A stretch of DNA of 64,000 nucleotides from the NCBI RefSeq assembly GCF_002950945.1, contig NZ_CP012673.1, positions 310,001 through 374,000 of the forward strand. The letters are read 5' to 3'. Positions 1-64,000 of the stretch are shown piece after piece (the stretch's first letter is position 1; every line of letters begins with the position of its first letter). This DNA is from Sorangium cellulosum (GTDB lineage Bacteria; Myxococcota_A; Polyangia; Polyangiales; Polyangiaceae). The translations under genes were made by a program, and so were the position numbers. The notes below the pieces were generated by a model. The model was not told the origin of the DNA and made no database searches. It worked only from the letters and a program-made list of their open reading frames with translations.

Positions 1-366
1 GCGCGGCGCCCTCCGGGCCGCGGAGGCCGAGATCGAGCGCCGCGAGCGCCGCGCCGATGTACGTGTCGAACAGGCGCACCCCGCCGATGGCGAGCTCGCG
101 CCGCGCGTGCTCGGGCGTCGCGACGACATCGTGGATGAAGACCGCCCTCACCGCCTCCGGCGCGAGCTCGAGCATGCGCTGGCCAAAGTGGATGTCGCCC
201 TGGCCGCTGTCCCCGACGAAGACGAAGTCGTACTCGGGATAGAGCCGCCGGTACTCGACGAAGTTCTCGAGCTTCTTCTCCGCGATCGCGCGGTTGCCGA
301 TGAGTGCGTAGGTAAAAGAAGCCGGAGCGCAGCGCGAAGAAGTGTAGCGCAGCAAGCCGAAAGGGT
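1..366 (-). CDS. Partial gene, possible DUF2183/APP1-like phosphatase C-terminal part
   Basis: The reverse strand is open from the window's left edge, so the 3' end lies outside. The readable frame contains FVFVGDSGQGDIHFGQRM and AVFIHDVV, preceded by KKLENFVEYRRLYPEYD. A hydrophobic strand ending in GDSGQ.D, followed by a second strand with a conserved Asp, resembles the HAD-like catalytic C-terminus of App1/DUF2183 phosphatidate phosphatases. This is family-level recognition by eye, not an alignment. The 5' limit is unclear: the frame stays open further upstream but loses recognisable protein character beyond about 366, so the gene may be degraded at its start. Confidence 0.4.
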
Positions 367-1016
367 AGGACCGCGAGCGTCGTGATGGCTCGGTCCTGGG
401 CCGAAAGAGCGTGGTCCGGGCGGCGCCGAGCGCGCTTCTTTGCGATCGGGGGTCGCAGCACGTAACGCAGCAGCGCCTCCCTCGCCGCGGCATGGTGCGC
501 ACCGGCGCGCGTCGCTGCGTGCAAGGTGAAGCCATCGAGCGCAGCGCGCAGCGGCTTGTCGTACGCGAGCGCGCTCGGAGAGGACGGCGAGAGCCCGCGG
601 AGCCATTGCGGGGCGACGACGTGTGGCGCGGCTCTCGTCCCGAAACGGCGGAGGCACAGAGCACGGCGGGATCCAGCCCCGTAGAATCAACCGTTCGCTT
701 GCCACCAAACGTCCCGGCGCCCCGCTGCACGGCGCCGTTGCGCTCCAGGAGCCCGCTCGGTACCCTCGGGGGAAAAATGACGTCCCCCGCGCCGCAGGGC
801 TGCTGCGAGAGGAGCCATGTCCACCGTTCGGCTCCCCCTCTGACCAGAGCCCTGCCTCCGCCGCCGCTCCCTCCGGCCCGATGAGCAAACGGCGCGGCGC
901 CCCGTCCCCCCTCCAAGGCATGTTGCACACAGCGGCGCACACCGACATGCGAATCAAGCACCACGCCAGGGCCGAACGCCGTGGCTTCGCAGACCGATGA
1001 AAGGATTTCTGACGAC
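367..1016. other. Non-coding stretch upstream of DUF2147 gene
   Basis: Several long GC-driven frames cross this interval on both strands, but their products are Arg/Ala/Pro-rich low-complexity strings without domains. I see no gene. The last 50 bases carry a weak A/G-rich ribosome-binding stretch (AAAGGA near 997) in front of the ATG at 1017. Confidence 0.5.
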
Positions 1017-1463
1017 ATGAAGACGTTCTTGGCTCTTTTTGCCTCCTTGGGTTGCTTCCTCGCCACTTCGCTCGTGCTCGCGGATCCTCTCCCTGTGACC
1101 GGCCAGTGGCGGACGATTGATGAGCAGGGGGTCGAGCAGTCGGTGGTAGAGATTTACGAGAAGGGCGGGAAGATCTTCGGCAAGATCGTGAGCCTGAAGC
1201 AGCCGCTCGACGAGAAGGGGAAGCCGAAGATCTGCACCGCCTGTGAGGGTGCCGACAAGAACAAGCCCCTTGTGGGGCTCGTCATCATCAAGAACATGGC
1301 CCGCGATGACGACGAGTACGATGACGGTACGATCCTGGATCCGAACAACGGCGAGACCTATAGCTGCAAGCTCGAAGCGATCGAGGGCGGGAAGAAGCTA
1401 AAGGTGCGCGGCTTCTTGGGCATCTCCCTCCTCGGCAGGACCCAGACCTGGCTGAAGAAGTAA
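1017..1463 (+). CDS. DUF2147 family secreted protein
   Basis: A 148-residue protein with a clear signal peptide (MKTFLALFASLGCFLATSLVLA, cleavage near residue 22). The mature part begins DPLPVTGQWRTIDEQG and contains EIYEKGGKIFGKIVSL, a CxxC (ICTACEGADKNKPLVG) and a C-terminal RGFLGISLLGRTQTW. This is the layout of DUF2147, small periplasmic or secreted beta-barrel-like proteins found beside envelope and lipid genes; their function is unknown. An upstream in-frame ATG at 981 would add 12 residues before the signal peptide, so the start at 1017 is preferred. The gene stands alone, and the acyl-CoA dehydrogenase downstream is convergent. Confidence 0.8.
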   Translation: MKTFLALFASLGCFLATSLVLADPLPVTGQWRTIDEQGVEQSVVEIYEKGGKIFGKIVSLKQPLDEKGKPKICTACEGADKNKPLVGLVIIKNMARDDDEYDDGTILDPNNGETYSCKLEAIEGGKKLKVRGFLGISLLGRTQTWLKK

Positions 1464-1519
1464 AATCTTCTCATACACCAGTCGTGGTGCACCTTGGATG
1501 AGAGTGAGGTCATTGGAAC

Positions 1520-1538
1520 CGCCCCCTGCGACGGGGCG
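1520..1538. terminator. Possible GC-rich hairpin between convergent genes
   Basis: CGCCCC (1520-1525) and GGGGCG (1533-1538) form a 6-bp GC stem with a 7-nt loop between the ends of the convergent DUF2147 and acyl-CoA dehydrogenase genes. No U-tract follows, so termination is only inferred from position. Confidence 0.25.
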
Positions 1539-1742
1539 AGCGGGTGTCTGATGCGCGATAGACGGCTCGCCCGGCGCCGTTCCCGCGGGGCTTGACACGG
1601 GCGAGAGCTCTATGGTTTCCTATCCGCTCCACGCTCACTTGAGAAAGCGTTTGCATCGCCTATCGGCCCCTCTGGCGGGTGGCGCCGGGCGAGCCGGCGA
1701 TCACCGTCCGATAGACCGCTTGCGGCGCCCGCGGCCCTCTCC

Positions 1743-2984
1743 TCAGATACCGACCGGGCCACCCACCGTGAACGGCATCCCGAGCTGGGCCTTGCCCAAC
1801 TCCTGGACCAGGAGGTCCGTCCGCCAGGCCATTGCCACGCAGCCCATGAGGTCCCGGTGGAGGCGCTCCAGCGGACTGCTGGCCGCGTAGGCATGAGCTC
1901 CGCAGAGCTTGATGATGTCGGTCGCGACTTCCTCGGTCATCCGGCGGAGCTCGTAGATGGTGTGACCAAGGGCGGCAGCGAACGCCTCCTGGCTTTCGTA
2001 GGGGCGGTCCGCGCTAGCAATCATTTCGGCCAAGACAATCCCGCTCGTGCGTACCTGGTGCGCGATCGCTCCCAGCCGCGCCTGCGCCCACGGCTCTTCG
2101 GAGCGGTATCCCGCCGTGCGGACGCCGGGCAGCGGGTTCGGCCCTACACCTACACCATAACGTGCCTGAATGTAACGAGTCGACTCGTCAACGGCGGCCC
2201 GGGCGAGGCCAAGCCAGATGCCGAGAATGCCAAGAAGCCCGCGCGCCCGTCGCTGTCGCGCAACGGGGTCAAGCGCGGAAGTCCGTTCGGCCAGCTCGGC
2301 CATAAAGGCGCCTGGTACCACGAGGGCGTTCGTCTTCGGAATCCGTGCATCTTCACACACGATGTCGTGGCTGGAGGTGGCGCGAAGGCCCATGGCGTCC
2401 CAGTTTCGGGCGTTGCTGATGCCCGGCGTGTCGAGCGTCGGCGTGGTGAAGAAGAGCGTCGGCGACTCAAAGTCGCTTCCTTCCATGAAGCCGCGCAGGA
2501 ACACGTACTTCGCGCCCTCGCTCATCGAGGCGAAGCCACCGCGGCCGTTGACCACGATGTGGTCACCTTCATTCCGGGCGGTGTAGCCCGACTTGCGCAC
2601 ATCCAGCGCCGTCAAGCTCGCGGAGCCGGGGCCGCAGATGAGCGCGTTATTCTCGGCGATGTCCTTCAGCACGGGGACGGCGGGACCGGTCGGGGCGAGC
2701 AGGAGCAGGTCGGCCGCGACGAAGTGCATGTTGATCGCCACCGCAGCGGAGGCATCACCGTAGGCCACCTCTTCGACGACCCGGACCATCGCTTCGGTCG
2801 ACACGTTCATGCCGCCGAACTCGTCCGGCAGGCCTATCCCGGGGATGCGAAGCGCCTGCAGCTCCGCGATGTCTTCGGCACAGAACGTCCCGGTACGGTC
2901 GTACCGCGACGCCCGCTCCACGAATCGCGTCCGCGCCAGCTCGCGCACGTCTTGAATGAGTTTGGCCTCTGTCGCTGACAACAT
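1743..2984 (-). CDS. Acyl-CoA dehydrogenase family protein
   Basis: A 413-residue flavoprotein of the acyl-CoA dehydrogenase superfamily. The N-terminal helical domain is at about 1-110 (AELQALRIPGIGLPDEFGG), the beta-barrel at 110-220 (GYTARNEGDHIVVNGRGGFAS; NWDAMGLRATSSHDI), and the C-terminal helical bundle at 230-400 (GTALG-type stretches replaced by AALGHTIYELRRMTEEVATDI; YAASSPLERLHRDLMG). The last motif matches the C-terminus of the hydroxylase-like acyl-CoA dehydrogenase group (AcylCoA_DH type 2), so oxygenase or desaturase roles are possible as well as CoA-ester oxidation. An upstream in-frame ATG at 3029 would add 15 atypical residues; MLSATEAKLIQ is the likely start. Substrate unknown. 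It has no operon partner. Confidence 0.8.
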   Translation of the reverse strand: MLSATEAKLIQDVRELARTRFVERASRYDRTGTFCAEDIAELQALRIPGIGLPDEFGGMNVSTEAMVRVVEEVAYGDASAAVAINMHFVAADLLLLAPTGPAVPVLKDIAENNALICGPGSASLTALDVRKSGYTARNEGDHIVVNGRGGFASMSEGAKYVFLRGFMEGSDFESPTLFFTTPTLDTPGISNARNWDAMGLRATSSHDIVCEDARIPKTNALVVPGAFMAELAERTSALDPVARQRRARGLLGILGIWLGLARAAVDESTRYIQARYGVGVGPNPLPGVRTAGYRSEEPWAQARLGAIAHQVRTSGIVLAEMIASADRPYESQEAFAAALGHTIYELRRMTEEVATDIIKLCGAHAYAASSPLERLHRDLMGCVAMAWRTDLLVQELGKAQLGMPFTVGGPVGI

Positions 2985-3113
2985 TGCGTCGTAGTACCCC
3001 GCAGCAGGCAAGATGCGGCAGCGTAGCACACGTCACCCGCACGTCCTTCCCGAGTTCGACACCGAGCCTCCGTGGTGGCGTGCGCATAGGTAGCGTTACG
3101 TAAACCAATGTGG

Positions 3114-3391
3114 GAGGATAGCCCGCGCAAAGCCATTCCGACCTGTCAAGAAGTTCCCGCCAACGACCGGCAGTTGACATAACGTACAAAAAGTACGGAT
3201 CCACTGATCCGCCTACAAAAACCAACAGATTCAACGAGTTCACTCGGCTGTGTAATATTGTCTACACCACGCTGAGCTCGTCCAAACGCCGTCACGCACG
3301 ACCCCCGCAGCGCACCGTGTCCGGCATCGACGGCTGCTCGGGCGGCTTTCGCTTCTTGACAAATCGAAATGGCTTTGCGCGGGCTATCCTC
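3114..3391. repeat. MITE-like element with 40-bp terminal inverted repeats
   Basis: The arms 3114-3153 and 3352-3391 are inverted copies of each other over 40 bases with three mismatches, beginning GAGGATAGCCCGCGCAAAGC. The 278-bp interval has no credible gene. This layout fits a miniature inverted-repeat transposable element or the remains of a small insertion sequence. I see no target-site duplication at the outer ends. Inside it are a small palindrome CGTAC-aaaaa-GTACG and a GGATC/GATCC pair near 3200. Confidence 0.6.
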
Positions 3392-3434
3392 TCATCTTCT
3401 AGCTCGTTTTCGGCCTGCTGGCGCTGGTTCTCGC

Positions 3435-3462
3435 TGACAACGAGACGACCGTCTCGTTGTCA
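3435..3462. promoter_or_regulatory. Perfect 13-bp inverted repeat
   Basis: TGACAACGAGACG and its exact reverse complement are separated by two bases. No T-run follows, so it may be a regulator-binding site or a cruciform rather than a terminator. It lies between the MITE-like element and the insertion sequence, with no gene immediately beside it, so a target cannot be named. Confidence 0.45.
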
Positions 3463-3983
3463 GATGCCCGAGCGGCGCGCTTTGGTCGTCGCCGAGCATG
3501 AGTATCGATTGCCCTTCTCATGCTGGCCACGTAAGCTCGCCGGACAGGCGAATTGACGCCCGCGGGTGCTGGTAACATCACGGGCGGCGTGGCTGAATCC
3601 CGACAACCCGAGGTCCGGCATGTCCGTTGTATACTTACGGCCTCTGACTCGGGTTTCGCCCTTTTTGTTGCCTGTTACCCCGGGGCAACGTCCCGATCGC
3701 GGCGAGTCGGAGGCGTTCATGCACCCTGGCACGACGGGCCGTTCACCAGACTTTATAGTGAACGCCTCGCCGCAAGCTGGACGCTACGGCGCGTGGACCG
3801 TCGCTGCGCACTCGCCCGTCATCGTGCCCTGTCATGGTGCGTCCGTTCGCGAGTCGAACGCCGGCTCGGTTGTGCAGTATCAGCAGAATGCTCGTGGATG
3901 TCTTTTTTCCGGAAATCGCGAGGGCTGAACCGGAATGCGTGCTGCTTCCAGGATTCGTACGCGCCTCTTGAACGGAGAGTAGA

Positions 3984-4050
3984 CGAGCACGGCTGCCCTG
4001 TTGATCCGTTGGGTTGTCAAGGCACAACGGGACAGGAACAACCGTGCTCG
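3984..4050 (+). promoter_or_regulatory. Stem-loop covering the transposase start
   Basis: Nested complementary segments CGAGCACGG (3984-3992)/CCGTGCTCG (4042-4050), CCTGT (3997-4001)/ACAGG (4032-4036) and CCGTTG (4006-4011)/CAACGG (4025-4030) fold into one long interrupted hairpin. The likely GTG start codon at 4044 lies in the right arm. Translation-initiation masking of transposase genes is known for other IS families, so this may limit expression from outside transcription. That role is inferred. Confidence 0.45.
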
Positions 4051-5399
4051 ACCCCAATCTTGCCAGCTTGCTGGCTGTTTTGGAAGTCTTTCGTATCGCG
4101 TTCACCCGTCCGTCGTTCACGAACCTGCTCGTGATCGCGTGCGGGTGGATCTTGACCCAGGGCCCGCACGCCGTAACCGAGGCGCTCGTGATGACCGGGG
4201 CCGCCGGACGACGACATCACGAAGCGTTCCATCGCTTCTTCTCCCGAGGGACGTGGAATCCGGACGAGCTCGGCCTGTGGCTGTTTCAGCGTCTGGCGCC
4301 GTTCCTCGGGGAGGGCGCGCTCCGGATCGCCATCGACGACACGGTGGCCCCGAAGAAAGGCCCGCATGTGTTCGGGATCGGAACGCACATCGACCCGGTA
4401 CGCTCGACACGACGTTTCCGCGTCTTCTGTTTCGGCCACTGCTGGGTCGTGTTGACGGTGCTCGTGCGTGTTCCGTTTTCCCAGCGGACGTGGGGGCTGC
4501 CCGTCCTCTTTCGTCTCTATCGAGGAAAGAAAGAATGCTCGGAGCCCGAGGCGAGCTACGTCAAGAAGACCGAGCTCGCCCGCGAGATGCTTGATGTCTT
4601 TGTCTCCTGGGTGGGCGCCCGCCGTGTGGAGCTGGCCGCTGACTCAGCCTACTGCAACGCCACCGTCCTTCGCGGGATGCCTCCCTCAATTGTTGTGTTC
4701 GGCGCCATGCGCCCCGATGCGGTACTCACCTCCCTGCCCACCCCGCGTAAGCCGGGCCAGCGCGGGCGTACCAGCAAGCGCGGCGCACCGCTCCCGAAAC
4801 CGCAAGCCCTGGCTAAGGACGACCGGATTCCCTGGCAGAACGGCACCGCCGAGTTGTACGGATGCATCACCAAGGTCCGGTACAAGACGCTCTGCGCGCA
4901 ATGGTACCGAGCGTGCGGTGACGGCCTGCTGCGCATCGTCATCGTCGCGACCGACCAAGGACAGGTGCCGTTCCGGGTCTTCTTCTGCACTGATAGCAGC
5001 GTGGACGTCATTCGTCTGCTCGAAACGTACGCAGGGCGCTGGGGCATCGAGGTCTTTTTTCGGGAGGGCAAGCAGCTGCTCGGCTTCGCCGACTCGTCGG
5101 CCCGCAAGGAGGCGGCCGTACGCCGCGTCGCTCCCTTCGTCGGTCTGCTCTACACGGCGCTCGTCCTCTGGTTCCTCGAAGGCGCCGCCCAGAGCCACCT
5201 GGCTACGCCGCCGCTTCGCCCGTGGTACCCGCATAAGCGAGGGCTCTGCTTCGCCGACATCCTCCGCGCGGCACAGCGCGCGATGGCGGGCCTCGATATT
5301 CTTGACTCGATCAATACTTTCGAGCACTTAAAGAAACGGCGGGCGCAGGCGCCGCTGCCCGATACTCACGGGATTCACGGGCGAAGACTCGCCGCGTAA
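4044..5399 (+). CDS. IS4-superfamily DDE transposase
   Basis: A 451-residue transposase that cuts and joins the ends of the surrounding element. Catalytic signatures are visible: first Asp in RIAIDDTVAPKKGPHVFG, second Asp in ELAADSAYCNATV, and the Y-(2)-R-(3)-E-(6)-K signature in YAGRWGIEVFFREGK, which supplies the Glu and defines the IS4 superfamily. The DDT..KKG segment favours the IS701-type DDE_5 domain. The frame also opens at a TTG at 4014; GTG 4044 is preferred because family members begin near LDP..ASLL. The stop codon lies at the edge of the right terminal repeat (5397-5399). No frameshift is present. Confidence 0.85.
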   Translation: MLDPNLASLLAVLEVFRIAFTRPSFTNLLVIACGWILTQGPHAVTEALVMTGAAGRRHHEAFHRFFSRGTWNPDELGLWLFQRLAPFLGEGALRIAIDDTVAPKKGPHVFGIGTHIDPVRSTRRFRVFCFGHCWVVLTVLVRVPFSQRTWGLPVLFRLYRGKKECSEPEASYVKKTELAREMLDVFVSWVGARRVELAADSAYCNATVLRGMPPSIVVFGAMRPDAVLTSLPTPRKPGQRGRTSKRGAPLPKPQALAKDDRIPWQNGTAELYGCITKVRYKTLCAQWYRACGDGLLRIVIVATDQGQVPFRVFFCTDSSVDVIRLLETYAGRWGIEVFFREGKQLLGFADSSARKEAAVRRVAPFVGLLYTALVLWFLEGAAQSHLATPPLRPWYPHKRGLCFADILRAAQRAMAGLDILDSINTFEHLKKRRAQAPLPDTHGIHGRRLAA

Positions 5400-5601
5400 A
5401 GGGCGAAACCCGAGTCTGACGGGCCAAGGAACGGAGCCGCCTTCAGGACGGGCCCCCCGCCTGTCCGCTTCCCCTTCTGGAGACGGGCCCGCCGGCCTGC
5501 TGCAAGACGTGCAGGTGAAGCGCCCGCGGAAGGGCGCCAGGGCCGAGGCCTGGGCCGAGCCGGCATCGGTGCGCTCGCGGACCCAACGACACGGGCGGCC
5601 C

Positions 5602-5796
5602 TCAGCCCAGCCGCTCCCGCTCCCACCGCACCTGGTCGGCGATCGCTTCGTCGGCGGCCCGCACGCCGTCGACGAAGAACTCCGCGTGGACGGGGTCCTC
5701 TAGGTCGAGGCCGAGCCGGAGCAGAAGGGCGCGGTCTTGCGGCGGGACGGAGCCGAGGATCTCGGCGGCGGAACGAGGGTAGCGAGCGCGACGCAC
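5602..5796 (-). CDS. Small hypothetical protein (64 aa)
   Basis: A GTG-started 64-residue frame with well-mixed, charged composition (EILGSVPPQDRALLLRLGLD, ADEAIADQVRWERERLG), unlike the Arg/Pro-rich shadows around it. It is probably helical and acidic, with no domain I recognise. The size and isolated position fit an orphan antitoxin or a regulator fragment, but nothing in the sequence proves that. Coding status rests on composition only. Confidence 0.4.
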   Translation of the reverse strand: MRRARYPRSAAEILGSVPPQDRALLLRLGLDLEDPVHAEFFVDGVRAADEAIADQVRWERERLG

Positions 5797-6161
5797 GGCG
5801 TGAGCGTACCAGACGGCGCGGGCGGACGGTGCGGCTGCGCAGCCGGCGCGAGCCTGAAACAGGCTGACGAGAGCGTGCCCAGGCGAGCGTGGTGTACCGC
5901 GGCTTGGGCGTGCGATCAGGTACCGCGGCGCGGCTCGGGTCTGGCGTAGCGCCGCGCTCCTCGGCCAGCCTGGACAGTGGGTCGTCCCCGCCGACGATGC
6001 TCAGCCCGTGCGGCCGTGCTTCGGCGCGTTCGGGCATCTCAGCACGCGCCATCGGCGGAGCGCCTCGCGAAACCGCCGACGCAAGGCGGATCTCGGCCTT
6101 GTGCTGTCCGAAGACATCACCGGCGTTACCGCCCGTTAGCTGTCGTTCGACAGCCGATGAT

Positions 6162-7244
6162 TCAGCGGAGCTGCCTGAGCATCTCTTCGCGCTCGCGAGC
6201 GAGCCGCCCTCTCGGGAACTCCCGCGCGTGGTCCTCGAGCAGCCGGCGCGCCTCGAGATCGGCCACGGCGTTGTGCGCTGCCATCGCGCTCCGGGCGTCG
6301 CGGATCAGGCTCTTCTCGCGCACGCTGACGGTGGAGCGCTCGGCGCTCCCCGGGGATGAGGCACGAGGAGCGGTCGCGGTCGACGGCGCGGGCGTCCTGT
6401 GGACCGCCGCGTCAGCGGGCGCGTCGCCTCGCGGCGCGGGCGGCGCGAGCTCGCGCGCGGCTGGAGCGGCGATCTCTGCGGCGGAGCTCCCTCCGCCCTC
6501 TCGGCCGGGCGCGGTGGCCCCCTGTGCCGTGCGCGCGGCGTCGGGCTCCCGGACAGTCGCCGCCTGCAGCCACGCCTCCAAGTGGGGCGAGACCCCAGAC
6601 ACGACAGCGCCCGTCAGGACGGCGAGCGCCCCCTGCACCAGGATCCGGAAGACCACGCGGCGCAGGGTGGTCAGCCACGACTCGCGGCGGTGCAGCCCGA
6701 AGGCCAGCGGTACGCAGGCGTCCCCGTCCCGTCCGCGCGCTCGTTGCTCCGCGATCCAGCGGCGCTTCTCCGCTTGCAGCTGCGCGCGAGCCCGGCGGTG
6801 TTGCGTCTTCACCGCGTCCGTATTCAGCCCCAGCTCGGCGGCGATGTGGGCGAGCGGGATCCCCTCGAGGTCGTGCCTGATCAAGAGATCCCGGTGCTTC
6901 GGTTCGAGCCTGCCGATGAGGCGGCGGGTCAGCGCATGCCGCTGGCGCCCGCGGAGCAGCTCCTCTGGATCCGGGCACTCGGCTTGGACCTCGCTCTCGT
7001 CAAACGACGTCAGGACCTCTCCCCGACGACGCGTGTTGCGCACATGGTTGCGTGCCTGGTTGAGCGCGACGGTGACGCGGTACGCGCCCGAGTCGCCGTC
7101 CGACTCGATCCCCTGGTTCACTTCCAACCCGCGCAGGAGCGCGTCTTGCGCCACGTCCTCGACGTGGCGTTCCGGTACACCGAGACGCCTCGCGAGGCGC
7201 CGGAAGAGCTCGAAGCTGCTGGAGATGCTCGACGAGTTGCCCAC
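6162..7244 (-). CDS. ECF-type sigma factor with transmembrane anchor and C-terminal domain
   Basis: About 360 residues (373 from a TTG at 7283; GTG at 7244 preferred). In the 373-aa numbering, region 2 spans roughly 25-90 (ERHVEDVAQDALLRGLEV) and region 4 roughly 115-170 (LEPKHRDLLIRHDLEGIPL, IAAELGLNTDAVKTQHRRAR). A hydrophobic segment at about 208-230 (VFRILVQGALAVLTGAVVSG) is followed by an Ala/Pro-rich stretch and a TPR-like end (AVADLEARRLLEDHAREFP). Normal ECF factors stop after region 4, so this protein appears membrane-tethered with an outward domain, which could let it sense directly without a separate anti-sigma. It is transcribed divergently from the PEGA/TPR-Gly-rich lipoprotein operon, its likely target. 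Confidence 0.75.
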   Translation of the reverse strand: MGNSSSISSSFELFRRLARRLGVPERHVEDVAQDALLRGLEVNQGIESDGDSGAYRVTVALNQARNHVRNTRRRGEVLTSFDESEVQAECPDPEELLRGRQRHALTRRLIGRLEPKHRDLLIRHDLEGIPLAHIAAELGLNTDAVKTQHRRARAQLQAEKRRWIAEQRARGRDGDACVPLAFGLHRRESWLTTLRRVVFRILVQGALAVLTGAVVSGVSPHLEAWLQAATVREPDAARTAQGATAPGREGGGSSAAEIAAPAARELAPPAPRGDAPADAAVHRTPAPSTATAPRASSPGSAERSTVSVREKSLIRDARSAMAAHNAVADLEARRLLEDHAREFPRGRLAREREEMLRQLR

Positions 7245-7479
7245 ACCGGTAGCACACCTGAGGGCCCCCCTCGGGGTCAGCAAAGTGCACGGACGCCGCT
7301 ACTTTGGTAGGATAATGTGGTTTAAGGTGCCACAATCCATCGCGTAGGCTGCATCTTGGCCGACACACAGGACGGACGACCTCTTTCCGCCGTCAGGCCG
7401 TTAATTCTCGTTCATATGCGTGTTTTGCGGCGTTTTCTACCGGTTGACGCTGAGCGGCCGACGTAAGTACCGTCCCTGC

Positions 7480-8580
7480 ATGCGTTGCGGTGCGCACCTG
7501 CTTTCCGTTTTGCTAGCTCTTGGCGCTTCAGCGGGCTTGTCCAGCTCGGCCGATGCTCAGCAACGGTCTTCGTCGCTGGGAAGAAGCGACAGTCCGACGC
7601 TGAAGGATCTCATTCGCCGTGCTCGGAAAGCGCGCGACCGCGGAAACTGGACCGAGGCCCGCGACGCCTACAAGGCGGCGCTTGAAGCCGCAGACCAGAC
7701 GCCAGGCGGGCGGCTAGACCGCGCGGAGATCGCCGGCGAACTCGGCCTCTGCGAGCTCGCGCTGCTCAACTACCGTGAGGCGGCGGAGCTCCTGACCCAG
7801 AGTCTTGAGCAGCGCGAGGTACTGCCGATCAAGGTGCAGCAACGATTCGAGATGGGACAGGCGAAGGCAGCGTTTTACGTCGTTAGGCTCCTGCTATCTG
7901 TCGATCCGCCGGACGCCGAGGTGTTCATCGATGGCAAGGCCATCGGTCGGACCGCTCGGACCTACAGGCTGTTCCTCGATCCCGGACGACACGTGGTGCG
8001 GGCCAGGGCGCCTGGTCGCGAGGAAGCCGTTCATGTGTTCAACGGCGAGCGGGGCGCCGAGCAAGAGATCTCGATGCAGCTGCCGCACGCCGCGGTGAGC
8101 AGCATAAAAGAGACTTCGCCCGCAACGCCAAGGCCCGTGAGCCGATCGCCAGCCGCGCGCCCAGAGGCTCCCAGCCCGCGGGCTTCCTGGCCGGGCACCC
8201 TGCGGATCGGCGGCATCGCGATCACGACGGCAACAGCGACGGCCGGTGCGGTCTTCCTCCTGCGTGCACACGTCGTACACACCAACCTGCGCGAGGCCAA
8301 TGAGGTGCGTCGGGAGCAGGGGTGGACGTCGCACGCCTGCCGGGACGCGAGCGCGCCCGCGGCGTGCGCCGGCATTCATGGCCAGGCCAAAGAGCGGGAC
8401 CTGTTTGCCACCCTCGGCAAGGTGTCGCTGGCAACGAGCGCTGCGTTCGGCTTGGCGACAGCGGCCTCCTTTCTCACGGAGGTGGCGGTCTTCGGCACAG
8501 CGCCAAGAGCCGCTGGCGTCCGCGTTGTACCGGTGACGACGAGCGAACAGGCAGGTGTGCTGCTCCAAGCAGCATGGTGA
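7480..8580 (+). CDS. Secreted TPR/PEGA-domain protein
   Basis: About 366 residues. A signal peptide (HLLSVLLALGASAGLSSSADA) is followed by TPR-like helices at about 45-140 (KARDRGNWTEARDAYKAALE; GELGLCELALLNYREAAELL), a PEGA domain at about 150-210 (LLSVDPPDAEVFIDGKAIG, FLDPGRHVVRARAPGRE) and a C-terminal part with two hydrophobic stretches. PEGA domains sit on surface or envelope proteins and probably bind wall or matrix polymers. A GTG at 7420 would add 20 residues before the signal peptide; ATG 7480 is preferred. It is the first gene of a three-gene run with the two Gly-rich lipoproteins and is divergent from the tethered sigma factor. Confidence 0.75.
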   Translation: MRCGAHLLSVLLALGASAGLSSSADAQQRSSSLGRSDSPTLKDLIRRARKARDRGNWTEARDAYKAALEAADQTPGGRLDRAEIAGELGLCELALLNYREAAELLTQSLEQREVLPIKVQQRFEMGQAKAAFYVVRLLLSVDPPDAEVFIDGKAIGRTARTYRLFLDPGRHVVRARAPGREEAVHVFNGERGAEQEISMQLPHAAVSSIKETSPATPRPVSRSPAARPEAPSPRASWPGTLRIGGIAITTATATAGAVFLLRAHVVHTNLREANEVRREQGWTSHACRDASAPAACAGIHGQAKERDLFATLGKVSLATSAAFGLATAASFLTEVAVFGTAPRAAGVRVVPVTTSEQAGVLLQAAW

Positions 8581-8595
8581 GGCGGAGGCTGGCTC

Positions 8596-10239
8596 ATGCA
8601 TCGTAAAGTGAATGGCCGAGGTCGAGAGCTCCTTGGTCCCCTCTCGCTCATCGCGCTCAGCTTGGCCTGCGCCACCGGCACCTCTGGGTGCTATTCTGAT
8701 GACTGCGCCGACGTCTTCATGTGCGAGAACCCTCCTCCAGAGCCGTCTCCTTGTGATGGCCACCCAGCGGGAGCGCCAGCGCTCGATATGTGCGGGGTGT
8801 TCGTCAGCGAGCTAGGCGACGACAACAACCCCGGCACGAAGAGCGCGCCGGTAAGGACGCTCCAGCATGCGGTCCGTCTGGCCGCTGGTAGCAGACGAGG
8901 CGATGGCACGGGGCTGCCCCGGCGCGTGTACGCTTGCGGCGGCAGGTTCAAGGAGACGGTGGCGCTGCCATCAGGGATCGACCTCTGGGGCGGCCGCCGT
9001 CGCTGTGAGGCCGGCGGCGATTGGTCCTACTACGAATGGTCGTTCGAGGGACCCGATCACTCAACCACCATCTCCCCGCCGGTCGGGATCCCGCTGCGGG
9101 TGCTCGAGGGCGAAGACGCGAAGGCGACGTCGACGATCTTCGGCGTCCGCCTCATGGCGGCGGACGCCTCGGCGATGGATCACAAGTCGTCGATTGCGAT
9201 GATCCTGAGCCAGGGGGCCAAGGCGAATGTCGTGTCGAGCGAGGTCGTCGCGGGGAACGGCAAGGACGGGGAGGCGGGAGAAGATGCGCATCGAGAGCGG
9301 GCAACGGACGGCCTCCCCGGGAACGACGGCGCGGACGCCTGCACCGCGGATGCCGCGGTGGGCGCTCTTCCGGTTGTTTCCGTTTGCGACGATGGTACCG
9401 AGTCGACGAGCGGATACGGCGGTGACGGCGGCATTGACGTCGGCGGCGATGGCACGCCAGGGCAGCCGGAGCCCGCGGACAATCCGGAAGGCAACGGCCG
9501 GGCGGGGACGGGCGCGAGCAGCGCGGTTTGCTCCGCTGGAACTGCCGGCGCGGACGGTGCAAGCGGTGGCCGCGCTGGCGGCGCGGTAGGTGAAGGCTAC
9601 CTCACCTTCGACGGATGGATTGGTGCCCGTGGTGAGGACGGGAAAAAGGGCGCTGTCGGGCAAGGAGGGGGCGGCGGGGGCGGCAGCAAGTCGCGCGGGC
9701 ACATGTATGCGTGTCCGACAAGCCGGCCTCAACGTGGTGCGGCCGGCGGCTCGGGAGGAAGCGGGGGCTGCGGCGGCGATGGAGGCAGGGGCGGCAGCTA
9801 TGGCGGCGCGAGCATCGCCATCGTTGCACTGGAGGACTCTGAGCTAGCACTCACGGCCACGAAGATCATCGCGGGCAATGGCGGCAATGGCGGGGTCGGC
9901 GGAACGGGCCAACTGGGCGGCGTTGGTCGCCCTGGTGGCCGGGGCGGGATTGGTTTCGATGGGACCAGCGGTGTGATGTGGATGGCGTGCGACGGTGGCA
10001 GCGGAGGCTTTGGTGGCCGCGGCGGTGATGCCGGCGGCGGGCTCGGCGGCGCTGCCGTCGGCATCGCGTACGTGGTCCCCAACCTGGCCATCCGGCCCGG
10101 CACGACCATCCAGGTTGGCAAATCCGGAGATGGCGGGCATGCAGGAAACGCCGGCATAGGCGATGAGGCCGGCAGAGGTGCGACCGGCCCGTGTGCTCAA
10201 CTCTATCGTTTCGGTGCGGCCAACGAGCCGCCCCGTTGA
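8596..10239 (+). CDS. Gly-rich beta-helix surface lipoprotein
   Basis: 547 residues with an N-terminal signal sequence ending in a Cys-containing motif (C25 or C32), so probably lipid-modified. The segment DDNNPGTKSAPVRTLQHAV is the DUF1565-type entry of right-handed beta-helix proteins. The C-terminal half is low-complexity Gly/Ala (GGxGGxGG runs such as GGSGGSGGCGGDGGRGG) interleaved with short hydrophobic strands (ASIAIVALEDSELALTATKI). Such repeats probably build an extended surface fibre or adhesin. An RBS (GGAGG) lies at the right distance from ATG 8596. It follows the PEGA/TPR gene by 15 bp and precedes a paralogue. Confidence 0.75.
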   Translation: MHRKVNGRGRELLGPLSLIALSLACATGTSGCYSDDCADVFMCENPPPEPSPCDGHPAGAPALDMCGVFVSELGDDNNPGTKSAPVRTLQHAVRLAAGSRRGDGTGLPRRVYACGGRFKETVALPSGIDLWGGRRRCEAGGDWSYYEWSFEGPDHSTTISPPVGIPLRVLEGEDAKATSTIFGVRLMAADASAMDHKSSIAMILSQGAKANVVSSEVVAGNGKDGEAGEDAHRERATDGLPGNDGADACTADAAVGALPVVSVCDDGTESTSGYGGDGGIDVGGDGTPGQPEPADNPEGNGRAGTGASSAVCSAGTAGADGASGGRAGGAVGEGYLTFDGWIGARGEDGKKGAVGQGGGGGGGSKSRGHMYACPTSRPQRGAAGGSGGSGGCGGDGGRGGSYGGASIAIVALEDSELALTATKIIAGNGGNGGVGGTGQLGGVGRPGGRGGIGFDGTSGVMWMACDGGSGGFGGRGGDAGGGLGGAAVGIAYVVPNLAIRPGTTIQVGKSGDGGHAGNAGIGDEAGRGATGPCAQLYRFGAANEPPR

Positions 10240-10274
10240 GTCGCTCACCGCGGCGCTGCTGTCGAGGAATGCCG

Positions 10275-11819
10275 ATGATGTCAAGATGCACGACTGTCCT
10301 GCTCGTTGTTCTTTCTCTCGCCGCCGTTGGTTGCGAGACCGCACCAGGTCCCATCGATTCCGGTGGACCGCCGTGTGCGCTCACATCGTCGTGCCAGGAC
10401 GAAGCACCGCCGGAAGCCGTCTGTCTCGAACACCTCGCCGCCGATCAATTGGACGATGGCTGTGGCGTATTTGTCAGCGGCCCCTTCTATGGCGGCGACG
10501 ATGCGAATCCAGGCACGAAGCATAAGCCGGTTCGCTCTCTCCAGCGCGCGATTGCCATAGCACGCACTGGTCGAGGAAGGGTGTTCGCGTGCAACGACGC
10601 CTTCGAGGGAGCCGTCGTCCTACCCTCTGGCGTGGACCTCTACGGGGGCTTTCATTGCCAAGAATGGGAACGCACGGACGAGGATTATACAACCGTCATC
10701 ATCGTCCGTCAGGATCCAATCATCACGCTGACCGTCGAGCCGGCGGGCGCTGGCGATACCGGGGCGGGCGATGGAGTCTCGACGATCGACCACGTGACCG
10801 TCCGGAGCTGGATCTATCTGGGAATGCTCGTTCAGTCAGGTACCGCGGTGGAGTTCATCCGGAGCGAACTCCGCGCATCGTACGGAAATGGCGGCCGCCA
10901 CGGAGAGAAGTGGGGCGGGCTGAATCACGCACCTGATGGGGCGCACGGCATGTACGGCGGCGATGCGTGCTCGGCCGCCACCGTCGCCGGCGGACCTGCG
11001 GTGGTGAACCCGTGCGAGGGCGGGATCCAGAGCCTCGGTGGCAAGGGAGGCGACGGGCTCGCCGACGGCGCAGGAGATGGGACGGACGGCGATCCCGTAC
11101 CCACGCCGAACCCCGACCACCATGGCCAAGGGGGGATCGGCAACCGGACAGACGGTGGTTGCGGCGCTGGCTTCCCCGGGATCTCCGGTGCGTGGGGCGC
11201 CGCCGGCGCGCCTGGCGAGGGCATCGGGCGGCTCACCGACAGGGGATGGGAGGGCGACAAGGCAGCCGATGGCAGCCGCGGCATGCCGGGCCAAGGCGGC
11301 GGCGGGGGCGGCGGCCGTCGCGGTGGGCTCGCGGTGTGCGGCGTGGCCTCCAAGGGGGGCGCCGGCGGCGGCTCCGGAGGCGCTGGCGGCTGCGGGGGCC
11401 GAGGCGGTCGAGGGGGCGAGAACGGCCGGCCGACCATCGGCATCGCCGCGCTGCACGCCAAGCTGACGGTGCGCGACAGCCTGATCGAGACGCTCGACGC
11501 CGGGCGAGGCGGCGACGGCGGGCCCCCCGAGCATGGCGGCGAAGGCGGTCGAGGCGCACCGGGCGGCGCCGTGGGGGACGGCACCTGGTCCTGTGGCGGG
11601 GGTAACGGCGGCCGAGGAGGCGACGGCGGCTACGGCGGCCCCGGGCGCGGCGGTGACTCGATCGGCATCGCCTACCTCGACGAGGACCAGCTCACGCTCC
11701 AAGGCGTCATCTTTGAACTCGGTCCGCCCGGCAAAGGCGGCACGAGCTGGAGCCACGATGGCAGCATGATAACGGGAGAGGACGGCATGGAGATCGAGAC
11801 GCTGCGGTTTCCTGAGTAG
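10275..11819 (+). CDS. Gly-rich beta-helix surface lipoprotein, paralogue of preceding gene
   Basis: 514 residues with a lipoprotein signal (TTVLLVVLSLAAVGC). It carries the same entry motif (DDANPGTKHKPVRSLQRAI) and layout as the preceding gene: an acidic Cys-containing N-terminus, a beta-helix core, then Gly-rich repeats (GGRGGDGGYGGPGRGGDS) ending in a DSIGIAYLDEDQLTLQGV strand. The shared order indicates an old tandem duplication with extensive divergence. GAGGA at 10264-10268 is well spaced from ATG 10275 (10278 is also possible). The intergenic gap is 35 bp, so it is probably co-transcribed. Confidence 0.75.
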   Translation: MMSRCTTVLLVVLSLAAVGCETAPGPIDSGGPPCALTSSCQDEAPPEAVCLEHLAADQLDDGCGVFVSGPFYGGDDANPGTKHKPVRSLQRAIAIARTGRGRVFACNDAFEGAVVLPSGVDLYGGFHCQEWERTDEDYTTVIIVRQDPIITLTVEPAGAGDTGAGDGVSTIDHVTVRSWIYLGMLVQSGTAVEFIRSELRASYGNGGRHGEKWGGLNHAPDGAHGMYGGDACSAATVAGGPAVVNPCEGGIQSLGGKGGDGLADGAGDGTDGDPVPTPNPDHHGQGGIGNRTDGGCGAGFPGISGAWGAAGAPGEGIGRLTDRGWEGDKAADGSRGMPGQGGGGGGGRRGGLAVCGVASKGGAGGGSGGAGGCGGRGGRGGENGRPTIGIAALHAKLTVRDSLIETLDAGRGGDGGPPEHGGEGGRGAPGGAVGDGTWSCGGGNGGRGGDGGYGGPGRGGDSIGIAYLDEDQLTLQGVIFELGPPGKGGTSWSHDGSMITGEDGMEIETLRFPE

Positions 11820-12350
11820 GAGATCGGCTTGTCCCGCCAGCTCGATCGGCGCGGGGGCGCCCGCTCCAGCAACGTCGTGGCGGCTCTGTCAGGCCGCTCC
11901 GGGATCGGAGCAGGCCGGCGCTATCGGCTCGACAGAAACCGACAGCGACCGCAGCCTGTGCCTCGAAGGCGCCGGCCGAATCGGTCGCTCCGTGGACTTC
12001 AGCGCGCGCCAGGCGGCCACGGTCCAGGGCGCCTCGCGCCGGAGCGCCTCGCACGCGGCTGGGTAGCGGCGCTCGCGCTCCTCGGCGTCCCTCAGCCCTA
12101 CGCCGGCATCGACGACGACACCCTGCGCCAGCCCCTGCTCGCTGCGGGAAGGCGCCTGCTCGACCGCCTCCGGCGCTGGCACAGCCCGGCTCGGCCTGGA
12201 GCGCTCGGCCTGGAGCGCCAGCCCGGGCGAGGGTGGGCTCACGGGCGGCGTGGGCGCGCGCAGGCGGCGTGGGTGCGGCGGCCGCCGCGCGACGTGCTAC
12301 ACCGCGGGCTCACGCCGGCCCTCCGGCGCGATCGCCCCCCGAGCATCGAT
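11820..12350. other. Intergenic stretch without a supported gene
   Basis: 530 bp between the Gly-rich lipoprotein and the VF530 gene. The reverse strand shows a short protein-like string ([20 protein letters not shown]) near 12030-12100 that resembles one near 49195-49240, but neither is in a convincing gene. I see no RNA gene or repeat. Confidence 0.4.
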
Positions 12351-12581
12351 ATGACTCAGCCCCAGCCCAACAATCCTCTTCACGGCGTCACGCTCCAGAT
12401 GATCCTCGAGCACCTGGTCGCGCAGCACGGCTGGGAGCAGCTCGGGCGCATGATCGACATTCGCTGCTTCAAGTACGATCCCAGCATCAAATCGAGCCTG
12501 CAATTCCTGCGACGGACCCCGTGGGCCCGGCAGCAGGTGGAGGCGCTTTACCTGCGGGACAAAGCCAAGCCCGGCCCGTGA
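12351..12581 (+). CDS. VF530 family DNA-binding protein (DUF2132)
   Basis: 76 residues, nearly all one domain: [40 protein letters not shown] and [11 protein letters not shown] are the family's hallmark segments. VF530 proteins are small, double-stranded-DNA-binding, SAP-like helical proteins of unknown physiological role. The frame is open further upstream, but that part is low-complexity; ATG 12351 starts just before the domain. It stands alone. Confidence 0.85.
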
Positions 12582-12809
12582 CCGGCCCGCTCGACACGAA
12601 GACTCCGCAGCGCAGGTAACAACGTTCATCCGCCCGGCGAGGCAGATCGCGTGCTGCTCGAAGGTGACGAGGTCGTAGCTCACCATGCCGCGCCTGCACC
12701 CCTTCGGGCCCTCGGATCCGGAGGCCTCGGGGGCGGGCGCCCCCGGGCGAACCGCGCAGCGGGCGAGCACGCACCTCTGCGAGCGCGCCCCGGTGCAAGC
12801 GCGGGCGCG

Positions 12810-13649
12810 TCAGTACGTGAGCGAGGGCGTCGTGCAGCCCAGGCCGAAGGCGCCGATGGCTCCGCCCTCGACGACGGTCTGAACGAGGTTCGCGACCTGG
12901 TCTGCTCCGCAGAAGGTGTCCGGGAACTCGCTGCCGCCGTCGCCGCCCACGCCGTCCGGCCACGTGATGGGGCCGAGCTCGACGCGGAGATCGTCGGGAG
13001 GTCCCGTCACGAGGAGCGGCGCACAAGCGATGAAGAGGACATCGAGGTACCTGCCAGCCCAACCGCTGAAGCCCACCACCACCTCGTTCTCCGGGCACTC
13101 CATCTCCCAGGGCTCGGTGCCCTCGCTGCCCTGGAAAGGGGTCACGTCGCCGGGCGTCGTGGTGATGGTGTACGGGCCGCCTTCCGTCAGCTCCAGGTAG
13201 CCGCACTGCGCCTGGATCTTGGCATGGATGAACGACTCCCCCAGCGGTCCCAGGGCCCCTCGAAACCCGAGGATCACCTGGCTCTCCGGGCACCGGTCCA
13301 TCGCAGGGGTGGCCGTACCGGGGCTGCCGTGCAGCCCGGTGTAGGTCTGCTCCACGACGTCGACGCCTGTCGGCGTCGGGCACGGCTCCCCCTCGCACTC
13401 GCCGCCGCCGCCCGCGCCGCCCGCGCCGCCCGCGCCGCCCGCCGCACCGCCGCCGCCCGTCGCACCGCCGTCGCCCGCCTCACCGCCGTCGCCGTCCGAC
13501 CCGCCACCCCCATCGCCAGGCGGGGCGCCGCCTCCTCCGCTCGCGCCCACGCCGTCGAAGGTCAGGCTGTCGATACCCGAGATCGCATTGCATCCGGCGA
13601 GGACGAGACCGGAGATCAGCGTGGAGAGGCCGAGCAGATGGCGCGTCAC
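12810..13649 (-). CDS. Lipoprotein with Gly-rich linker and paired Cys-rich repeat domain
   Basis: 279 residues starting at GTG. The lipobox is LVLAGC. A Gly/Asp-rich low-complexity linker covers about 35-85. The C-terminal part repeats the pattern CPESQVILGFRGALG...IQAQCGYLEL and CPENEVVVGFSGWAG...LFIACAPL, two copies of a beta-strand module in which a conserved V[IV][LV]GF.G segment follows CPE. A third, weaker copy ends the protein (FCGADQVANLVQTVVEGGAI). Similar surface lipoproteins with linker-separated repeat domains are common in myxobacteria; the role is unknown. Confidence 0.7.
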   Translation of the reverse strand: MTRHLLGLSTLISGLVLAGCNAISGIDSLTFDGVGASGGGGAPPGDGGGGSDGDGGEAGDGGATGGGGAAGGAGGAGGAGGGGECEGEPCPTPTGVDVVEQTYTGLHGSPGTATPAMDRCPESQVILGFRGALGPLGESFIHAKIQAQCGYLELTEGGPYTITTTPGDVTPFQGSEGTEPWEMECPENEVVVGFSGWAGRYLDVLFIACAPLLVTGPPDDLRVELGPITWPDGVGGDGGSEFPDTFCGADQVANLVQTVVEGGAIGAFGLGCTTPSLTY

Positions 13650-14109
13650 GGAGAACGAGTACTTGATCCGCGGCCGGACCGGTAGATGGTCGACCGAATG
13701 CCGCGCGATCGTCGTTTCAGCGGGCGCGTCGCCGGAGGCGGCCGCCGCGCGGCGCCGTCATGGCCGGACGTCGTGGGCGCCCCGGGCGGCCGCGTGGGCG
13801 CCCCGGGTGCCCGCGCCGCGTGCGTTCGCCGGCTGCCGCAGCGCCGGCGGTCCCCTTGCCGACGGCGGCCAGCGAACGGGCGGTCCGCTCGATCCGCGCA
13901 TCGGCTCGAGCAGGCACGTCACCGCGGCGCCACGACGAGCAGCCGGCCGTCCTTCGCGTCCTGAGGGTGCGACGTATCAGCGAGGTGGGCGGCAGCCGAC
14001 GTGGCACGGCCGGCGCGGCGCCCTCCGCACGGATCGCGACGTGTAAGAAATGTTCAGCCGTCGGCGAAGACCGCAGTGGGGAATGCCCCAATCTCCTGCC
14101 GAGGACGTC
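13650..14109. other. Divergent intergenic region, no gene seen
   Basis: 460 bp between two divergent lipoprotein genes. Long frames exist but are Arg/Pro/Ala-rich. A GAGGA at 14101-14105 serves the downstream start at 14110. No repeats or RNA genes were noticed. Confidence 0.45.
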
Positions 14110-15315
14110 ATGAAGAACGATGGATGCGCTCTCCAATCCAGGATCTGGCAGCTCGCTGCAGCAGCAGTGAGCGCACTGTCTCTCGTCGCCTGTGGTGGGA
14201 CGGACGAGAGCACAGCCGAGCCAGCGCTCGACGAAGTGGGCGTGGCCTACCAGGGGCTGAGCTCCCATTCGGGCTGGGCCCACACGGACCACGCGAATCC
14301 CTATACGAACCGCTGCGTGAACGACGCCGCCAGCAGCATCAACGCGCTCTACGACCCGAGCTATGTCATGGCCTACCGCAGCGGCAGCGACGCCTGCAGC
14401 GCGTATGCGCCCACGACGGGCGCCGGGCTCATCCACCACCAGGGCATCCAACGGCTCGCGCGTGACTACAACTATCTCCTGGTGACGACCTCGGTTCAAG
14501 GGGGCGCACGCCCGGGCTTCGAGGTCGTGCGCCTCGGGTCGCTGAGCAACAACCCGTGGCTGCTGGGTCGGAATGCTTCTCCCTCCCGGCTCCCGTCCTG
14601 CAGCGACGCGATCGTGCACTACCAGTCCGACGACTCAGGGATGCCGTACGATCACTCGGGCGGTCTCCAGGTGAACGGCGAGTACGTCATCGTGCCTTTC
14701 GAGAAGAACGACGACCAGGCGACGGCGGGCTTTCGCATCGCCAGGCTGTCGAATCCCCTGAACCCCCAGTGGAGCCCGCTGGTCTTGCGAACGCGAGGTC
14801 AGACGGTCAACGCGGGAGCGGTGAGCCTCACGCTGCTCTCCTCTGGCCGCTACCTCGCGTTCGTCTTTGGCCACAACTCGGACGACGTCGAGGTGTTCGT
14901 GTCCTCGGAGGCGGCGATGCCCTATTTCGGCAGCTCGACCTCCACCTGGGTATCTCAGGTGAGCGTCTCAACGCCCTTCGGCGGTGCGGAATACCAGGGC
15001 CTGCAGCTCGTGACCCAGTGCGACGGGCAGCTCTTCGTGGCCGGCACGCACAGGAACAAATGGTTCGACGAGGACTGGGTCGACCTGTGGCGTGTGGACC
15101 TCAGCGCGGCCTTCGTGCCTAGCTTCACCGAGGTGGCCAGCCGACACATGTCCTGCAGCAGCTCGGCTACGGGCAACAAGCGCTACTGCGCCTTCGATGC
15201 AGGGGCCGGGATCTATGTGGATCCCGACGGCGAGATCCTGCTCTATGGGGTGGAGCACTACAACGACGCCTACCCGGGCACGACACGCGCGGTCAAGGTG
15301 CGCGAGTTTCCGTAG
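14110..15315 (+). CDS. Secreted lipoprotein, beta-propeller-like
   Basis: 401 residues with a lipoprotein signal (AAAAVSALSLVACGG). The mature protein has regularly spaced strands with short polar turns (GGLQVNGEYVIVPFEK, GFRIARLSNPLNPQW, GRYLAFVFGHNSDDVEVFV, YVDPDGEILLYGVEHYND), suggesting a propeller-like fold. I recognise no catalytic motif. An ATG 60 bp upstream (14050) is open but precedes the signal peptide; the RBS GAGGA supports 14110. No operon partner is clear. Confidence 0.65.
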   Translation: MKNDGCALQSRIWQLAAAAVSALSLVACGGTDESTAEPALDEVGVAYQGLSSHSGWAHTDHANPYTNRCVNDAASSINALYDPSYVMAYRSGSDACSAYAPTTGAGLIHHQGIQRLARDYNYLLVTTSVQGGARPGFEVVRLGSLSNNPWLLGRNASPSRLPSCSDAIVHYQSDDSGMPYDHSGGLQVNGEYVIVPFEKNDDQATAGFRIARLSNPLNPQWSPLVLRTRGQTVNAGAVSLTLLSSGRYLAFVFGHNSDDVEVFVSSEAAMPYFGSSTSTWVSQVSVSTPFGGAEYQGLQLVTQCDGQLFVAGTHRNKWFDEDWVDLWRVDLSAAFVPSFTEVASRHMSCSSSATGNKRYCAFDAGAGIYVDPDGEILLYGVEHYNDAYPGTTRAVKVREFP

Positions 15316-15344
15316 ACCCCGCGCTGAGGCCCGCCTCACAACGC

Positions 15345-15530
15345 CGAGCAGCTCCGAACGTTTCGTACCGCTGCCTCGACAGCCAGGGCCTGCTCGTCGA
15401 CGACCGGCGCATCGACGACGAGCACAAGCGCGAGTTCACCTGGCCGGCCGCGCTCGCGGCGGCGCGCGGGATCGGCGCGGGCGACCGCGATCTCACCGCG
15501 GTCCCGTCGATGGGGCCGCTCGAGCGCCGG
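15345..15530 (+). pseudogene. Possible gene remnant
   Basis: In one frame this stretch reads as normal protein (YRCLDSQGLLVDDRRIDDEH, KREFTWPAALAAARGIGAGD) and then dissolves into Arg/Ser-rich sequence near 15530, with no start codon or RBS upstream. It looks like the internal piece of a lost gene whose family I cannot name. Confidence 0.3.
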
Positions 15531-15731
15531 CAGACGGCGCTCGGCGCAAGGCGATCGCGCCAGCGCAGCGCTTGCGCCCCGCTCGACCCCCGAGGCGCTT
15601 GCACCCCCCAGGCGCATGGATCCTCGGCCACGGATACTCCCGCGGAGAGCTGCCGCTCGGAGCGCGGCAGCGAAGCACGAGGAGCGTCGGCATGCGCCTT
15701 GCTCGATGTGCTCGTCACGAGGAGTGTATCC

Positions 15732-16052
15732 ATGACGAAGAGACGCGTTCGAATCAAAATGAAGGGGGAATCCACGACCCTGAATACCGAGGGCGCGATT
15801 TACCGGTCGCCCTATCACGCTGGCGCGGAGCCGGTCGTCGCCCAAGTTCGCGTGCGCCGGACGGAGGCGGACGAATTCGACGTCGCTCCCGGGCGGTACG
15901 AATACCGCTTTGACGTGCAGGACGATCGCGGCACCTTCGAGCTCGAAGCAACTTATGGTGGCGCGCCGCCGCCGTTCGCCTCCGACAAGTACGATACCGC
16001 GGTCGCGATGAACGATCTGCAACTCGTGTTCACCGTCAAGGGGCCATCATGA
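15732..16052 (+). CDS. Hypothetical protein, first gene of a two-gene unit
   Basis: 106 residues, no signal peptide. Strand-rich composition (VVAQVRVRRTEADEFDVAPG, YEYRFDVQDDRGTFELEATY, MNDLQLVFTVKG) suggests a small beta-sandwich. GAGGAG at 15718-15723 precedes ATG 15732. The frame is open upstream, but that part belongs to low-complexity sequence and a probable remnant. It overlaps the next gene by 4 bp (ATGA), so the two are translationally coupled and probably act together. Confidence 0.6.
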   Translation: MTKRRVRIKMKGESTTLNTEGAIYRSPYHAGAEPVVAQVRVRRTEADEFDVAPGRYEYRFDVQDDRGTFELEATYGGAPPPFASDKYDTAVAMNDLQLVFTVKGPS

Positions 16053-17542
16053 GTCGGCGCATCGGCCTCGCAGGCCTCATCGCGCTGCTCGCAGCCACGG
16101 CCCCCGCGCTCGGCGCCCCGCCCGAGGACGGTACCGCGCAGGGGGCCGCGACGGCGACCTCGCGGCCGACCGTGGTCCTCGTGCCCATGAAGCTGGCCGG
16201 CTCCACGGACGGCAAGGGCACAGCCGAGGTCGGCGTCGGCGTCGTGGCGACCCCGTCCTGGTGGACGGACGTCAACATCGGCGGCGTGCTCACGGCCAAG
16301 GTGGACACCCCCGACGGCCTCGCGACGATCATCGGCGTGAAGGACGGGGAGGTGGAGCAGCCCGCCACGTGGTCGTTCGGCGTCACACTGTCGCTGCTCT
16401 ATCTGCCGCCGAGGGGACCGCTCCCGCCCGAGATCCGGGACGGGCGCGAGAGCCGCGCCGCGGCGGCATACGCGGTGTGTGCCCCGCGCTGCCGCGCGAG
16501 CTCGATCTCTCCGGACGACGCGCCCTTCTGCAAAGCCAGGAAGGAGGCCATCGAGCACAATGCCGGGGAGGTCCTCGCGCGCCGCACGCAAGCTGACGAT
16601 CAGCGGGACCAGCCCGCCGCGTTCTGCAAGAAGGCCCAGGCCGCGCTGACGGAGGCAGATCGCGATCTGGCGTCCGGCAAGATCGATGACAAGCAGCACA
16701 CGGACGCCAAGCGGGCCGCGTTCAAGTCGTGCCTCGACGCTTGCGGCACCGCGGACGAGGACATGTCGTTCTGCGCGCCGGTCGAGCTCGATCCCGCCGC
16801 CATCGGCGAGGGGAAGACGTGCGCGCTTGCTCGTGAGACGATCTACAAACCTTACTACGAGTCGCACGCCACATCCCGCGATATCCCGCGGCTCTATCCA
16901 CCGCTCCTGCTCAAGGCGGGGGCGCAGGTCGGCCACGCCGAGTTCACCTACCGGACCGCCGACGACGGCGCGCCCTCGCGCCTCGTCGAGAAGATCGACC
17001 CCGTGACCCCCTGGTCCGGAGGCATCTCGGTGGCGTCCATCCCCTCCTGGGGGCGGTACGCGACGACGATCGAGGGGCTCGTCGCGTACAGCTCGTCGTG
17101 GAAGGCGTCGAAGAAGACGGCGCGGTGGTGCTCCCCCGTCGGGGACGTGGCGCGGGATGAGGACGAGCGCGACCCCGCCGATCCCGCGGAGAGCTGTCAG
17201 GAGGCGACGCTCAACGGCCCGACGAACACCAAGAAGTTCCGCATCGCAGCGCAGGCCGGAATCGTGGACGGGTACCACGGCGTCTGGCGCCTCGCGGCGG
17301 GGCCGGAGCTCAGCGTGCCGGTTGAAGACGCGGAGGAGGAGTTCTCCCTGGGCCTCCGGTTCCCCTTCTACGTCAGCTTCGCCTCCGCCCCGGAGAAGTT
17401 GAGCTATCACGGCATCGTGCGGGTCGCACCGAGTATCAGCTTCACGCGGATGAAGGACGGAACCAAAGACATCGGCGGCTTCATCGAGCTCGCGATCCTC
17501 GGTCAGCGGTCGCTCTTCTCGGATCAGTTCGACGCCCTGTAA
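16049..17542 (+). CDS. Exported hypothetical protein, possible outer-membrane protein
   Basis: 497 residues. A signal peptide (IGLAGLIALLAATAPALG) is followed by an N-terminal strand-rich part (VVLVPMKLAGSTDGKGTAEV; WWTDVNIGGVLTAKVDTPDG), a Cys-containing helical middle (about 150-260, charged, with a coiled-coil tendency around DQPAAFCKKAQAALTEADRD) and C-terminal alternating strands (AAQAGIVDGYHGVWRLAAGP, FSLGLRFPFYVSFASAPEKL) typical of membrane-barrel proteins. Function unknown. Its start overlaps the preceding small protein by 4 bp, which suggests a shared envelope role. Confidence 0.6.
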   Translation: MSRRIGLAGLIALLAATAPALGAPPEDGTAQGAATATSRPTVVLVPMKLAGSTDGKGTAEVGVGVVATPSWWTDVNIGGVLTAKVDTPDGLATIIGVKDGEVEQPATWSFGVTLSLLYLPPRGPLPPEIRDGRESRAAAAYAVCAPRCRASSISPDDAPFCKARKEAIEHNAGEVLARRTQADDQRDQPAAFCKKAQAALTEADRDLASGKIDDKQHTDAKRAAFKSCLDACGTADEDMSFCAPVELDPAAIGEGKTCALARETIYKPYYESHATSRDIPRLYPPLLLKAGAQVGHAEFTYRTADDGAPSRLVEKIDPVTPWSGGISVASIPSWGRYATTIEGLVAYSSSWKASKKTARWCSPVGDVARDEDERDPADPAESCQEATLNGPTNTKKFRIAAQAGIVDGYHGVWRLAAGPELSVPVEDAEEEFSLGLRFPFYVSFASAPEKLSYHGIVRVAPSISFTRMKDGTKDIGGFIELAILGQRSLFSDQFDAL

Positions 17543-17597
17543 CGTCCGCGTCCGTCTACCTCGCCGCGAAGAGCGGCCTCACGGCGTAGATGGGATG

Positions 17598-18226
17598 CTA
17601 GAGCGTGGCGCTGGATTGCCCCAGGTGAGAAGGGATAGCGAAGTCCCAGGCTTCGGCGAGCTGTTGAACGGGTCGATCCGTGATCGGATCGGCATGGGCC
17701 ACGAGGATTCGATGGAGCGGCAGCGCGCGCATCTGCGCGATTGATTCAGCCACCGCCGTGCTCGCACGAGCATGCATCCTGACGTCCGGGGGCGTCTTGA
17801 CTTTCCCGTAGCGTCCCCAGATGCGTGCTGCCATTCGCCAAGTCCAGTGGTCGTGTGCGCAGGCGGATATGAGTAGATCTGCAGCGATCAGGGAGCCGCT
17901 GGCTGCGTGGAAGAAGACTGTCTCGTCAAGAAAAGGAACGCCCCTTAGCTGACGACAAGCGCGTCTGGGTATCGAGCGGCAGTGGCTGGAGTTTGTAGAT
18001 GATGGAACCGATTGGGCACCACGATCCAACGCACCTCGCCGAGCGTATCGAGCGCCGCGCATACATCGTCGGTGGGTGTGCAGGGGCTATGAACCCAGAG
18101 GGAATCACCCGAGAGTCGAACGACGGTAGTCCTCGCTCGTCGGCGAACGCCGCCGAACCATATCGGACGTTCGGTGACCCAGATGGAGTCTGGCACGACG
18201 GCTTCGAAAACGCTGGGAACTCCCAT
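17598..18226 (-). pseudogene. DUF4336 (metallo-hydrolase-like) pseudogene
   Basis: Two frames together give one DUF4336 protein. The N-terminal part (FEAVVPDSIWVTERPIWFGG, LWVHSPCTPTDDVCAALDTL, VRWIVVPNRFHHLQ) ends at a stop at 17945. The C-terminal part (FLDETVFFHAASGSLIAADL, MRALPLHRILVAHADPITD) continues in another frame. Compared with the family, roughly 30-40 residues are missing between the halves, so the lesion is a deletion that also shifted the frame. DUF4336 proteins resemble metallo-beta-lactamases but are uncharacterised. A one-base sequencing error alone would not explain the missing residues. Confidence 0.65.
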
Positions 18227-18471
18227 TAGGGTAGCTTCAAATGCTGTCCCGCGCCACAGGGTAGATCCGGCTAACTCCGGCGGCAGTCGCCGCCTTCCCG
18301 GGGGGCGGGGGCGCCTGGAGGGGCGCGGCGGACGCACAGCCGGAGGTGTCGCGCCGCGTCGTGCCTGGGTGACACGGCGCGGCTGCCTCATCGGGACGTT
18401 GCCGGACACAACCCGGTCCGCTCACAATCTCGGACCGAAGGGGCGACGGCGAGCGAGGTGACGGGCGAACC

Positions 18472-20049
18472 TCAGCGCACGCACCTCGCCCAGGCTGCCG
18501 TGAAGTAATTCCACTTGCCGCTGGCGCCGGCGTTGAACCCGGTGAAGCCGTCGTCGAAGTTGAGGGCCCACGCCGCCGACGCGCTCCGCGCGGCCGCGTG
18601 GGAGCCCCAGTACCAGTCATTGCTCCGGGCACCGTACTGCGTGTCGGGGAACATCGTCCGGTGGATCGAGGGCGCCACCAGCGCCTCGTCGACGAGGGTC
18701 GCCAGCTCCCGGATGCTCGGCAAGCGCCAGGCGTGGTCGTTCAGGTCGAGCGTCGCACAGTAGCTCTTCGCCTCCTCCCACGTCATCGTGGTCGGTGAAT
18801 ACCCCTGCTGCCAGATCAGCCCTGTGTAGTTGTCTCTCACCTCTCCTTGCGACACGACGGTGTACTGGTCGGGCGGCGCCACGGCCGGGCTGCTCGGCGC
18901 CTCCCCCGCGCCGTTGCCCCGCACGCAGCGCAGGCTCGCCGCGTTCGCCTTGGAGTAGGCGTTGCTGACGATCCCGTCGCTCAGGTTGAAGGCCCAGGCG
19001 AAGTCGCGATCGCGCCCGGCGCCGGCCTGCCGGATCGTGAGGATCCAGTCGGACGACGTCTTGTGGAAGCCCCCCCGCGCTCCCGGGAACGCGGTCCTGT
19101 CGATGGCTGGGCTCCGGGTGAAGTCCACGAGCGACGTCATCTCGATGCGCGTGGGAAGACGCCAGTCGGAGAACCCGCCGAGCGTCAGAGATTCGCAGTA
19201 GCTGATCGCCTGGTCCCACGTGTACACGTCCGCGGGAGGGCTCTGCTGCCAGTCGAGGCACGTGACGTCGTCGTGCACCACGCCGCCGCCGAGATCGGTG
19301 TAGCTCGCGGGGTTGGGCAGGCCGCTGCCCGCCGGATTCGGCATCGGCCAGCACGCCCATTTGTGCGAGCCGCACGCGGCGGCCCTGCCGCAGGTGTCGG
19401 TCGCTCCGCCCGCGCCGCCGCCGCCCGCGCCGCCGCCGCCGCCCTCTCCCGGCGCTCCGCCGTCCCCTGGCCCGCCTCCGCCCGCGGCCCCCGTCCCGGC
19501 GCCGCCCGAGCCGGCGCCGCCCGAGCCGGCGCCCTCCACCGGCACGAGCTCGATGTAGTCGACCTTCAGGTCATGGCCCGACGCGGAGGAGTTCTTGCCC
19601 GTGACCTGGAACGAGAACTCGACATCGCCGGAGAGCGCCTTCTCCCCGAGCGTCGCCGTCGTCCAGCTGTCGCCCGTGGACGAGCTGTAAGCGTCGAGGC
19701 TCCCCACCGTCGAGCCGGCCACCTTGACGTCGTACCTGCCGTATACGTTCCGCTTGGCGTAGCGGAGGACGATCTTGTACGTGCCAGCCTCGACCGACGT
19801 CGAGAACTTGAAGAAGTCGCCGCTCTGGCTGGCACGGAGCTTCACGTTGCCCGAGCTGGTCTCGATCCTGTCGCCGGAGGAGATCGACCACGACTGCGCC
19901 TCGGCCTCGATCCTGACGGCGCTGAGCGCGTCGCTCAGCGAGCCCACGTCCATGGTGTCCGCGTCCACGGAGCCATCGTCCGCGGCGACGCAGCCGACGA
20001 GGCCGATCGACAGCAATGCACCGAAAGCGTAAGTGTACTTGAAGATCAT
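18472..20049 (-). CDS. Carbohydrate-binding lipoprotein with two DUF1566 domains
   Basis: 525 residues. The lipoprotein signal is GALLSIGLVGC. A carbohydrate-binding-module-like beta-sandwich (about 45-171; AGTYKIVLRYAKRNVYGRYD, LKVDYIELVPVEG) is followed by a Gly-rich linker (172-218) and two DUF1566 repeats (about 235-375, CLDWQQSPPADVYTWDQAIS, SDWRLPTRIEM; about 390-525, TGLIWQQ, AWRLPSIRELATLVDE). DUF1566 is a C-type-lectin-like fold used on surface proteins. ATG 20049 follows GGTGAAACC; an ATG 15 bp earlier is less likely. The N-terminal 170 residues are almost the same as in the pectate lyase gene upstream, a recent duplication. Confidence 0.8.
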   Translation of the reverse strand: MIFKYTYAFGALLSIGLVGCVAADDGSVDADTMDVGSLSDALSAVRIEAEAQSWSISSGDRIETSSGNVKLRASQSGDFFKFSTSVEAGTYKIVLRYAKRNVYGRYDVKVAGSTVGSLDAYSSSTGDSWTTATLGEKALSGDVEFSFQVTGKNSSASGHDLKVDYIELVPVEGAGSGGAGSGGAGTGAAGGGGPGDGGAPGEGGGGGAGGGGAGGATDTCGRAAACGSHKWACWPMPNPAGSGLPNPASYTDLGGGVVHDDVTCLDWQQSPPADVYTWDQAISYCESLTLGGFSDWRLPTRIEMTSLVDFTRSPAIDRTAFPGARGGFHKTSSDWILTIRQAGAGRDRDFAWAFNLSDGIVSNAYSKANAASLRCVRGNGAGEAPSSPAVAPPDQYTVVSQGEVRDNYTGLIWQQGYSPTTMTWEEAKSYCATLDLNDHAWRLPSIRELATLVDEALVAPSIHRTMFPDTQYGARSNDWYWGSHAAARSASAAWALNFDDGFTGFNAGASGKWNYFTAAWARCVR

Positions 20050-20193
20050 GGTTTCACCATTCAATAATTTAAGTATACGCGAGGCCGAGGTGCTCGTTTG
20101 AGGTCGTCCGACACTGCAGGCTCGCTGCGCTCCGGCTCGACCAGCGCTCCACCGCGCGGTTCACCAGAGACATGAGGCAAAGCGCGGGCCACA
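19521..20193 (-). repeat. Duplicated segment, copy A (promoter + signal + CBM)
   Basis: Matches 21168-21827 at an offset of 1647 bp with only scattered substitutions. It covers the carbohydrate-binding module, signal peptide, RBS and about 140 bp of upstream DNA including the -10 element. Copy A has a 10-base insertion (GCGCGGTTCA) near 20154-20163 relative to copy B. Confidence 0.8.
20072..20077 (-). promoter_or_regulatory. Candidate -10 element, DUF1566 lipoprotein gene
   Basis: Reverse-strand TATACT lies 22 bases before ATG 20049 and is retained unchanged in the duplicated copy at 21719-21724. No strong -35 is visible. Its AT-rich position in GC-rich DNA and its conservation are the evidence. 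Confidence 0.4.
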
Positions 20194-20520
20194 CGGTCAC
20201 CTCAGCTCCTTCCTCTTCCTCTCGTGATCCAGGTGAGCCGAGGCGCCCGAGATCAATCACGGGTCCTTCGCCTTTTTTTGCTTCTCTAACCGATCGCTCA
20301 GGAATGTATTTTTGTGCTGAGGAACGATGAAAAGTTACATGCGCCGGCGGCCACGAGGGGTGAGGTCGCCTGATGCCCACAGCTGAGGAGGGATGGGCAC
20401 ACCGGCGCTGCTCGGGCGCCGTTCGAGGTGGGCTATGATTCACGCGCTGGCGCAAGGAGCGGGGCAGCCGGCGCGCATCGATCGGATGGCGTCGGGCTGC
20501 CCCGCGGCGGCGCTGGCCGG
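20194..20520. other. Intergenic region with AT-rich patch
   Basis: 327 bp between the end of the pectate lyase gene and the duplicated promoter block. A low-GC patch at 20265-20340 contains TTTTTTT and several short A/T runs, unlike its surroundings. It could hold a terminator or upstream promoter elements, but no stem or consensus is clear. Confidence 0.35.
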
Positions 20521-21696
20521 TCAGTACTGGGTGTTGTTCGAGGTGGAGATGTTCGACGAGCTCACGCCGATGAACGGCGAATTACCGATCTGGCTGTAGC
20601 GGGTGTTCGTCATCGTCACGGTGCTCGTGCTGCTGTCCGTCCTGAAGATGGACTCTTTCATCTTCGAGATGTCGCACCGGTCGATGATGACGTCGACCTT
20701 GAAGGTGGTGCCGCCGTTCTGCCGGATGAACTTGCCCGCGTTGGTCGCCTTGAAGTTCGAGACCTTGAACGTGCTGGCCGCGTTGATCTGGAAGACCTTG
20801 TCGTCCCCGTCCTTCGCGGAGCCGCCGTCGATGACAACGGTGCCGGATCCCTTGACCGTCAACGCGTCCTCACCGATGTCCTCCCAGACGACGTTCTCGA
20901 GCGTGACGTTGCCGTAGGTGTGGATGCCGTCGGCGGCCGGCGCGCCGAGGACGACGTTCTTCAGCTTCGCGCCGTCTTCGAGCTTGAACACCGGCTTCTG
21001 CCCTTCGCCCTGGCTGCCGTCGCCGAGCGTGTCGGCGTCCGCGATGAACCGCTTGCCGCCGCCGTCGAACGTCTCGCCGGCCTTCACGACGATGGTCGAC
21101 TTCACGACCCCGCCGCTCCCGGTCGTCGTCGTGCCGCCCGAGTCAGCGCCGCCCGAGTCAGCGCCGTCCGAGCCGGCGCCCTCCACCGGCACGAGCTCGA
21201 TGTAGTCGACCTTCAGGTCATGGCCCGACGCGGAGGAGCTCTTGCCCGTGACCTGGAACGAGAACTCGACATTGCCAGAGAGCGCCTTCTCCCCGAGCGT
21301 CGCCGTCGTCCAGCTGTCGCCCGTGGACGAGCTGTAGGCGTCGAGGCTCCCCACCGTCGAGCCGGCCACCTTGACGTCGTACTTGCCGTATACGTTCCGC
21401 TTGGCGTAGCGGAGGACGATCTTGTACGTGCCAGCCTCGACCGACGTCGAGAACTTGAAGAAGTCGCCGCTCTGGCTGGCACGGAGCTTCACGTTGCCCG
21501 AGTTGGTCTCGACTTTGTCTCCGGAGGAGATCGACCACGACTGCGCCTCGGCCTCGACCCTGACGGTGCTGAGCGCGTCGCTCAGCGAGTCCACGTCCAT
21601 GGTGTCCGCGTCCACGGAGCCATCGTCCGCGGCGACGCAGCCGACGAGACCGAGCGACAGCAATGCACCGAAAGCGTAAGTGTACTTGAAGCTCAT
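20521..21696 (-). CDS. Pectate lyase family 3 lipoprotein with CBM
   Basis: 391 residues that probably cleave polygalacturonate by beta-elimination outside the cell. The lipoprotein signal (GALLSLGLVGC) and CBM-like domain (about 45-171) match the DUF1566 gene downstream. A Ser/Asp/Gly linker leads into a PL3 domain from about 200 (VVKAGETFDGGGKRFIADAD, GQKPVFKLEDGAKLKNVVLG, DGIHTYGNVTLENVVWEDIG, DALTVKGSG), the canonical PL3 parallel beta-helix series with the conserved acidic residues that bind Ca2+. AAAGGTGG precedes ATG 21696. The lipid anchor plus CBM suggests polysaccharide degradation at the cell surface. Confidence 0.85.
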   Translation of the reverse strand: MSFKYTYAFGALLSLGLVGCVAADDGSVDADTMDVDSLSDALSTVRVEAEAQSWSISSGDKVETNSGNVKLRASQSGDFFKFSTSVEAGTYKIVLRYAKRNVYGKYDVKVAGSTVGSLDAYSSSTGDSWTTATLGEKALSGNVEFSFQVTGKSSSASGHDLKVDYIELVPVEGAGSDGADSGGADSGGTTTTGSGGVVKSTIVVKAGETFDGGGKRFIADADTLGDGSQGEGQKPVFKLEDGAKLKNVVLGAPAADGIHTYGNVTLENVVWEDIGEDALTVKGSGTVVIDGGSAKDGDDKVFQINAASTFKVSNFKATNAGKFIRQNGGTTFKVDVIIDRCDISKMKESIFRTDSSTSTVTMTNTRYSQIGNSPFIGVSSSNISTSNNTQY

Positions 21697-21827
21697 GGTT
21701 CCACCTTTCAATGATTTAAGTATACGCGAGGTCGAGCTGCTCGTTTGAGGTCGTCCGATACCGCAGGATCGCTGCGCTCCGGCTCGACCAGCGCTCCACC
21801 AGAGACATAATGCAACGCGCGAGCCAC
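21168..21827 (-). repeat. Duplicated segment, copy B (promoter + signal + CBM)
   Basis: The counterpart of 19521-20193. Homology starts abruptly in the Gly/Ser linker codons and runs through the module, signal peptide and upstream promoter, then fades around 21827. This fixes the unit that was duplicated. Confidence 0.8.
21719..21724 (-). promoter_or_regulatory. Candidate -10 element, pectate lyase gene
   Basis: Reverse-strand TATACT, 22 bases before ATG 21696, conserved with the paralogous promoter at 20072-20077. The two genes may therefore respond to the same signal. Confidence 0.4.
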
Positions 21828-22031
21828 GTGGCGGCTGCGGTCCACGTCAATAGATCATCGCAGTGCCGCTGCAAACTCGTTGCGAAAGGCCCTCTTTTAT
21901 CCGCTCCGGACGACGGCTCTGTCGCCGCCGTCACGCGGGGCGTCAACCGCGTCAACCGGCGGTTGACATTTGACAGTGCCCTCTGTTCTTGACGCCCAGG
22001 ACGGATCGATCTCTGCTGGACCTCACTTTAC

Positions 22032-22919
22032 ATGCACCTCTTCACGAAGCTTCCGAAACCTTTCCTCGGCCTCATCAAGCTCTGTCGCGTCGAGGAGTTT
22101 TACGGCAACACGATCGCGCTGGTCGCCCTGGGCGCGGTCTTCGCGCCGCGGCTCTCGGCGCTCGACATCGCCCTCCTGTTCGCGGCCAACTTGCTGCTCA
22201 CCGTCTTTGCCTTCGCCATCAACGATGTGGAGGACGCCGAGGACGACGCCCGCGACCCGCGCAAGGCCGCGCGGAACCCGGTCAGCGCCCGGCTGCTCGG
22301 GCGCCCCGCGGCCGTCGCCGCGAGCTGGCTCGCGGCCCTCGCCGGCCTGGGGCTGCTGCTGCGCTTCGGCCCCTCGGTCGTCCTCCTTGGGTGCCTCAAC
22401 ATCGCGCTGGGCTTCGTGTACTCGGTGAAGCGCGTCCGCCTCAAGGCGCTGCCCTTCGTCGACCTCATCTCGCATGGCCTGTTCCTGGGCACGCTCCAGT
22501 TCCTCACGACCGTACGTGCGGGGGCGCCCGCGGTGCCCGCGGCCGCCGTGCTGGGCGCCTGCCTCATCTGCGCCGTGTCGATGACCGGCGATCTCTGGAA
22601 CGAGATCCGCGATTACGACGTCGATCGCCGGACCGGGATACGCAACACGGCGTCCGTGCTCGACGTCCGGCGGATCGAGCCGTTGCTGCCCCATCTGTTC
22701 GTGTGGCCCTCGGCGGGCATCTCGCTGCTCGTCGCGATTTCGCTGTCCGGCGCCCAGCGCGTCGCCGCGCTCCTCCTCGCGCTCGCCTGCGGCGTCGTGT
22801 TCGCGCTCCTCCCTGCCCGCGCGAAGAAGCTCCTGGTCACCGATCAGGCCCAGCCCGCCGCTGCCCTCGGCGGGCTGCTCCTCCTCGTCATGCTGCGCGC
22901 CGCGCCCCTCGCCGGATGA
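22032..22919 (+). CDS. UbiA family prenyltransferase
   Basis: 295 residues, an integral membrane protein with about eight hydrophobic helices. Both aspartate-rich motifs of UbiA enzymes are present: NDVEDAEDD near residue 63 and GDLWNEIRDYDVDRRTG near residue 185. These bind Mg-diphosphate of the prenyl donor. The family transfers polyprenyl groups to aromatic or other acceptors (quinones, haem, chlorophyll, lipids); the acceptor here is unknown. It overlaps the next gene by 4 bp (ATGA), so it is coupled to an ABHD18-like hydrolase, a pairing that hints at a lipid-modification step. Confidence 0.85.
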   Translation: MHLFTKLPKPFLGLIKLCRVEEFYGNTIALVALGAVFAPRLSALDIALLFAANLLLTVFAFAINDVEDAEDDARDPRKAARNPVSARLLGRPAAVAASWLAALAGLGLLLRFGPSVVLLGCLNIALGFVYSVKRVRLKALPFVDLISHGLFLGTLQFLTTVRAGAPAVPAAAVLGACLICAVSMTGDLWNEIRDYDVDRRTGIRNTASVLDVRRIEPLLPHLFVWPSAGISLLVAISLSGAQRVAALLLALACGVVFALLPARAKKLLVTDQAQPAAALGGLLLLVMLRAAPLAG

Positions 22920-23914
22920 CCGCGGTGGGGCCGGCGACGCGGGTGCACTGGGTGGACGCGCTCTTCGCGCGGCTCGTCCTCTCACGGGAGCCCCGGTATT
23001 TCGAGGACGGCTGGGGCCCTTCCGCGCTGCTCGACGAGCTCACGCGGCCCCCGCCAGGCGCGGCCCCCCCGTCGCTCGGCGATGTCGCGCTGGGGCTGCC
23101 TGCGCGGGAGGGGCGGCTCTGCGTGCAAGAGGGCCAGTGCACGAGCCCGGCCATCGGACCGGAGCTGCCCCAGGCGTGCTGGACGATGCGCTTTCAGATC
23201 CTCCTGCCCTCCGGCGCCGGGCCCCGGCCGCCCATGTGCGTCCTGCTGGCCGGGTCCGGGGATCAGGCTTATTCCCTGCGGCGGCCGCTCGGAGCAGCGC
23301 TCGCCCGGCATGGCGTGGGGACCTTGCTGCCAGAGCAGCCCTATTGCGGCAGGCGCAGGCCGCCCGCGCAGCGAGGGGCCGCGGTGCGCACCGTGGCGGA
23401 CTTGCTCCTGATGCTGCGCGCGGCGTCGCTGGAGGCGATCGCGCTGTCCCGGTGGCTGCTCGCGCGGGGCCACGACAAGGTGTGTCTCTCCGGGTATAGC
23501 CTCGGCGGCAGCCTCGCCGCGCACGCCGCCGCGCAGAGCGCGCTGCCGCTGGCCGTCGTGCCGGTCGCCGCGGCGCACGCGCTCGACGCCGTCTTCCGGG
23601 AGGGCGTGCTGCAAGAGATGGCCGACTGGGAAGCGCTGGGGAGCGGCGGCGGCCCGCGCGAGGCGCGACGGCGGCTCCTCGAGGTGCTCGGCGCGGCGTC
23701 CATCACGGCCCTGCCGCCGCTCGCTGACCCGCGCCGCGCCATCCTGCTGCACGCGGCCGAGGACGGCTTCGTGCCGCCGAGCTCCACCCTGCGTCTGGCC
23801 GAGCACTGGCGCGGCGCCGAGCTGCGCCCCTTGCGCGGCGGCCACGTCAGCGCCTTCTTCACCGGCCGCCGCGCGACCGCGCGCGCCATCCTCGACGCGC
23901 TCGCGCGGCTATAG
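22916..23914 (+). CDS. ABHD18-like (DUF2048) alpha/beta hydrolase
   Basis: 332 residues, cytoplasmic. The central nucleophile motif is GYSLGG, preceded by LLPEQPYCGRRRPPAQRGAA, which matches the QPYYG.R.P segment of DUF2048/ABHD18 proteins. A late Asp (AEDGFVPP) and His (GGHVSAF) complete a plausible Ser-Asp-His triad. The substrate is unknown; eukaryotic ABHD18 has been linked to lipid metabolism. The start codon overlaps the UbiA stop, so translation is coupled. The frame is open far upstream only because it shadows the UbiA gene. Confidence 0.75.
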   Translation: MTAVGPATRVHWVDALFARLVLSREPRYFEDGWGPSALLDELTRPPPGAAPPSLGDVALGLPAREGRLCVQEGQCTSPAIGPELPQACWTMRFQILLPSGAGPRPPMCVLLAGSGDQAYSLRRPLGAALARHGVGTLLPEQPYCGRRRPPAQRGAAVRTVADLLLMLRAASLEAIALSRWLLARGHDKVCLSGYSLGGSLAAHAAAQSALPLAVVPVAAAHALDAVFREGVLQEMADWEALGSGGGPREARRRLLEVLGAASITALPPLADPRRAILLHAAEDGFVPPSSTLRLAEHWRGAELRPLRGGHVSAFFTGRRATARAILDALARL

Positions 23915-24055
23915 GCCCGCTGCGGCGCGCCCCGGGTCGGAATGCATGCTGGGCGACGCAGCGCGCCTTCCTTGCAGGCGGGGACGAATACGATGCGTTC
24001 GTCATCGCGCCGTCCTCGGTCGACGTCAGGCGAGCGCAGCGCCGTCGCCGCGCGT

Positions 24056-24090
24056 CGCGTGTCGCGTGTCGCGCGTCGCGCGTCGCGCGT
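24056..24090. repeat. Five-copy heptamer tandem repeat
   Basis: Units CGCGTGT, CGCGTGT, CGCGCGT, CGCGCGT, CGCGCGT directly upstream of the GNAT gene. Short slippage-prone repeats near a start can vary between strains and alter promoter spacing. An effect here is speculative. Confidence 0.55.
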
Positions 24091-24111
24091 ACTCGGCTAT
24101 AGTGCGGCGCC

Positions 24112-24981
24112 ATGTTCGCAGACGTCGAGCTCGCAGCCCGTATCGATCAGGCCGAGGCCCACCTGTGCATCGCGATCGCGACCGCGGTCCGGGAGCACCA
24201 CCCGGACACGGGCGTGCTCATCGCGCCCTTCGCGGGCGGCGCGGCGACCTACCTGCGCCCCCAGTCGCCCCTCAACAAGGTGATCGGCGCGGGCTTCGCC
24301 GGCCCGCTCGACGAGCGCGCGCTCGCCGCGGTCGAAGCGCCGTTCTGGTCGCGCGGCGAGCCGGTGCGCGTCGAGCTCGCGACCCTGGCCTCACCGGAGG
24401 TCGGGGCGCAGCTGACCGCGAGGGGCTACCAGCTGCGCGGCTTCGAGAACGTGCTCGGGCTGCCGCTCGCGGCGCCGCGCGCTCGGGGAGGCGAGGCGGC
24501 CGGCCAGGGAGGCGAGGCGGCCGGCATCTCCATCGAGGTCGTGGACGCGGCCGCGGACGCCACCTGGCTCGACGTCGCGGTGAGCGGCGCCGCCGAGCCC
24601 GACGTGGGCGGCGCCGGCGCCGAGGTCGTGCCGCGCGCGGCGCTCGAGCAGGTGTACCTCGACTTCGTGCGCGCGGCCGGGTTCCGCCGCTACCTCGCCC
24701 GGATCGACGGGCAGCCGGCCGGGGCAGCGACGCTGCGCCTGGACGGCAGCGTCGCGCTCTTCTGCGGCGCCGCGACGCTGCCCGCGTGGCGGCGGCGCGG
24801 CGTCCAGACCGCGCTCCTGCGGGCGCGCCTCGCCGACGCGCGCGCGGCGGGCTGCGAGGTCGCCGCCGTGACCACCGAGCCGGGCTCGCGGTCCCAGCTC
24901 AACGTCACGCGCCAGGGGTTCGCGCTGCTCTACGCGCGGGCGATCCTCATCCGCGAGGCGCCCGGCGGCGACAGCGGATAA
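24112..24981 (+). CDS. GNAT family N-acetyltransferase
   Basis: 289 residues. The C-terminal GNAT fold (about 140-285) includes GAATLRLDGSVALFCGAATL followed by PAWRRRGVQTALLRARLADA, the acetyl-CoA-binding R/Q-x-x-G-x-G/A-type loop, and a final strand LYARAILI. The N-terminal 130 residues form a degenerate related half (SGEPVRVELATLASPEVGAQ-like strands), also seen in the paralogue at 40403-41242. A Gly/Ala-rich repeat (GGEAAGQGGEAAG) lies between the halves. Substrate unknown. The multicopper oxidase follows after 15 bp, possibly in one transcript. Confidence 0.75.
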   Translation: MFADVELAARIDQAEAHLCIAIATAVREHHPDTGVLIAPFAGGAATYLRPQSPLNKVIGAGFAGPLDERALAAVEAPFWSRGEPVRVELATLASPEVGAQLTARGYQLRGFENVLGLPLAAPRARGGEAAGQGGEAAGISIEVVDAAADATWLDVAVSGAAEPDVGGAGAEVVPRAALEQVYLDFVRAAGFRRYLARIDGQPAGAATLRLDGSVALFCGAATLPAWRRRGVQTALLRARLADARAAGCEVAAVTTEPGSRSQLNVTRQGFALLYARAILIREAPGGDSG

Positions 24982-24996
24982 GATCCGCGACCGCTT

Positions 24997-26421
24997 ATGC
25001 CCAGCAACACCCTGCCGCCCCTCTCCTGCCTCTGCCTCTTGCTTGCCGCCGCCGCCCTCGGCTGCGCGGAGGAACCCCCGTCCCAGCCCGAAGGGTGGGA
25101 CCGCGCGGTGGCGCTGCGCCCCGCGCGCGACCTCGACGACAGGCCGGAGGTCGTCGAGGTCGACCTGACGGCGAAGGTAGCGGACGTGGAGATCGTGCCC
25201 GGCACGGCGACGCCCGCGTGGACCTACGACGGCGGCATCCCCGGGCCGCTCCTCCGCGCCAGGGCCGGCGATCGTGTGATCGTCCACTTCCGCAACGAGC
25301 TCGCCGCGCCCACGACCATCCACTGGCACGGCGTGCGCCTGCAGGCGGCGATGGATGGCGCGCCCGGGCACAGCCAGCCCGAGACGCCGCCCGGCGGCAG
25401 CTTCACCTACGACTTCGTCGTGCCCGACGCGGGGCTGTTCTGGTACCACCCGCACGTCGACTCCGCCGTGCAGTCCGGCAATGGCCTCTACGGCGCGCTG
25501 CTCGTCGACGATCCGGGCGAGCCCGCGGACCTCGGCGACGAGCTCGTCCTCGTGCTCAGCGACATCGACGTGCGCGAGGACGGCGCGCTCGGGGACCCGG
25601 CGTCGGGCGGCAACCTCGGCACGGTGTTCGGGCGCGAGGGCAGCCACCTGCTCGTCAACGGCCGGGTCAACCCGGTGATCGAGGCGCGCGCCGGGCTCCG
25701 GCAGCGGTGGCGCGTCGTCAACGCGGCGAAGAGCCGTTATTACCAGCTCGCGCTCGCGGATCACCGCTTCACCCGCATCGGCGGCGACGGCGGGCTGATG
25801 GAGCGCCCCGTCGAGGCGGACATGCTGCTCGTCGCCCCGGGCGAGCGCGCCGACGTGCTGGTCGCGCCGCGCGGCGCGCCGGGGGCGACGCTCTCGGTGC
25901 GGTGGGTGCCGTACGACCGCGGTTACGGCTCGACCTTCGCGCGGCCCGAGGTCGAGGCCTTCCGCATCCACCTCGCGGAAGCGCCGGAGGCGGAGGACCA
26001 GCCGCTCCCGGAGATCGCCCGGTCGATCCAGGCGCTCGACCCGGCGGCGGCGAGGCGCGTCGACCTGCAGCTCACGCAGCGGGAGGGCCCGGGCGACCTC
26101 GAGATGGGCATCAACGGCGTGCCGTCCTGGGAGGCCGAGCCGCTCGTCGCGGCGGTGGGCGACACCGAGGTGTGGACGGTCGAGAACACGATGGCGTTCG
26201 ACCACCCGTTCCACCTGCACGGCTTCTTCTTCCAGGTGCTCGGCGACGACGGCCTGCCGGTCAGGCCGATGGAGTGGAAGGACACGGTGAACGTGCCCGT
26301 GGACGGCGCGACGCGGTTCGTCGTCCGTTACGACAACCGGCCCGGCATGTGGATGTTCCACTGCCACATCCTCGATCACGCCGAGGCCGGGATGATGGGT
26401 ATGCTGAACGTCACGCAGTGA
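24997..26421 (+). CDS. Multicopper oxidase lipoprotein
   Basis: 474 residues, probably anchored outside the cytoplasm (signal ending LLAAAALGC). All four copper-binding His clusters are visible: IHWHGVRLQ, WYHPHVDSA, HPFHLHGFFFQVL and MFHCHILDHAEAGMMG. The last contains the type-1 Cys with a downstream axial Met. This indicates a working laccase- or CueO-like enzyme that oxidises phenols or Cu(I)/Fe(II) with O2 reduced to water. There is no Met-rich CueO insert, so a laccase-type substrate is as likely. It is separate from the copper-linked MbnP/MbnH genes 32 kb away. Confidence 0.9.
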   Translation: MPSNTLPPLSCLCLLLAAAALGCAEEPPSQPEGWDRAVALRPARDLDDRPEVVEVDLTAKVADVEIVPGTATPAWTYDGGIPGPLLRARAGDRVIVHFRNELAAPTTIHWHGVRLQAAMDGAPGHSQPETPPGGSFTYDFVVPDAGLFWYHPHVDSAVQSGNGLYGALLVDDPGEPADLGDELVLVLSDIDVREDGALGDPASGGNLGTVFGREGSHLLVNGRVNPVIEARAGLRQRWRVVNAAKSRYYQLALADHRFTRIGGDGGLMERPVEADMLLVAPGERADVLVAPRGAPGATLSVRWVPYDRGYGSTFARPEVEAFRIHLAEAPEAEDQPLPEIARSIQALDPAAARRVDLQLTQREGPGDLEMGINGVPSWEAEPLVAAVGDTEVWTVENTMAFDHPFHLHGFFFQVLGDDGLPVRPMEWKDTVNVPVDGATRFVVRYDNRPGMWMFHCHILDHAEAGMMGMLNVTQ

Positions 26422-26451
26422 GGGCGCGCGGCGCGCTCAGGCGAGTACCGC

Positions 26452-28089
26452 TCAGGGGCTGCCGGGGCCGGGGAAGTCCACGCCCCACCAGTAGTGGTCG
26501 CGGAACTCGCTCCAGAGCGCCGCGCGCGTCTGCCCGGTCTCGGTGACGAAGACGCTCTCGTCGTACGGGAGCGCGTCGTAGGGCGCGAGGCTCCTGTTGA
26601 AGGCCGGGATGAACCCGGGCTTCTTGAACTGCTCGATCCAGAGGAGGAACGTCGCCATCTCGCCGTCGTTCTGCACGAAGTTCCCGGCCGTCCGGACGGT
26701 GAGGTCGTGATGCCCGGCGCGCAGGCGCAGGGAGTCGGCGAGGCCCTCGATGATGTACCCGTTGCCGCTCCCCACGTCGTCGAGCTGATAGACGTGCGCG
26801 AGCTCGTGGTAGAGCGTGCCGATGATGACGCGCCGCACGTCCTGGCCGCCGTTGAACTCGTTGTTGATCCAGAACGCGCTGAACTTCACCGTGGCCACAT
26901 CGCCGCTGTATTCCGCCGAGGCGAACCCTGGCTCGTCGACCACCCTGAGGTTCAGGGTGTTCCTTCGCTTCCAGAACGCGCCGGGCTGCGTATAGAGCCC
27001 CTCGAGCACCTCGCGCGAGATCTCGCGCAGATCCTTCACGATGGTGCTGCCGATCGCGTTGTTGAAGTGCGTTCCGCCCGCGGTCGTGGACACGTTCTGG
27101 TACTGGACCGTCCCCGGGAGGAGGGCGCGGTACGGATCGTCGGTCCGGAGGAGCTCGATCTCGCTGAGGTGCAGGACGGAGGTGTCGCTGGTGAAGTTGA
27201 ACCGGTAGTTCTTGTAGGCCGTGGTGTTGTTGATGAAGTAATGGTTGCGCTGGAACCTGTTCGCGAAGCTCTGGCCCGCGCGCGTGTCGAGCGTGGTCCA
27301 GGTCACGCCGTCGTTGGAGCCCTGGACCGTCCAGGACTTCGGATCGCGCGCGGGGAGGTCGTTCGCGGAGGTGATGGCGTAGCCGTCGATCGTGAACGCG
27401 GTGGGCAGCTCGTAGCGGATCCAGCCGGTGCTGCTGGACGTGAGCCACTTGCTGATCGGGCGGCCGTCGAAGGCCCTCGCCGCGGTCTCCTGCGGGGCGT
27501 TCTCGCCGCTCGCGGTGATCACGGGCGGCGCCGGGAGGACCGGCGTGCCCGGCGACCCGAAGAGCGCGAGCTCGGAGAGCTGGATCTCACCCCAGCCGCC
27601 GAAGTTCTGCTGGATCTCGAGGCGGAACTTCCGGTACGCCTGCGCGCCGGCGACCGTGTACGATTTCGTCTGGAATCGCGCCGAGAAGCTCTCGTTCGAG
27701 CGCGCGTCGAGCTGCGTCCACGTCAAGCCGTCGTTCGAGCCGAGGAGCCGCCACTGGCGCGGATCGCGCTCCGGGTGGTCGTTCGCCGAGGAGATGCTGT
27801 ACGAGCCGAGCACGTACGCCTCGTTGTTCGGCGAGTCGTACTGGAGGAAGCCCTGGCCCGCGAAGATGAGCCATTTCGTCCCGACGTCCTCGTCGAAGGC
27901 CTTCTCGAGCCGCTCGTTCGCGGGAGAGTCGTAGGTGCTTGCATAGAAGGTGCCGCCCTCGAGCCTCACATCCACGAGCGCCTGCTCGGCGGTCTCGATG
28001 TCGCCGTCGTCGAGCTCCTCGCCGACGACGCACGCCGAGAGCGCCGCCATGGCAGCGAGGGTCGCGGTGTGTTGAAGAATTGTTCTCAT
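26452..28089 (-). CDS. Lipoprotein with two discoidin domains and a basic-secretory-protein peptidase domain
   Basis: 545 residues. The lipobox is AALSACVVGEE. Two F5/8-type-C (discoidin) domains follow (about 50-185 and 190-320; each has SISSANDHPERDPRQWRLLG or ITSANDLPARDPKSWTVQGS and a NDG.TWT.LD motif), which bind carbohydrate or lipid surfaces. The C-terminal domain (about 340-520) resembles plant basic secretory proteins (PF04450) and has the zinc-peptidase signature YHELAHVYQ plus GYIIEGLADSLR. It probably acts as a surface-attached metallopeptidase. An ATG 72 bp upstream (28161) precedes the signal peptide and is rejected. Confidence 0.8.
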   Translation of the reverse strand: MRTILQHTATLAAMAALSACVVGEELDDGDIETAEQALVDVRLEGGTFYASTYDSPANERLEKAFDEDVGTKWLIFAGQGFLQYDSPNNEAYVLGSYSISSANDHPERDPRQWRLLGSNDGLTWTQLDARSNESFSARFQTKSYTVAGAQAYRKFRLEIQQNFGGWGEIQLSELALFGSPGTPVLPAPPVITASGENAPQETAARAFDGRPISKWLTSSSTGWIRYELPTAFTIDGYAITSANDLPARDPKSWTVQGSNDGVTWTTLDTRAGQSFANRFQRNHYFINNTTAYKNYRFNFTSDTSVLHLSEIELLRTDDPYRALLPGTVQYQNVSTTAGGTHFNNAIGSTIVKDLREISREVLEGLYTQPGAFWKRRNTLNLRVVDEPGFASAEYSGDVATVKFSAFWINNEFNGGQDVRRVIIGTLYHELAHVYQLDDVGSGNGYIIEGLADSLRLRAGHHDLTVRTAGNFVQNDGEMATFLLWIEQFKKPGFIPAFNRSLAPYDALPYDESVFVTETGQTRAALWSEFRDHYWWGVDFPGPGSP

Positions 28090-28706
28090 CGCGTTTGCCT
28101 TCCTTGTTGTGTTCGAATCGCTGAGGGCCGGGGCGCGCGACGTCCTCGCGCGCCAGGCCAAGAGCGCCGGACTGCCTCGGGCCAGCCAGACACGCCCACG
28201 GGCCGCACCGCCTCGACGATGCGCGCAGATCCCGGGGATTCACCCGTGGATTCACGGCCGCAGGGCGCGGCGATCGTCGGGCGCCCCGTGTTCCCCCGGA
28301 GAGGCCTCTCGCGCTGACGAGAGGATCGCCGGGCTGCGCGAAGCGCGCTGTCCAACCTGGCAGGGCGGCAATATGGCACCTCGTGTCGGGGACGCAAGGT
28401 CGCGCCGGTGAAGGATCGTTGAGCCACACGACCTCGGCGTGACGACCACGCCGATGACGATGACTCACACACTCCTTAACAGAGCGGATTCACACTTTTT
28501 AACGCGAGCGCCAGGTAAAGAGAGTGGAAGTCCCCCGCCGTTCGGCGATACTCGGCGCCCTCATGGCGCCGCTCCCTGGGAGGGAGAGCCGCGTTCGACG
28601 GGATGTGGGGAATCCGGGATCGGGGAGGGCTGGACTCCGGCGTTCGCGGCGAGGCGTCGCGGGGGGGCGGCTCGCAGGGGGCTCGCTCCGGCGTCGGCCG
28701 GCTACG
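28090..28706. other. Intergenic region without a supported gene
   Basis: 617 bp between two minus-strand genes. It must hold the promoter of the discoidin/BSP gene. Candidate frames are Arg/Pro-rich. A lower-GC patch lies at 28440-28510. No repeat, hairpin or RNA gene was recognised. Confidence 0.4.
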
Positions 28707-30077
28707 TCACATCCACATCCGCGCCACGACGCCGTAGGTGCCGGGCCCGGGGGACATGCCCACGTCGCCGCCGCCGAGGAGGACCTGGTCGCCCGAGACG
28801 ACCTCCACCGTGTGCAGCTGTCCGAACTCGCCGAGATCGACCGGGAGCACGCCGCCCTCGCCGAACGCCGGGTCGAGCGCGCCGTCGCACGTGTACCGCG
28901 CGAGCAGGGGTGTGGTCGTGCCGCCTTCGCCGCGCTCGCCGCCGTTGCCCGCGACGAGGACGGCGCCGCCCGGGAGCAGGGCCATGTCTGCGGCCACGTC
29001 GTCGCCGCCGGTGGTCGGCCACGCGGCCACGCCCTCGTCGCCGAACTCGAGGTCGGGCGCGCCGTCCGGGTGGAAGCGGCGGACCTGGAAGTCGCGCGCC
29101 CCCTCGGGACCGGCGTCGCCGGCCACCACGAGGCCGCCGTCGGGCGACAGCGCGAGCGCGACCGCGCGCTCGTCGAGCCCGGGATCGCCGGCGACGATCG
29201 CGCCCCCGCGGCCGAAGGAGCGGTCGAGCGCGCCGTCCCGGCGCAGGCGGATCACGAGCATGTCGCGCTGGCCGCCCCGCTCGACGGAGCCGGCCACGAC
29301 GAGGCGGCCGAAGCGATCGAGCGCGACCGCCTCGGCGACCGAGGAAGTGCCGAGCGAGACGGTCCGGTAGCCGCGCGGGCTGGCGAACGACGTGTCGAGC
29401 GCGCCGTCCGCGGTGGCGCGCGCGATCAGCAGGCGCCCGTCGCGCTGGCCCACGGCCACGATGCTGTCGTCCGGCGCGACCAGGCCGCCCCGGATCTCCT
29501 CGTCCCCGCCGAGGTCGAGCAGGCTCCTGCCGCCGTCGCCGAAGCCGGCGTCGAGGGAGCCGTCCTCCACGTAGCGCGCCAGCGCCACGTCCGCCGAGGC
29601 GTCCCGGAACCGATCGTGCCAGCCGATGGCGACGACCCCGCCGTCGCGCTGGTGGCCGACGGCGGCCAGATAGGCCAGGGCGGCGGTCGAGTTGAACCAG
29701 GAGGTGGCCACCATGCCGTTGTCGCCGAAGGTGGCGTCGGGCGCGCCGGATCCGGTCAGCCGGGAGAGGCGGAACCTGATCGCGCCGAGCCCGCCAGCGC
29801 CCCACCCGGCCGCGATGATCCTGTCGCCGACGATATCGAGATCGAAGAAGCCGCCGTCGTCGTCGGCGCCGAAGCGCACCCGCGCGATCCCGGTCCCCGC
29901 CTCCCCGAACGAGGGATCGAGCTCCCCTGCGAGCGGGCCAGGCTCGTCGCCCGCGCAGCCGCAGGAGCCGCCGCCGCGCGCGGGATCCGCCCCGGCGGGA
30001 GGGGCGCTCTCGGTGGGCTCCTCGGCGAGGAGGTGACTCGGGACGAGCAACAGGAGCAATGCATAGAAGGTTCTCAT
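28707..30077 (-). CDS. Secreted delta-60 repeat beta-propeller protein
   Basis: 456 residues with a signal peptide (FYALLLLLVPSHLLA) and a short Cys-containing Gly-rich spacer. It has seven copies of the delta-60/DUF5122 motif, recognised by LDPSFGEAG, PDATFGDNG, LDAGFGDGG, LDTSF, LDRSFGRGG, PDLEFGDEG and LDPAFGEGG, spaced about 55-60 residues apart with VVAG/VAVGQ strands between them. The repeats form a beta-propeller common in deltaproteobacterial exported proteins; the role is unknown. ATG 30077 is chosen because the upstream 16 codons precede the signal peptide. Confidence 0.8.
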   Translation of the reverse strand: MRTFYALLLLLVPSHLLAEEPTESAPPAGADPARGGGSCGCAGDEPGPLAGELDPSFGEAGTGIARVRFGADDDGGFFDLDIVGDRIIAAGWGAGGLGAIRFRLSRLTGSGAPDATFGDNGMVATSWFNSTAALAYLAAVGHQRDGGVVAIGWHDRFRDASADVALARYVEDGSLDAGFGDGGRSLLDLGGDEEIRGGLVAPDDSIVAVGQRDGRLLIARATADGALDTSFASPRGYRTVSLGTSSVAEAVALDRFGRLVVAGSVERGGQRDMLVIRLRRDGALDRSFGRGGAIVAGDPGLDERAVALALSPDGGLVVAGDAGPEGARDFQVRRFHPDGAPDLEFGDEGVAAWPTTGGDDVAADMALLPGGAVLVAGNGGERGEGGTTTPLLARYTCDGALDPAFGEGGVLPVDLGEFGQLHTVEVVSGDQVLLGGGDVGMSPGPGTYGVVARMWM

Positions 30078-30291
30078 GCAGTGCTCTGTTGGACGCGCGA
30101 AGAGGGGTGTCAAACGGGCGGCCATGTCGACATCGCGGCGTCACCGTGGGCGCCGGCGATCTCACCGCCTCGGACACATCCCGCGCCGTCCGCCGAGCCC
30201 GCTTCTCCCAGCGCGACGGGCCGACGCGCGCCCCGGGAGGGCGGCCGGCGTTGCGCTGGCGGGCGTGGCGGGGGCATGATGCCGTGCGACG

Positions 30292-31275
30292 ATGCGCATC
30301 ACGCACCTGCGGCAGGCGGACCTGAATCTCCTCGTCGTGTTCAGCGTGCTCGCCGAGGAGCGGAGCGCCTCGCGCTCCGCGAAGCGCCTCTCGTTGAGCC
30401 AGCCCGCGGTGAGCCGGGCGCTGCAGCGGCTGCGCGGGACGTTCCACGACGACCTGCTGGTGCGGACGGCGGGCGGATACGAGCCGACGCCCAGGGGACA
30501 GCGGCTCTTGCAGGAGCTGAGCGTGATCCTGCCCAGGCTGGATCGCCTGCTGAAAGGGGCCGAGTTCGATCCCGGCGAGGAGCAGGCGACGTTTCGTGTC
30601 TCCGGGACCGACAACGCGGCTCACGTGCTGTGTCCGGCCCTCTGCAAGAGCATGCTCCCCTGGGCGGACAAGGTGTCGTTGCGGATGGTCGGCTGGCACG
30701 ACGGCGTGTTCGAGGATCTGGAGCGCGGGCGGCTCGACCTCTCCCTGAACGCCGATGACGGGCACACGCCCGAGCGGTTCCTCCGGGAGATCATCTACGA
30801 GGACGACTTCGTGTGCGTCGTGGCGAAGGAGAGCCGGCACGCCCGGAGGATCCCGCTGGACGATTACGTGAAGGGGCTGCACGTCGGCATCGACACCCTG
30901 GGGGGCCGGCAGACGATCCCCGAGCAGCGCCTCGCCGCCCTCGATCGCCGGCGCAGGTGCGCCATCGAGGTCCCGTACTTCACGGCCGCGATGCGGTGCG
31001 TGGCGGGCACGGAGCTGATCGCCACGGTGCCGCGGCGGATGGCGGCGCGGGAGCCCGACGATCCCGCGGTGAGGATCGTGGAGGCGCCAGGAGAGCTCGG
31101 CAGCTTCCGGTACCTCATGGTGTGGCACGCGCGGGTGAACTCCGACGCGGCGCACGCCTGGCTGCGATCGCTCGTGCGGGAGGCCGGCAAAGGGCTCGCC
31201 GCGGCGCCGGCGCGCGCGGCGCCGGCGCGCCCGGCGCGGCCAGAGCAGCGGCGGCCGAGGCGGCGGTCGCGCTGA
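30292..31275 (+). CDS. LysR-type transcriptional regulator
   Basis: 327 residues. The N-terminal winged helix-turn-helix is RSASRSAKRLSLSQPAVSRA followed by LQRLRGTFHDDLLVR (residues 5-65). The substrate-binding domain spans about 90-300 and lacks a clear effector signature. The C-terminus has an unusual Ala/Pro/Arg-rich tail. It converges on the DoxX gene, whose promoter contains palindromes that could be its target. Effector unknown. Confidence 0.85.
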   Translation: MRITHLRQADLNLLVVFSVLAEERSASRSAKRLSLSQPAVSRALQRLRGTFHDDLLVRTAGGYEPTPRGQRLLQELSVILPRLDRLLKGAEFDPGEEQATFRVSGTDNAAHVLCPALCKSMLPWADKVSLRMVGWHDGVFEDLERGRLDLSLNADDGHTPERFLREIIYEDDFVCVVAKESRHARRIPLDDYVKGLHVGIDTLGGRQTIPEQRLAALDRRRRCAIEVPYFTAAMRCVAGTELIATVPRRMAAREPDDPAVRIVEAPGELGSFRYLMVWHARVNSDAAHAWLRSLVREAGKGLAAAPARAAPARPARPEQRRPRRRSR

Positions 31276-31281
31276 GGTACG

Positions 31282-31782
31282 TCAGCTGCTGGCGGGCTGC
31301 CCGCGCTGCCCGCGCTGGACGACGGCCGGGCGCCCGGACGCAGGGTCGACGTGCGGCAGCGCGCGGCGTCGTTGCAGGTACGACTCGAGCGAATACCTGC
31401 CGCTCCCGAGCAGGATCGCCGCGAGCGCCCCGACGATGAAGAGGCCGTTGAGCTCGACGCCCCAGCCGCCGTGCGAGTTCAGGGCGAAGAGCTGCGCGCG
31501 ATGGACGAGCAAGACGGCCACCACCATCGAGCCCACGATCAGCGCGGCAGCATGCCGCGTCTTGTAACCCACGATCATGGCGAGCGGCGCGGCCACCTCG
31601 GTGAGCAGGGCGCCGTGACCGAGCCAGGAGGGGAGGCCCGCGCTCGTGAAATACTGGAGAACGTGGCCGTGACCGTGAATGAGCTTGTACACGCCGTGAG
31701 AGAGCATCAGGGCGGCGATCCCGCTCCGGAGCACGAGCTTTCCCACGTCTTCGAGGTGCGTCTCACGAGTCGAGGTGTCCAT
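31282..31782 (-). CDS. DoxX family membrane protein
   Basis: 166 residues with four hydrophobic segments (LVLRSGIAALMLSHGVYKLI, LLTEVAAPLAMIVGYKTRHA, ALIVGSMVVAVLLVHRAQLF, GLFIVGALAAILLGSGRYSL), the DoxX/DoxD layout. The GAALL..E and GRYSLE segments are typical of the group. DoxX-like proteins are small inner-membrane proteins associated with redox and thiol stress. AAGGGAAG precedes ATG 31782; longer upstream frames are rejected. It ends 6 bp from the LysR gene, tail to tail. Confidence 0.8.
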   Translation of the reverse strand: MDTSTRETHLEDVGKLVLRSGIAALMLSHGVYKLIHGHGHVLQYFTSAGLPSWLGHGALLTEVAAPLAMIVGYKTRHAAALIVGSMVVAVLLVHRAQLFALNSHGGWGVELNGLFIVGALAAILLGSGRYSLESYLQRRRALPHVDPASGRPAVVQRGQRGQPASS

Positions 31783-31865
31783 GGCAACTTCCCTTTCACC
31801 GGGCTGGAAGCGGTTCGCGCTCGCGAACATGGGCTCAAGGTATGTACGGCGGGGCCATACGTCCA

Positions 31866-31881
31866 ATGCATAATGATGCAT
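31866..31881. promoter_or_regulatory. Palindrome upstream of doxX-like gene
   Basis: ATGCAT-aatg-ATGCAT about 85 bp upstream of the DoxX start, in a locally AT-rich patch. It may be an operator, possibly for the neighbouring LysR regulator. The assignment rests on position only. Confidence 0.3.
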
Positions 31882-31975
31882 GACGAGTATGCGTCCAGCG
31901 CAAGATCCCGGGTGGGCTGCTCGGCGCCGCGCCGCGCGGGGACGGCGGTGAGCCCGAGCGCGCCGGCGGCGGCCT

Positions 31976-33313
31976 TCAGCCGGCTGCGGGCGCTCCGGGC
32001 GAGGGGGCCGCACGCACCCAGACGCGCTTTCCGTCGAACGCCACCGCGAACGCGTGCACCGGCGCCGCCCCCGCGGCCCGGAGCTCCGCCGCGTAGTCTC
32101 TCTCCCGGATCTGCCCGAGGCCTTGTTCCAGCGCCGCCTCTGGCGTCCGGTCTGGACCAACCACCTTGATCTCCACCACGACGCCCGGATGGCCTGGCCG
32201 CGCCGGCCGGATCAACACATCCGGCCTCCCGCTTCCCGACTCGCGGTTCGACCGCACCTGGTGCTCCGGCTCGAGCACCGCGAGCAGCCCCACGACGAAC
32301 GCGTGCACCACCTGCTCCGGCTCGACCCGGGTGACGTCGTGGTACGAGAGCAGGTCGGCCACGAAGATCTGCAGCTGCCGCTCGAACCCCTCGGCGTCCC
32401 CGCCGGCCAGGAAGCTCAATATCGACCACGGGTTGTAAACCACCTGCCCGCCGAAGACATACCCGTTGTACCAGGCGCGCACGTCCCCGAGCCGAGCGCG
32501 CAGCCCGGCGCGCTCGAGCAGCCCCTCGACCTCCGGCTCGGTGAAGCCGAAGCAGGTATTGAACTCCGGCCGGAGCAGCGAGTAGACGCTGACGTTGTTG
32601 AGCCCCGAGAAGATGCTCTCGCGCGCGACGCGGAGGACGCCGGTGAGCACCCCCTTGAACAGGTGCGGGTTGCCCTTGAGCGCCTCGCCCAGGAGGTTCC
32701 GGCAGACGCCGAGGATCTGCGGCGCGTACCCGCAGGCGTGGCCTGCGTGGATCGGCTCGTCGTAGTCGTCGATGAGCAGCACCACCCGCTCGCCGTGCGT
32801 GCGGTGAAGGTAGCTGGAGAGATCGAGCAGCGAGCGCTCGTAGAGCGCCCGGCTCGCGCTGCCGTCCAGGATGCCCTGGAAGTCCAGCGCCTCTCTCGGG
32901 CTCAGCGCGCCGCCCTCCAGCAGCGAGCGGTGCTCGTCGAAGACGACGACGATCTTTCTCCGGATGGCCTCCCAGCATCCCTCGAAGCTCTCGTGCCGCG
33001 TGCCCTTGAGCGTCAGGTAGATGACCGGATACCGCTGGAAGTGGGCGCGGTACGGCTCACCCGCCTCCCAGACGTGCAGGCCGCGGAAGAGGTGCGCGAG
33101 ATCGTCCTCGCGCCGCTCGCGCCGCTCGAAGAAGCAGCGCAGCATCGAGAGGTTCAGCGTCTTGCCGAAGCGCCGGGGGCGCGGCAGGAGCGCGACCTCC
33201 AGCCCGGGCCGGTCGATCAGCTCGCACGCGAGGTGGGATTTGTCGATGTACTCGAGCCCGAGCTCCCGCAGCTTGCGGAAGTCATCAACGCCGAGGGAGA
33301 GCTGAGCGGGCAT
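31976..33313 (-). CDS. AAA-ATPase-like / PD-(D/E)XK nuclease superfamily protein, internally shortened
   Basis: 445 residues. N-terminal PF09820-type AAA domain (about 1-330): YIDKSHLACELID, LPRPRRFGKTLNLSMLRCFF (Walker A variant), VVLLIDDYDEPIHAG (Walker B), then WYNGYVFGGQVVYNPWSILS. C-terminal PD-(D/E)XK nuclease-like part: SNRESGSGRPDVLI, GVVVEIKV. These proteins occur in many divergent copies and are thought to be defence- or mobile-element-associated. Relative to the family's usual 520-580 residues, about 80 residues are missing between PWSILSFLA and GDAEGFERQLQIF. The frame is intact, so function is uncertain. MPAQLSLG is taken as the start. Confidence 0.75.
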   Translation of the reverse strand: MPAQLSLGVDDFRKLRELGLEYIDKSHLACELIDRPGLEVALLPRPRRFGKTLNLSMLRCFFERRERREDDLAHLFRGLHVWEAGEPYRAHFQRYPVIYLTLKGTRHESFEGCWEAIRRKIVVVFDEHRSLLEGGALSPREALDFQGILDGSASRALYERSLLDLSSYLHRTHGERVVLLIDDYDEPIHAGHACGYAPQILGVCRNLLGEALKGNPHLFKGVLTGVLRVARESIFSGLNNVSVYSLLRPEFNTCFGFTEPEVEGLLERAGLRARLGDVRAWYNGYVFGGQVVYNPWSILSFLAGGDAEGFERQLQIFVADLLSYHDVTRVEPEQVVHAFVVGLLAVLEPEHQVRSNRESGSGRPDVLIRPARPGHPGVVVEIKVVGPDRTPEAALEQGLGQIRERDYAAELRAAGAAPVHAFAVAFDGKRVWVRAAPSPGAPAAG

Positions 33314-33493
33314 GGCAAAGGCCGCCGGGCGGGCTGACGGGGGGCCGTCGCGCCACCGCAGGCGGCGGGAGGCAGCATGAGGAGGTCGCGACCGAGGGTC
33401 AAGCGGTTCACCTGCGCACGTGAATGCGTTCACATGCGCAGGTGAACGCCGGGGCCGCGGCTCGTCCCTGCCGGCGCGCCACGGCGCCGCCGC

Positions 33494-33830
33494 TCAGCGC
33501 GCCGTGAGGGCCTCGTCGATCACCACGCGGATCGCCTCCGCGGGCTGCGCGCCGATGATCCGGCGCCCGTTCACGAACATCGTCGGCGTCCCTCCGAGCT
33601 TGAGCCGGGTCGCCTCCGCGTCGTCGGCCGCCACCGCCGCCTCGATCTCGCTGGACCGCATGGCGCGCCGGAAGTGGTCGAGGCCGAGCCGCGACGCGCT
33701 CCAGCGAGGCGTCGTCGAGCGCGCCGGGCGACGCGAAGAGCGCGTCGTGGAACCTGCCTGCGCGTCCCGGTCCAGGGCCTCGTCGGCCGGCGGGTCGCGC
33801 TCCTCGGGCGCAAGCGCCGCCGCGACAGGC
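33494..33830 (-). pseudogene. DsbA-like thiol oxidoreductase remnant
   Basis: The C-terminal half of a DsbA/DSBA-family protein is spread over two frames: GRFHDALFASPGALDDASLE in one, then LGLDHFRRAMRSSEIEAAVA and GGTPTMFVNGRRIIGAQP (the cis-Pro loop region) in another. The frameshift is near 33690. The CxxC active-site half is absent upstream, so this is a truncated and frameshifted remnant, not a gene. Confidence 0.65.
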
Positions 33831-33978
33831 CACACCTCAGGCATCGATGCCACGCAGCCGCTGTGGCCGAGGCCGGCCGGCGGTTACGGAAACCCGGAGG
33901 ACGGCAGCGCCTCGTCGCCGGCACAACGTACGACGTGAACCGCCTTCCTCCTGGAACAGCGACTCCACATCCCGCTCA

Positions 33979-34278
33979 CTATTTGAGCCGGTTGCGCCAA
34001 TAGCCAGGCCTTCGACTCGTGTGGCCAAACGCCAGCACGAGGGCATGCTCGTCCCGGATGACGAAGTAGGCCACGTACGGGAACCGTGTGAACAGGAAGC
34101 GGCGGACGACCTTGCTGCCTGGAACGAGAGGCCATGTGGTCGGGCTCGACGCGATTGCGTTCAGTACGCGATCGGTCTCGGCCAGCAGATCGTCGCCGAG
34201 GCCCTCTCGCTCCTGCTCATACCAGTCCGCGGCGGCGGTGAGTTCAGCATCTGCCTCGTCGAGAACGACGACCCTCAT
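33979..34278 (-). CDS. RelE/ParE-type toxin
   Basis: 99 residues with the ParE/RelE toxin fold: ELTAAADWYEQEREGLGDDL, then RVLNAIASSPTTWPLV, RRFLFTRFPYVAYFVI and LVLAFGHTSRRPGYWRNRL. Such toxins inhibit gyrase (ParE) or cut mRNA (RelE). The RRFLF..FPYVAYF strand pair is typical of ParE-like proteins encoded with the short helical antitoxin type upstream. It overlaps the antitoxin by 4 bp (ATGA). The gene is intact. Confidence 0.85.
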   Translation of the reverse strand: MRVVVLDEADAELTAAADWYEQEREGLGDDLLAETDRVLNAIASSPTTWPLVPGSKVVRRFLFTRFPYVAYFVIRDEHALVLAFGHTSRRPGYWRNRLK

Positions 34279-34514
34279 TTGCGGTTCGTGCGGAGACGCG
34301 TGGCGAGCCGCTCCCGAACAGCGTCCCAGGGCTCGACCTTCGCCGTGCCGCGGTCGACGTCCCGCAGACGTCGCTCGACCTCGGCCAGCCAGGCAGCCTC
34401 AACGTCATCGTCCTCGGGTCCGTCGAGGCTAGCGATCAAGCGCTTCGCGACGTCTGCTCGCTCCTCCGGCGGAAGCTGCAGGGCCTCGGCAAGCACGGCA
34501 TTCCTGGACGACAT
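34275..34514 (-). CDS. Antitoxin, addiction-module component (TIGR02574-like)
   Basis: 79 residues, acidic and helical: VLAEALQLPPEERADVAKRL, IASLDGPEDDDVEAAWLAEV, ERRLRDVDRGTAKVEPWDAV. The LP.EER..LA..L.ASLD..ED..VE.AW..E..RR pattern and the VEPWD motif are characteristic of this antitoxin family. An in-frame ATG 75 bp upstream (34589) gives an atypical extension and is rejected. It is co-transcribed with and partly overlaps the toxin. Confidence 0.85.
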   Translation of the reverse strand: MSSRNAVLAEALQLPPEERADVAKRLIASLDGPEDDDVEAAWLAEVERRLRDVDRGTAKVEPWDAVRERLATRLRTNRK

Positions 34515-34604
34515 GTCGGGATTGTAGCAGGAGTTCGGCCCATGGGCATCCCCGAGGACCGGACGGGGCAGTCTGGGTGCTGACGGCATCCGCGGGGCGC
34601 GCCA

Positions 34605-34791
34605 TCAGGCATGCAACTTGACGAGATCGTCGTCTGTACAGCCGCCAAGATACCAGTCTCCCTTGGTGACGCGATGCTCTCAAAAATCCGTTGCATAAGC
34701 GGCGTTCGCTTCATAGACGGCGATTGGCTTACCTGAAGCGACGAACGCGAGCGACGGCGCGGACAGGCCCTTGAGCCTACTCCTCCGAGCC
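34605..34791 (-). pseudogene. Gene fragment with internal nonsense codon
   Basis: One reverse-strand frame reads SAPSLAFVASGKPIAVYEA, NAAYATDF, stop, EHRVTKGDWYLGGCTDDDLV, KLHA, stop. The internal TGA at 34680-34682 stands where a Trp codon (TGG) would keep the protein continuous, so a point mutation probably broke the gene. The upstream coding part is gone. I do not recognise the family. Confidence 0.5.
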
Positions 34792-34853
34792 GAGGAGGTC
34801 GCCCTGCGACGAGCGCGCCAGTCATCGGCCGGGCGCTTCAACCCGTCCCCTCG

Positions 34854-35624
34854 TCACATCGGCCGGCCGCCGCTCGCGCGGATGATCTCCCCGGTGACCG
34901 CGGTGTTCGCCGCCGAGCACAGGAAGACGACGGTGGGCGCCACCTCCTCGGGCGGCAACAACCGTCCGACGGGATACGCCTTCCCGCGCTGCGCCGCGAA
35001 CTCCGGTGATATTCGCGCGCTGAGCTTGGGGGTCAGGGTCAAGCCCGGGACCACCACGTTGGCCAGGATCCCGTGCGGCCCGAGCTCGCGCGCGAGCACC
35101 GCGGTGAGCCCGTGGAGCGCCGCCTTGGCGGCGCCGTACGGACCGGCGCCCACCACCCCGTCGAGCGCCACGCCCGAGGAGATGTTGACGATCCGGCCCC
35201 AGCCGCGGGCGCGCATGGAGGGCACCGCCGCCTGGATGGCGGCGAAGGCGCCGTCGATGTTGTCGTGGATCGTCCCCTGCCACTCGGCGAGGGGGATGTC
35301 CTCGAAGCGCGGCGCTTCCCAGGGCAGTTGCTCGCTCCAGCGGACCGCGTTGTTGACGAGGACATCGAGCTGCCCGAAGTGCTCCAGGGTGGCCGCGACG
35401 GCCGCCTTGACCGACTCGAGCGACCCGAGGTCGAGCTCCAGCGCGAGCGCCTCGCCGCCTCGCCGCTCGATCTCCTGGACGACCTCCGCGGCCTTGTCCC
35501 GCTCGCTCCGGTAGGTGAGCGCCACGCGGGCCCCCTCGGCCGCGAGCTGCAACGCCACCTCCTTGCCGATCCCCTGCGAGCCACCGGTCACCAGCGCGGC
35601 CCTCTTCTCCAGTCCCAGCTCCAT
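34854..35624 (-). CDS. Short-chain dehydrogenase/reductase
   Basis: 256 residues. Rossmann NAD(P) motif TGGSQGIGKEVALQ, then DVLVNNA, catalytic Ser in GRIVNISSGVALDGV and the YxxxK pair in GPYGAAKAALHG. The C-terminus (RGKAYPVGRLLPPEEVAPTV, GEIIRASGGRP) matches classical SDRs of the FabG-like group. A TYRSE segment after the second strand suggests NADPH preference. RBS GAGGTG lies before ATG 35624. It is divergent from a TetR regulator, with operator-like palindromes between them, so TetR-controlled expression is likely. Confidence 0.9.
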   Translation of the reverse strand: MELGLEKRAALVTGGSQGIGKEVALQLAAEGARVALTYRSERDKAAEVVQEIERRGGEALALELDLGSLESVKAAVAATLEHFGQLDVLVNNAVRWSEQLPWEAPRFEDIPLAEWQGTIHDNIDGAFAAIQAAVPSMRARGWGRIVNISSGVALDGVVGAGPYGAAKAALHGLTAVLARELGPHGILANVVVPGLTLTPKLSARISPEFAAQRGKAYPVGRLLPPEEVAPTVVFLCSAANTAVTGEIIRASGGRPM

Positions 35625-35643
35625 GCGACACCTCACTTTCGAG

Positions 35644-35698
35644 TGGAAGGTACCGCAAGTGGAAGGAACTTCCAGAAACAAAATGGAAGGATCCTCCA
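35644..35698. promoter_or_regulatory. TetR-type operator cluster between SDR and TetR genes
   Basis: Two near-perfect palindromes share one core: TGGAAGGAACTTCCA (35660-35674) and TGGAAGGATCCTCCA (35684-35698), centred 24 bp apart. A half-related copy TGGAAGGTACCGCA lies at 35644-35657. They sit in the 121-bp divergent intergenic region, the usual place for a TetR autoregulator that also controls its neighbour. Confidence 0.65.
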
Positions 35699-35745
35699 GT
35701 AAGGCCGGCTGGTCAGCGGCGTGCGGCTGGGGTAGGGGAGGGGCC

Positions 35746-36450
35746 ATGGCCGTGGCTCGACAGAGCGGCGTGGCCCGCCGGGAGGCGCTGCTGGACGCGG
35801 CGCTCCGCTGCTTCGCGGAGCGGGGCCTCTTGCGCACCGGCATCGAGGACGTCCGCAAGGCGGCGGGGGCGAGCCCATCGAGCGTGTACCACCTCTTCGA
35901 GGACTTCCCGGCGCTGGTGGCGGCGCTGCTGGAGCGGACCTTCGAGCGGATGGCGGGGTACATGACCGCGCGTGTGCTCGCCGAGAGGACGGCGCGCGCG
36001 GCGGTGCGGACGCTGGTGGAGGCGCACCTGACCTGGGTGTTCGACCACGAGGCCGAGGCGCGTTTCATGTACCAGGCGCTCGCGCTGGAGCTGGACGGGC
36101 ATCACCGCGCCGCGCTCCGGGACACCAAGGCGCGGCTCAAGGCGGAGATGATGGCGCACATGACGGAGCTCGGCGTCTTCTCCGGGGCGGGCTCGTCCGG
36201 GTCGTCCGGCTCGTCCGAGGTGATGTTCGACGTCGTGCTGCTCGGGCCGGCGCACCAGGCCTGCCGCGTGTATCTGTCAGCGTCCGGCGCGGTGGACCCT
36301 GCGTGGATGAGGGCGATGCTGCCCGAGCTGGCGTGCGGGGCGCTGGCTGCGGTGGAGCCGGCGGCGCGGGCGGCGCGGAGAGGGCGGCGGGGGGCCGGCG
36401 CGGAGCCGGCTCAGAAGCCCGGGGGGAGAAGGAAGAGCAAAGCGAGGTGA
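35746..36450 (+). CDS. TetR family transcriptional regulator
   Basis: 234 residues. N-terminal HTH (about 5-60): ARREALLDAALRCFAERGLL followed by TGIEDVRKAAGASPSSVYHL and FEDFPALVAALLE. The C-terminal ligand-binding part (70-210) is helical, with a Gly/Ser stretch (GSSGSSGSS) near 145 and a basic tail. RBS GGGGAGG precedes ATG 35746; a longer frame upstream runs antisense through the SDR start. The palindromes in the divergent spacer are its probable binding sites. Confidence 0.85.
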   Translation: MAVARQSGVARREALLDAALRCFAERGLLRTGIEDVRKAAGASPSSVYHLFEDFPALVAALLERTFERMAGYMTARVLAERTARAAVRTLVEAHLTWVFDHEAEARFMYQALALELDGHHRAALRDTKARLKAEMMAHMTELGVFSGAGSSGSSGSSEVMFDVVLLGPAHQACRVYLSASGAVDPAWMRAMLPELACGALAAVEPAARAARRGRRGAGAEPAQKPGGRRKSKAR

Positions 36451-36583
36451 GGATGTGATGGGGGAATCGCGGCGCCTGTGTCGGGCTGACCTCTGGGGCT
36501 CCGGGGCGGCATAGGCCTCCGGCCCAGACCTCGAGGCGACAGAAGATCCATGATGCGAGACGACACCCTCTTGCCTCGCGGAG

Positions 36584-37504
36584 TTACGCAGACTCTTCCT
36601 CGAAGTAATCGCTATCCATCTTCGGCACCTTGACCGGTCGTAGGGTGACGCCAACTTCATGATCGATCATGAGTTCGGCAAGTCGACCGCCGTCGACCAG
36701 CACGACGCGCTCGACGGACCGGGCAAAGTCTAACGCCTGAGCAGTGAACGAGGATGTTGTTATGAGCACGCCCTTGTTCGCCCGTTGTCCCGCGAGAGCA
36801 CCGTAGAACGCTTGAACTTCCGGGCGTCCGACGGTCTGCTGCCAGCGTTTCGCTTGAACGTAGACCTTCTCCAAGCCGAGCTTATCGAGCGAGATTACTC
36901 CGTCGATGCCACCATCTCCAGAGCCGCCAACACGCTGAAGGTCCGCGCGGCTCGCGCCGTATCCCATGCGGTGCAGTAGGTCGAGCACGATGGTCTCGAA
37001 GAACGTAGGTGAAACTCGACGAAGTGCCTCGAACACTTCGGCGGCGACGGTACGACGAAGCTCGGCCACCGCCTCCTCGAGACGGTCGTCGGGACTAGCC
37101 GCGATGGCGGATGCCGCGGGACCTGCGACCGATGGTGCCATTTCAGCGGCGGCGCCGCGAAGACGTACGTCGGTATGGCTCGTGGCGAGCTCCTCGAGTT
37201 GCTCATCCGACAGAGCTTTTGGGTTCTTGGCGACAAACGCAAGACCATCCGGGGTAAGCTGCCAGAATCCACGTCTTGGGCTGCTCGAAAGTCCAGCTCG
37301 CTTGAGACGGTCGTGAGCCCAGCCAGCGCGATTCTTGAAGACGGGCTGGATGCCACTGGGCAACAATTCCTGCCTATCTGCTTCCGTCAAGCGCAGGGCG
37401 TTCGCCGCTGCCTCGTGGACATCACGAGCAGGAGCTCCAGCTGGGTGAGCCGACAGGTATCTGAGGATCGGCTCGATGAACATATCGAAAGTGGGGACCG
37501 TCAT
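36584..37504 (-). CDS. Mrr-type restriction endonuclease
   Basis: 306 residues. The N-terminal winged-helix Mrr_N domain (about 1-100) is MTVPTFDMFIEPILRYLSAH followed by GWAHDRLKRAGL and RGFWQLTPDG. The C-terminal Mrr catalytic domain (about 165-280) has FFETIVLDLLHRMGYG, GGSGDGGIDGVI and VYVQAKRWQQTVGRPEVQAF, which supply the D...QxK nuclease core. It probably cleaves modified (methylated) foreign DNA as a type IV enzyme; no methyltransferase is adjacent. It lies in a remnant-rich stretch beside an integrase fragment. Confidence 0.9.
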   Translation of the reverse strand: MTVPTFDMFIEPILRYLSAHPAGAPARDVHEAAANALRLTEADRQELLPSGIQPVFKNRAGWAHDRLKRAGLSSSPRRGFWQLTPDGLAFVAKNPKALSDEQLEELATSHTDVRLRGAAAEMAPSVAGPAASAIAASPDDRLEEAVAELRRTVAAEVFEALRRVSPTFFETIVLDLLHRMGYGASRADLQRVGGSGDGGIDGVISLDKLGLEKVYVQAKRWQQTVGRPEVQAFYGALAGQRANKGVLITTSSFTAQALDFARSVERVVLVDGGRLAELMIDHEVGVTLRPVKVPKMDSDYFEEESA

Positions 37505-37561
37505 GTTGCCTTCTGCCTAACGTCACAATCAGCTGTGATGCGCTATCTACGCGGGTCCGCA

Positions 37562-37680
37562 TGCAGGCGGCGAACCGTGCTGCTCGGCCACAGGGATGTG
37601 CGGACCACGATGGTCTACACCCGCATCATCGACCGCGGCCCTCTCGGCGTCATCAGCCGCAGGAGCCGCAGACCGCCGTC
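37562..37680 (+). pseudogene. Tyrosine recombinase/integrase C-terminal remnant
   Basis: The frame reads TVLLGHRDVRTTMVYTRIID followed by RGPLGVISR. It contains the LLGH and catalytic Tyr (MVYT) region of tyrosine recombinases, and the ending RGPLGV is typical of integron-like/XerD-type integrases. The normal residues before LLGH are altered and the N-terminal catalytic domain is absent, so this is a fragment. Confidence 0.7.
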
Positions 37681-38145
37681 GCCGCATGGAGCGCCATGAA
37701 CTCCGACCCCACCCCGTCGTGCCGCCCCCACTCATCGTGGAAAGGTAGCGTATCCGACGGCTACCCCGCCTTGTCAAGGAGACCAGCGCAGGCGGCGCGT
37801 GCGGGCTACACGCCGGACGAGGGGGCGAGCGGGGCCTCGACGCCCTACCCCTCCGAGCCAGGAAGGCCTGGAACGGCGCGGCCGAGCAGCGGCCGGCTAT
37901 TCGAGCTGCCGCGATGTACCGACGTCTCCACCTCGCGGGACAGCGTCCGCAGTCGCAGCAAAGGACGGGCCAACTCTGAGCCAAGCGCGCGCTGGCCGCT
38001 TCCGCCCGTCCCCTGTGCTTTTTTTGTCGCCGGCGCCCGCCGGCGCGCCGGGGGCCGGGCATCGTGAGCCAGGCGCACGACCTCGGACGGCGTGGGAACA
38101 GGCGCTCGCCCCGGCTGGGACCACGCTTCCGTGGTACGCTCGGCC
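37681..38145. other. Intergenic region, no gene seen
   Basis: 465 bp between the integrase remnant and the Uma2 gene. Frames are low-complexity. A CTTTTTTTGTCGCC T-run at about 38018 is conspicuous in this GC-rich stretch, but I find no stem before it. Confidence 0.4.
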
Positions 38146-38751
38146 ATGACCACCGGCGTGCTGCCGCGCGATCTGGATCCTGATCGCAACGCACCGGAGG
38201 TCGAGGCCGCATTCGAGGCGGTGCCGCCCGAACAAGTGGCAGAGATCCTCGACGGGGAACTCTTCATCTTTCCGCGGCCCGGCCGCCCCCACACGCGGAG
38301 CGCATCACGTCTCACGATGAAGCTCGGCAGCGCCTTCGACCTCGGCGATGGCGGGCCCGGCGGCTGGGTGCTCCTGGATGAACCGGAGCTCCACCTCGGG
38401 CCGCGGCCGGACAAGGTGGTCCCCGATCTCGCAGGGTGGAAGCGGGAGCGCATGCCGGACGCCCTCGGGGACGAGGCCACGCCCGCGCACTACGACGTCC
38501 CTCCGGACTGGGTGTGCGAGGTGATCTCGCCGCGTACCGAGCGCGTCGACCGGGGGAAGAAGATGCGGATCTACCGCCGCGAAGGCGTGGGGCACGTGTG
38601 GCTGCTCAGCCCCTTGCTGCGGACACTCGAGGTGTACCGACTCGAGGGCGGGCGGTGGGTGCTGCTCGAGACCTACGAAGAGGACGCGAAGGTGAAGGCC
38701 GAGCCGTTCGATGCGGTGGAGCTCGATCTGGCGTCGATCTGGACCAGATGA
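38146..38751 (+). CDS. Uma2 family endonuclease-like protein (DUF820)
   Basis: 201 residues with the PD-(D/E)XK-like Uma2 core: FEAVPPEQVAEILDGELFIF, VPDLAGWKRERMP, WVCEVISPRTERVDRGKKMR, IYRREGVGHVWLL. The conserved D of VPDLAGW, E of CEVISP and K of GKKMR are the putative catalytic residues. The family is abundant in cyanobacteria and myxobacteria and of uncertain function (putative restriction endonuclease or recombinase remnant). It is a complete, isolated gene. Confidence 0.85.
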   Translation: MTTGVLPRDLDPDRNAPEVEAAFEAVPPEQVAEILDGELFIFPRPGRPHTRSASRLTMKLGSAFDLGDGGPGGWVLLDEPELHLGPRPDKVVPDLAGWKRERMPDALGDEATPAHYDVPPDWVCEVISPRTERVDRGKKMRIYRREGVGHVWLLSPLLRTLEVYRLEGGRWVLLETYEEDAKVKAEPFDAVELDLASIWTR

Positions 38752-38799
38752 ACGGTCGCACGCCAGCGCACCTCATCGGAAGTCACATCGATCGAACCC

Positions 38800-38883
38800 A
38801 TGATGCTGCGCGCGCTGAGCCTCGGCAGCGCCCCGCCTGGGACGACATGCTCCCGGAGCTCCACGTCGACCTGGCCCTTCGCG
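38800..38883 (+). pseudogene. Fragment related to the 47244-47648 gene
   Basis: Codons from 38803 give MLRALSLGSAPP and then, after a one-base shift, PELHVDLAL. This mirrors VMLRALSLGSPPAWDDAPPE and FQVDLA of the intact gene 8.4 kb away. Only about 25 codons survive. Confidence 0.55.
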
Positions 38884-38959
38884 GTCCTTCTCCGCGAGCC
38901 CGGCGACGTGCACCGCGAGGGGCCCCTCCACCGGCCGGACCTGGGCTACTGTGATCGCC

Positions 38960-39460
38960 ATGAACCTCGCCGGAATTGCCCACATCCAGCTCTCGGTCAC
39001 CGACTTCCCGCGCAGCCGCGCGTTCTACCGCGCCCTGTGCGAGCACTTCGAGATGCAGTGCCAGTACGACGATCCGGGCAGCGAGACCGAACGGCCCTCG
39101 CTCTATTACATCGGCGGCAAGACCGGCCTGCTCATCCGCCCGGTGAACCCGGAGTACGCCGGCGCCCGCTTTCACCAGTACAAGCCCGGCCTGCACCACC
39201 TGTGCTTCCGCGCCCGCAGCCGCGAGGACATCGACGCATTCCACGCGTTCTTCGAGAGCACCCTGGCTGCGCTCGGCGGCAAGCTCGTTCATGCGCCGCA
39301 GGAGGGGGCATGGGCGGCGGGCTACTACTCGATCGTGTTCGAGGATCCGGACGGCATCCGGCTCGAGATCAACCACGTCCCCGGCAAGGGCAACCTGGCC
39401 GAGGGCGTCACGCTGCCGTTGCCCACGTTCGGCCCGGGGGGTGTGCCCGAGCAAGAGTGA
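38960..39460 (+). CDS. VOC/glyoxalase superfamily protein
   Basis: 166 residues in the two-module VOC fold: GIAHIQLSVTDFPRSRAFYR (first module; His ligand) and GLHHLCFRARSREDIDAFHA followed by IVFEDPDGIRLEINH (second module; His and Glu ligands). VOC enzymes use a divalent metal for isomerase, lyase, dioxygenase or resistance reactions; the substrate here is unknown. ATG 38960 is preferred to a start three codons upstream. Confidence 0.8.
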   Translation: MNLAGIAHIQLSVTDFPRSRAFYRALCEHFEMQCQYDDPGSETERPSLYYIGGKTGLLIRPVNPEYAGARFHQYKPGLHHLCFRARSREDIDAFHAFFESTLAALGGKLVHAPQEGAWAAGYYSIVFEDPDGIRLEINHVPGKGNLAEGVTLPLPTFGPGGVPEQE

Positions 39461-39555
39461 CCGTGAAGCGCACGGCGTCCGCTCGGCCGGGGGCGCCGCC
39501 CGCGGCCGGAGGGCGTCCCTGGCCTCGGCGCAGCCCGTGATGGTAGGCCTGGACC

Positions 39556-40353
39556 ATGCACGAGCCGAGCGTGGGCCAAGTGGTCGCCGAGCTGCGCGCG
39601 CTCGGCGTGAGGCCGGGCGGCGTCCTCCTCGTCCACACGTCGTTCAAGGCGGTGCGTCCGATCGAGGGCGGGCCGCTCGGGCTGATCCGCGCCCTGCGCG
39701 CGGCGGTCGGGGACGACGGCACGCTCGTGATGCCGACGATGACCGACGGACAGCGCGTGTTCGATCCCCGGTCCACGCCGACCTGCGGCATGGGGATCAC
39801 CGCCGAGACGTTCTGGCGTCAGCCCGGCGTGCTGCGCAGCGGCCATCCCGGCGGCTCCTTCGCCGCCGCCGGACCGCAAGCCGAGCGCATCTGCGCGCCG
39901 CAGCCGCTGTCACCGCCGCATGGGCCGGACAGCCCCCCGGGCCGCGTCCACGAGCTCGGAGGCCAGGTGCTGCTGCTCGGCGTCACGCACTCCGAGAACA
40001 CGACGCTCCACGTCGCGGAGGCGATCGCGTGGGTTCCCTACTCGGTCGCGCACCCGTGCGTCCTCGAGGTCGACGGCGTGGCCCGGACCGAGATGGTCCA
40101 CGAGACGGATCATTGCTGCCGGCGCTTCGGGCTCGCCGATGGCTGGCTGCGCGAACGGGGGCTACAGCGGGAGGGGAGGGTGGGCAACGCCCACGCTCGC
40201 CTGTGCGATTCACACGATCTCGTGGCGGTGGCGGTCGAGCACCTCGCAATGAATCCGCTGGTGTTCCTCTGCCCGCGCGGCGAGGGCTGCGAGCAGTGTG
40301 ACGTGGCGCGCGCCAGCGTGCCGGCGGACCGAGTCCGCGGAGATCATGAATGA
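39556..40353 (+). CDS. AAC(3)-family N-acetyltransferase
   Basis: 265 residues of the antibiotic_NAT family: LLVHTSFKAVRPIEGGP, LVMPTMTD, RSGHPGGSFAAAGPQAE, PGRVHELGGQVLLLGVTHSE and NTTLHVAEAIAW are the conserved series. Enzymes of this fold acetylate the 3-amino group of aminoglycosides with acetyl-CoA, but many chromosomal members (YokD-like) act on other substrates. Environmental bacteria carry such genes naturally, so this is not proof of resistance. The C-terminus ends in a Cys-containing CPRGEGCEQCDVA tail. It is convergent with a GNAT gene. Confidence 0.85.
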   Translation: MHEPSVGQVVAELRALGVRPGGVLLVHTSFKAVRPIEGGPLGLIRALRAAVGDDGTLVMPTMTDGQRVFDPRSTPTCGMGITAETFWRQPGVLRSGHPGGSFAAAGPQAERICAPQPLSPPHGPDSPPGRVHELGGQVLLLGVTHSENTTLHVAEAIAWVPYSVAHPCVLEVDGVARTEMVHETDHCCRRFGLADGWLRERGLQREGRVGNAHARLCDSHDLVAVAVEHLAMNPLVFLCPRGEGCEQCDVARASVPADRVRGDHE

Positions 40354-40358
40354 GGGGT

Positions 40359-40384
40359 GGCCGGCCCCCGGGCGATAGCCGGCC
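40359..40384. terminator. Possible bidirectional hairpin between convergent genes
   Basis: GGCCGGC (40359-40365) and GCCGGCC (40378-40384) form a 7-bp stem with a 12-nt loop in the 49-bp gap between the convergent AAC(3) and GNAT genes. No U-tract is present. Confidence 0.3.
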
Positions 40385-40402
40385 TGCCGCCGCGCGGCCC
40401 TC

Positions 40403-41242
40403 TCAGGCGAAGGACTTGATGAGCATCGCCTGCGAGTACACGGCCACGAGGCCCGCGCGCTCCAGGTTGCGCTGCGAGGTGCTCCCCGCCCCCGCCACCG
40501 AGTAGGCGAGGTCGCACCCCACGTCGCGGGCGTACGCGACGCGGGCGTCGATCAGGGCGCGCTGTACGCCCCGGCCGCGGTGGGCCTCCAGCGTGGCGCC
40601 CGCGAACAGGAGAGCGACCCGCTCGTGCACGCAGACCGCGCCGACGCCGGCGACGGCGCCGCCCGTGAGCGACGCGAAGAAGTACGCCGCCCCGGGCTGG
40701 TGGAAGCCCGCCTCGAAGATGTCGACCCGATCGGGCGGAGGCTCGCCCGGCAGGGCGAAGGCGGAGAGCGAGGCCGCGACCCACGCCGAGGCCTCCTCGC
40801 GCGCGGCGCGCCGCACGACCACGCCGCCGCGCGCGGCCGGCTCCGGCGCGTGGGCCTCGGCGGCGAGGGCCAGGTGGCGCACGAGCACGGTGTCGAGCGA
40901 GTCCAGGCGGAAGCCGCGCTCCCCGAGCCGCGCGAGCAGCGAAGGGTGGGCGAAGGGCGAGACCAGGATGCGCGCCGCGGTGCCGCGCGAGGCGTAGAAG
41001 TCCTCGAGGGCCTCGACGTCGCGCGCCTCGACGGGGCCGCTCATGCCGAGGCCGGCCGCGCGCGAGACCCGGGCGTGCGGGACGACGAACGCGGCGCGGC
41101 CGTCCGCGATGACGGCGACGGCGGCACGCTGCGCCGGGACCCGCACGGCGACCTCGCGCGCGAACGCCTCGACCTTCGCGGCCTCGGCGGCCTCGATGCG
41201 GGCGGACAGGGCGCGATCGACGAAGACAGGCCGGGAGGTCAC
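40403..41242 (-). CDS. GNAT family N-acetyltransferase, paralogue of 24112-24981
   Basis: 279 residues with the same two-part layout as the GNAT at 24 kb. The first half contains GLGMSGPVEARDVEALEDFY and LLARLGERGFRLDSLDTVLV; the second GNAT half has GVGAVCVHERVALLFAGATL, EAHRGRGVQRALIDARVAYA (acetyl-CoA loop) and the end strand YSQAMLI. The two proteins are clearly related but only moderately similar. Substrate unknown. Confidence 0.75.
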   Translation of the reverse strand: MTSRPVFVDRALSARIEAAEAAKVEAFAREVAVRVPAQRAAVAVIADGRAAFVVPHARVSRAAGLGMSGPVEARDVEALEDFYASRGTAARILVSPFAHPSLLARLGERGFRLDSLDTVLVRHLALAAEAHAPEPAARGGVVVRRAAREEASAWVAASLSAFALPGEPPPDRVDIFEAGFHQPGAAYFFASLTGGAVAGVGAVCVHERVALLFAGATLEAHRGRGVQRALIDARVAYARDVGCDLAYSVAGAGSTSQRNLERAGLVAVYSQAMLIKSFA

Positions 41243-41625
41243 GAGGGAACCGTAGCGCCGCAGACGGCGGCGCGGAAGCTACCTGATGCCCGACCGCCCA
41301 GGATGGCTCGGTGGCTGGGCAACCGGATGATTCATCGCCCGCTTCCCCAGCCAACCTCCAACCCCATCAGCGCAAGGATTGTTGAGAGTCAAGCTGGTTG
41401 ATGCCCTCTCGCTCGGGCTGGCTGATGGCCATCGCGCCGGTGAGCGGGCCTCGGTCACGGGCGTGATGGTCGGCCCATCGCTGGCCTGAGCGTGCCGGTG
41501 TTGGCCTGCGGTCCGCGCGGCGCTCCGGGGACCCCCATGACCAAGGAGCTCATGGCAGGTCCGGCGTGCGCCGCGAACCCATGTCGAAACGCCTCCTCGG
41601 CGTGCGACGCGCAGAGCCCGTGAGA
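41243..41625. other. Intergenic region, no gene seen
   Basis: 383 bp upstream of the GNAT and downstream of the zinc-ribbon gene. It contains short repeated GGCTGG/GATGGC words but no convincing frame, hairpin or RNA. Confidence 0.4.
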
Positions 41626-42222
41626 TCAATCGAAGAGGGATCCCAGCAGAGAGAACACCCCATCGAGCAGCGCGACGGCAGCCTCGGCGCCGCCCTCGGA
41701 GACGGCGTCCACGCCGACCTCGGCGACCCCCTCGAAGCTCGCTGCGCCTTGCTGCGCCTGGGCCGGCGCAGGCGCGGGGACGGTGCCCGCGACCGCCGCG
41801 CCTGCCACGGCGGCGCCCGCCACGGCGGCGCCGGCGCCCACGCCGACGCGCCAGCGCGAGCGCTGGGCGGCGATGGCGCCGGCCACCCGCTCGAGCTCGT
41901 GGCGGTCGTACCAGGTGCCGTGCGCGCCGCACATATCGAGATCCAGGCGCGCGGCCGCGGCGTGGGTGCGCTGCATGGGCCGCGTGCACACCGGGCAGTG
42001 GGCGATCGGGTTCACGTCCGCGTCGACCACGGCACGGGACGACGCGCGCGCCGCCAGGACGCTCGCCTCTTTCGGCAGCGCGTCGGCCAGACGCTGCGCG
42101 CAGGCGAGGCCGAGCCAGATGCCGCCGCAGCGTCCACAGCCGTGCAAGGTCATCCCGCCGGCCTGGCCGACATGGAGCGGAGCGGCGCAGCGGGGGCAGG
42201 TCAGGCTGACGAGCGAGGACAT
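41626..42222 (-). CDS. Double zinc-ribbon (zf-TFIIB) protein with hydrophobic tail
   Basis: 198 residues. The first zinc ribbon is CPRCAAPLHVGQ...GCGRCGGIWLG (residues 9-37), the second CPVCTRPMQR...LDMCGAHGTWYDRHELERV (about 76-113), matching the zf-TFIIB family with its GG.W/GTWYD signature. An Ala/Gly/Val-rich stretch follows (GVGAGAAVAGAAVAGAAVAG), made of short DNA repeats, and a hydrophobic end FSLLGSLFD. The tail may be membrane-associated. Such proteins are widespread and uncharacterised. Confidence 0.75.
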   Translation of the reverse strand: MSSLVSLTCPRCAAPLHVGQAGGMTLHGCGRCGGIWLGLACAQRLADALPKEASVLAARASSRAVVDADVNPIAHCPVCTRPMQRTHAAAARLDLDMCGAHGTWYDRHELERVAGAIAAQRSRWRVGVGAGAAVAGAAVAGAAVAGTVPAPAPAQAQQGAASFEGVAEVGVDAVSEGGAEAAVALLDGVFSLLGSLFD

Positions 42223-42402
42223 CCCGCCGCCGAGCGTACCACGCTCGCGCCGCGGGCGTGTCGCCTCTCGATCACGACCACAGGCTCAGCGCGCATGCGC
42301 GGCCAGCTCGTTGAGGTGCTCCTCGAGGTTCGTGGGATCATCGGCGTGGACAGCTCCGCTAGAGCGTCGATCAGCTTGAAACGCCCGAGAATGAAGAGAT
42401 GC

Positions 42403-42499
42403 GAACCGCAGAGGCACAGAGGGCACAGAGGGCACAGAGGGCACAGAGGGCACAGAGTTGTTTTGTTGTTCCTCTGTGTCCTCTGCGCCTCTGCGGTTC
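42403..42499. repeat. Nonamer tandem repeat inside an inverted repeat
   Basis: Five exact copies of GGCACAGAG (42413-42457) are flanked by GAACCGCAGAGG (42403-42414) and its inverse CCTCTGCGGTTC (42488-42499). The inner right part (CCTCTGTGTCCTCTGC) also pairs with the repeats, so the whole 97-bp unit folds into a long hairpin around a T-rich loop. It lies between two minus-strand genes, downstream of the zinc-ribbon gene's start and beyond the LysR end. Confidence 0.7.
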
Positions 42500-42530
42500 A
42501 TCTTCCCGGGGTTTCAACCCGTTCGGTGTC

Positions 42531-43472
42531 CTAGGGTCGTTCGCCCGCTCGGCGGGCGCGCCGCGCCCTCGCCTCCGGCGGGCCCGCGCGGCGCAGGAAG
42601 TCGAGGAACGCCCGCAGCGCGGGGGGCGTCTGCCGGCGGCTCGGGTAGTAGAGATAGAAGCCCGGGAACGACGGCGACCACGGCTCGAGGACGCGCGTCA
42701 GTGCGCCGGACTCGACCCAGGGCCGCGCCTGCTCGTCGAACAGGTACGCGATGCCCACGCCGTCGAGCGCGGCGCGCAGCGCCACGTCCACGTCGTTGAC
42801 GATGAGCGGGCCCTCGACCGCGACCTCCAGCGACTGCCTCCCCTTCTCGAACTCCCACCGGTACAGGCTCCCGTCGGTCGGCCAGCGCGTGTTGATGCAG
42901 CGGTGCCGGTGCAGATCGCGCGGGGTCGCGGGGACGCCGTGGCGCGCCAGGTAGCCCGGCGAGGCCACCGCCATCATCTCCAGATCGCCGCTCAGCTTCA
43001 CGGCCACCATGTCCTTCTCGAGGCGCTCGCCCAGCCGGACGCCGGCGTCGAAGCGGCGCGCGACGATGTCGGCGATCGCGTCCTCGACCACCACGTCGAG
43101 CACGATGTCCGGGTGCTCCTCGTGAAACCGGCCGATCAGCGGGGCGAGGCACCAGACCGCGGCGACCCGCGCCGTGTTGATCCGGAGCACGCCCGCCGGC
43201 CTGTCCCCGAACGACTTCACGTCGGCGACCGCCGCCTCGAGCTCGGTGAGCGCCGGGGCCAGCCGGGAGAGCAGCCGCGACCCCGCCTCGCTCGGCGCGA
43301 CGCTGCGCGTGGTGCGGTTCAGGAGGCGCACGCCGAGCCGCTCCTCCAGCTCCCGGATGGTCTGGCTCAGCGCCGAGGGCGAGACGCCCAGGTGGGCCGC
43401 CGCGCGGGCGAAGCTCCCGTGCTCCACGATCGCGGCGAAGGCTGTCAGATCGGCGAACTCTCTCCCGCGCAT
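42531..43472 (-). CDS. LysR-type transcriptional regulator
   Basis: 313 residues. The HTH is GSFARAAAHLGVSPSALSQT followed by IRELEERLGVRLLNRTTRSV. The co-inducer domain contains FDAGVRLGE and LYRWEFEKG, typical of the LysR subgroup that regulates adjacent oxidoreductases. It is divergent from an aldo/keto reductase, its likely target. Part of its start region lies within a 122-bp intergenic segment with a TGTCAATCATGTC motif. Confidence 0.85.
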   Translation of the reverse strand: MRGREFADLTAFAAIVEHGSFARAAAHLGVSPSALSQTIRELEERLGVRLLNRTTRSVAPSEAGSRLLSRLAPALTELEAAVADVKSFGDRPAGVLRINTARVAAVWCLAPLIGRFHEEHPDIVLDVVVEDAIADIVARRFDAGVRLGERLEKDMVAVKLSGDLEMMAVASPGYLARHGVPATPRDLHRHRCINTRWPTDGSLYRWEFEKGRQSLEVAVEGPLIVNDVDVALRAALDGVGIAYLFDEQARPWVESGALTRVLEPWSPSFPGFYLYYPSRRQTPPALRAFLDFLRRAGPPEARARRARRAGERP

Positions 43473-43594
43473 TCTGTACCCCTGGCTTAACAGGCCATGT
43501 CAATCATGTCGGATTTTCTGAAGAGCGTCAGCCGCTTACTCTCCGGATCGAGGCAGGCCACCGCGACGCGCCTGCCGGAGACGTGGAGATAGCC

Positions 43595-44671
43595 ATGACC
43601 AACGCTCATTCACTCGACACCTACCGGCTGCTGGGGCGCTCGGGCCTGCGCGTCTCGCCGCTGTCCCTCGGCGCGATGACGTTCGGCGCCGACTGGGGCT
43701 GGGGCGCCGACCGCGAGGAGGCCCGGCGCATCTTCGACGCCTACGTCGACCGCGGCGGGAACTTCATCGACACGGCCAACAAGTACACCGAAGGCACGTC
43801 GGAGCGGCTGCTCGGCGAGTTCGCCGGCGACAAGCGCGAGCGCCTCGTGCTGGCCACCAAGTACACGCTGACCATGCGGCCCGGCGATCCCAACTCGGGC
43901 GGCAACCACCGCAAGAGCATGGTGCGCTCGGTCGAGGCGAGCCTCGAGCGGCTGAGGACCGATTACATCGATCTCCTCTACCTGCACGCCTGGGACGGCA
44001 CCACGCCCGTGGAGGAGGTCCTGCGCGCGATGGATGATCTCGTCCGTTCGGGGAAGGTGCTGTATGTCGGCATCTCCGACACGCCCGCGTGGCAGGTCTC
44101 GCGCATGCAGGCCATCGCGGACCTGCGCGGGTGGGCGCCGCTCGTCGCGCTTCAGATCGAGTACAGCCTGATCGAGCGCACGGTGGAGCGGGATCTCATC
44201 CCCATGGCGCAGGAGATGGGCCTCGGGGTCATCCCGTGGTCGCCGCTGGGGAGCGGCGTGCTGACCGGGAAGTACACGAGGGCCGATCTGGACATCGGCG
44301 ACGGCGCGGCGAATCCGGCCGGCACGCGCAAGAACCTCGCCGCCGCGAACGGCGCGCTGACCGAGCGGGGTCTCGAGATCGCCGAGGTGGTGAAGGCGGT
44401 CGCGGCCGAGAGCGGCAGGACGCCGTCGCAGATCGCGATCGCCTGGACGCTGCTCAACCCGGCCGTGACCGCCCCGATCCTGGGCGCGCGGACCCTGAAG
44501 CAGATCGAGGACAACCTGGGCGCCCTCGACGTGCGGCTGACCGATGACCAGCGCGCCCGGCTCGAGAAGGCCAGCGCCGTCTCGCTCGGCTTCCCGCACG
44601 ATTTCCTGGCGCGGCCGATCGTCCGAGGCGTCGTGTTCGGCGACGTGAAGATCGCCGCCCGGCGATCCTGA
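43595..44671 (+). CDS. Aldo/keto reductase
   Basis: 358 residues forming an NADPH-dependent (alpha/beta)8 barrel. Catalytic residues are visible: Asp in NFIDTANKYTEG (with Tyr in the variant position N-K-Y), Lys in LVLATKYTL, His in YLHAWDG. The end GARTLKQIEDNLGALDVRL matches the cofactor-binding segment. It reduces aldehydes or ketones; the substrate is unknown. ATG 43595 has GGAGA upstream. It is divergently paired with a LysR regulator. Confidence 0.9.
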   Translation: MTNAHSLDTYRLLGRSGLRVSPLSLGAMTFGADWGWGADREEARRIFDAYVDRGGNFIDTANKYTEGTSERLLGEFAGDKRERLVLATKYTLTMRPGDPNSGGNHRKSMVRSVEASLERLRTDYIDLLYLHAWDGTTPVEEVLRAMDDLVRSGKVLYVGISDTPAWQVSRMQAIADLRGWAPLVALQIEYSLIERTVERDLIPMAQEMGLGVIPWSPLGSGVLTGKYTRADLDIGDGAANPAGTRKNLAAANGALTERGLEIAEVVKAVAAESGRTPSQIAIAWTLLNPAVTAPILGARTLKQIEDNLGALDVRLTDDQRARLEKASAVSLGFPHDFLARPIVRGVVFGDVKIAARRS

Positions 44672-44789
44672 GGTGAGCTCGCCTCGCGGCCAGCGTCCCG
44701 CCGCCGCGCTTTCACACCGTCCGGACGTGCGCCGCCCACACCACCTCCCGAGCGCACGAGCTTCTCGAGCCCGAAGGATCCGAGCTGGC

Positions 44790-45803
44790 TCAAAGACCAC
44801 CCCGGCCCTTGTTTCCCGCTCGCCGCTCGAACCGCAACCTGAGCACCTCGTCCTCGAGCTCGTTCGCGATCGCCATCGCCCGCCGCCTCGCCTCCGCGCC
44901 CTCCTCGCCGCCCACGATTCGCGCCAGCATGTTCAGCGCCATCGCGCGCATCCGCATGTGCCCGCCGTCCCCCGCGTGCCGGCACGCCTCCCGCGCGAGC
45001 GCCGCGCCTTCCTCGGGGAAACCCTGCTTCCACCGCGCATACGAAAGGCCGTTCGCCCGCCGCGCCCGCGCGAAGGCCGGACCGTCCTCCGGGATGCGCC
45101 GGTAAAGCGCCTCCGCAGCCGCCGGATCCGGCTGCTTGCCGCCCCAGGAGCGGTTCCGCTCGAAGGCGCGTTGATCGATCCACCGGGCGAACAGGCAGGC
45201 TCGGTCGTTGGCGGGCATCGGCAGCTCGAAGAGCGGCTCGATCTCGTCGAGCAGGCCGGCCACGCGCGCGACATCATCACGGCTCGCCAGGAAGGCCTCC
45301 GTGAGCAGAGCCTCCACCCGCGCCTCGGGCGGGGCCTTTCCGAGCAGCGGCCGGATGCGGGCGAGGTGCGTCTTTCCGGCCTCGCGGTCGTCGCCGCGCA
45401 GCACGCAGGTGGCGTGGGCGAGGGCGAGGAAGACGTGGGAGGTCGGATCCTCGCTCACCGGCGGTCGATCCCAGAGGCGCAAGAGGTCCTGGGCGAGGGG
45501 CAGGGGCAGGTCGGTGAACCGCGAGTGATAGGCGCCCATCCAGCGGGCGCGCTCGGTGAGCGCGTCCGGCAAGCCGAAGGCCGCGAGCGCGCGTGCCCCC
45601 CAGGTCCCGCCGTCCCGCTGGCCACGCGTCCGCAGCCGGCGCAGGGCGCGCTCGATCGAGGTGACGTCGTCCTCGTAGCCACGCAGGGAGGCGAGCCGCT
45701 CGGCGACCGCGGTCAAGGACCCGTGCTGCGCGACGAGCCAGGCGACGTAATCCTCCCAGGAAAAGCCTGCGGGAGCGGCCTGTCCGGTTTCGTGTCCGGG
45801 CAT
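44790..45803 (-). CDS. Hypothetical helical-repeat protein
   Basis: 337 residues, almost entirely helical, with TPR-like elements (ALTERARWMGAYHSRFTDLP, EALLTEAFLASRDDVARVAG, ANGLSYARWKQGFPEEGAAL) and no signal peptide. The N-terminus contains GFSWEDYVAWLVAQHGSLTA and a short HTH-like stretch. I recognise no enzymatic motif. The family appears to be of myxobacterial type, often as many paralogues per genome. It is divergent from the exonuclease by 47 bp. Confidence 0.65.
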   Translation of the reverse strand: MPGHETGQAAPAGFSWEDYVAWLVAQHGSLTAVAERLASLRGYEDDVTSIERALRRLRTRGQRDGGTWGARALAAFGLPDALTERARWMGAYHSRFTDLPLPLAQDLLRLWDRPPVSEDPTSHVFLALAHATCVLRGDDREAGKTHLARIRPLLGKAPPEARVEALLTEAFLASRDDVARVAGLLDEIEPLFELPMPANDRACLFARWIDQRAFERNRSWGGKQPDPAAAEALYRRIPEDGPAFARARRANGLSYARWKQGFPEEGAALAREACRHAGDGGHMRMRAMALNMLARIVGGEEGAEARRRAMAIANELEDEVLRLRFERRAGNKGRGGL

Positions 45804-45850
45804 GTTCTTCGCGCGGATCGTATCAAGGTTCAGCAGAAAGGAGGACGGAC

Positions 45851-46426
45851 ATGGGAAAGGAACCTGCATTTTTCCTGGTGATCGATCTGGAGGCGACGTG
45901 CGACGAGGAGGGCCGCATCCCCGAGCGCATCATGGAGATCATCGAGATCGGCGCGGTCCTCGTGGACGGCGCGACGCTCGAGCCCGTGAGCGAGTTCGCC
46001 ACCTTCGTGCGCCCGGTCATCCGGCCGAAGCTCACGGAGTTCTGCACGAAGCTCACCACGATCACGCAAGCAGACGTCGACGCCGCGCCCACGTTCCCCG
46101 AAGCCATCGCGGCGCTGGGGCGCTTCGTCGGCCAGCGGGAGGCGCTCTTCTGCTCGTGGGGCGATTACGACCGCAAGCAGTTCGAGATCGACGCGGCCCG
46201 CTGGGGCGTGCCCCTGCCGCTGCAGGGGCACATGAACATCAAGAAGCGCTTCTCCGCGACGCTCGGGGTGACCCAGCGCTACGGCATGGCGAGCGCGCTC
46301 GAGCGGCTCGGACTCCCACTCCACGGGACACACCACCGCGGGATCGACGATGCGCGCAACATCGCACGAATCCTGCCTTACGCGATCGGCCGCGTGCCGG
46401 TCCCGGATGCAGGGCCCGCGGGGTGA
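45851..46426 (+). CDS. DEDDh 3'-5' exonuclease (ERI1/KapD-like)
   Basis: 191 residues. Exo I is FFLVIDLEATCDEEG (D and E metal ligands), Exo II is FCSWGDYDRKQFE, and Exo III is HHRGIDDARNIARIL with the catalytic His five residues before Asp. The short form and EATC signature place it with ERI1/KapD/prnp-interacting exonucleases that trim RNA 3' ends. The gene is complete. An AAAGGAGG RBS precedes ATG 45851. Confidence 0.85.
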   Translation: MGKEPAFFLVIDLEATCDEEGRIPERIMEIIEIGAVLVDGATLEPVSEFATFVRPVIRPKLTEFCTKLTTITQADVDAAPTFPEAIAALGRFVGQREALFCSWGDYDRKQFEIDAARWGVPLPLQGHMNIKKRFSATLGVTQRYGMASALERLGLPLHGTHHRGIDDARNIARILPYAIGRVPVPDAGPAG

Positions 46427-46626
46427 GCGCCTCGCTGGGGACCACGAGGGCGCGGTCGCGGCCGGGGCGAGCGCCTGTCCCGCGCCGTCCGAGGTCGTGC
46501 GCGCCGGGGTCACGATGCCGCGCCCCGGTGGGGACGCCGGCGTGCGCCGGCGGTCGCTGGAGTCGCCGTGTGGAGGCGGGTCGACCGCGATGCGTTACGC
46601 TGGGTCGCGCTCAGCGAGGGCCTACA

Positions 46627-46775
46627 GGCGGCGGCGAGCCGGGTCGCGTCGAAGAGGGCGATCTGGGTGCGCTCGGCCAGCGCCGCGGGAGAGAGGCGAC
46701 CAAGCGAGGGGAGAGCGGCCGTGCCGAGCAGGCGCGGCCCGACGCCGGGCAGACCGAGCACCAGCTCGATGAAGG
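46627..46775 (-). pseudogene. RadC N-terminal fragment (duplicate)
   Basis: Reverse translation gives LGLPGVGPRLLGTAALPSLG and RTQIALFDATRLAAA, nearly identical at DNA level (about 90% by eye) to codons 30-75 of the RadC gene at 47828-48463. It ends abruptly at both sides and lacks the JAB catalytic domain, so it is a duplicated fragment. Confidence 0.7.
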
Positions 46776-46786
46776 GGTAGCCAGCA

Positions 46787-47209
46787 CTACGCGGGCGGGT
46801 GCCAGCCCACCTCGGCCCAGCGCCGACGTGCGGCGACGATCGTCGGGCGGTTCATCCGGAGCGCGATGACCGTTGCTCTACCGGACGGCGTCACGCCCTC
46901 TACCCTGGTTGCGTCGACGCTCCACGTGAAGTGATCGCTCCAGCGATGAAGGCGCGGATTGAAGAGCGGCACGACGTCTCCCGTCAGCGGGTCGACCGAC
47001 TCCGTGGCGCCTGCCTTGAACTCGTTGCATGGGCGGCATGCGAGGCATACATTCTCGAACGAGGTCGGCCCGCCCTTCGAGACCGGCGCGATGTGATCGT
47101 AGGTCAGGGGAATTCCGCTATTGGCCTCGCTTGTCAGGCAGTATTGACAGCGGCGCCGGTCGGCCTCCTCGATACGAGAACGGAGCAGTTCGGAGACGTA
47201 GGTTGACAC
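46787..47209 (-). CDS. HNH endonuclease
   Basis: 140 residues starting at GTG. HNH core: CQYCLTSEANSGIPLTYDHI, APVSKGGPTSFENVCLACRP, CNEFKA, with paired CxxC zinc knuckles. The downstream segment DPLTGDVVPLFNPRLHRWSD, HF and TPSGRATVIALRMNRPTIV is a conserved extension of the subfamily usually encoded just after a small helical protein, as here. It probably nicks or cleaves DNA; its biological role is unknown. The gene follows the 134-aa gene by 34 bp. Confidence 0.85.
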   Translation of the reverse strand: MSTYVSELLRSRIEEADRRRCQYCLTSEANSGIPLTYDHIAPVSKGGPTSFENVCLACRPCNEFKAGATESVDPLTGDVVPLFNPRLHRWSDHFTWSVDATRVEGVTPSGRATVIALRMNRPTIVAARRRWAEVGWHPPA

Positions 47210-47243
47210 CGCAGTCCGTCTTCCATCTCGTGGAGGGCGCGCG

Positions 47244-47648
47244 CTACGGAGAAGCGACGGCGTGCCCGCGCCATCGCAGGAGCGCCGCTGCGTGCGCCTT
47301 GCGGAGCATGAACAGGTCGCTCTCGTGGCGAAGACGCTCGAGCTCGATGCGCTCCGCCGGCGTGAGGAGCCCCTGGGTGTTCCGGTCGAGCAGCTCGTCG
47401 TAGCGCACGAGCTCTGCTTCGGACCTGTGGCTCTTTGCGATCTGCCAGAGCGCCTGGTCGTCCATCTTGTCCAGGCAGGCGAGGTCGACCTGGAACTCCG
47501 GGGGCGCGTCGTCCCAGGCGGGAGGGCTACCGAGGCTCAGCGCCCGCAGCATCACGGCTTCGAGCGGCTGTCGGGTCGCGAGCGCAGTGCCCCTCAGTCG
47601 CTGGTAGAGCGCTTCGGGGAGAGCGAGGGTGACGGTGGCGGTCGACAT
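47244..47648 (-). CDS. Helical protein encoded with HNH endonuclease, RHH-like N-terminus
   Basis: 134 residues. The N-terminus TATVTLALPEALYQRLRGTA looks like a ribbon-helix-helix DNA-binding start. The rest is helical and charged (DDQALWQIAKSHRSEAELVR, YDELLDRNTQGLLTPAERIE, LMLRKAHAAALLRWRGH-like end). The same protein type repeatedly precedes this HNH subfamily, so the pair probably forms one unit, perhaps regulator plus nuclease. A fragment of a related gene lies at 38800. Confidence 0.65.
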   Translation of the reverse strand: MSTATVTLALPEALYQRLRGTALATRQPLEAVMLRALSLGSPPAWDDAPPEFQVDLACLDKMDDQALWQIAKSHRSEAELVRYDELLDRNTQGLLTPAERIELERLRHESDLFMLRKAHAAALLRWRGHAVASP

Positions 47649-47827
47649 CGCGCTGGGGTGGACGCGGGAGGCAAGCCCGCATCGCCGTCGAGCCTAGCAC
47701 GAGGAGCACCCCGGCTCCTCCCCGGCCAGCCGCGATGACGAGAGCGAACGCGCGGCGGGCTGCCGGCTGGGGCGGTGCGCGGGAGGCTTTCGGCTGGATG
47801 CGCAGGGGCGGTGCGCCCCGCGCGGGC

Positions 47828-48463
47828 CTACTCGTGGACGGCGGCGTAGCGGCCGCTTGGGGTGACGATGACGTGGGCCTTGAACGGAACGTGCAGCTCC
47901 GCGGCGAGGTGGCGCAGCTCCAGGGTCATCGCTTCGTCCTCGGGGGTCGGCGTCGGGTCGCCGCTCGGGTGGTTATGGGCCAGCACGAAGCTGTGGGCGG
48001 CCATGTCCAGCGCCGTGCGCAGGACGGTGGCGCGGCCGACGTAGAGGGCGTCGTCGGAACCGCGGGCGAGCAGGCGCGTCTCGCGGACGCGGCCGTGGGT
48101 GTCGAGCGCGGCGATCCAGAGCTCCTCGTGGACCAGGGAGGCGAGCCTCGGGCCGAAGTACCGCGCCACGCGGGCGGCGTCGTTGAGGAGCGCGCCCCGG
48201 CGTGCGCGGGCGGCGTGGTAGCGGCGGCCGAGTTCGAAGGCGGCGGCGAGCCGGGTCGCGTCGAACAGCGCGATCTGGGTGCGCTCGGCGAGGGCGGCGG
48301 GCGAGAGGCGACCGAGCGAGGGGAGAGCGGCCGTGCCGAGGAGGCGCGGGCCGACGCCGGGCAGGCCGAGCACCATCTCGAGGAGGGCGGCCTCGGTCGC
48401 GGTCGGGAGATCGGGCAGCGTCTCGGCGGGGGCGTCGACGGGGGCGCGGCTCATCGGGCTCAT
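47828..48463 (-). CDS. RadC family protein (JAB/MPN domain)
   Basis: 211 residues. N-terminal helix-hairpin-helix-like part (MVLGLPGVGPRLLG) and C-terminal MPN/JAB domain with the metal motif LAHNHPSGDPTPTPED and an upstream Glu (HEELWIAALD). The name RadC is historical; recent work links these proteins to mobile elements rather than to recombination repair. The frame continues upstream without a stop through an IS66 remnant and a sigma-factor piece up to 49174, but MSPMSRAPVD at 48463 is the natural start. Confidence 0.8.
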   Translation of the reverse strand: MSPMSRAPVDAPAETLPDLPTATEAALLEMVLGLPGVGPRLLGTAALPSLGRLSPAALAERTQIALFDATRLAAAFELGRRYHAARARRGALLNDAARVARYFGPRLASLVHEELWIAALDTHGRVRETRLLARGSDDALYVGRATVLRTALDMAAHSFVLAHNHPSGDPTPTPEDEAMTLELRHLAAELHVPFKAHVIVTPSGRYAAVHE

Positions 48464-48476
48464 CGGGGCCACCGCC

Positions 48477-48790
48477 AGCTTCTTTCCCACGATTACGTAG
48501 CCAGTGCGGTCCCAGAACAAGATCCGGACCTGGTCGCCTCGCCGATTCCTGAACACGAACAGATGCCCGCAGAGCGGGTCGGCTCCGAAGCTGTGCGCGA
48601 CCAGCACCGACAACCCATCGAAGCTCTTGCGCAGGTCGGTAGGCTCGGCCGCGACGTAGACGCGCACCGACGGCGGCAGCGTCAGCACGGCGTCTCCTCG
48701 GCGGCCAGCGCCAGCACACGCTCGAGCGTGGCCGGGTCGAAGCCCGGCCGAACGCGGACCACCCGACCGTTGGGCAGCGCGCAGCTCCTC
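48477..48790 (-). mobile_element. IS66-family remnant (tnpA 3' end + tnpB 5' end)
   Basis: Reverse strand, in order: LPNGRVVRVRPGFDPATLER, VLALAAEETPC then stop, the C-terminus of an IS66 TnpA-like protein. Overlapping its stop, a GTG at 48688 starts VLTLPPSVRVYVAAEPTDLR, KSFDGLSVLV, FVFRNRRGDQVRILFWDRTG, the N-terminus of IS66 TnpB. TnpB breaks off after GYVIVGKKL where the RadC leader begins. The remaining TnpB and the IS66 transposase (TnpC) are absent. Confidence 0.75.
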
Positions 48791-49174
48791 GGCGCACTCG
48801 GGGCACAGGTCGAGGTGCTGCGCGGCCTCGACCAGCACCGCCGGCACCGGGGCGCCCTCCGCGACCAGCTCGGCGTACTGCGGCGTGAGCTGATCCAGCG
48901 ACACGTCCTTCCAGCGGGCCTTCCGCACCTCCGTGAGCGCCACGCGGATGGAGATGGTGATCGCCCAGGTGGTGAATCGGCTGGCGCCCCGGAAGGAATC
49001 GAGCGCGCCGAGCACCTTCAGCGTGGCGTCCTGAGTCAGGTCGTCGATCAGGGCGTCCCCCACGCCGCTGCGTCCGGCGAGCGCCCGCTGCAGGCCTCCC
49101 CGCACGACGCGTCGCAGCTCGGCGACAGCGGCGCTCGCCTGCGCTCCGGGCTCGTGAGGAGGAGACCGGCTCAT
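48780..49174 (-). pseudogene. Truncated ECF sigma factor fused to anti-sigma tail
   Basis: Starts normally (MSRSPPHEPGAQAS) and carries sigma region 2 (DALIDDLTQDATLKVLGALD, FRGASRFTTWAITISIRVAL). After SLDQLTPQYAELVAEGAP it jumps to AQHLDLCPECAEELRA, the Cys-pair end of a short anti-sigma protein. Region 4 is missing, so it cannot be a functional sigma factor. The IS66 remnant begins immediately after, suggesting that insertion and deletion destroyed a sigma/anti-sigma pair. Confidence 0.6.
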
Positions 49175-49441
49175 CCCGTCGACCAGATCGGCTCACACGT
49201 CGCGGTAGCAGCGCTCACGCTCCTCGACATCTCTCAGCCCGCGGCCGGCGACCCATCGGACGGCACCACGCCTCCCGGTTGCGCCAGTCGCGCGCAAGCC
49301 GCGCCTCACCGCCTGCACCAGTTGAGCAAGGTCGGCGCAACCCGCTCCGCGCTCGCGCAAATCTCCCGGAAACCACGCGGAAATACGGCGTCAGCGGCCT
49401 GGCATCCCCGGTGCTTTGGGGTTGAGAGCGAACGCCATCAC

Positions 49442-49458
49442 GACGTCCCACGGACGTC
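49442..49458. promoter_or_regulatory. Palindrome GACGTCC-cac-GGACGTC upstream of RiPP cluster
   Basis: A perfect 7-bp inverted repeat with a 3-base spacer, about 105 bp before the precursor start. It shares GTCC...GGAC half-site ends with the second palindrome at 49528-49547. It is a plausible operator for a metal- or stress-responsive regulator. No regulator gene is adjacent. Confidence 0.45.
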
Positions 49459-49527
49459 ATGACCGTTCGCCGGCGGCCCCAGGGACGGCTCTGTCCCGAA
49501 GCCCGCCGGTCCCCCTTGCGTGAGGCT

Positions 49528-49547
49528 TGTGTCCACACACGGACACA
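49528..49547. promoter_or_regulatory. Palindrome TGTGTCC-acacac-GGACACA in precursor leader
   Basis: A perfect 7-bp inverted repeat with a 6-base spacer, ending 15 bases before the precursor ATG and just upstream of the RBS (GGAGAAG). The location fits either an operator at the promoter or a short mRNA hairpin controlling precursor translation. Confidence 0.45.
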
Positions 49548-49562
49548 GAACCGGAGAAGACC

Positions 49563-49757
49563 ATGCAGATCGAGAGCGTGCAGTCGAACGAGCCGAACAA
49601 GGTCGAGCAGAACCCGTTCCTGTTCGAGCGGGTCACCGTCGCCAAGGCCCCGGACGAGGAGGAGATGCTCGCGATGCAGCCGGGCTGGTGTGCTTGCGCG
49701 GGCCGCTGCAATTGCTTCTGTGGCAATTGCGCCGCGTGCTCCATCTCCCCCAACTGA
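49563..49757 (+). CDS. Cys-rich RiPP precursor peptide
   Basis: 64 residues. The leader-like N-terminus (1-40) is acidic and Cys-free (MQIESVQSNEPNKVEQNPFL, FERVTVAKAPDEEEMLAMQP). The core-like C-terminus is GWCACAGRCNCFCGNCAACS plus ISPN, with seven Cys at 43, 45, 49, 51, 53, 56 and 59 in CxC, CxCxC and CxxC spacing. A leader without Cys followed by a dense Cys core, directly upstream of an MNIO (DUF692) gene and its partner, is the arrangement of MNIO substrates. The RBS GGAGAAG fits ATG 49563. The C-terminal Asn and absence of a double-Gly site leave the leader cleavage site open; the Pro-Gly at 40-41 is one candidate. Confidence 0.85.
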   Translation: MQIESVQSNEPNKVEQNPFLFERVTVAKAPDEEEMLAMQPGWCACAGRCNCFCGNCAACSISPN

Positions 49758-49774
49758 GAGCCTAGGTGCACGTC

Positions 49775-50644
49775 ATGCGACGCGATCCTCTTGCTCACCT
49801 CCGCTCGCTGCCATACCTCGGCGTCGGCCTCGGCTATCGCAAGGAGCTGGACGCCAGCATCCGGGCCAACCGATCGTCGATCGACTGTCTGGAGATCATC
49901 TCCGAGCACTACTTCGACGCGACCCCGGACCGGATCGCGCGCCTGACGTCGCTCGCCGAGGAGTTTCCGCTCATCCCCCACGGTATCGAGATGTCCATCG
50001 GTACCGTGGGGGAGGTGGATCCGGCCTACCTGAGCTCCCTCGCCCACGTCACCTCGATCGCGCGGGGCGCCTGGGCGAGCGATCACCTCTCGTTCACCCG
50101 CGCCGGCGGCATCGCCCTCGGGCAGCTCACGCCCCTGGTCCGCGATTGCGCCATGGCCATCGACATCGCGCGAAAGGCGCAGGCCGTGCAGGACCGGCTC
50201 GGCGTCCCCTTCCTGCTGGAGAACGTCTCGTATTACGTGAACTTCACCTCGGAGCTCACCGAGGCGGAGTTCATCGCCGAGATCATGTCGCGCTGCACCT
50301 GCGGCATGCTCCTCGACCTCACCAACCTCTTCTTGAACTCGAGGAACCACGGCTACGACCCCCTCCAGTTCCTCGAGACGATCCCGCTCGACCGCGTCGT
50401 CCAGATCCACCTCGCCGGCGGCGACTCCAAGGAGCACCAGATGGGCGACGTCCTGCTCGATCTCCACGGCGCCGCGGTCTACGAGGAGTCGTTCAAGCTC
50501 CTCGATTACGTGGCCCCGCGGGCCGCGAACCTCCGCTCGGTCATCATCGAGCGGGACCAGAACTTCCCCGAGGACTTCGGCGAGATCCTCGCCGACCTCG
50601 ATCGGGCGCGGCAGATCGTGTCGCAGGTGCGGAGGGCCGCATGA
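49775..50644 (+). CDS. MNIO (DUF692) family iron-dependent peptide-modifying oxidase
   Basis: 289 residues, a TIM-barrel enzyme of the family that includes MbnB (methanobactin), TglH and ChrH, which oxidatively remodel Cys in peptides using clustered iron and O2. Family landmarks are in order: YLGVGLGYRKEL, LEIISEHYF (E43, H45), PHGIEMSIG (H69), ASDHLSF (D103, H104), LLENVSYYV (E149), LLDLTNLFLNS (D181, N184), VQIHLAGG (H212), LDLHG (H231), VIIERDQNFP (E259, D261). These include the His/Asp/Glu metal ligands, all apparently intact. ATG 49775 is 17 nt after the precursor stop; a GTG at 49766 is an alternative. It overlaps the partner gene by 4 bp. Confidence 0.9.
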   Translation: MRRDPLAHLRSLPYLGVGLGYRKELDASIRANRSSIDCLEIISEHYFDATPDRIARLTSLAEEFPLIPHGIEMSIGTVGEVDPAYLSSLAHVTSIARGAWASDHLSFTRAGGIALGQLTPLVRDCAMAIDIARKAQAVQDRLGVPFLLENVSYYVNFTSELTEAEFIAEIMSRCTCGMLLDLTNLFLNSRNHGYDPLQFLETIPLDRVVQIHLAGGDSKEHQMGDVLLDLHGAAVYEESFKLLDYVAPRAANLRSVIIERDQNFPEDFGEILADLDRARQIVSQVRRAA

Positions 50645-51450
50645 GCAGCAGCGGACTCCAGGCGGCGTTCGCCCACGTGCTCGTCGATCGCAAGCTCCGC
50701 GATCGGCTGAGCGAGCAGGGCGAGGCGCTGCGGGCCAGGTTCGATCTCACGGGCGAGGAGCTAGAGAAGCTCCTCGAGCTCAGCCCCTCGCGGCTCGGGG
50801 TGACGGCGACGACGGTGGGCGCCAAGCGGGTGGACTTCCTCGTGCGCGCGCTCCCCCGGACGAGCACGATCTTCGGCGGAAGCTGTCAGTGCCAGCTGAT
50901 GGGCTTCGTCGAGGCCTCGATGCCGTTCGAGCCCTCGGACGGCAACCAGGTCAACCGGCTCGTCGCCGAGGGCCAGCGGTTCATCGAGTACCTCGAGACC
51001 CGGCCGGCGGGCGCGCCCACGTACGCGGTGGATCTGGCGAACTACGAGCTCCTGCACCTGAAGCTCAACTACGCTTCGGACGCCGTCCGCCCCCCGGAGG
51101 GAGAGGTGGTGATCGCCGGCGACGCCCCGCTCCAGCTCGGCCGTCACGTGGCGCTCGGGGAGTTCGGCCACGACGTGGTCTCGCTGATCGAGGCCCCGGA
51201 GCTGCCGAAGGCCGCCGCCCCGGCCCACGCGTTCGTCGCGCTCGTGAAATCAGCCCCGCGGAAGATCGTGCCGTACCGCATCGGTCCGGCGGTGTTCCGC
51301 ATGCTGGAGTCCTGGAGGGCTCCAGCGACCTTGAGCGAAGTGCGCGCGGCCCTGTCCGCGCAGCTCGGGCCGAGCGTCGAGCCCGGCGTCGACGCCGCCG
51401 CCCGCTTCGCCCTCCAGGAAGGCATTCTCGTCACCGTGGCCAAGGATTGA
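50641..51450 (+). CDS. MNIO partner protein (precursor-recognition type)
   Basis: 269 residues with no catalytic motif. The N-terminal helical part (about 1-78: LQAAFAHVLVDRKLRDRLSE, LEKLLELSPSRLG) resembles the short helical domain of MNIO partner proteins. A central alpha/beta part (105-185) leads to a C-terminal winged-helix-like part (RKIVPYRIGPAVFRMLESWR, APATLSEVRAAL, LQEGILVTV), similar in feel to PqqD/RRE domains that hold leader peptides. In MbnBC and TglHI systems the partner is needed for substrate binding. The 4-bp overlap with the oxidase supports a complex. A CQCQ segment lies at 82-85. Confidence 0.75.
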   Translation: MSSSGLQAAFAHVLVDRKLRDRLSEQGEALRARFDLTGEELEKLLELSPSRLGVTATTVGAKRVDFLVRALPRTSTIFGGSCQCQLMGFVEASMPFEPSDGNQVNRLVAEGQRFIEYLETRPAGAPTYAVDLANYELLHLKLNYASDAVRPPEGEVVIAGDAPLQLGRHVALGEFGHDVVSLIEAPELPKAAAPAHAFVALVKSAPRKIVPYRIGPAVFRMLESWRAPATLSEVRAALSAQLGPSVEPGVDAAARFALQEGILVTVAKD

Positions 51451-51461
51451 GAGGTTCGAAC

Positions 51462-53420
51462 ATGCGCATCTGTTGCATCATGAAGTATCCCCCCATCCAG
51501 GGTGGAGTCAGCGCTCGTTGCTACTGGATCGCGCGGGGCCTCGCCAAGCGGGGGCACCAGGTCACGGTCGTGACGAACGCCACCGAGGTCGAGGACGATT
51601 ACCGCATCTGGACCTCGCCCGAGGACATCGCCCGCCTGGAGGCCGAGTTCGACAACGGCGGTCGGGTGCGGGTCGTCACCACGGGGCATTTCCGGCAGAG
51701 CTCCTGGTACATCCCCTACGCCAACCCGTACCTCACCAAGCTCGCCGCGCTCGGCACCGAGGAGATCCGGCGCATCGACGCCGAGGTGGTGTTCTCCTCG
51801 TACTTCGAGCCCTACGGGATGAGCGCCCACCTGGCCGCCTCCTGGACCGGCATCCCGCACGTGGTGCAGCACGCCGGCAGCGATCGCACCCGGCTCATGG
51901 ATCACCCCGAGCTCTCCCTCGCCTACCGGGAGATGCTGCGCCGCGCCTCCCTGGTGGTGACCGGCGATCTCGATCTCAGCGGCCTCGGCATCCCGCTGGA
52001 TCGCTTCGCCCGCATCCGCCACGGCCACCTCCCCGACGAGTTCAGCCCGGAGGGTCCGAAGCTCGACATCGACGCGCTGGTCCGCCGCGCCGCCGAGCCG
52101 GGCGCGCCCGGGGTCAACAACACGCGCCCCATCGACCGCGACGCGGTGACCATCGGCCTCTATGGCAAGCTCGGCGAGGTCAAGGGCTCGTACGATCTCA
52201 TCGCCGCCCTCGCCCGCCTGCGCAAGCAGGGCAAGCGCTTCAACCTGGTCACGCTCTCCAACGGCCGGGAGAAGACCAAGTTCCTCGCCGCCATCCGCGA
52301 GGCCGGGATCGACGACTGCACCTGGGTGCTGCCGTTCATCCCGCACTGGCGCGTCCCCGAGTTCATCCGCGCCTGCACCGCGGTGTGCTTCCTGGAGCGC
52401 AAGTTCCCGGTGGAGATCCACACGCCCAGCCTCCCGCGCGAGGTCATGGCCTGCGGCACCTGCCTGATCCTCTCCGGGGAGATCGCCAACAAGCCTTATT
52501 GCTCGCCGGGGCTGCGCGACGGCGAGAACGTGCTCGTGGTCCAGGATCCGTCGAACATCGACCAGCTCGCGGCGACGCTCGACCAGGTGATCACCGATCC
52601 GGAGCGGGCCCGCGCCATCGGCATGGCCGGGATCGGCGTCTACTCCCACAAGCCGATCGACGATCTCGGCGAGACCTACGAGGAGCTGTTCGCCCGCGCG
52701 ATCAAGAACGGCGCCTCGCCGGCGAAGATGGACCTCGGCGTCGCCAAGCACACCTGGGAGGAGGAGATCCTCTCGATGCTGCGCCGCTTCATGCCGGTGT
52801 CGTTCCGCGGCCTCGAGGCGAGAATCCGCGCCTCGCTGCGCGGCTTCCTGGAGAGCTTCGACCTCTCCGGCGCCAGCATGGAGTCGGCGGCGCTGGCCTT
52901 CGCCGACGAGCTCCTCGCCCGCGACGAGTGGCCGAGCGAGCTCGCCCCCGCCGCGGTGACGCGCGAGGTCTTCCGCTTCGAGCGCGAGCAGCTCTGGCTG
53001 GTGGTCGACGTGGAGACCAAGCGCGGCGAGGCGCCCTTCCCCGAGCACCGCCGCCCCCACGCCGAGGCGGGCGTGACCAAGGACGGCCGCCGCGTCCTCG
53101 GAGCCCTCAAGCCGGTCCGCAGCGCCTGGGTGCACGTCGAGCAGTTCGCCGTCGACGTCGAGGCGGCGATCGCCACCCTGGTCACCGGCCAGAAGATCAC
53201 GTCGATGCCCACCCTGGCCGAGCCCGCGCTCTACGTCTTCCAGAAGCGCGGCAGCCTCAAGGGCCGTGTCTTCCGCATCAACCGCGAGGCCCGGGATTTC
53301 CTCGCCGGCTGCGACGAGAAGAGGACGGTGGCCGAGCTCGTGGGCGCGGGCATAAGCCGCGATCACCTCTACGACTTCGTCCGCCAGCTCGCCAAGGAGC
53401 AGGTGATCGCCCTCCGCTAG
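51462..53420 (+). CDS. GT4 glycosyltransferase fused to a partner-like C-terminal region
   Basis: 652 residues. The GT-B glycosyltransferase (about 1-420) has YPPIQGGVSARCYWIARGLA, the acceptor-domain start of GT4 enzymes, IGLYGKLGEVKGSYDLIAAL at the second Rossmann domain, and a nucleotide-sugar region with FLERKFPVEIHTPSLPREVM. Residues about 440-652 are an extra region ending in ALYVFQKRGSLKGRVFRINR, EARDFLAGCDEKRTVAELVG. In order and pattern this parallels residues 105-240 of the MNIO partner, so the transferase may dock on the same peptide. It probably adds a sugar to the modified peptide. A GAGAGG RBS precedes ATG 51462; the gap to the partner is 11 bp. Confidence 0.8.
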   Translation: MRICCIMKYPPIQGGVSARCYWIARGLAKRGHQVTVVTNATEVEDDYRIWTSPEDIARLEAEFDNGGRVRVVTTGHFRQSSWYIPYANPYLTKLAALGTEEIRRIDAEVVFSSYFEPYGMSAHLAASWTGIPHVVQHAGSDRTRLMDHPELSLAYREMLRRASLVVTGDLDLSGLGIPLDRFARIRHGHLPDEFSPEGPKLDIDALVRRAAEPGAPGVNNTRPIDRDAVTIGLYGKLGEVKGSYDLIAALARLRKQGKRFNLVTLSNGREKTKFLAAIREAGIDDCTWVLPFIPHWRVPEFIRACTAVCFLERKFPVEIHTPSLPREVMACGTCLILSGEIANKPYCSPGLRDGENVLVVQDPSNIDQLAATLDQVITDPERARAIGMAGIGVYSHKPIDDLGETYEELFARAIKNGASPAKMDLGVAKHTWEEEILSMLRRFMPVSFRGLEARIRASLRGFLESFDLSGASMESAALAFADELLARDEWPSELAPAAVTREVFRFEREQLWLVVDVETKRGEAPFPEHRRPHAEAGVTKDGRRVLGALKPVRSAWVHVEQFAVDVEAAIATLVTGQKITSMPTLAEPALYVFQKRGSLKGRVFRINREARDFLAGCDEKRTVAELVGAGISRDHLYDFVRQLAKEQVIALR

Positions 53421-53448
53421 ATCGACGCATCGACCAAGGAGCTCGACC

Positions 53449-55182
53449 GTGTGTGGAATCGTCGCGGTGGTCGGCCAGCGGGCCGAAGACAAGGTCCTCT
53501 CGGCCATGCTGGACGCCGTGGAGGCGCGCGGCCCGGACGGTCGAGAGAGCGTATCGGGTGACTGGTTCTCCGTCGGGTTCTGCCGGCTGGCGATCTATGC
53601 CCTGGAGGCAGGTCGCCAGCCGGTACGGAGCCCCGACGGGGCCGTGACCCTCGCCTTCAACGGCGAGATCTACAATTTCGAGGCCCTGGCGGAGCGGCTC
53701 GGGATCCGGGCCGCCTCCGAGGCCGAGCTGCTGCTCCAGGGCTACCTGGCCCACGGCTCGAGCTTCGTGTCTCAGCTCGACGGCGACTTCGCCGTGGTGA
53801 TCGTCGACGAGAAGCGCCGCGTCTGCGAGCTGTGGCGCGATCGCTTCGGGGTGAAGCCGCTCTATTATACCATGCTCCCCGGCCGCCGCCTCCTGATCTC
53901 CTCCGAGATCCGCGGCCTCCTCGCCCACCCCGACTTCGTGCTGGGCTGGGACGAGCTGGCGCTGGCGGAGCGCTACGTGCTGACCTTCTGGTCCACCGAG
54001 CGGACCACGTTCAAGGGCGTGCGCCAGATCCTCCCGGGGCACCGGACCGTGATTGGCCCTTTCGATGGCTCCGGTGCAGAGGGCGGCGCGCTGCACGTGG
54101 AAGAGATCCCCTATACCCCGGAGCGGCAGATCTCGGTCGTCGGAGAGTGCGAGGTCGTCAAGGCGTGCACCGACACCCTGCAGGCTTCGATCGCCAAGCG
54201 GGTCCAGCACACGCAGGTGTCGCCGGTGGTCGTCGCGCTCTCCGGGGGCATCGATTCCAGCCTGCTCGCCGCGCTGGCGCGCCGCGCCTCGAGCGAGCTC
54301 GCCGCCATCACCATCTGCGGCGGGCCCGATGAGCTCGATGCGCGCCATTCGACCCTGCTCGCCTCGAAGCTCGGCATCGAGCACCACCTCTACACGGTGA
54401 GCACCGAGCGGCTGCTCGAGGTCATCCCCGCGGTGGTGCTGGCCCAGCCGGCCAACGGCGCCTTCCTCGCCTGGTTCCTCGCCGAGGCGATGCAGCGCCT
54501 CACTCCGAGCGCCAAGGTCCTGCTCTGCGGCGAGGGCGCCGACGAGATGTTCCATGGCTATCGCGTCCACAGCGATCCCGCCGGCTTCAAGGCGCAGACG
54601 CTGGACGCGCTCTCCGCGGTGAGTGATCTCGAGGGCGGCTCCGCGCTGCTCCGCCGGGTGCGGGGCTGGGAGCAGATGGAGCCCGCCGCCTACTACGAGG
54701 ACGTCACGGCCCTGTTCCTGAGCGCCCAGCTGGTGAACCGCCACCTGGTGCCGTTCGATCACGGCACCATGGCGCGGAGGGTGGAGTGCCGCGTCCCCTT
54801 CCTCGGCCTGGAGATGCTCGACCTTCACGACCGCACCCCGCGCCGCGCCCTCGGCCCCAACAAGCCTCTCCTCCGGCGAGCTCTCAACCAGCTCCCCGAG
54901 CTCGACGCCTCGACCCGCGACGCGCTCCTCACCCGGCAGCGGACCGCCGGCTACACGGCGACCGAGGCGGCGCGCGCCGGCCTGCGCAGGCTGCTGATGG
55001 ACCGCGGGCTGACCCGCTCGCGGCTGATGGCCTCGAAAATCATGCGCTTCTCCCGCAACCCCGAGGAGCTGTTCTGGCTGGGCGCCGCGCACGTCGTCTA
55101 TTTCGAGCGCCGCGGCAAGATCGACGGGATGGATTTCGAGACCTTGCTAGAGGAAGCCTTCAACGCCTCTCCCGAGTGGTAG
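53449..55182 (+). CDS. Asparagine synthetase (glutamine-hydrolysing)-like amidotransferase
   Basis: 577 residues, GTG start, encoding MCGIVAVVGQ with the catalytic Cys2 of class-II glutamine amidotransferases. The glutaminase domain (1-190) has FNGEIYNF and DRFGVKPLYYT. The synthetase domain (from about 240) has the ATP-pyrophosphatase loop VVALSGGIDSSLLAAL and LLCGEGADEMFHGY, so both halves look active. In RiPP clusters such enzymes amidate carboxylates or, in lasso systems, close rings. No McjB-type peptidase is present, so lasso formation is unlikely; amidation of the peptide or of a sugar is more plausible. RBS AAGGAG is 8 bp upstream. It follows the GT gene by 28 bp. Confidence 0.85.
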   Translation: MCGIVAVVGQRAEDKVLSAMLDAVEARGPDGRESVSGDWFSVGFCRLAIYALEAGRQPVRSPDGAVTLAFNGEIYNFEALAERLGIRAASEAELLLQGYLAHGSSFVSQLDGDFAVVIVDEKRRVCELWRDRFGVKPLYYTMLPGRRLLISSEIRGLLAHPDFVLGWDELALAERYVLTFWSTERTTFKGVRQILPGHRTVIGPFDGSGAEGGALHVEEIPYTPERQISVVGECEVVKACTDTLQASIAKRVQHTQVSPVVVALSGGIDSSLLAALARRASSELAAITICGGPDELDARHSTLLASKLGIEHHLYTVSTERLLEVIPAVVLAQPANGAFLAWFLAEAMQRLTPSAKVLLCGEGADEMFHGYRVHSDPAGFKAQTLDALSAVSDLEGGSALLRRVRGWEQMEPAAYYEDVTALFLSAQLVNRHLVPFDHGTMARRVECRVPFLGLEMLDLHDRTPRRALGPNKPLLRRALNQLPELDASTRDALLTRQRTAGYTATEAARAGLRRLLMDRGLTRSRLMASKIMRFSRNPEELFWLGAAHVVYFERRGKIDGMDFETLLEEAFNASPEW

Positions 55183-55188
55183 GGCCCC

Positions 55189-56229
55189 GTGAAGCTCGAC
55201 GACCTCTGCGCCACCTTCCAGTCCCTCGCATTTCCACGCCTCGGCGAGCGCGCGCACCCGGAGCGCCAGGCGGTGCTCGACGCCCGCGCCCAGGTCTTCA
55301 CCGCCGTGGCCGACGACGAGTTCCTGGCCGATTGCATCGATCGGGAGCTGCGCCTGATCGAGGAGGGTCGGCTTCGACGCGGGCTCTCGCCCTTCTTCAC
55401 CCTGCCGGAGCTGGGGATCCACTTCACCTTCGGCTACTGGTCCCCCGGGATGACGCCGGGCCCGCACGAGCACACCGCCTGGACCATCACCGCGGTCTGC
55501 CGCAACTGGCTCGAGGTCCTGACCTACAACCGCGAGGAGTCCTACCGGCGCCGCGGGCTGGTGCCCAAGAATCGCTTCGAGGCGCCCGCGGGAAAGGTCG
55601 GCTACATCTACGATCCTTGCATCCACGAGCCCAGGAACACCTCGGACGAGTGGTCCCTCTCCCTGCACATCGTCAGCCCGCGCGACGGCGAGCGCCCGGC
55701 CGATCAGCCGGAGCCGCTGCCCGTCCTCCAGTCCGCCTCCGGCGTGCCCGTCGCCGGCGACGCGCACCCGTTCACGAGCGTCCTGATCGCACGGCAGCGC
55801 GAGCGTTATCTGCGCCTGCTCACCCGCATCCTGCTGAAGATGCATGTGGCCGCGGCCCCTGCCCTCCTCGCCCGGTGCTTCGGGCTCGCCTCCTCGGCGA
55901 CGCGAAGGCTGATCCAGCGGTCCGCGAGGGTGCCTGTCGAAGGAGTGCAGCCTGACTCGACGTGGCGCCTCGCGCGCACGCACCGGGACCTGGTCCTCAC
56001 CCACCGTCACCGGGACAACCACGTCGCCCTCGACGTAGAGACGCCGAACGGCCCGCGGCAGGCGTTCGTCTCCGGCGCCTCGGCGCGCGAGGCCGTCGGG
56101 CTCATCACCCGTGAAGTGATCATCGACGTGGACGTGCTGCCCGGGAGCTTGACCGCCGAGGAGCGCGCCGCGATCGGCGAGGCGCTGGAGCAGACCGGCC
56201 TCTTCACCCGGGTTCGCGGCGAGGGGTGA
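55189..56229 (+). CDS. Cysteine-dioxygenase-like cupin protein with C-terminal extension
   Basis: 346 residues, GTG start 6 bp after the amidotransferase. The cupin core (about 75-170) shows MTPGPHEHTAWTITAVCRNW (H93, H95) and SDEWSLSLHIVSPRDG (H160), the three-His iron site of the cysteine dioxygenase family; the GPHEH and SLHI.SP segments are close to bacterial CDO. The C-terminal 130 residues (HRDLVLTHRHRDNHVALDVE, SAREAVGLI) are not in ordinary CDO, which is about 200 residues, and look like an added binding domain. It may oxidise a Cys thiol of the peptide to sulfinate or catalyse a related thiol oxidation. It may instead act on free Cys. Confidence 0.7.
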   Translation: MKLDDLCATFQSLAFPRLGERAHPERQAVLDARAQVFTAVADDEFLADCIDRELRLIEEGRLRRGLSPFFTLPELGIHFTFGYWSPGMTPGPHEHTAWTITAVCRNWLEVLTYNREESYRRRGLVPKNRFEAPAGKVGYIYDPCIHEPRNTSDEWSLSLHIVSPRDGERPADQPEPLPVLQSASGVPVAGDAHPFTSVLIARQRERYLRLLTRILLKMHVAAAPALLARCFGLASSATRRLIQRSARVPVEGVQPDSTWRLARTHRDLVLTHRHRDNHVALDVETPNGPRQAFVSGASAREAVGLITREVIIDVDVLPGSLTAEERAAIGEALEQTGLFTRVRGEG

Positions 56230-56233
56230 TCCC

Positions 56234-58009
56234 ATGTTCTCACGCCTCCGAGAGAGCTTCGCGCACACGCCGCGCACGCTGAGGCTGGTGTGGCGCTCCT
56301 CGCCGCGCGGGAGCGTCGCCCTCGGCCTGCTCACCGTCGCCGCCGCGCTGCTCCCGCTCGCCGTCGCCTACGCGGGCAAGCGGATCATGGACGCGGTGGT
56401 CGAGGGCTCGGCCGCGGCGACGCTGCGCTGGGTGCTCTTCGAGCTCGCCGCCATCGGCGCGCAGGCGCTGGCGCAGCGCGGGCTGGGTCTCGTGCGCTCG
56501 CTGCTCGGGGCGAGGCTCGGGCTCGACATCAACGGGATGATCCTCGAGAAGGCGCTCTCGCTGGAGCTGCGCCATTTCGAGGATCCGGAGTTCTACGATC
56601 AGCTGAGCCGCGCCCGCGGCGAGGCCGCGACCCGCCCGCTCTCGGTGGTGAGCGAGACCTTTCAGCTCCTTCAGAACGCCATCACCCTGGCCGGCTACGT
56701 GGTGCTGCTCTTCCACTGGAGCAGCCTGGCCGTGCTGCTCCTCTTGCTCGCGGCCGTCCCCGCCACCGTCGCCGAGGTGCGCTACTCCAGCGCGGCCTTC
56801 CGGATGCGCAACGTCCGCTCTCCCGAAGGCCGCCTGCTCAAGTATCTCGAGCACGTCCTCGCCAACGACGGCCACGCCAAGGAGGTGAAGGCGTTCGGGA
56901 TCGGTAGGGCCCTGCTCGAGCGCTTCCGCTCCCTCGGCGAGAGCTTCTACGAGGAGGACAAGAAGCTCTCCGTGCGCCGCGCCGGCTGGGGTTATGCCCT
57001 CTCGCTGCTCGGCACCAGCGCCTTCTATGGCTGTTATGCGGTGATGGCCCTCGCCGCCGCCGCCAGGCGGCTCTCGCTCGGCGAGCTGGTGCTCTACGTG
57101 GTGGCCTTCCGGCAAGGGCAGCAGGCGTTTCAGGCGATCCTCACCGCCCTCGGCGGCATGTACGAGGACAACCTCTACATGTCGAACCTCTTCAAGTACC
57201 TGGACATCCCCGTCGAGGCCCCGGCGCTGCTCTCGGCCATGCCCGGGTCGGACAAGGAAGGGATCGTCTTCGAGGACGTGGGCTTCCGCTATCCGGGCGC
57301 CGAGAAATGGGCGCTCCGGCACGTCAACCTCCACATCAAGAGCAACGAGAGCCTGGCGCTGGTCGGCCACAACGGCGCTGGCAAGACCACGTTCATCAAG
57401 CTGCTGAGCCGGCTCTACGAGCCCACCGAGGGGCGAATCCTGCTCGACGGTCGCGATCTCCGCTCCTGGGAGCCGGAGGCCTTGCGCCGCCGGATCGGCG
57501 TCGTGTTCCAGGACTTCAACCAATATCAGCTCAAGATGCGGGACAACGTCGGCCTCGGCAGCGTCGAGCACCTGAGGGACGAGGCCCGGATGCTGCGCGC
57601 GGTGGAGCGCGGCGGCGCGGGCGAGCTGCTCGCGGGCCTACCCAGGGGGCTGGAGACGCAGCTCGGGCGCGCGTTCAGGGACGGCACCCAGCTCTCCGGC
57701 GGTCAGTGGCAGAAGATCGCGCTGGCGCGGGCGTTCATGCGCGAGGAGGCGGACATCCTGGTGCTCGACGAGCCCACGGCGGCGCTCGACGCCGAGGCCG
57801 AGCATGTGGTGTTCGAGCGCTTCCGGGCGCTTTCGCGGGATCGGACCTCCATCCTGATCTCGCATCGCTTCCCCACGGTGCGGATGGCCGATCGGATCGT
57901 GGTGATCGAGGGCGGCAGCCTGCTGGAGGAGGGCACACACGACATGCTGGTCGCGCGCGGCGGGCGTTACGCCGAGCTGTTCGCGCTCCAGGCGAAGGGT
58001 TATCTCTAG
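56234..58009 (+). CDS. ABC transporter, fused permease/ATPase exporter
   Basis: 591 residues, a type-I exporter half-transporter that probably works as a homodimer in the inner membrane. Six transmembrane helices occupy about 25-320. The nucleotide-binding domain (340-580) has Walker A VGHNGAGKTTF, Q-loop VVFQDFNQYQ, signature QLSGGQWQKIALARAF, Walker B ILVLDEPTAALD and H-switch SHRFPTVR. There is no N-terminal C39 peptidase domain, so leader removal must be done by another protease. It lies 4 bp after the cupin with GAGGGGTG as RBS. The most likely cargo is the mature peptide. Confidence 0.9.
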   Translation: MFSRLRESFAHTPRTLRLVWRSSPRGSVALGLLTVAAALLPLAVAYAGKRIMDAVVEGSAAATLRWVLFELAAIGAQALAQRGLGLVRSLLGARLGLDINGMILEKALSLELRHFEDPEFYDQLSRARGEAATRPLSVVSETFQLLQNAITLAGYVVLLFHWSSLAVLLLLLAAVPATVAEVRYSSAAFRMRNVRSPEGRLLKYLEHVLANDGHAKEVKAFGIGRALLERFRSLGESFYEEDKKLSVRRAGWGYALSLLGTSAFYGCYAVMALAAAARRLSLGELVLYVVAFRQGQQAFQAILTALGGMYEDNLYMSNLFKYLDIPVEAPALLSAMPGSDKEGIVFEDVGFRYPGAEKWALRHVNLHIKSNESLALVGHNGAGKTTFIKLLSRLYEPTEGRILLDGRDLRSWEPEALRRRIGVVFQDFNQYQLKMRDNVGLGSVEHLRDEARMLRAVERGGAGELLAGLPRGLETQLGRAFRDGTQLSGGQWQKIALARAFMREEADILVLDEPTAALDAEAEHVVFERFRALSRDRTSILISHRFPTVRMADRIVVIEGGSLLEEGTHDMLVARGGRYAELFALQAKGYL

Positions 58010-58122
58010 ATCATTTCCCGCCGCGGCGCGCGCCGCGCCCGCTCCAGCCGCAGCCCAGCAAAATTTCAACGATGCGTCATCTGTCCCCGCGCGGTGCGTC
58101 ATCGCGTACAATCGATCTCGCG

Positions 58123-59103
58123 ATGAAATTCCCTAGCTTGTTCCGGTGGCTCGGGTTGCTATTGGGCGCCGCAGCCGCTTGCGGCGCGTGCTCGGATCAG
58201 CAAGTGGCGTCCAGGACCGGCGGGGCGGGCGGCAGCCAGCCCGACGGGTCCGATGGAGCGAGCAGCACGGGTGGGGCGGCCGCCCAACCCGACGCGGGCG
58301 GCGCGGGCGGCCAGGCCGAGACCACCTGGCCGACCGGTTGCGCAGAGCGGCCGGCGTCCATCAGGACCCAGGGCACCATCGTCGAGCTCGCGTTCGAGCT
58401 CATCCTCGACGGCAAGCCGTTCCTGTTCGGCGAGCCGAACGTCGCGCCGGACGGCAGCACGGTCACGCCGCTCAACGTTCGCTTCTACGTCTCGCACGCG
58501 GCGCTGATCGGGGCGGACGGCGATCTCGTGTCCGTCGATATCGTCGGCCCGGACGGTTCCCCCACCCCTTACGGGGTCCACTTCTACAACGCCGAGGACC
58601 CCGGCTCGGCCACGCTCCGGCTGCGCGCTCCGGCTGGCAGCTATGAAGGCGTCAGCTTCGTCTGGGGCTTGCACCAGGCCTGCAACGTCTCCCGGCCGGA
58701 AACGAGCGTCGCGCCTCTGTCGGAAGCCTCCCAGATGACGTGGCCGCACACCGGCTACCTCTTCCTGCGCTACGAGGGCACGGTGGCTCCGCCGGCCGAG
58801 GGGGGTTCCGTCGATCCGGATGGAGAGACGGCCACGGTTCCGCCGGCGGTCCACATGGGAGGCAACCTCGTCATGGATCTCGCCCCCAGCGTCGAGGTGC
58901 GAGGCGTCCTGTCCGTGCCCGCGAGCGGCTCGACGGGCAAGGTCGTCCGGGTCGTCATGGACGAGGTCTTCGGGGGCGCCACGGCGGACGTCGACCTGAC
59001 CGGGTTCGTCCCGCCGCCCGGGCCCGTGGGAGACGAGCTCCTCGCGGGGGAGCGCCTGCGGCGCGGCCTCCCCGACCTGACCGTGTTCGCGTTCGGTCCG
59101 TGA
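58123..59103 (+). CDS. mbnP-like: MbnP-like copper-associated lipoprotein
   Basis: 326 residues with a signal peptide (RWLGLLLGAAAACGACSD) and an Ala/Gly/Asp linker to about 70. The mature domain matches MbnP ('metallo-mystery pair') proteins: IVELAFELILDGKPFLFGEP, LNVRFYVSHAALIGADGD, GVSFVWGLHQACN and QMTWPHTGYLFLRYEG. In characterised MbnP, a Trp is converted to kynurenine by its partner MbnH and the protein binds copper; W207 in MTWPHTGY (or W181) is a candidate for that change. It overlaps the MbnH-like gene by 4 bp (GTGA). An upstream ATG (58072) is possible but precedes the signal. The gap to the ABC gene is 113 bp. Confidence 0.8.
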   Translation: MKFPSLFRWLGLLLGAAAACGACSDQQVASRTGGAGGSQPDGSDGASSTGGAAAQPDAGGAGGQAETTWPTGCAERPASIRTQGTIVELAFELILDGKPFLFGEPNVAPDGSTVTPLNVRFYVSHAALIGADGDLVSVDIVGPDGSPTPYGVHFYNAEDPGSATLRLRAPAGSYEGVSFVWGLHQACNVSRPETSVAPLSEASQMTWPHTGYLFLRYEGTVAPPAEGGSVDPDGETATVPPAVHMGGNLVMDLAPSVEVRGVLSVPASGSTGKVVRVVMDEVFGGATADVDLTGFVPPPGPVGDELLAGERLRRGLPDLTVFAFGP

Positions 59104-60146
59104 CGCCGAGCTTCAACCGTGGAGGGGCCATCGGCCTGGCGGCGCTGCTCCTTGCGGGCGGATGCGGCGACGACGGGCCGGCGGCCCCTGGACGTTTGCC
59201 GCCGCTCGTCACGGACGCCATCCCCGCCGGGTTTCCAGCGCGCACCGCGGCGGCCAGAGCGCCGGCCGAGAGCGCGCTCACCGAGGCGAGGGCCCAGCTC
59301 GGCAAGAGGCTCTTCTTCGACAAGCGCCTCTCTCGCACCGGCGAGGTAGCGTGCGCGAACTGCCACCGCCAGGAGCACGCCTTCGCCGACCCGGCCCCCG
59401 TCTCCCGGGGAGTCGACGGCCGCCTGGGACAGCGGAACGCGCCCGCGCTGGTGAACCTGGCCTGGGGCGAGAGCTTCTTCTGGGATGGCCGCGCGGCCAC
59501 CCTGGAAGAGCTGGTGGGGAAGCCCATCGAGCACCCCGACGAGATGGATCTACCGCTCGCCGAGGCCGTCGCTCGTGTTGCCGGCGACGGCGTCTACCTG
59601 AAGGCGTTCGCGGATGCCTATGGCGAGCCTCCCGGCGAGGAGTCCTTGCGCCAGGCCATTGCCAGCTTCATCCGCTCGATCGTCAGCGCCGACAGCCCTT
59701 ACGACCGGCACAAGCGCGGGGACGACACGAGCTTCGGAGACGCCGAGCGCCGCGGCGAGGCGCTGTTCCTGACCGAGCGGGCTGGCTGCTTCCATTGCCA
59801 CCCGTCCGGAATGCTCACCAACGAAGGCTTCTTCAACAACGGCACCTACCTCGACGGCGGCGACGTCGGGCGGCAAAGGATCACCGGACGAACGGGAGAC
59901 CTTGGCAAATTCAAGGTGCCCGGTTTGCGGAGCATTGCGGCGAGCGCCCCCTATATGCACGACGGATCGCTGGCGACGCTGGAGGAGGTGGTCGACCATT
60001 ACGATCGCGGCGGGCTGGGTCATTTCTCCACCGATCCGCAGATCGAAAAGCTGGGGCTCTCTCCGGACGAGAAGGCCGATCTGGTGGCGTTCCTGCGGTC
60101 GCTGACCGATCCCGCCTTCCTCGGCGATCCGCGGTACCGCCCCTGA
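59100..60146 (+). CDS. mbnH-like: MbnH-like di-haem cytochrome c peroxidase family protein
   Basis: 348 residues, GTG start, signal peptide with a Cys-ending stretch (GLAALLLAGGCGDD). Two c-type haem motifs: CANCH (85-89) in EVACANCHRQEHAFADP and CFHCH (230-234) in RAGCFHCHPSGMLTNEGF. Between them are RNAPALVNLAWGESFFWDGR and the CcpA/MauG-type landmarks; late PYMHDGSLATLEEVVDHYDR holds a conserved Met-His region. MbnH belongs to the bacterial di-haem peroxidase/MauG family and oxidises Trp of MbnP. Coupled translation with the MbnP-like gene supports a working pair outside the cytoplasm. Confidence 0.85.
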   Translation: MTPSFNRGGAIGLAALLLAGGCGDDGPAAPGRLPPLVTDAIPAGFPARTAAARAPAESALTEARAQLGKRLFFDKRLSRTGEVACANCHRQEHAFADPAPVSRGVDGRLGQRNAPALVNLAWGESFFWDGRAATLEELVGKPIEHPDEMDLPLAEAVARVAGDGVYLKAFADAYGEPPGEESLRQAIASFIRSIVSADSPYDRHKRGDDTSFGDAERRGEALFLTERAGCFHCHPSGMLTNEGFFNNGTYLDGGDVGRQRITGRTGDLGKFKVPGLRSIAASAPYMHDGSLATLEEVVDHYDRGGLGHFSTDPQIEKLGLSPDEKADLVAFLRSLTDPAFLGDPRYRP

Positions 60147-60240
60147 ACGCCTCGCACCAAGTAGCGCCTGCAGGAGGCCTCGCCGAGCCTTCGAGCCGAT
60201 TCCTGCGCAAGCGCGCGGCCTCGCTGGTATCAGGGCCGTC

Positions 60241-60610
60241 ATGACGACGATGCGCGCCAAGCGAGCGGTCTCGGCCACTCGTAGAGCCCCCAGCGCGGCC
60301 GCTCCAGCGGTCGCTGCTCCGCGTGCGGCGCCGGAGCGAGCCCATGTGCTCGACGTCCCGTTCGCGATGCGCGCGGTCGCGTCCGCGAGCGGCGCGCGCT
60401 GGGAAGCGGCGCATGGCGTGTTCGTGGTTCGCGCAGATGCGCTCCCGCCGGCGCTCGCGCCGTTCCGCGCCGCGCCGTACTCGTGGAGCGACGCGTCGAG
60501 CACGAGCTCAACGACGACCCCGCGCCCGCGCCGGCCGCCCCTGCGGGGGCGATCGTCCTCCGCCCGCACCAGCTGGACGGCGTGCGGGCCATCGCAGGCA
60601 TGCCCGATTG
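60241..60610 (+). pseudogene. DUF5710 / SNF2-type helicase N-terminal remnant
   Basis: ATG 60241 begins a frame with HVLDVPFAMRAVASASGARW and EAAHGVFVVRA, a DUF5710 domain. Near 60487 the protein continues in another frame as VERRVEHELNDDPAPAPAAP and IVLRPHQLDGVRAIAGM, the helicase entry segment, and then ends. The frameshift plus the missing helicase domain mark a pseudogene. Confidence 0.6.
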
Positions 60611-60780
60611 CAGGAGATGGCGTGGATGTGGCGCTTGTCGGCATATGAAGTTTGGGGGATCCTTTCTTATCGCTGCCGGCGCGTGCGTGCTCCTCGCGTC
60701 CGCGTGCTCCGAGGGCACGTCGCGCCCCGCCTCGGGACCGCGGACCGCCAACGCTCGGGCCCGGGCCACGCGCCGGGCGA

Positions 60781-61728
60781 TCAGCCGCGCCGGGCCGCGC
60801 CGCCGACCACCGCCGGCACGCTCTCCCGCATCGCCTCGATGAAGCGACGCAGCCGGACCGGATAGAAGCGCGCATGGGGATAGACCAGGTGGACCGGCAG
60901 CGGATCCGCCTGCCACGACGGCGCGAGGTGCAGCAGCCGCCGCTGCGCCAGGTCGTCGGCGACCAGCCAGGACGAGGCCACACACACGCCGAGGCCCATC
61001 AGCGCGGCGCTGCGCAGGGCATACAGGCTGTCGGTGCTCATGCGCGGGCGGATCGCGAGCTCGATCCGTTCACCCCCCGACGAATGGGTCAGCGCGATCG
61101 TGTCGCGGTAGTAGGTCCGCAACGAGAGCCAGGGCAGGTCGGCCAGATCCGACGGATGCACCGGCGGCGCGCCCCGGCCCAGCACCGAGGGCGCGGCGGC
61201 CACGATGCGCGGCACCTCGGCCAGGCGGATCGCCACCACCGCGGAATCGGCCACTGCGCCGACCAGGAGCGCGCAGTCGATGCCGTCGGCAATGAAGTTC
61301 GGCTGCTCGTCGCGCAGCAGCCACTCGACCGAGACGCGTGGGTAGCGGCGCAGGTAGTCGGCCAAGGGCCCGACCAGCTGGTGCTGGCCGAAGGCGTGCG
61401 GCACGACCACGCGCAACGTCCCGTCGGGCTGGTCGCGGTCGCCTCGGAGGTCCGACTCGAGCGCCTCCAGGCTGGCCAGCAGCGCCTTGGCCCGCTCGAA
61501 GCAACGTTCGCCGTCCTCGGTCAGCTTCATCGTGTGCGTGGAGCGCTGCAGCAGCGGCAGGCCCAGCGAGCGCTCCAGCGCCTGCAGGCGGCGGCTCACG
61601 GTGGGCTGTGTCGTCCCCAGCAGGGTGGCCGCGGCCGAGAGGCTGCCGGCCTCGACGATCCTCACGAAGGTCTGCAGCAAGGCGATGCGGTCCAGCGACG
61701 AGGAGGAGGTCGATGCCGGCTTGGTCAT
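60781..61728 (-). CDS. LysR-type transcriptional regulator
   Basis: 315 residues. HTH segment: AGSLSAAATLLGTTQPTVSR followed by RLQALERSLGLPLLQRSTH. The effector domain is complete (LRVVVPHAFGQHQLVGPLAD; GIDCALLVGAVADSAVVAIR), of the type fused to CrgA/DmlR-like regulators. ATG 61728 is preferred over a longer upstream start, because a palindrome (GGTCATAC/GTATGACC) spans this start codon and is probably its own operator. It is divergent from an MFS efflux gene, its likely target. Confidence 0.85.
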   Translation of the reverse strand: MTKPASTSSSSLDRIALLQTFVRIVEAGSLSAAATLLGTTQPTVSRRLQALERSLGLPLLQRSTHTMKLTEDGERCFERAKALLASLEALESDLRGDRDQPDGTLRVVVPHAFGQHQLVGPLADYLRRYPRVSVEWLLRDEQPNFIADGIDCALLVGAVADSAVVAIRLAEVPRIVAAAPSVLGRGAPPVHPSDLADLPWLSLRTYYRDTIALTHSSGGERIELAIRPRMSTDSLYALRSAALMGLGVCVASSWLVADDLAQRRLLHLAPSWQADPLPVHLVYPHARFYPVRLRRFIEAMRESVPAVVGGAARRG

Positions 61729-61745
61729 ACGCCAAGTGTATGACC
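61723..61745. promoter_or_regulatory. LysR operator candidate
   Basis: GGTCATAC (61723-61730) and GTATGACC (61738-61745) form a perfect 8-bp inverted repeat with a 7-base spacer. It overlaps the LysR start and faces the MFS promoter 58 bp away. A related GTATG/CATAC word recurs near 61740 and 61812. Confidence 0.5.
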
Positions 61746-61802
61746 ATCGTACGTCCCACGCCACTACAGCGTCGGGTCGACGCTCCATAACCTGGGTGCA
61801 CC

Positions 61803-63059
<1,257 letters not shown>

Positions 63060-63187
63060 CGTCCGGAGCAGCACCCCGAGGCGCCGGATGAGCTTGATCC
63101 ACGCGGCGAGCGCCCGGGCTGGACGGGGCTGCATCGCGCGCCGTATGCGTTTACTGTACGCGCACCTACGCTCATAAGGAGGCGACG

Positions 63188-63742
63188 ATGACGACACGGA
63201 CCTGGTTGGTGGCGCTCGCGATGCTCACGGCGATTGGATGCGGAAGCGAGGGCGGCGAGACAGAGGGCCTGCCCTGCACAGGCGAAGGATGTTCGTGCAG
63301 CGGGGCCGACTGTGAGTGCATGGCGGGCACCGATTGCAAGACCGAGTGTGGTGCGACGGCGTGCTCGCTCGACTGCAGGGCGAACTCCAAGTGCCAGGGC
63401 AGCAGCGAGGGAGCGCTCACGCTCACGTGCCTCGACACGAGCGAGTGCAAGGGCAGCGGCGGAGACGGGAGCGTGATCTCGTGCACGCAGGCGTCGAGCT
63501 GCGATCTGAAGGCCGGCGCCGGGGCCACGGCGACCTGCGGGGACGAGGCCGCGTGCAAGCTCAACCTGGGCGCGGGCGCCTCCATTCGCTGTGCGCAAGG
63601 GAGCACCTGCGATCTCAAGTGCGACGCGGATTGTGTCGTGGAGTGCATCGAGGCGGCGCAGTGCACGGTGAGCTGTGGCGCCGACGCCACACCCGGCGTG
63701 GCGTGTCCGGACGGACGCGTGGTATGCGGCAGGGAGTGCTGA
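63188..63742 (+). CDS. Cysteine-rich lipoprotein
   Basis: 184 residues with the lipobox LTAIGC and about 27 cysteines. The mature protein alternates short Cys-containing segments (CTGEGCSCSGADCECMAG, CDLKCDADCVVECIEAAQ, CTVSCGADATPGVACPDG) with Gly/Ala turns, so it is probably a stack of small disulfide-rich repeats. A perfect AAGGAGG lies before ATG 63188. Function unknown; possible roles are surface structure or metal binding. It is not similar to the RiPP precursor beyond Cys content. Confidence 0.75.
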   Translation: MTTRTWLVALAMLTAIGCGSEGGETEGLPCTGEGCSCSGADCECMAGTDCKTECGATACSLDCRANSKCQGSSEGALTLTCLDTSECKGSGGDGSVISCTQASSCDLKAGAGATATCGDEAACKLNLGAGASIRCAQGSTCDLKCDADCVVECIEAAQCTVSCGADATPGVACPDGRVVCGREC

Positions 63743-63979
63743 GGAGCACGCGCTCCGTCTGGCTCTGATGAGCCTGGGCCAGGCGTACGGCACCCCCGAA
63801 GAGAGCGATGAGCGCGAGTCCATCCCGTCCTTCATCGCGCCGTCGACATCGCGCCGTCGATCTCGGCGTGACGTTCTTCGACACACCAGGCCCCCCGCGG
63901 CTTGCACAGGCGAAAGTTCTAGAGTTTCCTGTCCGCCAAAGGACGACGCGTCGAGTCCCTCGGCGCCAAGGAGACGTTC

Positions 63980-64000
63980 ATGGCCAATCGCTTCTCATTT
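63980..64000 (+). CDS. 5' end of a gene cut by the window edge
   Basis: A strong RBS (AAGGAG at 63968-63973) followed by ATG at 63980 and codons for MANRFSF, then the window ends. Only the start can be reported. Confidence 0.45.

What the first reader, a model, noticed from the sequence alone, without database searches (positions are those of the whole stretch)
49563..60146. Candidate undescribed MNIO RiPP cluster with copper-linked MbnP/MbnH pair
Seen: a tight co-directional row of a seven-Cys precursor, DUF692/MNIO oxidase, partner, GT4 glycosyltransferase with extra C-terminus, asparagine-synthetase-like enzyme, CDO-like cupin and ABC exporter, then MbnP-like and MbnH-like genes. Spacings are -4 to 28 bp within the first seven genes. 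Known: MNIOs (MbnB, TglH, ChrH) remodel peptide Cys with iron and O2; MbnP/MbnH accompany methanobactin genes and bind or handle copper. Inferred: the locus makes a glycosylated, thiol-modified, Cys-rich peptide tied to copper handling. I know of no described family that joins MNIO + GT4 + AsnB-like + CDO-like + MbnPH.
Basis: partly seen in the sequence, partly recalled or inferred. Interest (0 to 1): 0.95.

Follow-up and report, generated by a model that had tools for sequence, protein, structure and literature searches.

The report
Undescribed glycosylating MNIO peptide cluster
Seven adjacent genes encode a small cysteine-rich peptide, an iron oxidase of a kind predicted to remodel its cysteines, and a sugar-transfer enzyme carrying a domain related to the oxidase's own partner protein; the same gene trio occurs in bacteria from several phyla and likely makes a family of sugar-bearing peptides that our literature searches did not find described, whereas the neighbouring copper-type genes look like a separate unit.

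Summary
At 49563-58009: Cys-rich precursor, MNIO, partner, GT4 with a C-terminal extension, AsnB-like enzyme, thiol-dioxygenase-like cupin, ABC exporter. The extension is homologous to the stand-alone MNIO partner (profile comparison 99.7-99.9% probability; controls 1% or less), so the glycosyltransferase very likely docks on the same precursor. A search keyed only on the GT found 18 loci; an MNIO lies within 2 kb of it in 17 of 18, the exception being a 4.7-kb contig cut inside the partner gene. Cys-rich small ORFs lie within 4.5 kb of the MNIO in 15 of those 17. The AsnB-like gene is in 5 of 18, the cupin and MbnP/MbnH in none. MbnP/MbnH look like a separate unit: the 2.1-kb block is 89-93% conserved in three of five other genomes of the genus, with no MNIO-cluster gene in the 12-20 kb fetched around it. 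So: an apparently undescribed glycosyl-MNIO RiPP family across phyla; copper link not supported. What the MNIO and GT do chemically is inferred.

The parts
49563..49757 (+). precursor peptide, 64 aa, leader motif LFERV, core with 7 Cys (spacing C1C3C1C1C2C2C)
   Evidence: homologues upstream of the MNIO in two Nocardia loci
49766..50644 (+). MNIO (DUF692) oxidase; motif residues H72, H107, E152, D184, N187, H215, D232, H234, E262 invariant in 18 of 18 GT-linked MNIOs (window included)
50641..51450 (+). MNIO partner protein (weak HvfC match; RRE-type family)
51462..53420 (+). GT4 glycosyltransferase (residues about 1-417) fused to a partner-like domain (about 425-652)
53449..55182 (+). AsnB-like glutamine-dependent amidotransferase: Cys2, SGGIDS loop and GEGADE motif present
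55189..56229 (+). cysteine/thiol-dioxygenase-like cupin with extra C-terminal region; accessory, detected only here among the GT-MNIO loci
56234..58009 (+). ABC exporter; no peptidase domain among its Pfam matches
58123..59103 (+). MbnP-like lipoprotein; neighbour, not judged part of the cluster
59100..60146 (+). MbnH-like di-haem protein; neighbour, not judged part of the cluster

Best explanation
The seven genes at 49563-58009 form a RiPP-type gene cluster predicted to make a cysteine-rich peptide that the MNIO and its partner would oxidise at cysteine and that the GT4 glycosyltransferase, which carries its own partner-like domain, would likely glycosylate. Proposed working order, with the status of each step: a leader motif 16-25 residues before the first Cys (shown as a sequence pattern) is bound by RRE-type domains of the partner and of the GT (domain homology shown, binding inferred); the MNIO uses Fe and O2 to convert Cys in the C-terminal core to thio-heterocycles such as 5-thiooxazole (inferred from the nearest characterised relatives, BufB/HvfB); the GT4 domain then puts a sugar from a nucleotide-sugar donor on the core, most likely on sulfur of Cys or of the thio-heterocycle, because Cys is the one residue the cores have in common (inferred); in this genome an AsnB-like enzyme would amidate a carboxylate of the peptide or sugar and a thiol-dioxygenase-like cupin would oxidise a remaining thiol (inferred); the ABC protein would export the product (inferred). 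The MbnP/MbnH genes next door most likely belong to a different unit.
For: GT extension homologous to the MNIO partner: hhalign 99.9%, E 4e-36 and 8e-34; still 99.7%, E 2e-26, when L052 (and L051), whose GT tails are partner-like or odd, are left out. Both GT N-terminal halves, the reversed profile and 20 column shuffles give 1.0% or less. PqqD matches 13 of 19 GTs and NGO1945_C 3 of 19 at E up to 0.1, best 4e-7 and 3e-5 (the window's own GT is not among them). NGO1945 is, as I recall, the gonococcal protein solved as 3DEE, which PMC13097082 (part 1 of 6 read) calls an MNIO partner, PME1. In L052 the GT tail matches the partner profile at 3.8e-54 and no separate partner was detected (L052 was not in that profile). 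GT-keyed search: MNIO within 2 kb of the GT in 17 of 18 loci, 18th contig cut. Cys-rich small ORFs in 15 of 17; 19 of 21 peptides picked from them carry one of three related leader patterns against a mean of 1.0 and a maximum of 5 of 21 in 200 shuffles (patterns written after seeing the peptides). MNIO motif residues invariant in 18 of 18. MNIO scores best with BufB, then HvfB.
Against: No product, mass or activity is known. MNIO chemistry cannot be predicted safely: characterised MNIOs also act on Asp, Asn, Phe and homocitrulline (PMC13060819 and PMC13174530, passages read), and the six GT-linked MNIOs scored lie below the BufB and HvfB equivalog cut-offs. No partner-like domain was detected on the GT in L051 and L054, and in L050 it is a separate ORF. 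In L047 only 2 of 13 Cys-rich ORFs carry the leader pattern, so with all of them the figure is 20 of 32. Ser or Thr lies in or next to many cores, so O-glycosylation is open. AsnB in only 5 of 18 and cupin in 0 of 18. No precursor was found in L051 or L054.
Confidence: 0.72

Rival explanations
1. The GT O-glycosylates Ser/Thr (or an MNIO-hydroxylated residue), while the MNIO acts on Cys independently; the AsnB-like and carbamoyl enzymes tailor the sugar (for example a uronamide) rather than the peptide C-terminus.
For: Ser occurs inside 9 and Thr inside 8 of 21 cores and next to the first Cys in several more; L043 and L048 add a second GT4 and a NodU-like carbamoyltransferase (for L043; same clusters c11 and c12 in L048), a set that fits sugar tailoring. 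Precursor C-termini show no common residue.
Against: No Ser or Thr position is shared by the cores; Cys is the one residue in all, though partly by construction because the peptides were recognised by their Cys.
Confidence: 0.4
2. It is a copper-handling captophorin/bufferin or methanobactin-like system, with MbnP/MbnH as its copper periplasmic module.
For: MNIO nearest to BufB (219 bits) and HvfB (186 bits); Cys-rich core; MbnP/MbnH-like genes lie 113 bp downstream.
Against: MbnP/MbnH detected in 0 of 18 other loci and conserved without MNIO-cluster genes nearby in 3 of 5 other genomes of the genus; no Lys-Cys/EGKCG or DUF2282 precursor; partner has no DUF2063 match. A metal-binding product without MbnP/MbnH is still possible.
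Confidence: 0.2
3. GT4, AsnB-like and ABC genes are an envelope-polysaccharide set that merely abuts a small MNIO-precursor-partner operon.
For: Closest GT4 structures are ordinary small-molecule GTs (BshA, MshA); AsnB-like and ABC types also occur in polysaccharide loci (recalled).
Against: Partner-like domain on the GT, MNIO near it in 17 of 18 loci of several phyla, and the L052 partner fusion.
Confidence: 0.05

Closest known systems
Captophorins / bufferins (HvfABC, BufABC, FonABC; thiooxazole MNIO RiPPs)
   Same: Cys-rich precursor, MNIO of the BufB/HvfB side of the family, RRE-type partner protein
   Different: adds a GT4 with its own partner-like domain; precursor without EGKCG, Lys-Cys or DUF2282; partner without a DUF2063 match; MNIO below curated cut-offs
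Nitrilobacillins / nitrilotides (pes cluster, PMC13060819)
   Same: MNIO plus partner plus AsnB-like enzyme in one RiPP cluster
   Different: there Asp hydroxylation and a C-terminal nitrile with a conserved C-terminal R(V/T)DN; here a Cys-rich core ending SISPN and a GT4; AsnB-like gene in only 5 of 18 relatives
Methanobactin
   Same: MNIO acting on Cys peptides; MbnP/MbnH-type neighbours
   Different: MbnB model 48 bits against cut-off 325; MbnP/MbnH not linked in relatives; GT4 present
Glycocins
   Same: glycosylated Cys-containing RiPPs, S-linked sugars known (PMC12457901, abstract start in search listing)
   Different: glycocin enzymes are, as I recall, GT2 (SunS type) without an MNIO; here GT4 with an MNIO

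Membership tests
MNIO (PF05114) RiPP clusters | PF05114 protein with the metal-site motifs | tested here: met
   246 bits, cut-off 25; nine motif residues invariant in 18 of 18 and aligned to 3BWW. Site-3 residues per PMC13419390; assignment of the others to sites 1-2 is recalled
MNIO (PF05114) RiPP clusters | short precursor near the MNIO and an RRE-type partner | tested here: met
Captophorin/bufferin | MNIO above BufB or HvfB equivalog cut-off | tested here: not met
   BufB 218.9 of 310; HvfB 185.9 of 360
Captophorin/bufferin | DUF2063 partner (PME1) | tested here: not met
   no Pfam family for the window partner at E up to 0.1; only a weak HvfC match, 28.8 of 142 bits
Captophorin/bufferin | Lys-Cys/EGKCG repeat or DUF2282 precursor | tested here: not met
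   the 64-aa peptide has no KC or CK pair; no Pfam match
Captophorin/bufferin | 5-thiooxazole product binding copper | not testable with these tools
   needs expression and MS/NMR
Methanobactin | MbnB equivalog | tested here: not met
   48.3 of 325 bits
Methanobactin | MbnP/MbnH co-conserved with the cluster | tested here: not met
   0 of 18 loci, 6 of them with 10 kb on both sides; pair conserved without the cluster in 3 of 5 genomes
Nitrilotides | AS-like enzyme with MNIO and partner | tested here: met
Nitrilotides | precursor C-terminal R(V/T)DN | tested here: not met
   precursor ends SISPN
Nitrilotides | PesX homologue | not tested
   no PesX sequence was compared
Nitrilotides | C-terminal nitrile product | not testable with these tools
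   needs MS
Glycocin | GT2-type S/O-glycosyltransferase | tested here: not met
   19 of 19 GTs match GT4 models; PF00535 is not among the 17 families matched at E up to 0.1; GT2 as the glycocin type is recalled
Lasso peptide | AsnB-like lasso cyclase | tested here: not met
   NF033535 95.9 of 525 bits
Thiol dioxygenase (cupin gene) | CDO fold | tested here: met

The most novel reading that the evidence does not exclude
A new cross-phylum RiPP class in which a partner-domain-bearing GT4 glycosylates the sulfur of MNIO-made thio-heterocycles (or the Cys they come from), giving S-glycosyl thio-heterocycle peptides: the sugar would cap the metal-binding sulfur, so the peptides would be masked metallophores or masked thiol reagents unmasked by a glycosidase, with AsnB-like, carbamoyl, methyl and thiol-dioxygenase enzymes as lineage-specific decorations.
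Probability: 0.33. Interest if true: 0.9.

Novelty: new variant of a known kind. Interest (0 to 1): 0.77.

Why it matters
[quoted passage not shown] A GT4 fused to a partner-type domain gives a ready genomic hook for a whole peptide class in actinomycetes (Nocardia, Streptomyces, Nonomuraea and others), myxobacteria and several uncultured groups, and a directly testable question: does one leader peptide recruit an iron oxidase and a glycosyltransferase through two related docking domains? It may also give a route to S-glycosylated thio-heterocycles.

Tried and rejected
MbnP/MbnH as part of the system: rejected. GT as an unrelated polysaccharide enzyme: rejected. The GT as a single-sequence query of genome contigs found no relative (14 stretches matched, none confirmed); the seven-sequence alignment A1 gave 18 loci (72 stretches, 19 relatives). 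Single-GT searches of whole genomes: 52 of 377 sampled phylum genomes had a match at E 1e-3, but only 2 (G000 and G221) a near full-length one below 1e-100; the other 50 were ordinary GT4 matches, best 3e-12. Family: 2 of 108 (G000 and G442) at E 1e-20. G221 is Plesiocystis pacifica SIR-1 (L042 carries the identical genes on a contig of the same length), so L036 and L042 are one locus, counted once.

MNIO tree (83 rows = 18 GT-linked, 4 paralogues, L065 and every second one of the 120 listed homologues; quick method): it puts the window MNIO in an 11-row group with two Nocardia GT-linked MNIOs (support 94), but 60 homologues have unknown context, the root branch is weak (20) and the GT-linked rows against the 4 paralogues have support 75 only, so monophyly of GT-linked MNIOs is not claimed. 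Cupin as core: rejected; relatives occur in 7 of 108 family genomes including the own one, beside other genes in the five loci looked at. A 4-row cupin alignment was dropped because its fourth row fitted badly (A3); the 3-row A4 was used. The BshA/MshA similarity covers residues 1-417 only and does not fix the sugar donor; the extension was not folded or searched on its own. The partner profile was built from 16 of the stand-alone partners, so for these it is no independent test; most had first been found by phmmer or by clustering. A promoter/terminator scan of 57950-60300 was uninformative. PDB sequence searches with the partner and the cupin found nothing. A prevalence scan of the class with alignment A2 never ran.

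Leader patterns: the 21 peptides were picked by eye from the ORFs; other listed ORFs were dropped as non-coding by eye, and of L047 only 2 of 13 and of L044 2 of 3 listed ORFs went in. With all 13 of L047 the count is 20 of 32. Each of the 16 loci with peptides (window included) has at least one peptide that fits.

Literature: searches. No listed title or abstract start, and no passage read, describes an MNIO cluster with a GT4; lists were cut to the best rows (25 of 2,040, 20 of 78). Read: PMC13060819 abstract, sections 6 and 10, first part of 12, find passages; PMC13097082 part 1 of 6 and a find without hits; PMC13174530 abstract and find passages (12 of 20 places shown); PMC12710340, PMC13419390, PMC12636315, PMC7794033, PMC8776678 find passages; PMC12257519 find without hits. 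The review PMC11806912 is not held. Subscription papers are mostly missing, so absence is not proof.
Full report
What is there. The window is bases 310001-374000 of a 14.56-Mb single-contig genome; no call names it, and its size and kin suggest a Sorangium-like myxobacterium (inference). The first seven are packed (gaps -4 to 28 bp); the MbnP/MbnH-like pair follows after 113 bp.

The GT leads to the family, and the family has an MNIO. A search of one genome per GTDB species with a GT alignment (patterns [LIV][IM]KYPPIQ and VVT[HN]A[DT][ELH]VE; nothing from the MNIO) gave 18 loci: by record titles ten Actinomycetota (Nocardia x3, Asanoa x2, Spongiactinospora, Nonomuraea, Nocardioides, Kitasatospora, Streptomyces), Plesiocystis pacifica, and MAGs labelled Gammaproteobacteria, Anaerolineae, Caldilineaceae, Thermoanaerobaculia, Acidobacteriota, Bacillota and Tectomicrobia. 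Tally: MNIO 17 of 18 (L037 is a 4.7-kb contig cut in the partner gene). Stand-alone partner 17 of 18; in L052 none was detected, and there the GT's own tail matches the partner profile at 3.8e-54, that is, the partner itself seems fused to the GT. Extension on the GT 15 of 18, as a separate ORF in L050, not detected in L051 and L054. AsnB-like 5 of 18 (L042, L043 twice, L045, L046, L048 twice). Cupin, MbnP and MbnH 0 of 18. Only six loci (L038, L039, L040, L045, L047, L053) hold 10 kb on both sides, so absence of accessories is weaker in the other twelve. Database hits agree: GT and MNIO homologues report longest contigs of the same length in a Minicystis MAG (4,019,029), an ENA set (5,164) and a Myxococcales MAG (5,623).

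Precursors. In 15 of the 17 loci with an MNIO there is at least one short ORF with 3-7 Cys within 4.5 kb of it; none was found in L051 or L054. Of 21 peptides picked from these, 19 carry one of three related leader patterns ([FL]E[ILVRFQT]xx[ILMV], [FLY][FL]ExV or EFxIxxL) 16-25 residues before the first Cys; shuffled leaders give a mean of 1.0 and at most 5 of 21. The patterns were written after looking at the peptides, so the shuffle figure is descriptive. L047 has 13 such ORFs, mostly with GG-type leaders, and only 2 of the 13 fit; counting all, 20 of 32 fit. Each of the 16 loci with peptides, the window included, has at least one that fits. Cores are CxxC, CxC and CC arrays, for example CIICLICIICVVC (Caldilineaceae) and CSGCGSCSGCAHSGCSGC (Nonomuraea). 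Ser occurs in 9 and Thr in 8 of 21 cores.

The MNIO. It aligns with 3BWW, 8hci (TglH, as I recall) and MbnB 7dz9. H72, H107, E152, D184, N187, H215, D232, H234 and E262 are invariant in 18 of 18 GT-linked MNIOs, including the N and D-x-H that I equate with N175, D242 and H244, which HvfB needs (PMC13419390, passages read). It scores 219 with BufB and 186 with HvfB, below the cut-offs 310 and 360; five other GT-linked MNIOs score 190-245 with BufB. Cys-to-thiooxazole chemistry is the nearest precedent, not a demonstrated activity.

Accessories here. The AsnB-like protein has the N-terminal Cys, SGGIDS loop and GEGADE motif of glutamine-dependent enzymes and is far from lasso cyclases. An AS-like enzyme in another MNIO cluster turns the peptide C-terminus into an amide and then a nitrile (PMC13060819); whether this one acts on the peptide or on the sugar is open. 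The cupin is CDO-like by predicted fold, from a middling model.

The copper link. The own genome has three MbnP genes. The block 58053-60149 is found at 89.3, 92.8 and 92.9% identity in three of the five other genomes of the genus; no hit to the window's precursor, MNIO, partner, GT, AsnB, cupin or ABC proteins was found in the 12-20 kb fetched around it, and DNA similarity to window 40000-64000 stops at the block on both sides. Two of these genomes have no GT match at E 1e-20, and in the third the match is on another contig. MbnP/MbnH are therefore, on this evidence, neighbours by position. A metal-binding function of the peptide itself is untouched by this.

Verdict. A real RiPP-type cluster of an apparently undescribed, cross-phylum glycosyl-MNIO family (papers searched). 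Shown: gene content, conservation, domain homology, precursor pattern. Inferred: docking, Cys oxidation, glycosylation and its atom, amidation, export.

Noticed in passing
L065 (G442:C1:3118000-3137900), 9083-15206, minus strand: Another genome of the genus has a more distant MNIO with a GT4 lacking the extension, a radical-SAM C-methyltransferase-like gene (TIGR03975, 199 of 282 bits) and an ORF with two repeats of PKPAASAHVCRHDPTP that could be the precursor.
   Followed up: partly
L047:10001-19913: A Thermoanaerobaculia MAG locus with two GT4-extension genes, one MNIO and 13 small Cys-rich ORFs, several with GG-type leaders and near-identical CTGCEGCDRCNGCDG cores, beside an NHLM-type ABC exporter.
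   Followed up: partly
L043:2898-17776 and L048:2693-19849: Elaborated versions: two AsnB-like genes, one next to (L043) or fused with (L048) a methyltransferase, a second GT4, a NodU-like carbamoyltransferase, and two precursors each; the Plesiocystis AsnB ORF also continues into a methyltransferase-like part.
   Followed up: partly
window 47828-49174, minus strand: The ORF directly upstream of the cluster combines sigma-70 region 2, IS66 Orf2 and RadC matches: it looks like an insertion-sequence relic fused in frame, a hint that the left edge was a landing site.
   Followed up: no
G000, L001-L004: Four more MNIOs in the same genome; L001 is above the bufferin cut-off (360 bits, cut-off 310), the other three below.
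   Followed up: no
L077-L081: Relatives of the CDO-like cupin sit beside a ~240-aa protein with a DEAWHQ/DEVWHQ-type stretch in several of these loci, in L078 with ABC genes: a second, separate gene pair of unknown role.
   Followed up: partly
window 51462-53420, residues 311-327 of the GT: E312, H320, P322 and E327 are invariant in the 19 GTs of A2; compared with the GT4 EX7E spacing as I recall it, this looks like a family-specific insertion in the active site.
   Followed up: no
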